Of a stretch of 26,877 bases of DNA, positions 1 through 26,877 are shown piece after piece. This stretch comes from a virus. The notes beneath the pieces are model-generated. The model did not search any database. It was not told where the DNA came from and worked only from the letters and a program-made list of their open reading frames with translations. A program made the translations under genes and the position numbers. Location: the IMG/VR virus record IMGVR_UViG_3300010354_000520, positions 1 through 26,877 of that record. One strand, 5' to 3'. Position 1 is the stretch's first letter; each line of letters starts with the position of its first letter.

Positions 1-3000
1 GTAATATCACCATTAACACCTGGATGATAGAATAAAGTATATAGTGAATAATCATATGTCTGGTTTCCTGACTGAGGATTACTTCTAATTTCACAACCTT
101 CATTTACGGAAGCAAAGTTAGATACACCAGATACAGTCAATCCAGTTAGAGTGCCAACAGAAGTTAGACTCGATGCAGTGACTCCAGATCCAAGTGTTGT
201 TGCACTTAATACGTTAGTGCCATTAATTTGATATGTGCGTGACGTTGGAATATTAATTCCACCACCACCAAAATCATATCTAGTATTAGTATTATTATAA
301 TATAAAGATAATCCAGAAGCAGCAGTGCCTAAACGAATACCAGCACCATCTAAACTAGCAGCACTTGCTGTGCCATCACCGATAACAATTGTTTTATCGG
401 TGATTGCTAAATCAGTAGAATTAATAGTTGTGGTTGTGCCAGCAACTGTTAAATTGCCACCAAATACACCATTGCCATCTTTGTCAACTGTAAACTTACT
501 TGAACCGCCAATCTTCACATCTACGAGATATGATGGTGTAGCGGAGCTTGTATTAGTTACATCAATATCAAGACCTCTGAAAGTCGTTGAAGAAGAATTC
601 CATGTTGGTTGAATCTTAAGATTTCCTCTTAAATCTAAACCATTAGAATCTGCAATCTTTTGCTTTCTATTGCAAACGAATGTTCCAGTTGCTGGCGTAA
701 CAGCATTTCCTGACATCACATAAGTAAATGTTAATGCAGAAGGAACTGATGCAACTATAAATGTTCCATTATAATTTGCTTGGTTAGCTCCAGAAATTAC
801 AATTTCATCTCCTTGATATACGTTATGTGCAACGAAAGAAGTTACCGTAGCGGTAGTGCCACTTGATGTTATAGTCGCTACTCCAATCGAAGGCGAAGTT
901 CTTACAATACCAGCACCAACAGCACCATCAACATATGTCTTAACAGCTAACTGAGTTGGTACTGCAGTGTCTCTAGAGAAATCTCCACCGAGAGTAGCAT
1001 CTGCAGAGAATTCATTAATCGATACACCCAATTCAGCACCGAGAGATCCCAGACGTAGTGAAGCAAGACCAGCAAGGTTGAATGCTGTGGCGTCTAGCGT
1101 AGCACTACCAGTTGCCTGCTCAACCGTGAAGAATTCACCAACACGGAAGTTACCATCTTGGTCAGTTGAAACATAATATACGCGACCTGGGAAGTCCTCG
1201 ACAACTTCATTTGCTTGGACAGCAGATTGAGTTGGTGTGCCTGGCCAATTTGTGGTTGACTTTCTTCCTGTGCCGACTTGTAGGAAGTCATGACCCGTCA
1301 TACGTACTTGTGAATAGCGTAGACGAATTTCTACTGACTGACCGTTTGAAGTATTAATCGTTTTTGGATTTGCAAAAATTAGTGTTGCTCTACCAACTTG
1401 TGTTGAGTTTACACTACTAATTCTTAAAAATTCATTATCAATTTTAACGATATCATTTGCATCGAAATTAGCAATTGAGAAAATAGGAATGGTAGTTCCA
1501 GCAGTGTCAACGTCTTGTCTGATAGTGGTAGCATTGGTTGATTTAGTTACATAATAAATTACGCTACCGTCAGCATGTGCAGCTGCTGATGTTCCTTCGT
1601 TTCCTCTAGTTACTGTAACTCCAACTCCTGCTTGGATACCAGTAATATTCATTAATTCATTATTAACAAGGATAAAATTATTGGCACCCGAACTAATTCC
1701 AGATAGAATTGTAGCATCGGCAAAAGGTACTGTAGTTGCAGAATCACTTAATTCTTGAGTACCTGCATTATCCAATAAAGTTGTGCTACTGGAAACATTA
1801 TATAGTGTTACACTAGTACCTCCAGTGTGAGTTGCTAAAGTAGTACCACCACTAGTACCTTGCTTATACACTTTACTACCAGCAATATTGGCGGTAGTAA
1901 CATTACCTCCGCTATTTGCATATGTAAATTGTGTGCCTGAAGTTACAGTAATTTCAGTTCTCTGGAAAGGAAGTGTAGCAAAAGTTTGATAGTTTGCTGG
2001 AGCAATAACAATATTTACTTTATCTCCCGTCGATAAACCGTGAGCACTAGATGTAGTTACCGTAGCAACGTTATTTGTTCTAGCAACACTCGTGATATTA
2101 ACTTCTTGTGGTGCTGTTCCTGGGTTATCATATCTTCTAACTGTTGATAAAGTTAGATTTTGAGCAGTTGATGCATCCTCAACTCCTTTAATAACATAAT
2201 ACTTGGTGTCATTAAATTGTGGAGATCCAGATACATTGAGGAATTTAGTAGCACCTGTGATTTGTGGCAGTACTGCTTGTCCACCAACAACAGGTAATCC
2301 TGTTAGTGGGAAGATTTTTCCTTTTAGACCTTCTAAAGCACCGTTTGGATTTTCTCCTGATACAGCAGCTGTTGTAGCAACAGCACCAGATGGAGAAACG
2401 CCAGCAGCACCAATACCAGTAATTGGCTTACTATTTTGGAAAGTACCAGTAATAGCTTCAATGATTAGATAAGTCGATTGCTCATAAAGAATTAATCCTA
2501 GAGCATAATCTGGTTGGCCTAAAGTACTCTGTTGTACTTGCTCACCCTTAACAAATAGTGCGGAATTTTCTCCATAAACAAAGTTTAATCTCTGACCCCT
2601 TACATTTGCAGCAAGAGCTGTTTCTGTTAAATCAAATCCTCTTGAAACAGCACCAAATGTGCCCCATGAGTTGTTTCCTGCAAGTGAGCGAATTCTACCG
2701 CCACCTGTGCAAGTATAACCAATATGAGCATAGTAAGTAAAGCAAGAAACAACTTCAGCGTTACCTTGATCTTTACACCAGAAACCTACACCACCATCAT
2801 GGAATTGAGTAAACGAATCAAATAGCATCGAACCATTTGAAGTTGTTCCTCCATATACACTTCTATCAACAAGAGCACCAACACCACCAGTGCAATTTGG
2901 AGCATCTCCAACTGGACGACCAGAGAATGCAGAGCATTGAGTAATATAAGGTGATTTGCCAAGAATAACTGATGCTGGGTTTAAACGTAAGAATACACCT

Positions 3001-4808
3001 CTTACGGTTGCCTGAGTAATATCAGAAGAATTAGCACCACCTGCTGGCTCAAATCCTTCCATTCCAGTAAATACTAGATCTTTTAAAGTCGTTGACTCTG
3101 AAAGATAAAACATAGTAGAGAATCTATTTTCTACTGGAGTTGCATCTGTTGATAAACCAGTTGATTTTGGTGCAATAATACTTGAACGTAAATTATCACC
3201 GACAATAGAAGTATAAGCTGGAACAGTTAATGGAAGTTGCTCTTCGTATGTGCCAGACTTGACAAAAATTGTATTGATATTTGCTGCTGATCCAGCAGGA
3301 ATCTGAGATAGTGCATATTTAAGAGTTTTCCATGGTCTACTAATATTTCTACCATGAGTAGTAGCATCTGTACCATCAGTTGCTACGTAATAAACATTGG
3401 CACAAAGATTATTTCTTTCCCATGATGGTAATCCATTGTTAACAGTGAGGATTTGTCCATTCGTGCCGATTGGTAAGTTAACATTAGCACCAGCAGCATT
3501 TCTGTATAGAGTATCGCCAGGATCTTGTAGAGTTAAAGTTGACTCTCCCTGAGCAACTGCTTGCCAGTTTGCACCACCAGTACCAGTTCCAACAGCGGTT
3601 AAAGTTAATACTAGATTATCTCCAGGGGTGCTACCACCAATATTTGCACCAGCAATTGTTACGGTATTCCCAATCGCATAACCAGTACCTTTATTTACTG
3701 CAGTAATGGTAGTAATTACACCGCTACCATTTCTAGAAATATTGAAAGTAGCTCCTGTGCCACTGCCATTAGAAGTAGATGCTACACCACTGTAGGATTG
3801 ACTTGCAGCTCCTACAATTGTAGTAGTAGTCGTGACATTCCAAGTCTTAACTTCTGTCGAAACTGTTTGATCTTCAACGGGGTCAATATTAGTATTGTGC
3901 GCTGTTAAATTAACCCAACTTGCAGATTGCTTTGAAACAACATCATTAACTTGATATGTTGAAGAAGAATTCCATGGACCTCTCCAATTGAGACCACTGG
4001 TAACTTTTTGCCAACGTGATGTATCAATTGGATAAATGCCAGCAGCACTAGTAGAAATCTTAACATAAGTGTCACCGCCAAATCTTACAACATCACCAGG
4101 GACATAAATTGTGGAATTATTATAGTCACCTTGCATCCTAAATCCAGTGGTTAGGATATCCCAATCACTAGAATATAGATTTGGTTGTTTGTTTGTGTGA
4201 ATTGTTTTTGCAACATATGAATATCCACCAAATGTTACAATGTCTCCTGGTTGATATTCTTGACCGCCAGACCAAGTATTTTCAAATTTTAATGTTTCTA
4301 AATATGAATTAAATTTAGAAGGATCGTATGAAATTCCAGATGTGTGAGCAGAAATACAAACATAAAGACCATTACCATATTTTACAATATCATTAATTTT
4401 ATAGTATACACCATTCGCCCAGTTTCCTTTAAATTCTGTACCACTAGTATATAAAACCCAATTTATTTGAGAAGAATAAAATTGAGATTCGTTGGCAGGA
4501 GACGTGTGATCGGTCACACAAAGATATTGATTGGCACCAAACGTTACTAAATCATTCTTAGCATAAAAAGTATTTGGTGCCCATGGACCCATAATCCTGA
4601 TGCCAGGGACATGAAGTTGCCACCTAGGAGTAGCAATATTTAAATCTGTTGATGCCCAACCAGTTTCCGACGCTGCGGAAGTGTGGTTAACGACACAAAC
4701 GTAAGTATTCCCTTTAAAGGAAACGATGTCGTCAATTACATAGGCAGTAGATGGAGCCCATGCACCTCTCCAGTTGAATTTTAGTCTACCTAATCTGAAA
4801 TCAGCCAT
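1..4808 (-). CDS. Very long modular tail fibre, C-terminus beyond the left edge
   Basis: The frame is open from the ATG at 4808-4806 to base 1: 1602 codons plus two bases with no stop, so the gene is 3'-truncated by the window. A Shine-Dalgarno-like AAGGAAAG lies just upstream of the ATG. Visible order: N-terminus MADFRLGRLKF; six tandem aromatic/Cys/His modules (residues 12-310); a Gly-Thr-Gly-Tyr module (360-395); a pectin-lyase-like beta-helix (about 470-720) with IVGDNLR at 535-541; an HGL beta-module (905-975); a module with YYVSTDQDGNFRVG (1211-1224); a second HGL-like module (1308-1378); and a GNLTVAGTTTTINSTD fibre repeat (about 1451-1466). This layout fits a long host-contact fibre that may bind or cleave surface glycans. 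No catalytic residues can be assigned. Modules with similar motifs occur in neighbouring genes. The coding call is very secure; the fibre role is inferred from modular similarity. Confidence 0.9.
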   Translation of the reverse strand, partial: MADFRLGRLKFNWRGAWAPSTAYVIDDIVSFKGNTYVCVVNHTSAASETGWASTDLNIATPRWQLHVPGIRIMGPWAPNTFYAKNDLVTFGANQYLCVTDHTSPANESQFYSSQINWVLYTSGTEFKGNWANGVYYKINDIVKYGNGLYVCISAHTSGISYDPSKFNSYLETLKFENTWSGGQEYQPGDIVTFGGYSYVAKTIHTNKQPNLYSSDWDILTTGFRMQGDYNNSTIYVPGDVVRFGGDTYVKISTSAAGIYPIDTSRWQKVTSGLNWRGPWNSSSTYQVNDVVSKQSASWVNLTAHNTNIDPVEDQTVSTEVKTWNVTTTTTIVGAASQSYSGVASTSNGSGTGATFNISRNGSGVITTITAVNKGTGYAIGNTVTIAGANIGGSTPGDNLVLTLTAVGTGTGGANWQAVAQGESTLTLQDPGDTLYRNAAGANVNLPIGTNGQILTVNNGLPSWERNNLCANVYYVATDGTDATTHGRNISRPWKTLKYALSQIPAGSAANINTIFVKSGTYEEQLPLTVPAYTSIVGDNLRSSIIAPKSTGLSTDATPVENRFSTMFYLSESTTLKDLVFTGMEGFEPAGGANSSDITQATVRGVFLRLNPASVILGKSPYITQCSAFSGRPVGDAPNCTGGVGALVDRSVYGGTTSNGSMLFDSFTQFHDGGVGFWCKDQGNAEVVSCFTYYAHIGYTCTGGGRIRSLAGNNSWGTFGAVSRGFDLTETALAANVRGQRLNFVYGENSALFVKGEQVQQSTLGQPDYALGLILYEQSTYLIIEAITGTFQNSKPITGIGAAGVSPSGAVATTAAVSGENPNGALEGLKGKIFPLTGLPVVGGQAVLPQITGATKFLNVSGSPQFNDTKYYVIKGVEDASTAQNLTLSTVRRYDNPGTAPQEVNITSVARTNNVATVTTSSAHGLSTGDKVNIVIAPANYQTFATLPFQRTEITVTSGTQFTYANSGGNVTTANIAGSKVYKQGTSGGTTLATHTGGTSVTLYNVSSSTTLLDNAGTQELSDSATTVPFADATILSGISSGANNFILVNNELMNITGIQAGVGVTVTRGNEGTSAAAHADGSVIYYVTKSTNATTIRQDVDTAGTTIPIFSIANFDANDIVKIDNEFLRISSVNSTQVGRATLIFANPKTINTSNGQSVEIRLRYSQVRMTGHDFLQVGTGRKSTTNWPGTPTQSAVQANEVVEDFPGRVYYVSTDQDGNFRVGEFFTVEQATGSATLDATAFNLAGLASLRLGSLGAELGVSINEFSADATLGGDFSRDTAVPTQLAVKTYVDGAVGAGIVRTSPSIGVATITSSGTTATVTSFVAHNVYQGDEIVISGANQANYNGTFIVASVPSALTFTYVMSGNAVTPATGTFVCNRKQKIADSNGLDLRGNLKIQPTWNSSSTTFRGLDIDVTNTSSATPSYLVDVKIGGSSKFTVDKDGNGVFGGNLTVAGTTTTINSTDLAITDKTIVIGDGTASAASLDGAGIRLGTAASGLSLYYNNTNTRYDFGGGGINIPTSRTYQINGTNVLSATTLGSGVTASSLTSVGTLTGLTVSGVSNFASVNEGCEIRSNPQSGNQTYDYSLYTLFYHPGVNGDI
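3879..4775 (-). repeat. Six tandem carbohydrate-binding-like modules in the long fibre
   Basis: Residues 12-310 of the long fibre hold six copies of a 48-60 residue module. The pattern is roughly G-x-W, seven or eight residues, Tyr, then (N/D)D-(I/L/V)-V-x-(F/Y)-G, a few residues, YVC or YLC, then HTS. Clear examples are GPWAPNTFY with CVTDHTS (copy 2) and GNWANGVYY with CISAHTS (copy 3). Copies 4 to 6 lose the Cys, and copy 5 also loses the HTS. The spacing and Trp/Tyr pattern resemble CBM5/12-type chitin-binding modules. That is a resemblance only; no binding specificity can be read from the sequence. Confidence 0.75.
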
Positions 4809-4871
4809 TTTTTATACTTTCCTTATTGAAATCCGTGGTGAATAAAAAGACGTTTGTGCCGAATTTGGCAA

Positions 4872-5543
4872 TTACTTTGGTCCTGCGTTGTAATCGTAAG
4901 TACCAAATCTTGCAACAAAATAACCATCATTGTCAATAAAATATGTTATTTTTCTTGCTTCAAACTTATACTGTTGGTATTTATCATTGTTTTCGTCATT
5001 ACTATAAGATTTAGTTACTTCCACGACTTTTAAAGTTAAATCTGTCACATCATTTATTTTTGAAGATGCTACTGTGATAGTTTCTTCAGGAGAGAATAAA
5101 TAACCACCATTAACAATATTAATAGAAGAAATATAACCTAAATTATTTCTAGTAATTTGCAAATTTAAATGTGTGCCTGGTTCTTGATTCCCAGGGCCCT
5201 CTCCATCCGCGTTACCATATAGTCCAGTAACATTGTAAGTTACACCAGCATCAGTTGTATTTTCGATGCCGCCAGAAATAATTGCTAGTGACCTAACAGC
5301 CCCTACTTCTACTACACTTCCCCATGCTTCTAAGAAATCTTTTGGTTATGTGCCATCAATATTAAAAACATCAATACTGTCATTATCTGCAGTATTTGTT
5401 TTAGTATACCAAAGCATACCATCAGCATCTCTTCTTAGAGCATGGAAAGTAAAGCGATTTGAAGTATTGAAATAGGAATACATACTCCCATTTCCTCCAC
5501 CAGATCCACCTTCTATGCCAGATTCACTTAAGTAAAGTGCCAT
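4872..5543 (-). pseudogene. Virion structural gene with one in-frame TAA (codon 66 of 224)
   Basis: From the ATG at 5543-5541 the frame reads 65 residues (MALYLSESGIEGG... to NIDGT), meets TAA at 5348-5346, then continues open in the same frame for 157 residues to TAA at 4874-4872. The continuation (PKDFLEAWGSVVEVGAVRSL, then a segment with NGGY at 145-148) is coding-like, so both halves are one gene. GGAG lies 10 bases before the ATG, and two late-promoter boxes lie upstream. The N-terminus resembles small conserved structural proteins that I associate with T4-like marine phages. No good restart follows the stop; the TTG at 5162-5160 lies 60 codons on and has no clear ribosome site. It may be a genuine nonsense allele, a sequencing or assembly error, or a readthrough site. 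The wild-type codon could have been CAA, GAA, AAA, TCA or TTA by one substitution. Confidence 0.8.
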
Positions 5544-5578
5544 CTATAATAACTCCGATTTGAGTTTGCCGTCAATTT

Positions 5579-5586
5579 TATTTATG
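5579..5586 (-). promoter_or_regulatory. Candidate late promoter box CATAAATA
   Basis: The minus strand reads CATAAATA, one base from the T4 late consensus TATAAATA (recognised by gp55-type sigma). It lies 35 bases upstream of the ATG of the interrupted gene, in the intergenic space. A perfect box is just upstream at 5597-5604, so either or both may serve. Confidence 0.5.
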
Positions 5587-5596
5587 ATGTCACAAG

Positions 5597-5604
5597 TATT
5601 TATA
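5597..5604 (-). promoter_or_regulatory. Late promoter box TATAAATA for the interrupted gene
   Basis: A perfect minus-strand match to the T4-type late promoter lies between the stop of the 245-residue fibre (5616) and the ATG at 5543, leaving about 45-50 bases of leader. Position and match both fit a late promoter. Confidence 0.7.
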
Positions 5605-5615
5605 ATAATTAACTA

Positions 5616-6353
5616 TTATGAAAAAACCTTCCAAAAGTCTCCTGTCCAAACGATTGTGACCGTAACGCCAGCAACATCGAGAATATATGGACTATCCACA
5701 TCTCCAGTTTTATCTTGAAATGTTTTATTTAAACCAGCATTTAAAATGACGGGATATGAATTCCAGGAATTTTTCATATCAGCAAAAACGATTGTGTTGC
5801 CTACATTAGGATTGGGTGGCAAGGTAACTGTAATATCTGACTGAGTGGAAGAATTAGTTAAAGTATCTACCAAATACCTTCCACTAACTTGAGCAACAAA
5901 GTCAGATGTTTCAATTCCAAAACTAGCGCCAGCAGCAATATTATTACTACCTCTAACAATAAGGTCACCTTTAATTTCTACAACACCAGTAACATCATTA
6001 TCATTATTTGGGTCGATGATAATATCACCAGTTGCTTTAACTCTACCAACCAATAAACTATTCATTGTGAAATCACCAGTACTTTCTAAAATAGCTGGTG
6101 TTACAGAGTTTGGAAACATATTGATAGTATTAACTTTTGCCCAAGAAAGGACTCCATTACCATCAGTAATTAAGAGCTCATTGGGAGCACCATTATCAAC
6201 TGGCATTATTAATGTATAGTCGCCAGTTAAACTAGATGGTGCTTTAATAGACACAAATCTAAGTGTGCCTACATTAGTGCTTAATTTTACCGCGTTGTTA
6301 TTTTCAACAACCAGTCCGTTTTTTACGGTAAATTCTTTATTGTAAGTAGCCAT
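5616..6353 (-). CDS. Short tail fibre or fibre tip protein, 245 residues
   Basis: The start MATYNKEFTVKNGLVV resembles a fibre N-terminus seen in marine T4-like phages (recalled, not searched). Residues 36-72 hold the fibre linker pattern IKAP, YTLIMPV, then LLITDGNGVLSW; a similar linker occurs at 79-114 of the 497-residue fibre. Residues 108-137 give the GDIIID/GDLIV repeat typical of beta-rich fibre shafts. The C-terminal domain (about 150-245) has ITVTLPPNPNVGNTIVFAD followed by beta strands and ends WKVFS; this type of domain is common at phage fibre tips and may contact the host. The ATG is supported by GGGGAGAG upstream, in the loop of a possible hairpin. A late-type box overlaps the stop of the preceding gene. 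The receptor is unknown. Confidence 0.85.
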   Translation of the reverse strand: MATYNKEFTVKNGLVVENNNAVKLSTNVGTLRFVSIKAPSSLTGDYTLIMPVDNGAPNELLITDGNGVLSWAKVNTINMFPNSVTPAILESTGDFTMNSLLVGRVKATGDIIIDPNNDNDVTGVVEIKGDLIVRGSNNIAAGASFGIETSDFVAQVSGRYLVDTLTNSSTQSDITVTLPPNPNVGNTIVFADMKNSWNSYPVILNAGLNKTFQDKTGDVDSPYILDVAGVTVTIVWTGDFWKVFS

Positions 6354-6373
6354 AACGGTTCACTCTCCCCGTT
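6354..6373 (-). promoter_or_regulatory. Shine-Dalgarno in the loop of a small hairpin before the 245-residue fibre
   Basis: On the minus strand AACGG (6373-6369) can pair with CCGTT (6358-6354), leaving a 10-base loop GGAGAGTGAA that contains GGAG. The ATG follows at 6353, directly next to the stem. The linear GGAG-to-ATG spacing is 11 bases, longer than usual; folding would change the effective spacing or accessibility. Five base pairs is short, so the structure is tentative. Confidence 0.35.
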
Positions 6374-6386
6374 GTAGTGTTAGAAA

Positions 6387-6394
6387 TATTTATG
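6387..6394 (-). promoter_or_regulatory. Candidate late promoter box CATAAATA for the 245-residue fibre
   Basis: Minus-strand CATAAATA overlaps the TAA stop (6392-6390) of the 490-residue gene and lies 33 bases before the ATG at 6353. The same one-base variant of the T4 late consensus recurs at 5579 and 10219 at a similar distance from a gene start. Confidence 0.55.
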
Positions 6395-7862
6395 ATTTAA
6401 TAGCAGTAGCAATTACTTTTACAGTAGTAGAAGTTGCAGATGCTGGTGTAACCAAGAGACGAATAAATCCAGAATTAATATCTGCAGAATATGAAGCAAT
6501 ATATGTATCAGACGCTATAGCATTCTGCTCAGTAATTGTTACGTCAGTGCCATTATGTATCAATAGTAATTTTGATACATGTGTATTGTTTCCTGATTTT
6601 GCCTGAATCAAATATTCCACTGAAGAGAATGTAGAGGCAGGAAGAGGAAGAATTGGATATTGTGTTGTTGCTGTTGTTGTATTTGAAGCAGATGTATAAA
6701 CAGCAAAATTATTAATTGTTACAGTAGTAGCAGATGCATTTCCTAAAGTTGGATCTGTTAATACTGGGGAAGTTAAAGTTTTATTTGTTAGTGTCTCTAC
6801 GTTATCTAAAGTTGATAGTGTGCCAGTAGTAGGAAGAGTTACGCTTGTATTTGCAGTGGTCGTTACTTCTAGTGTGTGAGCACCAGTATGAGTAAAATTA
6901 CCTCCGAGAGTAATTGTCTTAGTGCCGTTATTGACACCAGTGCCACCAAAGGTTGGTGAAATAATAGTGCCATTCCAAACACCAGTTGTAATAGTGCCTA
7001 CTGAAGTTAGATTAGAAGAAACAATTCCACTACCCAGCGCGGTAGACCCTATTACGGTAGTGCCATTAATTTTATAAGTTTTCCCTTCGGCAAGATTCCA
7101 ACTTTCTGATGAAGACCACGAAGTAAAACCATGACTATAAGTTAATGTGACACCAGTAGTGCCAACATTAAATCCAGACCCATCAGCAGCTGCTGCACTA
7201 CTTGTGCCATTAGCGATAATTACAACTTTGTCTGTTACTGCTAAATCAGTTGTACTAATAGTAGTAGTAGCACCTTGTACAAGTAAATCTCCAGTAATAG
7301 TTAAGTTACCAGTTACTGTTGCTACTGTGCCGTTGTCACCAATAATAGAATCAGTGAATTGACCATCAGTATCATTCCATTTAGTTAATTTATTTTGTGA
7401 AAGATTATCACCATTTTTAATAGCAACTGTTACATCAGTTGCACCATCAAAGAATCCGCCAGATAATCCTGTGCCAATTGTAAGAGTTTTATCAATAGCT
7501 GCTTCAATAGTAATATTTTGACTACCATCAAAAGCAACACCATTAATTGTTCTTGCTGTTGCTAATTTAGTGGTAGTATCAGCATTTCCTACTAAATCAC
7601 CAGTAAAAGTCTGAGAAAAAATATTTGCAAACTTGAAAGAAGCAGACCCAAGATTATAAGTTGTATTAGCAGAAGGTAATACAGTAGCACCAAAATTGGC
7701 GTTGGACATATTTGCCCTTGCCATTTCGTAACCACCTGCAGTTACGCCATCATGCAACCTCAAAGCATAATTGCTGAGATTTACTGATAACTCTCCTTGA
7801 GCACCAATAAAATTATTATTTTGAGTTGCAGTGCCTCTTCTAAACTGTACTTGGGTTGCCAT
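6390..7862 (-). CDS. Tail fibre with Mtd-type N-terminus, 490 residues
   Basis: The N-terminus VQFRRGTATQNNNFIG, then GELSVN and LRLHDGVTAGG (residues 5-44), matches the N-terminal anchor type of phage fibres related to the major tropism determinant (Mtd_N-like). Next come beta-rich fibre repeats: GNLTITGDLLVQGATTTIST (185-204), LTSVGTITTGVWNGT (285-299) and ETLTNKTLTSP (356-366). The C-terminal domain (about 414-487, with YLIQAKSGN, NGTDVTI and SYSADINSG) matches the C-terminus of the 1646-residue fibre in sequence and placement. The ATG has AGGA a few bases upstream. The gene follows the 176-residue gene by 18 bases with no late box between them, so it is probably co-transcribed. The likely role is host contact, with the N-terminus attached to the virion and the C-terminus distal. 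Confidence 0.88.
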   Translation of the reverse strand: MATQVQFRRGTATQNNNFIGAQGELSVNLSNYALRLHDGVTAGGYEMARANMSNANFGATVLPSANTTYNLGSASFKFANIFSQTFTGDLVGNADTTTKLATARTINGVAFDGSQNITIEAAIDKTLTIGTGLSGGFFDGATDVTVAIKNGDNLSQNKLTKWNDTDGQFTDSIIGDNGTVATVTGNLTITGDLLVQGATTTISTTDLAVTDKVVIIANGTSSAAAADGSGFNVGTTGVTLTYSHGFTSWSSSESWNLAEGKTYKINGTTVIGSTALGSGIVSSNLTSVGTITTGVWNGTIISPTFGGTGVNNGTKTITLGGNFTHTGAHTLEVTTTANTSVTLPTTGTLSTLDNVETLTNKTLTSPVLTDPTLGNASATTVTINNFAVYTSASNTTTATTQYPILPLPASTFSSVEYLIQAKSGNNTHVSKLLLIHNGTDVTITEQNAIASDTYIASYSADINSGFIRLLVTPASATSTTVKVIATAIKS

Positions 7863-7880
7863 TACTTTTTCCTTATAATA

Positions 7881-8411
7881 TTATACGTTAGTTTCTAAAT
7901 CAACTTGATAAATTCTTCCTTCTGGGCCCATCATATCCCAAAAACCAATAGTAGATACTCCAAAAGCATCCACAGTATTTGCTAGTGGATTATTTGGATC
8001 TGAATTGGCGTTATAATCACCAGTGGGAAACAAAGCAAGTCCAGGGATTTCAATCCACTGGACTCCAGCTCCTGTTGTTGCTAGAACATTACCAGGCGAC
8101 CCTGTGCTGCCATTAGCAGTCAGAGTTCCTAATAATTTTAAATTGGTTGCATTTACATAAAAACCATCCCAAGATAAATTGGGAGATGCTCCATATTCTC
8201 CGTTATCATTAAATTGAAATTGTCCATTACTACCAGCAAGAGTAGTAGCAGATCCAACATCAACAATAGATTCTACACCGTTCTGATTTTTCTTGAGGAA
8301 TAATTTACCTTCAAAGGTATTGATGGCTAATTCACCTAAGTCAAGATGCCCTACCTCAGGAAATCTCCCAGGTACGGACGTACGTTTAATTCTAATCTTA
8401 GGTGCTGCCAT
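7881..8411 (-). CDS. Short fibre-like structural protein, 176 residues
   Basis: The start IRIKRTSVPGRFPEVG, then LDLGELAINTFEGKLFLKKN (residues 5-43), is the same anchor style as in the 490- and 497-residue fibres. This is followed by a fibre linker ending VLATTGAGVQWIEI (about 107-120) and a C-terminal segment with LFPTGDY, DAFGVSTI and GRIYQVDL. There is no long shaft, so it may be a minimal fibre, an adaptor, or the stub of a longer one. The ATG follows a strong GAGAGGAAG ribosome site. A CTAAATA box sits just upstream, after the stop of the 73-residue gene. The protein is conserved-looking; its exact place in the virion is unknown. Confidence 0.8.
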   Translation of the reverse strand: MAAPKIRIKRTSVPGRFPEVGHLDLGELAINTFEGKLFLKKNQNGVESIVDVGSATTLAGSNGQFQFNDNGEYGASPNLSWDGFYVNATNLKLLGTLTANGSTGSPGNVLATTGAGVQWIEIPGLALFPTGDYNANSDPNNPLANTVDAFGVSTIGFWDMMGPEGRIYQVDLETNV

Positions 8412-8433
8412 ATGGCTTCCTCTCAGTCAGTGC

Positions 8434-8440
8434 TATTTAG
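8434..8440 (-). promoter_or_regulatory. Candidate late promoter box CTAAATA
   Basis: Minus-strand CTAAATA lies between the stop of the 73-residue gene (8454) and the ATG of the 176-residue gene (8411). It differs from the late consensus core but is correctly placed for a short leader. Weaker than the TATAAATA sites. Confidence 0.4.
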
Positions 8441-8453
8441 CGGAGGGTAGACT

Positions 8454-8675
8454 TTATGTAAAGTCTTCTTGGACAGTATTTACTGCCTTCTTTTTGGTTG
8501 TCCCAGTGGATTTATCAGATTCTAACTCGGTAATTTTTTCCCTGAGGGAGTTTACTGTCTGCGTTAGAATATTACCTCTGGTCTCTAAAATAATGTTTTG
8601 TTGGACTAAATCCGACAAACGCTTTTGATAAACTTGAATCAATGAATTGTAATCAATTTCGACATCATTAGACAT
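8454..8675 (-). CDS. Small coiled-coil protein, 73 residues
   Basis: The first 55 residues show a leucine/isoleucine-rich helical pattern (LIQVYQKRLSDLVQQNIILE, then VNSLREKITELES), suggesting a coiled coil. The tail is Lys/Thr-rich (STGTTKKKA). There is no signal peptide or membrane segment. It lies between the 497- and 176-residue fibre genes, 17 bases after the former. GGAG upstream of the ATG supports the start. Size and fold type recall T4 gp57A, the small helical chaperone needed for fibre trimerisation, but I see no clear sequence match. A structural connector is equally possible. Confidence 0.75.
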   Translation of the reverse strand: MSNDVEIDYNSLIQVYQKRLSDLVQQNIILETRGNILTQTVNSLREKITELESDKSTGTTKKKAVNTVQEDFT

Positions 8676-8692
8676 AATTTACTCCATATAAA

Positions 8693-10186
8693 TCAGAATG
8701 TACCGCCGTCAACGAGTGTATTAATTAACTCAAAAGTGCCAGCGTTATTATTTAAAACTTGATTAGTTGCAGTGCCGAAACTACCTAACCAAAGACCTTT
8801 CATCTGCACATTTGCTAGTGTGCCAGATAGTTGAGGACCAGCAGCTTCAGTTGTATCATCTACGAATAAGAATCCAGTGTTACCATCCCAGAAAATCGAA
8901 GATGTTTTGGCGGATGTATCGTAGTAGTGGAATCTGAAACCACGGTCAGATGAAGTTGCTGAAGTTGGAGCTCCACCACTTACTGTGCCTAATTCTAAAA
9001 CAGGGTCATCATAAGTTGTAACGGTTGAGTTAGAAGTTGTCGTGCTACCATTAACAGTTAAGTTACCAGCAACAGTTACGTTTGCTCCAGAAAGAGTAAT
9101 AGCAGTTGTGCCACCACTTGACTGGATATCGTTACCAGTAACAGTTAAATCTCCAGCAACTGAAACATCATTACCACTGTAAGTGATAGGAGAATTTACT
9201 AACTGGTCGTTAGTATTATCCCAACCCATGATAGTAGCATCAGCAAGTGCGCTACCATTCTTGAGTTGAATATCATCAGCATTAACTGTGATGCCAATAC
9301 CAGCACCAACTGCTAAATCTACTGTTTGTCCTTCGCCAGCAGATGAAGTTTTTGTTAAACCCGCACCAGCAGTTACATCTTCAACATAGTTACCAGTGGT
9401 ATCTGTACCAAGAGCAACTGAGTTAGCAGCAATAGTAGCAGTTAAAGTAGCATTTGCTAAATCAGTAACAGTTACGCTACCAGTTAAATCACCACCAAGA
9501 GTAATTGTGAAATCTGCAACATTGAAATCAAGATGACCATTTGCGTCATCATAAGTAACAGCAATACCACTTTCTTGGTTGGTGGTTGTTACCATAGCAC
9601 CAACAATATCTTGCACTCTCTCAGCATTGATAGTTACTGATCCAGATGAAACAGCAAAATCAGTAGTTGGAAAAATTGCAACACCAGCGTTGGTGTCTGT
9701 TGCTAACTCAGCAGCAATAGTAACAGTGTTATTAGTAATCGAAGTATCAATACCTTCTCCGCCAGTAAAGGTGAGTGTCTCTCCAGTATTGATGCTATCT
9801 GTGCCAGTATCGCCAGCAATAGATAAATTACTTACAACTTCTGCCCAAGAAGTAACACCGTTTGCATCTGTCTTTAAAAAATAGTTAGCAGTTGGTGTTG
9901 CTGGGAGAGTATAAGTGATGTTTGATGCTGAAGTATCAGGTGCTTTAATCGAAACACTACCGCCACCACCAGCGCCAGTCTTTGAGTGAAGTTTTACTGA
10001 TTGTCCAGTAGATGTAGTTTCTTTAACCCAGTAGCGGGCAGAACCAAGGAATTTGTTGTTATTGGTTGTGCCGTCAAGTCCCAAATAAAAATTATATTCA
10101 TCATTAACAAATGCTGGTTCACCTGCAGCTAAAGCTGGAAGGTTTGCTTGCAAACCTCTCTTAAACTTAATCGTTGGTGCCGCCAT
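8693..10186 (-). CDS. Tail fibre with Mtd-type N-terminus, 497 residues
   Basis: The N-terminus IKFKRGLQANLPALAAGEP, then FYLGLDG (residues 6-39), is the anchor type shared with the 490- and 176-residue proteins. A linker follows (SIKAPDTSASNITYTLPATP, then LKTDANGVTSWAEV; 78-117). Then come beta-rich fibre repeats: ITLGGDLTGSVTVTDLANAT (228-247), LGTDTTGNYVEDVTAGAGL (259-277) and a GDLTVTG / GNLTVNGSTTTSNSTV section (345-389). The protein ends LVDGGTF, which resembles the end of the 114-residue protein (DVDAGGF). AGGAA precedes the ATG by 8 bases, and a CATAAATA box lies 32 bases upstream. It is probably a virion fibre; the receptor cannot be inferred. Confidence 0.88.
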   Translation of the reverse strand: MAAPTIKFKRGLQANLPALAAGEPAFVNDEYNFYLGLDGTTNNNKFLGSARYWVKETTSTGQSVKLHSKTGAGGGGSVSIKAPDTSASNITYTLPATPTANYFLKTDANGVTSWAEVVSNLSIAGDTGTDSINTGETLTFTGGEGIDTSITNNTVTIAAELATDTNAGVAIFPTTDFAVSSGSVTINAERVQDIVGAMVTTTNQESGIAVTYDDANGHLDFNVADFTITLGGDLTGSVTVTDLANATLTATIAANSVALGTDTTGNYVEDVTAGAGLTKTSSAGEGQTVDLAVGAGIGITVNADDIQLKNGSALADATIMGWDNTNDQLVNSPITYSGNDVSVAGDLTVTGNDIQSSGGTTAITLSGANVTVAGNLTVNGSTTTSNSTVTTYDDPVLELGTVSGGAPTSATSSDRGFRFHYYDTSAKTSSIFWDGNTGFLFVDDTTEAAGPQLSGTLANVQMKGLWLGSFGTATNQVLNNNAGTFELINTLVDGGTF

Positions 10187-10218
10187 TTAATGATTCCTAT
10201 CTATACGATTTCTCTTAC

Positions 10219-10226
10219 TATTTATG
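10219..10226 (-). promoter_or_regulatory. Candidate late promoter box CATAAATA for the 497-residue fibre
   Basis: Minus-strand CATAAATA lies in the 51-base gap between the 114-residue gene stop (10238) and the ATG at 10186. Spacing to the start codon (32 bases) matches the other boxes in this window. Confidence 0.55.
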
Positions 10227-10237
10227 AATTAGAATAC

Positions 10238-10582
10238 TTAAAATCCACCTGCGTCAACATCAATAAGATTATCCAATTCAATATCCAATTCATCGATAAA
10301 TGGTTGTGGTAATCCAGGTGATACTGGTTCAGTTTGTGAAGCAGCAGTATTCAATACTACATCTGGATTGACAAATTTATATTTTCTTGCTATCGCATCA
10401 TAAACCATAACATAATTATTTGTAGTGTTTCCTGTTTTATCTAAAGCAGAGGAATCTACATTCCCTAAATCTTCTAGTGACTGTGCCAAGAGTTGTGTGG
10501 TAGATAAACGGAGATTTGTTGCTGATGTGAGTTGCGCGGTAATATTATTACCATATGTCATTTTTACGGTGTATTCTGACAT
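10238..10582 (-). CDS. Small structural protein of unknown role, 114 residues
   Basis: I do not recognise a defined domain. Residues 1-50 look beta-then-helix (YTVKMTYGNNITAQL, then LSTTQLLAQSLEDLGNVDSS). The middle has YVMVYDAIARKYKFVNPDVV, and the acidic tail ends DVDAGGF, similar to the end of the 497-residue fibre. The ATG overlaps the stop of the 110-residue gene as TAATG, with CCAGGAG inside the upstream gene, so translation is probably coupled. The shared operon and position suggest that it acts with the 110-residue protein in the virion. That role is inferred from context. Confidence 0.78.
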   Translation of the reverse strand: MSEYTVKMTYGNNITAQLTSATNLRLSTTQLLAQSLEDLGNVDSSALDKTGNTTNNYVMVYDAIARKYKFVNPDVVLNTAASQTEPVSPGLPQPFIDELDIELDNLIDVDAGGF

Positions 10583-10914
10583 TAAGTAACTCCTGGGGAT
10601 ACGGTTACGATTCCTTCTGCCACTCTAGTTTTTACACCACCGCTAGATGTAATCACTAAATCATAAACATAACGTCCAGGTTTTAAAATTTTTGTGGCAA
10701 AGTTACTCATTGATAACTTCAACTTACCATCAGCTCTATTAACAAAAGAGACACCAAAAGTATTATAAGATGAAGCAGTGTGAGTTTTTCTAATCTTTGA
10801 TTCCGCCGTATACCCAGTAAGGTCGAGAGGAACATTATTAGCAGATGTCACAGTAAATTGTGCTTCAAAATCTGCTCCTTGCTCCACAACTAAATTTACA
10901 GGTATAGCTGCCAT
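10582..10914 (-). CDS. Small beta-sandwich-like structural protein, 110 residues
   Basis: The pattern is NLVVEQGADFEAQFTV, LDLTGYTAESKIRKT, LKLSMSNFATKILKPGRYVY, ending AEGIVTVSPGVT. I recognise this as a small conserved family of T4-like marine phages, with a predicted Ig-like or beta-sandwich fold and unknown function. The GADFEAQFTV and LDLTGYTAESKIR motifs also resemble N-terminal domains of some baseplate or receptor-binding-associated proteins. The start follows TAGGTAG. Its promoter box appears to sit inside the terminator hairpin of the upstream transcription unit (10943-10950). The stop overlaps the next ATG. Confidence 0.82.
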   Translation of the reverse strand: MAAIPVNLVVEQGADFEAQFTVTSANNVPLDLTGYTAESKIRKTHTASSYNTFGVSFVNRADGKLKLSMSNFATKILKPGRYVYDLVITSSGGVKTRVAEGIVTVSPGVT

Positions 10915-10924
10915 TACTACCTAC

Positions 10925-10959
10925 AAAAAACCCTTCGTATAGTATTTATACGAAGGGTT
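10925..10959 (-). terminator. Strong intrinsic terminator after the 68-residue gene
   Basis: A perfect 13-base-pair inverted repeat (10929-10941 with 10947-10959) encloses a 5-base loop. On the minus strand it is followed by TTTTTT (10930-10925, the first two bases within the stem). It starts 5 bases after the stop of the 68-residue gene. This is the clearest terminator in the window. Confidence 0.9.
10943..10950 (-). promoter_or_regulatory. Late promoter TATAAATA inside the terminator loop
   Basis: A perfect minus-strand TATAAATA spans the loop and the last four bases of the first stem arm of the terminator at 10929-10959. It lies 28 bases before the ATG at 10914. A transcript starting 6-7 bases downstream would contain only part of the second stem arm and could not form the terminator. 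Confidence 0.75.
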
Positions 10960-10964
10960 GAAAA

Positions 10965-11171
10965 TCATTCTTCAGTTGCCGTTTCTTCTTCAGGCAATTC
11001 ACCCAAATCTTGCGATTCTGATTTTTCAAGCAATTCTAAAGTTTCTAATCCACCCTGAAGTTTGAGTTTATACTCTTGTGCTTTTGCTAATTCTGCTTGA
11101 ATTTGAGCAATTTTTTCGTCAATTTCTTTGAGTTGATTTTGAAAATTTTCTTTCAGACCAGTAGTATCCAT
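10965..11171 (-). CDS. Small acidic coiled-coil protein, 68 residues
   Basis: The sequence is almost wholly helical: heptad-like LKENFQNQLKEIDEKIAQI, then AELAKAQEYKLKLQGGLETL, then a very acidic tail ending EEETATEE. I recall similar proteins of unknown function in T4-like cyanophages. The ATG has no strong Shine-Dalgarno. An AATAAATA box lies 24 bases upstream, and a strong terminator follows 5 bases after the stop, so it looks like a one-gene late unit. It lies between the 1646-residue fibre and smaller structural genes. A role as connector or assembly helper is a guess from size and position. Confidence 0.8.
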   Translation of the reverse strand: MDTTGLKENFQNQLKEIDEKIAQIQAELAKAQEYKLKLQGGLETLELLEKSESQDLGELPEEETATEE

Positions 11172-11195
11172 ACGCTTAAAATAACAACGCGATGT

Positions 11196-11203
11196 TATTT
11201 ATT
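11196..11203 (-). promoter_or_regulatory. Candidate late promoter box AATAAATA for the 68-residue gene
   Basis: Minus-strand AATAAATA lies between the stop of the 1646-residue gene (11216) and the ATG at 11171. It is one base from the late consensus, with a short leader. Confidence 0.5.
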
Positions 11204-11215
11204 ATAGCACATATG

Positions 11216-14200
11216 TCAAGAGATTACGTAATTTTTTTGAATAATTAAACGATTGAGATAATCATTTTGATCAGCTGCTGGTGTATATCTAAGTCTTACA
11301 TTACCTCCAGAAATATCTGCGCTAAATGTTCCTAGCAATTTATTATTAAAAATAGTGGAGTATTCTGACAGATAAACATCAGTGCCATCGTTAAGTAGCA
11401 TTATTTCAGTTGAATGAATATAATTATTTACTGTATTTTTAATTTGAATTAAATATTTTGCAGTGTTGACACTAGATGCTCCAAATTGATCTAAAGTGAT
11501 AGTTGACGAAGAAATTGAATCTATTACTTCTAAGTTATCTAAAATTCTTACAATTTTAATGACGCCATAATTTTGTGTGTCATTGCCAGATTGGTAATAC
11601 AAAAATGGTGGAGCATTTTGTGGTACTGTAAATCTAACTATACTGTTGGATGTATTACCATTTCCAATGACACCAGTAGAATATAAGTTTGCTCCTATTG
11701 CTCCTGGTGACGTGACAATATTGAATGGATGTCCAGTAATATCTCCTAAATCAAATACGTATTCTTTTCCAGGTAATAATTGTAAATCTGGTAATACCCC
11801 TAAATCTTGTGAAATATTTACATCTAAAATTTTATATTTGTTAGATTCTTTAGTAACTTGGAATGTTGGAACTCCCGACACGCCAATTCCAATTTGAATT
11901 TCACTGGGGTTTGCTGGTAATAGACCAGGGTTTCCCAAAAGAGTTCTCGAACCAATATTTTGAATTTTTCCTAATGTTATTCCTTTTTCTCTAAGATCAA
12001 TAACATTTTGTTGATTGATATCAAATAAACTATACTTATACCTAGCAACACCTAGACTACTAGATCCAGATGTTTGTCCAGATGAATATGATGCAGAAGC
12101 AACATCTAATTCAACAAATCCACTTTCTTGAATTTGTCCAAGTGTTACTTGACCGCCACTAATATAACTGCCAGGATTGGTTGACTTGTCTACAGTAAAA
12201 GTATCACTATCTATTAATGTGATGATGTAAGTACCATTGAAAGAATCAGGAATAATTCCTTCTACTTCTACTGCATCACCAGTGTTTAATAAATGTGTGA
12301 CGGATGTGTTGAATGTAATTTTATTTGTTGTTGAATTCCAAGAAGCCGAAGAAATATTTTTTGGGGTGCCAGTTTTTTTAATTATTTCTCTGGATCCAGC
12401 AACTGTAACAGCGGAATTTTGTGGTGGTAGAATACCTTTTACAACTGGTGTAAATTTACTAATACCACTGAGATAACTATCTTCATTTGCAATTCCAGTG
12501 CCTAATCTAGAAGGAGATAAAATGCCAGAAACAATAGCTGCAGCATCTAATTGATTGAGTGATAACAATTCCCAATTATCTGGATCTGTTGCGGGTAATT
12601 GGGAAAGAATCCACGTTTGTAATACTGTATTTGGATCTCCGTCTATTTCATTTTTTTGAATTGCAATATCACCTGCTTTTAAAGCACTACCCAAGAAAGA
12701 TAGAGATGCACCAACTGTTAAAGGTGGTAATGTTTGATCTACCGTAATAGTATTTGTTGTGGTATCAATACCACCAACAACAATTCTTGTATTTGATGGA
12801 ATCCCCGCACCAACTACACGCAATCCATCTCTCAAATTAACTACATTGTTTAATGTAATTGTGGTATTAGTGTTAGAAACTAAAGTTTTGATGGAAATTG
12901 GAATATATTCCTGTAGTCTTTCCGCTTCAGTTTCAATTGTATAAACCACAAATTGTTGTGATTGTGGTAACTGAGAGACATCAATTTTTCCATTTGAATC
13001 TAACTGTACAATCAGACCAGGAATACTAGATGTTCCTTTATTCAATCCAACAAAATTACCTAAAACGGATGATTTGTTAATGTAATCTCTAACCGCTTTT
13101 TGTGTTGGTAATACAGTATGTGCAGTATTAACTGCTCCCCCAAGATTATCATCTGGAGAAAATTTGAAAATAGGTACTCCTGGAGATCCTTTAAGTTGTA
13201 AAGAATCTAATACACCAAGAGCAACAGATCCGCTAAATGATACTTTACCACTTCTCAAGTCTACATTAAAAAATGGTCCAACGCTAAAATTACCACTTTG
13301 ATCCGTGGCACTAACATAACACTTTCCAGAATCTACCTCTACATTTTGTGCTGCTGTTACAGTAATACCACCATTTTGAGGGAATGCGGTATAATTAATT
13401 CCAGATCCTACATATTCAAAAGTGTGACCAGAGCTATTAACTGTTGATGGTGAGAATAATTGAATTTGTGCGTTGTTTGGTATTGCTGCTGCCTGAGCAT
13501 TTGTTAGTGGGAAATTAGTTGTGAATTGAGTATTGTTGCCTTCAACATAACTTAAAATCTCACCAACCACTTGCTCATTACCATTAGGATCTAAACCAAG
13601 ACCAGGAATTTTTATAACAAAATTTGGTATTGGTGGAGCTTGGAAACCAGTTACTGTTAATCTTGTATATACAGCGCCAGTTGCGATAGTAATTTCTCCA
13701 GTAGAAGATCCTGGCGTATTTGAATAACTTTCATTCCAAGGAATATCTAATAGAATTGAAATTCTATTAGTTTGGAAATCTACAGTATCAATAACTTTAC
13801 CAGCGCCATTTATAGATGGTGTTGATGTGTGGTTAGAAATTGTTACTGCTTGCCCTCTTTCAAATTTGCCAATATCAATAATAGAAACTTCTATAGATGC
13901 TCTTACCTTGGTCCCTCCAGCTGCCGAAGTAAAAATTGTGCCGATAATATTACTTGGAGTTTGATTAACATCTGTTTTAGTAATATTTTGTACGGATGAA
14001 ACTTGACCACTCGAAAAAATAGGCAATACATTATCAGAGAATCCAACCGCCTTCAATCCCTCATCACCAAAGTTTGTAGCTGAGTTAGTAATTGAAGCAT
14101 AACCACCAGATTCACAAAGAACGCCAACTGCTTCAAATACTTGGAAAACTGATACTAACTGAGTATATGCATCATTCTTCATATGGAATCCGATGGATCC

Positions 14201-16156
14201 GAATACAATCTGAGTAAACGCATCAACAACCATTGATTCTAATGGACTGTTGCTATCTAATTGAGCACCGTCAGCTAAAAGACCACCTGCTCTAGTTTTA
14301 GCAGCATCGTAAGTTCTTGTTATCGGGTTATATGATACTTTACCTAATTTTGAAATACAAGAGCAGTTTTGTGTATATGGTGATAAGAAAATTCTTTCTT
14401 TCGGTGGAATAATTTTATATGTTGATAGTAATTTACCTTGTCCAGCAGGAATAATAGCACTTAACAACAACTCATCATTAGCACTAATACTATTAACTGT
14501 GTAAATATTATTACCAATTTGAATTCTCCAACCAACTTGAATTTCATCTAAAAATCTAGTTGATAAATTACCAGTGACAATAGCACTACCAACTGTTAAA
14601 TTAATTCTTCCTTTTCCTTTTACGCCACTTTGCTCTGGATATGCTACTGCATATCTCCATGTGAATCCATCTTGAGATACTACAGCACCAGTGATATGTT
14701 TTTTAGCAGTAGTTGCTACCCCCGTGATTGGATCTGGTTGTCCTCTAACTACAGTAAATTCTCCAGTAGTGGTGTTAAAAGTAACTACTTTCATCCACTC
14801 TTGGTCTACTAAGATAAAACCAGGACCAGGACGATACGCAGGAATATCAGCACCTTGGATAATAGATGTTACAATATTTACCAAAGTATCGATAGTATTC
14901 TGCACTTTAGTGCATTCTGGATATCCAGAAAGATCTTGAATGACCGCTGGATATCCAGCCGCTTCAAATCCAGATGGAACTGTTAGAATTTTTTGTTTTG
15001 CATGATAAGCAACTCTTTCAAAAGTATAAATTAATTCTACTTCTTCTCCAGAAACATCACTAATTAAAAATCCATCAGCATCTAGATATGCTTCGCCATT
15101 TTTAACAGATTTTACATTTCCTCCGCTTCTTAAGTCGGCAACCAAACCATCAATAATATATCCAATATCTCTGCGGCAAATAGTTTCATTATAATCTGGA
15201 TTTGAAATTAAAGCAGGAAATTGAGCAAGCAAATCTGCAATAACTAAATTAGTAATAGCAGTTTTTTGAAACTCAATTAAATTTGATCCATCAAAATAAA
15301 TTCCAGGCACTCTGGAAAGAGTATGTCCAGGTAATACTCTAAAAGTCGTATCAGTTGCTGATAAAGTTCTATTGTCAGATTGTTCAGTTTCTAGAAATCC
15401 TTTACCACCCAGGAAGTTATCTTCAAATACCATGTAGTTGACATAACAACCAGAGGTAACCCAAAAAATATCTCTACCTTCATTTTTTGGAATTACGATA
15501 GTTTCTCTTAAGTTATCACCTACAATAGAAGTTCCCTTTGGTAAGTAAATAGGATTTTCTTCGTAGTATGTGCCAGTAGAAACTCTGATGGTAGTATTAC
15601 CATCTAATGCTGCCGCTGCTCTAGCTGCAGCTCTAATCGTCTTGAATGCTTTTGAAGGACTTTTTCCAGACTTGGAATCGTTACCATCTGTTTTTACATA
15701 TAAAACATTGGTATATTCTGCATCACCTAAAGAAGTTGGAGTGCCCCACCCACCAACTGTTTTTGGTCCATATAATTCTTTAGTGGCACTATTATAATAA
15801 TAATCATTGAGCTTTCCTTGTGTGCTCAATGGTGCAACAACTCCTGATAAAATTTGCTCAGAAATAGAAATAGTTGATGCAGGCCAAGACCCATTAGTTT
15901 TGGGTCCGTATAAATCTTTTTTGAGTGTATCTAAGTAAAAATCTCCATTAGCACCATCAGCTGATGTTGGGGGAAGAGTGCCACTCAATAATGATCCGCC
16001 ATCATCTCCAGCTAAAGAAATTTGGTTAATAGCAGCAACTAGATTAGGTAATCCACTAGCAAGTTGGCTAATGTCTCCTACATCATTGGCAAGAGAATTA
16101 ATCTCCTGTCTCTGTTGCTCAAAGGTATAACTTTTGGGAACGTTTCTGATTGCCAT
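11216..16156 (-). CDS. Large modular tail fibre with pectin-lyase-like beta-helix, 1646 residues
   Basis: Order: a helical N-terminus (1-50, FEQQRQEINSLANDVGDI); two LYGPKT modules (58-142); a beta-helix start (150-235) with LYVKTDGND, TIRVSTGTY and SIVGDNLRETIVIP; a long interruption (about 290-610) that includes ICRRDIGYIIDGLVADLRSG (326-345) and a G-R-I-N-L beta-module (515-574); a second helix-like section (640-710, FTQIVFGSIGFHM, CESGGYASITNS); a CYVSATDQSGNFSVG module (946-960) with PTQKAVRDYI (1017-1026); an HGL-like module (1268-1340); a degenerate cupredoxin-like domain (1460-1538); and a C-terminal domain (1565-1643) shared with the 490-residue fibre. Modules with similar motifs in the left-edge fibre suggest common ancestry of parts. 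The ATG overlaps the preceding stop as TAATG. It probably binds the host surface; enzymatic action is unproven. Confidence 0.92.
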   Translation of the reverse strand: MAIRNVPKSYTFEQQRQEINSLANDVGDISQLASGLPNLVAAINQISLAGDDGGSLLSGTLPPTSADGANGDFYLDTLKKDLYGPKTNGSWPASTISISEQILSGVVAPLSTQGKLNDYYYNSATKELYGPKTVGGWGTPTSLGDAEYTNVLYVKTDGNDSKSGKSPSKAFKTIRAAARAAAALDGNTTIRVSTGTYYEENPIYLPKGTSIVGDNLRETIVIPKNEGRDIFWVTSGCYVNYMVFEDNFLGGKGFLETEQSDNRTLSATDTTFRVLPGHTLSRVPGIYFDGSNLIEFQKTAITNLVIADLLAQFPALISNPDYNETICRRDIGYIIDGLVADLRSGGNVKSVKNGEAYLDADGFLISDVSGEEVELIYTFERVAYHAKQKILTVPSGFEAAGYPAVIQDLSGYPECTKVQNTIDTLVNIVTSIIQGADIPAYRPGPGFILVDQEWMKVVTFNTTTGEFTVVRGQPDPITGVATTAKKHITGAVVSQDGFTWRYAVAYPEQSGVKGKGRINLTVGSAIVTGNLSTRFLDEIQVGWRIQIGNNIYTVNSISANDELLLSAIIPAGQGKLLSTYKIIPPKERIFLSPYTQNCSCISKLGKVSYNPITRTYDAAKTRAGGLLADGAQLDSNSPLESMVVDAFTQIVFGSIGFHMKNDAYTQLVSVFQVFEAVGVLCESGGYASITNSATNFGDEGLKAVGFSDNVLPIFSSGQVSSVQNITKTDVNQTPSNIIGTIFTSAAGGTKVRASIEVSIIDIGKFERGQAVTISNHTSTPSINGAGKVIDTVDFQTNRISILLDIPWNESYSNTPGSSTGEITIATGAVYTRLTVTGFQAPPIPNFVIKIPGLGLDPNGNEQVVGEILSYVEGNNTQFTTNFPLTNAQAAAIPNNAQIQLFSPSTVNSSGHTFEYVGSGINYTAFPQNGGITVTAAQNVEVDSGKCYVSATDQSGNFSVGPFFNVDLRSGKVSFSGSVALGVLDSLQLKGSPGVPIFKFSPDDNLGGAVNTAHTVLPTQKAVRDYINKSSVLGNFVGLNKGTSSIPGLIVQLDSNGKIDVSQLPQSQQFVVYTIETEAERLQEYIPISIKTLVSNTNTTITLNNVVNLRDGLRVVGAGIPSNTRIVVGGIDTTTNTITVDQTLPPLTVGASLSFLGSALKAGDIAIQKNEIDGDPNTVLQTWILSQLPATDPDNWELLSLNQLDAAAIVSGILSPSRLGTGIANEDSYLSGISKFTPVVKGILPPQNSAVTVAGSREIIKKTGTPKNISSASWNSTTNKITFNTSVTHLLNTGDAVEVEGIIPDSFNGTYIITLIDSDTFTVDKSTNPGSYISGGQVTLGQIQESGFVELDVASASYSSGQTSGSSSLGVARYKYSLFDINQQNVIDLREKGITLGKIQNIGSRTLLGNPGLLPANPSEIQIGIGVSGVPTFQVTKESNKYKILDVNISQDLGVLPDLQLLPGKEYVFDLGDITGHPFNIVTSPGAIGANLYSTGVIGNGNTSNSIVRFTVPQNAPPFLYYQSGNDTQNYGVIKIVRILDNLEVIDSISSSTITLDQFGASSVNTAKYLIQIKNTVNNYIHSTEIMLLNDGTDVYLSEYSTIFNNKLLGTFSADISGGNVRLRYTPAADQNDYLNRLIIQKNYVIS
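11543..11779 (-). other. Cupredoxin-like domain lacking the usual metal ligands
   Basis: Residues 1460-1538 of the 1646-residue fibre run LPGKEYVFDL, GHPFNIVTSPG, IVRFTVPQNAPPFLYYQSGN, YGVIKIV. This matches the cupredoxin-like layout found in cyanophage structural proteins, where LYYQC is normally followed by His and Met. Here Ser replaces the Cys, and no His or Met follows. The first His (GHPFN) remains. It is probably a structural fold only. Confidence 0.5.
15731..15985 (-). repeat. Two tandem LYGPKT modules near the fibre N-terminus
   Basis: Residues 58-96 and 105-142 of the 1646-residue fibre are two copies of a roughly 40-residue unit. Shared positions: SADGANGDFYLDT with STQGKLNDYYYNS, KDLYGPKTNGSWP with KELYGPKTVGGWG. 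The GDFY...LYGPKT.G.W pattern is common in phage and bacterial fibre stalks. Confidence 0.75.
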
Positions 16157-16368
16157 TACTTACCAGCTATTTCTCTTAAAAGATTTTTGATTTCCGATAA
16201 TTCACTTTTTAGCGTTTCTACATCACTTTGTAATCCTCTGATTATTCCGCTAGCAGATTTAGCTTGTTTAGTATTATCGAATAAGTTTTTATCTGTATTT
16301 ATGATGGCACCAGTGGAGTTATCACGATATAACTCTTCGTGACCATATACTTTTGAATAATTATTCAT
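16156..16368 (-). CDS. Small coiled-coil protein, 70 residues, coupled to both neighbours
   Basis: The N-terminal half MNNYSKVYGHEELYRDNSTG with AIINTD is the conserved start of a small hypothetical family that I recall from T4-like phages. The C-terminal half (40-70: SGIIRGLQSDVETLKSELSE, then IKNLLREIAGK) is a predicted coiled coil. Its ATG overlaps the stop of the 2845-residue gene (TGATG), and its stop overlaps the ATG of the 1646-residue fibre (TAATG). This one-base overlap at both ends suggests coupled, stoichiometric translation. There is no clear Shine-Dalgarno of its own. Function is unknown; a linker or assembly helper between the two giant proteins would fit. Confidence 0.82.
   Translation of the reverse strand: MNNYSKVYGHEELYRDNSTGAIINTDKNLFDNTKQAKSASGIIRGLQSDVETLKSELSEIKNLLREIAGK
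16296..16303 (-). promoter_or_regulatory. Possible intragenic late box CATAAATA
   Basis: Minus-strand CATAAATA lies inside the 70-residue gene, about 140 bases before the ATG of the 1646-residue fibre. The same variant sits at plausible promoter positions elsewhere, but here it is within codons and the leader would be long, so it may be chance. Confidence 0.25.
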
Positions 16369-19300
16369 CAGAAAGCCGCTACAATTCTAGCGTCTTGAAT
16401 TTTTGGTATATAACAAGGATTAGATGCTTTCATTACAATTTTGATAGCAAAAGATGAAAATTCTGTCAAATTAGAAACACTGTATTTGTGCTCTTTGTAT
16501 GAAGATTGATCTTCAAATAAACCAGCAATAGCAATTTCGTTAGATGGAGCAACATCGATATCTGGTCCACCATTTTTATTAAATGGTATCCACTCAATAT
16601 CATCAAAAACACTTTGGGAATTAACAGCTTTAGTTTTATAATAAACTTCTACATCATCTTGACTTGCTAAATTAGCTGTTAATCTAACATCAATACTTGT
16701 TGCTGCATTTGCTAAACTAATTTCTTTTGTAAGATACTTAGCAAGAGCAGATGTATTTTTGGGATTTATATCGGAAATATAAAGAATTCCAGGTGAATAT
16801 GATATCGAAGACACTTCTATAAATCCAGGAACCGATTCATTAGTATCAGTTTGATTTTGTGGCGCAATATTTTGATGCCATAGTTTATCATAAACACGAA
16901 TTATATCTGGTTGTTGATTGGCACCGTTATTTGCTGAAGATCTTCCATATGTTGTGCCTTCAGCAAAAGAAGTATAATCTCCGTTTATAGGTGATTTTTC
17001 TTCTAAAATTTTTAATTCTTTGGTAATTGGATCCCAAGAAATTATTTTGGCATAAATTTTATTATTAAATCTATTTACTAAATCTTGGCGATATACTTCG
17101 ACGTTAGTATTTGGAGTAAATATAGGTAAAACTTCAGTTATACCATTAATTGATACAAATGCTCCAGAAAGATTTTGCACTCCAAATGTAAGAGTTTCTC
17201 CTGCTTGATATAATCCACTATTTTTAATTTTTACATAAATTGTATTTGAAGAAACTTTAATAATTTCTCCTCTTGTATTAGTGGTGTTTCCTACAACACT
17301 TTGTCCTATAGTTGGTAAAATTGCTTGGCCTTGAGAATTTGAAGGTAAATTACTGACTTGGAATTTATAAACTGGGTAGAATCTTAAATATTTGTATCTT
17401 CTTCCATATCTAGTTTCAGATCCGTATCCTTTATCAACAAAAGAAGAAATAGTTTTTACAGATGAAGATCTTAAATCAATCAATGGGGAAAGATTATCAA
17501 CTGGAGTGCTAAACGATAATTTATATACTAATGATTTCTTAGCATCTGTCCAAGTAGATCCATTTTTGATTTCATTGAAACTGGATGCAATTACTTTTTG
17601 ATTAGTGAAATAATGCTCTTCGTTTATAAATGTAGTTTCATAAGAAGATTGACTATATGATAAGTAATTTTCTCCTCTACTATCAACAGGAATTATATTA
17701 GTTGTTTTTACTTGAGCATCAAAAGGAGTATTTGCGAAAGAAAGATATCCGATTTGTGGATATAATTTTTCGTATTTTCTATTATAAGATGCTAAAATTT
17801 TATTTCCACCACCCATAGTAGTTGATCCAGCACCAAGATTTGATGTTATATTATAATATTCTAAACCAGCATTACTTACTTGGAATAAATTAGAATTGAA
17901 ATATTCTCCATCAATTCCACCAGTAGTTTCAACTTGTTTAAAAGTCACGTAAGATTTTCCAGAATCTTCAAAACCATTGTTGGGATGAATGATTCTGACA
18001 ATTTTATTATTATTTTTAAATAATGATGAAGTCGCAGAATCATTTGATGAGGAATCGGTTTCAATTGTGTTTGTATCTAATAATTCATAACCAAGATTCT
18101 CATTCGTTAATTTTACAGTAGCATTTGTATTAGTTGTAAATACTGCTCTATAAAGAGTAAATTTAATATCTTGACTTAAATCTTCAACCCAAGAATCTAC
18201 ATTTTGTGATTTAAATACAGAGCCTAGCAGAGGTTGTTGAGTAACTACCTGTGCTGTTGCAACATCTGTTTCTCCTAGACGAGAAGACCATAAAGAATAA
18301 TTAATTGAATCTGTTTCAATTGCTAATGCATAATCAGTATTATTTTGTAAATATACTGGATGATCAAATACAAATTTTGTTGGTGAAATAGATTTGGAAA
18401 TAACACCATTATTAGGATCTACTGATACACCCATTCTAACAGCAGGTGTATCTATTTCTAAAACTGGTATGATTACTGCTTCTCTACTAATAGATCCATT
18501 GGGTCTTAAAATAATAGATGGTGTGTCTGTATATCCAGATCCAGCAAGAAGAATATTTGCTTCAAATACCTCTCCATTTGAAATAGAAACGTTTCCAAGT
18601 GCATTACTACCACCTGGGAGCTGAGGACTTTGAATAATCAAAGTAGCGGAATCATATCCTTCTCCATAATCAACAACATCAAGTCTGACTATTTTCCCAG
18701 AATTCTTACATATACTTACAGTGAGTTGAGTATTATTTAATGCATTTTTATTAATTAAACTTGGAATGTTTAATAACTCTGTTTCTTTGAAAGAATTCCC
18801 AGTTAAACTAGTGTAATTTGATAATACTACTATATAGACTTGAGAATTTGTTAAAGAAACTGTCTTTTGTAGAGTTGGAGTTAATGTGTTGCCATTATTG
18901 TCAATTACTTGACTAACAATACCACTCACACCAGATTCTGCTCCAGAAATTGTTTCTCCAATTGTTAAATCTAAGGTGCCGCTAGCAACAACTCTCAAAT
19001 ATGTATTTGGGTCTTTGACAACTTCTGTGCCTGGAATAATATAATTTCCTGGTTTTCCAGTGTTTGTATCTGTTAAATATACTCTGATTGGAAGAGTGTC
19101 ACTCTTAGAAGAGAAGAATAAATCTAATTCTGTTACAAATATACCTCCTTCAAAATTTTCAACTCTAAAAGTTTGTGATAGAGGGCTTGGTTTAGATTCT
19201 GTAGATGCTTTATCAATAAATTGAATGCCTTCTGCTGCCTTTAAGAAAGATGGTACTGTTGAAATAATAGAAGATGGTTGTACTGGAAATACTCCTGTGG

Positions 19301-22300
19301 GATAATATTTACACTCTGCATAACTAGTAACTTCATCTGATGATACATTTACATCAGCACTGCTAGTAGTAAATCTGAGTGTTTTAATTCCTGTAGTTAA
19401 ATTCAGTTTGGGAGCACTCTCTCCTGTATCGTATGATACAGTGTTAATATCTCCAGTCCACGAAGCATTTTGCACTGGCGCAGCACCTGCGGGGAAAATA
19501 AAAATTCCACTAGCATTACCACTAGAATCTGAAGTAATGGCAAAACCACCTTCGTTTGCTCCAAAAGCACCAACAGAATTGCCTGCAATGCCAGTAAATC
19601 TAGTATCTTGAGCAATCCATCTACTTACATTTCTTCCATCAACAAAAGCGTAAAAACGTGTATTAGGTCTCAATCTCCTAGCAATAAATTTAATTGCTCT
19701 GGATCTAGCATATAATTGCACAGAAGAAGAAACTACTTTGCTACCATTACTTACAGTTTGGATGCCTTTTCCAATTTCGTTATTTTGTGGACTAATATTA
19801 GAACTAGTAGCCACAGTTGCATTTGCAACAGTTGTATTTGTATTTGATGTTACCTGACTTAAAGAACTGACATTATAAAAAGTTCTATTTGTTCCTAACC
19901 ATGAGGTTAGATAAAAATTATTTAAACTAGAATATCCTTCTCTAGCATCAGATTTAGAAAGAAAAACAGAAAATACTTTAGTATCGTTATTTAATACAGA
20001 TGGTTCGATACTATCATCAAACCAATGATCGATATTAGGACTGATATTTATATCACCAACATATTGAACCACTACAAATGGATTTGGATTAATTTCTCCA
20101 CCAGTGGTAGCGAATTTATTCTGTACTACCGATTGACTTGCATATGGAAGAGTAATAACTTCTCCCGTTCTTTTATAACCATCTGTAGTTCTTTGTTGTT
20201 GAGTCGTGTTATATTCAACTAAAGAATAAGATTTTTCTACGGTTTTTGGTCTCAGAATAGATTGTTGGGTGTCAATTGCACACTTATAATCTAAAGCAGA
20301 TAAATTACCAACTCCATGATTTTCAAAACTATCGACAATAATACCAGACTTAAATCTATCTAAACCAATATCATCTTTGATTTGCATATTAAAAGTCTGC
20401 TGCTCTAGAATACTCATAGTAGTGTAGTATTCTAATCTTTCAATTCTCTTTTCTAATTTTCCAATATCACGCATTGTGTAGCGTCTATTATCTACCGCAG
20501 TGATTCTAACATCTTTTGTGCTGGTAGTATAAGCAGGTAAAAATAGGTAGTATAATGCTACTGCATCATCTGGAGTTTCTGGTTTAGACGGATTAAGAGA
20601 AGAGTTGCCTTTCTTGACAATAAATTCTCCTTTTTTATCTAAGAATATACCATCAATTCTATCTAGATACTGTTTACTATTAAAAATCACACTAGATTCT
20701 ACATTTTCTTCGTGCGCTGGTGTTGCACAAGGAATACCTCCAGATCCATTAAACCCAATGGTTTCTCCAGAGAGAAGCAAGGTTTTATTTTGGAAACCAG
20801 TAATAATAGTATTTACATCTACTTTTGGTCTAAAATCAATTACATCTCGTAAAGAAACTTTTCCTAGAATTGGGGAATTGAATGATGGGATATCCTCTAC
20901 TGGTGTGCCAGTTAAGGTATATGAATCCACACAAGCAAAGTCACCTTGAGAATGCTCAAAGTAATTAAAAACTATTACTAATTGCCCAACAGGAGGTTCG
21001 TATCCTGGTTTTAAAACTAATCTAGCAACATCTAAAAATGTGTCTCTTTGACCATCATCAAAGGTGAAATGATCGGTGATATCAAATCCATCAATTACAT
21101 TATTTTGATCATCTAAAACTGGTGGTGTCGTTGTAGATCCTTCAAAAACTTTAATATCATTACCATATGTGCCAAAAGCATCTGCATATGAAATAACATC
21201 TGCTGTTTGCTCATCATAATCATATCCCCTCAAAGGAATAACTTTGTCACCAGAGGTTACCACTACAATTCTTTTATTTCTTACAGCATTTTTTGTGCGA
21301 GGAGATGCTTTATCAATTTCAATAGTTGCAGTTAATTTTAATACTACATTAGATGCAGACGACGCATCATTTCTGAAAACAAGATTATCTAATGTGATCG
21401 CTATTCCACCTGTTGTTAATGTAGCAACTTGATTTGGAGTGATATACATTATATCACCATTTTGTAAACCAGTATTTGAATTTCCTTTATCCAAAACTGT
21501 GAGAATAAAATTACTTTCGGTAAATCCAATAAATCTTTGTGTGCCAAAACGCAAAGTAGCTGAGAAAGTAATTGTTCCTCCTGAAGTAGACGAAGTAGTA
21601 ATAAAATCTCTCCTCACATAATATTTAATTTTGCTATCATCGCTGCTGGAAATTAAACTTTCTGGATTTCTAAAACCAACTGGATATAGTAAGGAAGGAT
21701 TTTGTGGACTTACAATTTTAGTTCTTTTTCTTACAATTACCTGATTATTAACATCTGCTTTTAATGCAGTATCTAAGTATATAATACTCCTTGATAATCC
21801 AGAAGGAGCAAATACAGATTCTACAATATTTCTACGAATTATATTATTTGAATCAATAAATTGAATAATATCCCCAGCAATTAATTCATTTTCTGCATTT
21901 CCAGAGAAATTTAAACAAGTTAAATATTTTCTCCCTGCAATACCAGAAAAAGTTACATTAGTTACATTTTTACTCGTTGAATAATCATTTGTGAACGCTT
22001 CAATATCTGCAGTAAATTTATTAGCTCCATTACTACCAAATTCTGAATAGAAAGATTTAATATTTTCGTTAGTATATGTAGTAATCGTGTTTTTAAATAA
22101 AACTGCTTTTACTACTGCTGTTTGAGTAGGAACGTTTCCACTATCGGAATTAACTACAACTGATGGTGGATTTACATATTGCTGATTTAATAAATTTCTA
22201 TCAACAATTGATACAGATACTACTTTGCCAGAAATTAATAATGGTCTTACAACAGAAGAATCAATTGCTTTCCCATCTATCGAAGTTGGTTTTGCTGCAA

Positions 22301-24905
22301 CAGATCCAGAAGACTGGGTGTAACCAGATCCTCTTTTTGTGACTATAAAATGAGAAATAGTATTTTCTTTTGCAATAGACAAAGTATTACCAGATTCATC
22401 AGTAATAGTTTCACCAGAAACAAAATTACCAGATAATAATTTAACCATCAAAATATTCGATGAGCTAAAACTAGAATCTGAAGTTCCTTCAACAACTGCA
22501 TATGCACCACTTGTCAATCCAGTTATATATTGTCCAGCAGCAAATCCTTGAGTAATTTTTTGAGATGTAATTATTTTTGTAAAAAATATTGGATTGAAAT
22601 ATTCTAAGTTGAAAATACTGTTGTAAACAGAATTTCCTGCAGAATCTTTTCCTTTTGATATTACTCTGTCCGTTTCCTGATTAAAACCTTCACCTCTTTT
22701 AACCAAAGCAAAGTTTTTTGGTTTCGCAATGCCTATTATTGGGGTTATTGTTTCACTGTAATCAACAATTTCGCCAAATGGCAAAATTGCATTTCCAGCA
22801 CCAATTGGCACTGTCAAAGAAATAGCACCTGTTGCTGCTGAATTTGGATTAGATGATAGTGCATATTCAAAATATCTATCTGTCGGTCCAGCTAAAACAG
22901 TTGCTCCGCTAACATTATAAACATCTGGAATAGCACCTGCAATGGTGAAATTATTTCCAGCAGAGAGTCCATGATTAGTTAATGTAGTAACTTTTGCAAT
23001 ATAATTATTTACTCCATTTACAATTCTCACTTCATATTCTAATGATAAAACCTGCACTTGTGTGCCAGAGGCTTGCCAGTAATAATTTTGTGCATTAAAA
23101 GCCCCATTATCAGTAGTGCTTCCTTGCGATCTGTAAAATAATTGTCTTCTTTTTACATCAGTGGTTGCAGAAGAAGCACTTAATGCAGTAGGAATAAAAT
23201 CAGCATTGTCATACTCAATAAATTTATCTTGTAAATCTCTTTTATTACCTAAAACAGTTAACTCTAGATACAATTCACCGCCAATATCATCTGGTCTTGC
23301 AATTATTGAATAAGCGATAACTTCTACATAATCTACAGCAGTTGCTGCTAAAGATTGTGCTAAATTAGAAACATAGTATAATTTTTGACCTAAAATATAA
23401 TCATAATTTGCTGCTGGTGATTTTGCTTTTATGTAAATAGTTTTTACAGCATAATCGTGAATAACATTAGTTTTTGCTAAAGATTTTAATGGATTACCTC
23501 TTCTAGATAATGTTTTTCTTGTGCCAGAATCTCCATTATAACCGAGATATCCATCGTTAAAAAGAGAAGAAAAATAAACAGTAGGATATGAAGTTAATTG
23601 ATCTCCTTCATTGTTTAGTGGAAGACTGTTGTATACATTGGTAATGTTGAAAGATGGCAAACCATATGTTTTAATTCTATTATTTTCTCTTTCTAGAGTA
23701 TCTCTCGCTTTTTCTGATTCTATGTATTTTGTCTCTTTATTTGCTAATTCATATCCTCTAACATAAGCTTTGCCTGGTCCAATCCCAATAGCAAGTTTTT
23801 TTTCTGCTTCTTGTTGTGAATATTTTTTCTCGCTAACTGTTCCATCAACTCTAGTTGGATACAATCCCTGATTGTCACTTTTTTGCCAAAATTCTCTAAC
23901 TTCAATTGGAAAATTATCTACGACATAATCACCTGATTCGTCATATGTCCTTCTAGCTAGAGTTTCTTCTAAATCATTGTATGGTTTTTTAGAAATTTTT
24001 CTTTGAATTATTCCTAAACGTAATTGAATTAATTCAATAAAATTATCATCAGTATCTGTTTCCAAATCATAAGATACTAAATTTAAATCAATTTTTAATC
24101 TATGGGCTCCAGGAGCAGAATAGTTAGAAAATCCTCTAGCATTATCGTATAATGTATAATCTTCTTCTGGTGTTACAATATCTTCAGAAATAATAAAACC
24201 AACTTTTTTTGATGGTTGAGAATAATATTTGTCAATAACTAAAAGTTGTTGTGCATTCTGCACAAAGAATCCATTTACAAAGTATATACCAGATTCTACT
24301 TGCACAGCAGAAGCAAATCCCATTGCAGCACTAGGAATTTTTGTTGATTCTCCTGTATCTGGATCTATACTAATAATTTCTGATGGTAACGAGCTACCAT
24401 CGGTCCCAACCGTTAATCTGGGACTATTTGTAATATTAACCTCTAGTTCTTCACCTTGCCTAAAAGTATTTTCACTATTATCACCACTACTCAAATAATT
24501 TACATAGATTGTATCAGATTCTGTTTCTGTTCCGTATGATGCTTCCAGCACAATTGCTTTAACACCAGAATTTAAACCAATTAAAGTAGTACCAATTAGG
24601 TCTTTAATATCATACTTCTTAAATTTAATTTCACCGCCAACGTTTTCAGCAACTTCTGATACAGAAGATAATTTTACATAGTTGAGACGATTATTAAAAG
24701 AAATCTCACCTGGAATTACTTGTTGACCTTGTTTGAATTGGTATTTTCCAAGCTGCTCAATTTGATTCTGGAGAATTGACTGTAATTGAGTTAATTCTCT
24801 TGTTTGAATAGAATATCCTGGTCTAAAAAGAATTTTATAGAAATTTTTAGACGCATCAAAATCGTCATTATACTCTTTCGTATTTAAGTTAATTTTCTGT
24901 GGCAT
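16368..24905 (-). CDS. Giant baseplate-associated structural protein (DUF4815-like N-terminus), 2845 residues
   Basis: The N-terminus (13-70) reads YNDDFDASKNFYKILFRPGY, then QTRELTQLQSILQNQIEQLG, then GQQVIPGEISF. This is the hallmark of the DUF4815 family of phage structural proteins. Further parts: the N-terminal domain to about residue 400 (GKAYVRGYELANKETKYIES at 378-397); an HGL beta-module (625-698); a GSGYT module (859-863); a conserved central segment (1485-1560, EKRIERLEYYTTMSILEQQ); LPIRVYLTDTNTGKPGNYI (1938-1956); GEGYD and GSGYTDTP modules (2081-2128); YALAIETDSINYSLWSSRLG (2192-2211); and a C-terminal stretch with IKIVMKASNPCYIPKIQDAR (2821-2840). It follows gp8 by 41 bases and is followed by a one-base overlap. 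It is probably a baseplate or fibre-attachment protein. Its exact location is not established here. No late box is visible directly upstream, so it is probably transcribed from the gp8 promoter. Confidence 0.9.
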   Translation of the reverse strand: MPQKINLNTKEYNDDFDASKNFYKILFRPGYSIQTRELTQLQSILQNQIEQLGKYQFKQGQQVIPGEISFNNRLNYVKLSSVSEVAENVGGEIKFKKYDIKDLIGTTLIGLNSGVKAIVLEASYGTETESDTIYVNYLSSGDNSENTFRQGEELEVNITNSPRLTVGTDGSSLPSEIISIDPDTGESTKIPSAAMGFASAVQVESGIYFVNGFFVQNAQQLLVIDKYYSQPSKKVGFIISEDIVTPEEDYTLYDNARGFSNYSAPGAHRLKIDLNLVSYDLETDTDDNFIELIQLRLGIIQRKISKKPYNDLEETLARRTYDESGDYVVDNFPIEVREFWQKSDNQGLYPTRVDGTVSEKKYSQQEAEKKLAIGIGPGKAYVRGYELANKETKYIESEKARDTLERENNRIKTYGLPSFNITNVYNSLPLNNEGDQLTSYPTVYFSSLFNDGYLGYNGDSGTRKTLSRRGNPLKSLAKTNVIHDYAVKTIYIKAKSPAANYDYILGQKLYYVSNLAQSLAATAVDYVEVIAYSIIARPDDIGGELYLELTVLGNKRDLQDKFIEYDNADFIPTALSASSATTDVKRRQLFYRSQGSTTDNGAFNAQNYYWQASGTQVQVLSLEYEVRIVNGVNNYIAKVTTLTNHGLSAGNNFTIAGAIPDVYNVSGATVLAGPTDRYFEYALSSNPNSAATGAISLTVPIGAGNAILPFGEIVDYSETITPIIGIAKPKNFALVKRGEGFNQETDRVISKGKDSAGNSVYNSIFNLEYFNPIFFTKIITSQKITQGFAAGQYITGLTSGAYAVVEGTSDSSFSSSNILMVKLLSGNFVSGETITDESGNTLSIAKENTISHFIVTKRGSGYTQSSGSVAAKPTSIDGKAIDSSVVRPLLISGKVVSVSIVDRNLLNQQYVNPPSVVVNSDSGNVPTQTAVVKAVLFKNTITTYTNENIKSFYSEFGSNGANKFTADIEAFTNDYSTSKNVTNVTFSGIAGRKYLTCLNFSGNAENELIAGDIIQFIDSNNIIRRNIVESVFAPSGLSRSIIYLDTALKADVNNQVIVRKRTKIVSPQNPSLLYPVGFRNPESLISSSDDSKIKYYVRRDFITTSSTSGGTITFSATLRFGTQRFIGFTESNFILTVLDKGNSNTGLQNGDIMYITPNQVATLTTGGIAITLDNLVFRNDASSASNVVLKLTATIEIDKASPRTKNAVRNKRIVVVTSGDKVIPLRGYDYDEQTADVISYADAFGTYGNDIKVFEGSTTTPPVLDDQNNVIDGFDITDHFTFDDGQRDTFLDVARLVLKPGYEPPVGQLVIVFNYFEHSQGDFACVDSYTLTGTPVEDIPSFNSPILGKVSLRDVIDFRPKVDVNTIITGFQNKTLLLSGETIGFNGSGGIPCATPAHEENVESSVIFNSKQYLDRIDGIFLDKKGEFIVKKGNSSLNPSKPETPDDAVALYYLFLPAYTTSTKDVRITAVDNRRYTMRDIGKLEKRIERLEYYTTMSILEQQTFNMQIKDDIGLDRFKSGIIVDSFENHGVGNLSALDYKCAIDTQQSILRPKTVEKSYSLVEYNTTQQQRTTDGYKRTGEVITLPYASQSVVQNKFATTGGEINPNPFVVVQYVGDINISPNIDHWFDDSIEPSVLNNDTKVFSVFLSKSDAREGYSSLNNFYLTSWLGTNRTFYNVSSLSQVTSNTNTTVANATVATSSNISPQNNEIGKGIQTVSNGSKVVSSSVQLYARSRAIKFIARRLRPNTRFYAFVDGRNVSRWIAQDTRFTGIAGNSVGAFGANEGGFAITSDSSGNASGIFIFPAGAAPVQNASWTGDINTVSYDTGESAPKLNLTTGIKTLRFTTSSADVNVSSDEVTSYAECKYYPTGVFPVQPSSIISTVPSFLKAAEGIQFIDKASTESKPSPLSQTFRVENFEGGIFVTELDLFFSSKSDTLPIRVYLTDTNTGKPGNYIIPGTEVVKDPNTYLRVVASGTLDLTIGETISGAESGVSGIVSQVIDNNGNTLTPTLQKTVSLTNSQVYIVVLSNYTSLTGNSFKETELLNIPSLINKNALNNTQLTVSICKNSGKIVRLDVVDYGEGYDSATLIIQSPQLPGGSNALGNVSISNGEVFEANILLAGSGYTDTPSIILRPNGSISREAVIIPVLEIDTPAVRMGVSVDPNNGVISKSISPTKFVFDHPVYLQNNTDYALAIETDSINYSLWSSRLGETDVATAQVVTQQPLLGSVFKSQNVDSWVEDLSQDIKFTLYRAVFTTNTNATVKLTNENLGYELLDTNTIETDSSSNDSATSSLFKNNNKIVRIIHPNNGFEDSGKSYVTFKQVETTGGIDGEYFNSNLFQVSNAGLEYYNITSNLGAGSTTMGGGNKILASYNRKYEKLYPQIGYLSFANTPFDAQVKTTNIIPVDSRGENYLSYSQSSYETTFINEEHYFTNQKVIASSFNEIKNGSTWTDAKKSLVYKLSFSTPVDNLSPLIDLRSSSVKTISSFVDKGYGSETRYGRRYKYLRFYPVYKFQVSNLPSNSQGQAILPTIGQSVVGNTTNTRGEIIKVSSNTIYVKIKNSGLYQAGETLTFGVQNLSGAFVSINGITEVLPIFTPNTNVEVYRQDLVNRFNNKIYAKIISWDPITKELKILEEKSPINGDYTSFAEGTTYGRSSANNGANQQPDIIRVYDKLWHQNIAPQNQTDTNESVPGFIEVSSISYSPGILYISDINPKNTSALAKYLTKEISLANAATSIDVRLTANLASQDDVEVYYKTKAVNSQSVFDDIEWIPFNKNGGPDIDVAPSNEIAIAGLFEDQSSYKEHKYSVSNLTEFSSFAIKIVMKASNPCYIPKIQDARIVAAF

Positions 24906-24946
24906 TTCTATTCAAGGTGAAGTTTTTATTATCAAGAAAAGTGTAA

Positions 24947-26827
24947 TCAGAATTCGATAACTAATTTAATATCTTCAATTTGATCTGGAGCTCTTGTAAT
25001 TAGTCTTCGGTTTTCAACATAAACAATATCTCCACTATACTTAGCAATTTCTGGAAGTGCTAATCCATTAGCAAAAGATAATCCCAATAAAGGCAATACT
25101 GATCCACCAGTTGTATAAGTAGTTTCTACAGTGCCAGTAATTAAAGAAGTCTGTCCTGTAATTACTTTTGCTGCATCAGAAACAAATGCTCTTACTACAC
25201 CATTATCAGTGTGGTAATCTGGACTCTGGAAATATTTCAATACTCCAGATGAAGGTGTTTGTCCAGCAGGTACATCATCCCAAACCCAAGAAACTACTGA
25301 ACCTCTAGCAAATTGACCAGATGCTACTTCCTGTTGAATGATTTCATCTGGTTGAAAAGCACCAGTAACATTATTTAATTTAAGAGCATACAAACCGCTT
25401 AATGTTTCTGCAGTAGCGAAATCTGTTGAAGGTGCAGGAAGTTTTGGATTTTTAATAATTCCAATTCTTCTAAAATCATTATCTACAGGAAAATCTCCTT
25501 GTCCTTCAGCATAAGTTAAACGAATATTTGCCATTACTCTTTTGGCAAATAATTCTCTGATTGGATCTGAACCGTGACCTCCTTTTACTGGAATAATAAC
25601 TTCGATATTTCCTGTTGCACTACCAGAGACAGTAAATGGTGAAGTGAAATCTGGATTTTCAAATAAATATCCATTCTTCAATAAAATATTAGCATATGTA
25701 TATCCAGATCCAGAAATATTTACTTTATTACCAGAAGCATCGCATAAAAATGCTTTATCAATAGTTCCAGATGAAGTGGTTTCAATTCTAACTCTTCCGT
25801 TAGATCCATTGCCAATAATTCTTGCGTAAATTACTTCACTAGCTGGTAAATTTGATCCAATATTTCTAACAACAATTGCACTGATTGCTCCAGATTGAGT
25901 TGCTGCTAAATTTTGCACTGTAGTATCTGCTACAATTGGCATAAAGTCAGTAGAAAGAAAACGAATTACGTCATTGGTTGGAATAGTATACATATATTTC
26001 CAAACATAACCATTATCTGCTACTGTTGGATATTCAGTAAAAATTCCCGTTGCAGAATCATAAGCTCCTTGTCCAGTTGGAGTTGGATTTCTGCGTGGTT
26101 GTAAAGAAGCATTTACACCGTTGGGATTAGTGGCACTTTCTCCATTGTATAGACATTTGAAAACTTCGTAATTTTCATTAACTACATAAAATCTAGCATT
26201 AGAAATACTTTGAGCTGGACCAGAAGGACCAGAACCATCTGGATCTACCGCTGCTGGTTTAGCGTATGAATAATCTGGTTTCCACATGTCAAATTTAGGA
26301 TTGACAGTTGGATTCCAGTTATATCTTCTTACAACTGCTCTTACCTGTTCCGCAGTAATTCTTTTCAAAGCAATCATATCGTCATGAATGCTTTGATCTT
26401 CTTCTTGGTTATCAGCTGGTCTTAGGGGAATTTCGTCAGTGGAATAACGATATACGGCAGCATTTGCGGTAGCATTAGAAGTGTTGCCTCTAATTTGACT
26501 ACCAATTCCAGGGATAGCAGTGATGTTAGGAAAAACGTTTGACACTAGAAGACTGTTTGGATAAACAGCTTCTACTGTTGCTCGGAAAGGACTATTTGAA
26601 AGAGTGATTCCAGTTCCAGTTACATAAATTTGCTCTCCAACCTGAAAACTTCCGACAGGAGCATAAATTTCAATATATGCTTGCCATCTTTGTGGTCTCC
26701 CAACAAAGAAGTAAGATTTTGTTCTTTCTTCTGAAGTAGCTTCGGTGCCAGTAGCACCTTCTGATAAGGATTCTAAAAATTGAATCGCATTAAAAATTCT
26801 GAATTTTTCAGAAATAATGGCTGCCAT
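24947..26827 (-). CDS. 8: Baseplate wedge protein gp8-like, 626 residues
   Basis: The C-terminus VYVENRRLITRAPDQIEDIK matches the T4 gp8 end pattern (Y-x-E-N-R-x-x-I, x-x-x-D-Q-x-E-x-I). YVWKYMYTIPTNDVIRFLST (274-293) corresponds to the T4 VWEYLFEIP region. KRITAEQVRAVVRRYNW (155-171) matches the conserved helix before the RR-W site. At 626 residues it is about twice the length of T4 gp8 (334), as in cyanophage versions. The extra length lies near 60-125 and 300-560, including a GSGYTYANILLKNGY module (373-387). gp8 is a subunit of the baseplate wedge, binding other wedge proteins. The ATG has AAGGGA about 6 bases upstream. Two overlapping late boxes lie 37-50 bases before it. Confidence 0.94.
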   Translation of the reverse strand: MAAIISEKFRIFNAIQFLESLSEGATGTEATSEERTKSYFFVGRPQRWQAYIEIYAPVGSFQVGEQIYVTGTGITLSNSPFRATVEAVYPNSLLVSNVFPNITAIPGIGSQIRGNTSNATANAAVYRYSTDEIPLRPADNQEEDQSIHDDMIALKRITAEQVRAVVRRYNWNPTVNPKFDMWKPDYSYAKPAAVDPDGSGPSGPAQSISNARFYVVNENYEVFKCLYNGESATNPNGVNASLQPRRNPTPTGQGAYDSATGIFTEYPTVADNGYVWKYMYTIPTNDVIRFLSTDFMPIVADTTVQNLAATQSGAISAIVVRNIGSNLPASEVIYARIIGNGSNGRVRIETTSSGTIDKAFLCDASGNKVNISGSGYTYANILLKNGYLFENPDFTSPFTVSGSATGNIEVIIPVKGGHGSDPIRELFAKRVMANIRLTYAEGQGDFPVDNDFRRIGIIKNPKLPAPSTDFATAETLSGLYALKLNNVTGAFQPDEIIQQEVASGQFARGSVVSWVWDDVPAGQTPSSGVLKYFQSPDYHTDNGVVRAFVSDAAKVITGQTSLITGTVETTYTTGGSVLPLLGLSFANGLALPEIAKYSGDIVYVENRRLITRAPDQIEDIKLVIEF

Positions 26828-26863
26828 AGTATTCCCTTTGCTTAATTGCTGATAATTCCGAGT

Positions 26864-26877
26864 TATTTATATTTATA
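26864..26877 (-). promoter_or_regulatory. Two overlapping late promoter boxes (TATAAATA twice) for gp8
   Basis: The minus strand reads two perfect TATAAATA boxes sharing two bases (26871-26864 and 26877-26870), 37 and 43 bases before the gp8 ATG. They probably drive gp8 and the long genes after it. The right box touches the window edge. Confidence 0.75.

Follow-up and report, generated by a model that had tools for sequence, protein, structure and literature searches.

The locus described here raises the question of whether a terminator and a promoter can occupy the same bases between two phage genes. The window, by which we mean the whole stretch of DNA analysed, corresponds to a complete IMG/VR record, 26,877 bases long, and contains virion genes from a T4-like marine phage. 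Its large genes all lie on the minus strand, its protein matches are tail-fibre and related, and its relatives are Synechococcus, Prochlorococcus, Pelagibacter and Methylophilales phages. The original prediction had placed a late promoter within a terminator hairpin between two of these genes. The features concerned are as follows.

11196–11203, minus strand: AATAAATA, 24 nt upstream of the ATG of the 68-residue gene, fits the cyanophage late-promoter motif NATAAATA (sequence; motif from PMC2984593)
10965–11171, minus strand: 68-residue gene upstream of the hairpin, phrog_580
10929–10959, minus strand: perfect 13-bp hairpin, arms 10959–10947 and 10941–10929, loop 10946–10942 AATAC (sequence, fold and covariation)
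10943–10950, minus strand: TATAAATA, T4-type late promoter box (sequence; invariance of TAAATA; same spacing to the ATG where the hairpin is absent)
10936–10938, minus strand: predicted transcription start inside arm 2, with the box set at −13 to −6, its place in T4 (PMC1524935)
10925–10930, minus strand: T-run TTTTTT, beginning with two bases that pair as part of the stem, the presumed termination U-tract (sequence and terminator scan)
10920–10922, minus strand: AGG, probable ribosome-binding site of the 110-residue gene, outside the hairpin (sequence)
10582–10914, minus strand: 110-residue gene downstream of the hairpin, phrog_1084 / phrog_3304, annotated 'L-shaped tail fiber protein assembly'

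Judged on sequence and its conservation, the T4-like marine phage probably has a dual-function element here, in which an intrinsic terminator and a gp55-type late promoter are fused, and the overlap of the two is very probably functional. Read 5′ to 3′ on the minus strand it is AACCCTTCGTATA-AATAC-TATACGAAGGGTT-TTTTG (10959–10924). The hairpin begins 5 nt past the stop codon of the 68-residue gene, and its 13-bp stem is the best match of a terminator scan of positions 1–20000. Only five of the 13 pairs are GC, which counts against this reading. The RNA folds at −18.3 kcal/mol, whereas shuffles average −3.65 (z −7.5), and none of 200 shuffles was equally stable. Both this fold and the covariation described below mark the stem-loop as stable beyond chance. 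Directly past the stem, on the sense side, the minus strand reads TTTTTTG. The plus strand beyond the inverted repeat reads GAAAATC, so the T-run lies on one side only and the hairpin would serve as a terminator for minus-strand transcripts alone, the direction of the large genes. Rfam gave no match in the window at the gathering score, the weak matches near the element falling far under the cut-off.

The promoter box is built into this structure. The final four positions of arm 1 supply the TATA of TATAAATA, and the 5-base loop supplies its AATA. With the bases that follow it reads TATAAATACTAT (10950–10939), the sole copy in the 26,877-base record, which lies upstream of a late structural gene and has a conserved TAAATA; the ATG of the 110-residue gene (10914) is 28 nt from the TATAAATA box. 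The perfect 13-bp stem, 5-base loop and T-run of the original prediction are hence exact in sequence and coordinates, and the box said to span the loop and the end of the first arm is TATAAATA at 10950–10943. Two further, overlapping TATAAATA boxes lie at the right end of the window (26864–26877), upstream of a 626-residue gene (24947–26827).

The anatomy suggests how the two functions would be divided. Minus-strand RNA reading through the 68-residue gene would contain the two arms, fold into the 13-bp hairpin with U's behind it, and terminate. A polymerase with the phage late sigma would start at about 10938–10936, inside arm 2, and its transcript, lacking arm 1, would be unable to fold the terminator and would read into the 110-residue gene and on into the genes beyond. 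The 68- and 110-residue genes would become separate late transcription units within about 35 bases. We infer that termination and initiation do occur here, and that gp55, gp33 and gp45 have a role. As a 26.9-kb fragment the window lacks the region of their genes; S-PM2, which bears an orthologous element, encodes all three. The 68-residue gene has a probable late promoter of its own in AATAAATA, judging from its motif. The insulation of this gene from the downstream genes, as originally proposed, is upheld for RNA, where it is a predicted effect, but does not extend to promoter occupancy: RNA polymerase arriving from upstream must pass over both the box and the predicted start before stopping, so that promoter occlusion could still occur. 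Moreover, a polymerase terminating just past arm 2 would sit over the start site, and the two functions may interfere.

We compared the element across relatives. A nucleotide search of phage records gave short protein-coding matches only, and relatives were therefore fetched through proteins; loci were collected through the 68-residue protein (phrog_580) alone, those found via the hairpin pattern being excluded from the tally. The fused hairpin follows the stop codon in 46 of 64 distinct loci, in 27 sequence versions, the 46 constituting a single homologous family at 70% protein identity and not 46 independent events. The gene downstream is the 110-residue gene in the window's closest kin and the neck gene gp13 in most others, among them S-PM2 66786, S-H9-2 46321 and Sf-FR1 105884. 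The 68-residue protein itself is coiled-coil-like with an acidic tail; the gene that follows it differs by phage, being either the 110-residue tail-fibre gene or gp13, both structural, and the 68-residue gene may be a small mobile gene. At one locus (L153, near 6001–6750) a gene sits between the 68-residue gene and the fused hairpin, indicating that the element can remain with the downstream gene on gene gain.

Pairing is maintained across this family through compensating change. The share of inner positions that pair is 98.6% in native arms and 71.0% in arms swapped between relatives, and none of 20,000 permutations attained the native figure; stem pairs were counted from the outside in because MAFFT misplaces inner stem bases as loop length varies. 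Individual pairs occur as TA, AT, CG, GC and wobbles, and arm variants include CCCTTCG/CGAAGGG, CCCCTCG/CGAGGGG, CCCTTCTT/AAGAAGGG, CCCTACCTG/CAGGTAGGG and CCCGTCTT/AAGACGGG, among others. The T-run is found only on the side expected (4.4 T of the six bases after the hairpin versus 1.7 A of the six before), which fits termination of the upstream gene.

A conserved hairpin around a late promoter might nevertheless have translation as its main target, like those of T4 e, soc, 49 and I-TevI, with early or read-through RNA masking the ribosome site and late RNA, begun within the hairpin, leaving it free. The geometry of T4 gene e (TACCTTCTATAAATACTTAGGAGGTA-TTATG) is the same and its switch is experimentally established (PMC3014915, PMC2988022), and the arm 2 of some relatives makes a good ribosome site near the ATG (GGGAGGGTTTTTTCATG in L108, CAGGGATTTTTTATG in a gp13-like lineage). 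In the window, however, AGG lies outside the stem, making masking in the manner of T4 gene e an unlikely role, and 14 nt separate the end of arm 2 from the ATG. Furthermore, the U-tract conserved past the stem in the 68-residue family is unneeded for masking and absent in T4 e. We consider a mainly translational hairpin improbable in the window; in relatives of the L108 type, with arm 2 near the ATG, the hairpin may both mask and terminate.

Less probable still is a terminator only, with TAAATA in its loop as a chance match in AT-rich DNA. TATAAATA alone occurs five times in the window against 4.15 expected and is not enriched, so the promoter box by itself would mean little; A/T-rich loops are common in AT-rich terminators, and hairpins with TATTTA and AAATAT loops exist too. 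The combination is another matter. Among 1,000 dinucleotide shuffles of the whole window, a T-tailed perfect hairpin with TAAATA over its loop arose twice with a stem of at least 8 bp, once at 10 bp or longer and never at 11 bp or longer, which bears out the original view that promoter and terminator are unlikely to coincide by chance. TAAATA is, moreover, unchanged in all 18 aligned versions while the arms change; the loop register shifts and the box stays. A loop varying freely over a conserved stem had been named as the result that would speak against the fusion. The reverse was found, with an invariant TAAATA and inner pairs that change with compensation, and stem pairing and TAAATA are conserved together across the 46 loci.

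The box also follows the orientation of the neighbouring gene. In six 68-residue relatives in which the next gene is convergent, a clade of their own, the box is lost and a plain terminator is found (GACCCC-TTAC-GGGGTC-T7 and variants), these GACCCC-nnnn-GGGGTC-T7 structures occupying the same place as the fused hairpin. Neither hairpin nor box is present at 68-residue loci in which the next gene overlaps or follows at once (for example L089, L091, L103 and L123). At two further 68-residue loci the arrangement differs: L145 has terminator and promoter in tandem, and L132 keeps the box with a poor stem. We also scanned viral contigs for T-tailed hairpins with CCCT/AGGG arms and either TAAATA, its reversal TATTTA or the anagram AAATAT in the loop, and compared the three by the gene context of distinct hairpins among the matches listed rather than by totals. 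A reversed box would serve the opposite direction. A co-directional gene start lay within 60 nt of 52 of 64 TAAATA hairpins, against 26/64 for TATTTA and 35/64 for AAATAT, and contexts that were only convergent numbered 3, 18 and 7, respectively, again among distinct hairpins in the matches listed.

Promoters without the hairpin complete the comparison. Among 110-residue homologues that lack a 68-residue neighbour, 61 of 62 have the TAAATA box but no hairpin, and the median distance from box to ATG is 24 nt there and 25 nt with the neighbour; the distance to the gene start is thus conserved, which again speaks against a chance match within a terminator. The converse idea, of a promoter only whose inverted repeat is a DNA element (a cruciform, or a protein site aiding the late sigma in opening the box), would suit a box centred in the repeat and a palindrome kept despite sequence change, but it is the least likely of all, given the one-sided T-run in the sense direction, the position of the hairpin directly past a stop codon, the 61 late promoters that do without any repeat and the plain terminator in the same place in convergent relatives.

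The reading as terminator and promoter in one also has a direction in time. Since the box stands without a hairpin in 61 of 62 homologues, the promoter seems to be the older part, around which the arms of the terminator were apparently fitted once the 68-residue gene lay upstream. That such fusion is a recurrent T4-like solution when a gene comes to sit ahead of a late one, in which complementary arms are selected around an existing −10 box so that a single site ends the incoming transcript and begins another, and a terminating polymerase may re-initiate with late sigma and clamp on the box beneath it, is a speculation to which we attach little probability.

Elements of the same plan occur elsewhere in T4-like phages. 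In another lineage the plan stands ahead of gp5 with the full box TATAAATAC (L179, L201, L209, L225, L240, L265 and L279); it is also found ahead of a distant gp13-like gene and, in KVP40, after gp15. RB49 carries a strong hairpin, GTGGGGAGTGTAAATACTCCCCGTTTTAATG, at 20500–20525 in the interval separating gene 45 from gene 44, the sliding-clamp and clamp-loader genes; within this hairpin the RB49 record itself annotates a 'hypothetical late promoter'. Per genome such cases are few. Across nine T4-like genomes we counted between 0 and 4 TAAATA-loop hairpins per genome, of which several are weak, and most genomes have about one or none; S-PM2 has one strong fused case, and the scan of the Syn9 genome found no TAAATA-loop hairpin. 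Genome-wide enrichment of the fused element was tested and, at these counts, is not claimed.

Two related arrangements were seen alongside. In the first, a T-tract runs straight into TATAAATA (TTTTTTATAAATA), as at S-PM2 108063 and 136627 (L168), T4 87159–87198, L145 6217 and L070; T4 has a terminator of this kind between genes 8 and 9, and one of the S-PM2 tandems stands directly after psbA. In the second, fused hairpins in other phage lineages have a T-run followed almost at once by the ATG (for example ACAGGGATTTTTTATGGC; L171, L172, L179, L225, L257, L261 and L280). Arm 2 in hairpins of the L171 type possibly doubles as the ribosome site, which would combine terminator, promoter and translation switch in one.

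How does the element compare with known systems? As a terminator it resembles the intrinsic terminators of T4-like phages in its stable stem, GC pairs at the base, U-tract and position directly past a stop codon. T4 terminators have been described with a 4-base loop (PMC2988022), and the convergent relatives have an ordinary terminator with a loop of 4 or 5 bases; in the window, unlike these, the loop and the AT-rich top of the stem are the promoter box. As a promoter it resembles gp55-type promoters (T4 TATAAATA, cyanophage NATAAATA; PMC1524935, PMC2984593) in its motif, its orientation and its spacing from a structural gene, but whereas those are usually free-standing, the window's box is enclosed in a terminator. 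With the tandem forms (T4 genes 8/9, S-PM2 108063 and 136627, L145) it has in common a compact terminator and late promoter between co-directional genes; there only the T's are shared, whereas here terminator and promoter are superimposed. Relatives with the promoter alone, with a plain terminator, with the tandem or with the fused form thus lay out a possible assembly path, and the fused form would be a compact natural part at which one unit ends and the next starts. Software that predicts promoters and terminators in separate steps would miss the pair as a single element. Literature searches, with most subscription journals outside their scope, found no description of a fusion in this terminator form. 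Cultured cyanophages bear the fused element, making the claim directly testable.

The closest parallel is the set of late promoters known within hairpins, those of T4 e (lysozyme), soc, I-TevI, I-TevII, I-TevIII and segB and of Aeh1 mobE, which act on translation (PMC3014915, PMC2988022). As in e, soc and I-TevI, the late promoter of the window lies in arm 1 and the loop; upstream transcripts would include the complete hairpin, and late transcripts would start past arm 1 and escape it. The T4 hairpins enclose the ribosome site or AUG in the stem, and that of T4 e, which our genome scan also picked up, lacks a U-tract and carries its ribosome site in arm 2. In the window the stem ends at 10929, ahead of AGG at 10922–10920 and ATG at 10914, and the ribosome site outside the hairpin, together with the U-tract, makes termination the likely outcome. 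The window element hence shares the logic of the T4 hairpins but not their outcome, and is without the defining feature of that family. It would extend a promoter-in-hairpin device known experimentally from T4 from the control of translation to that of transcription end in T4-like marine phages.
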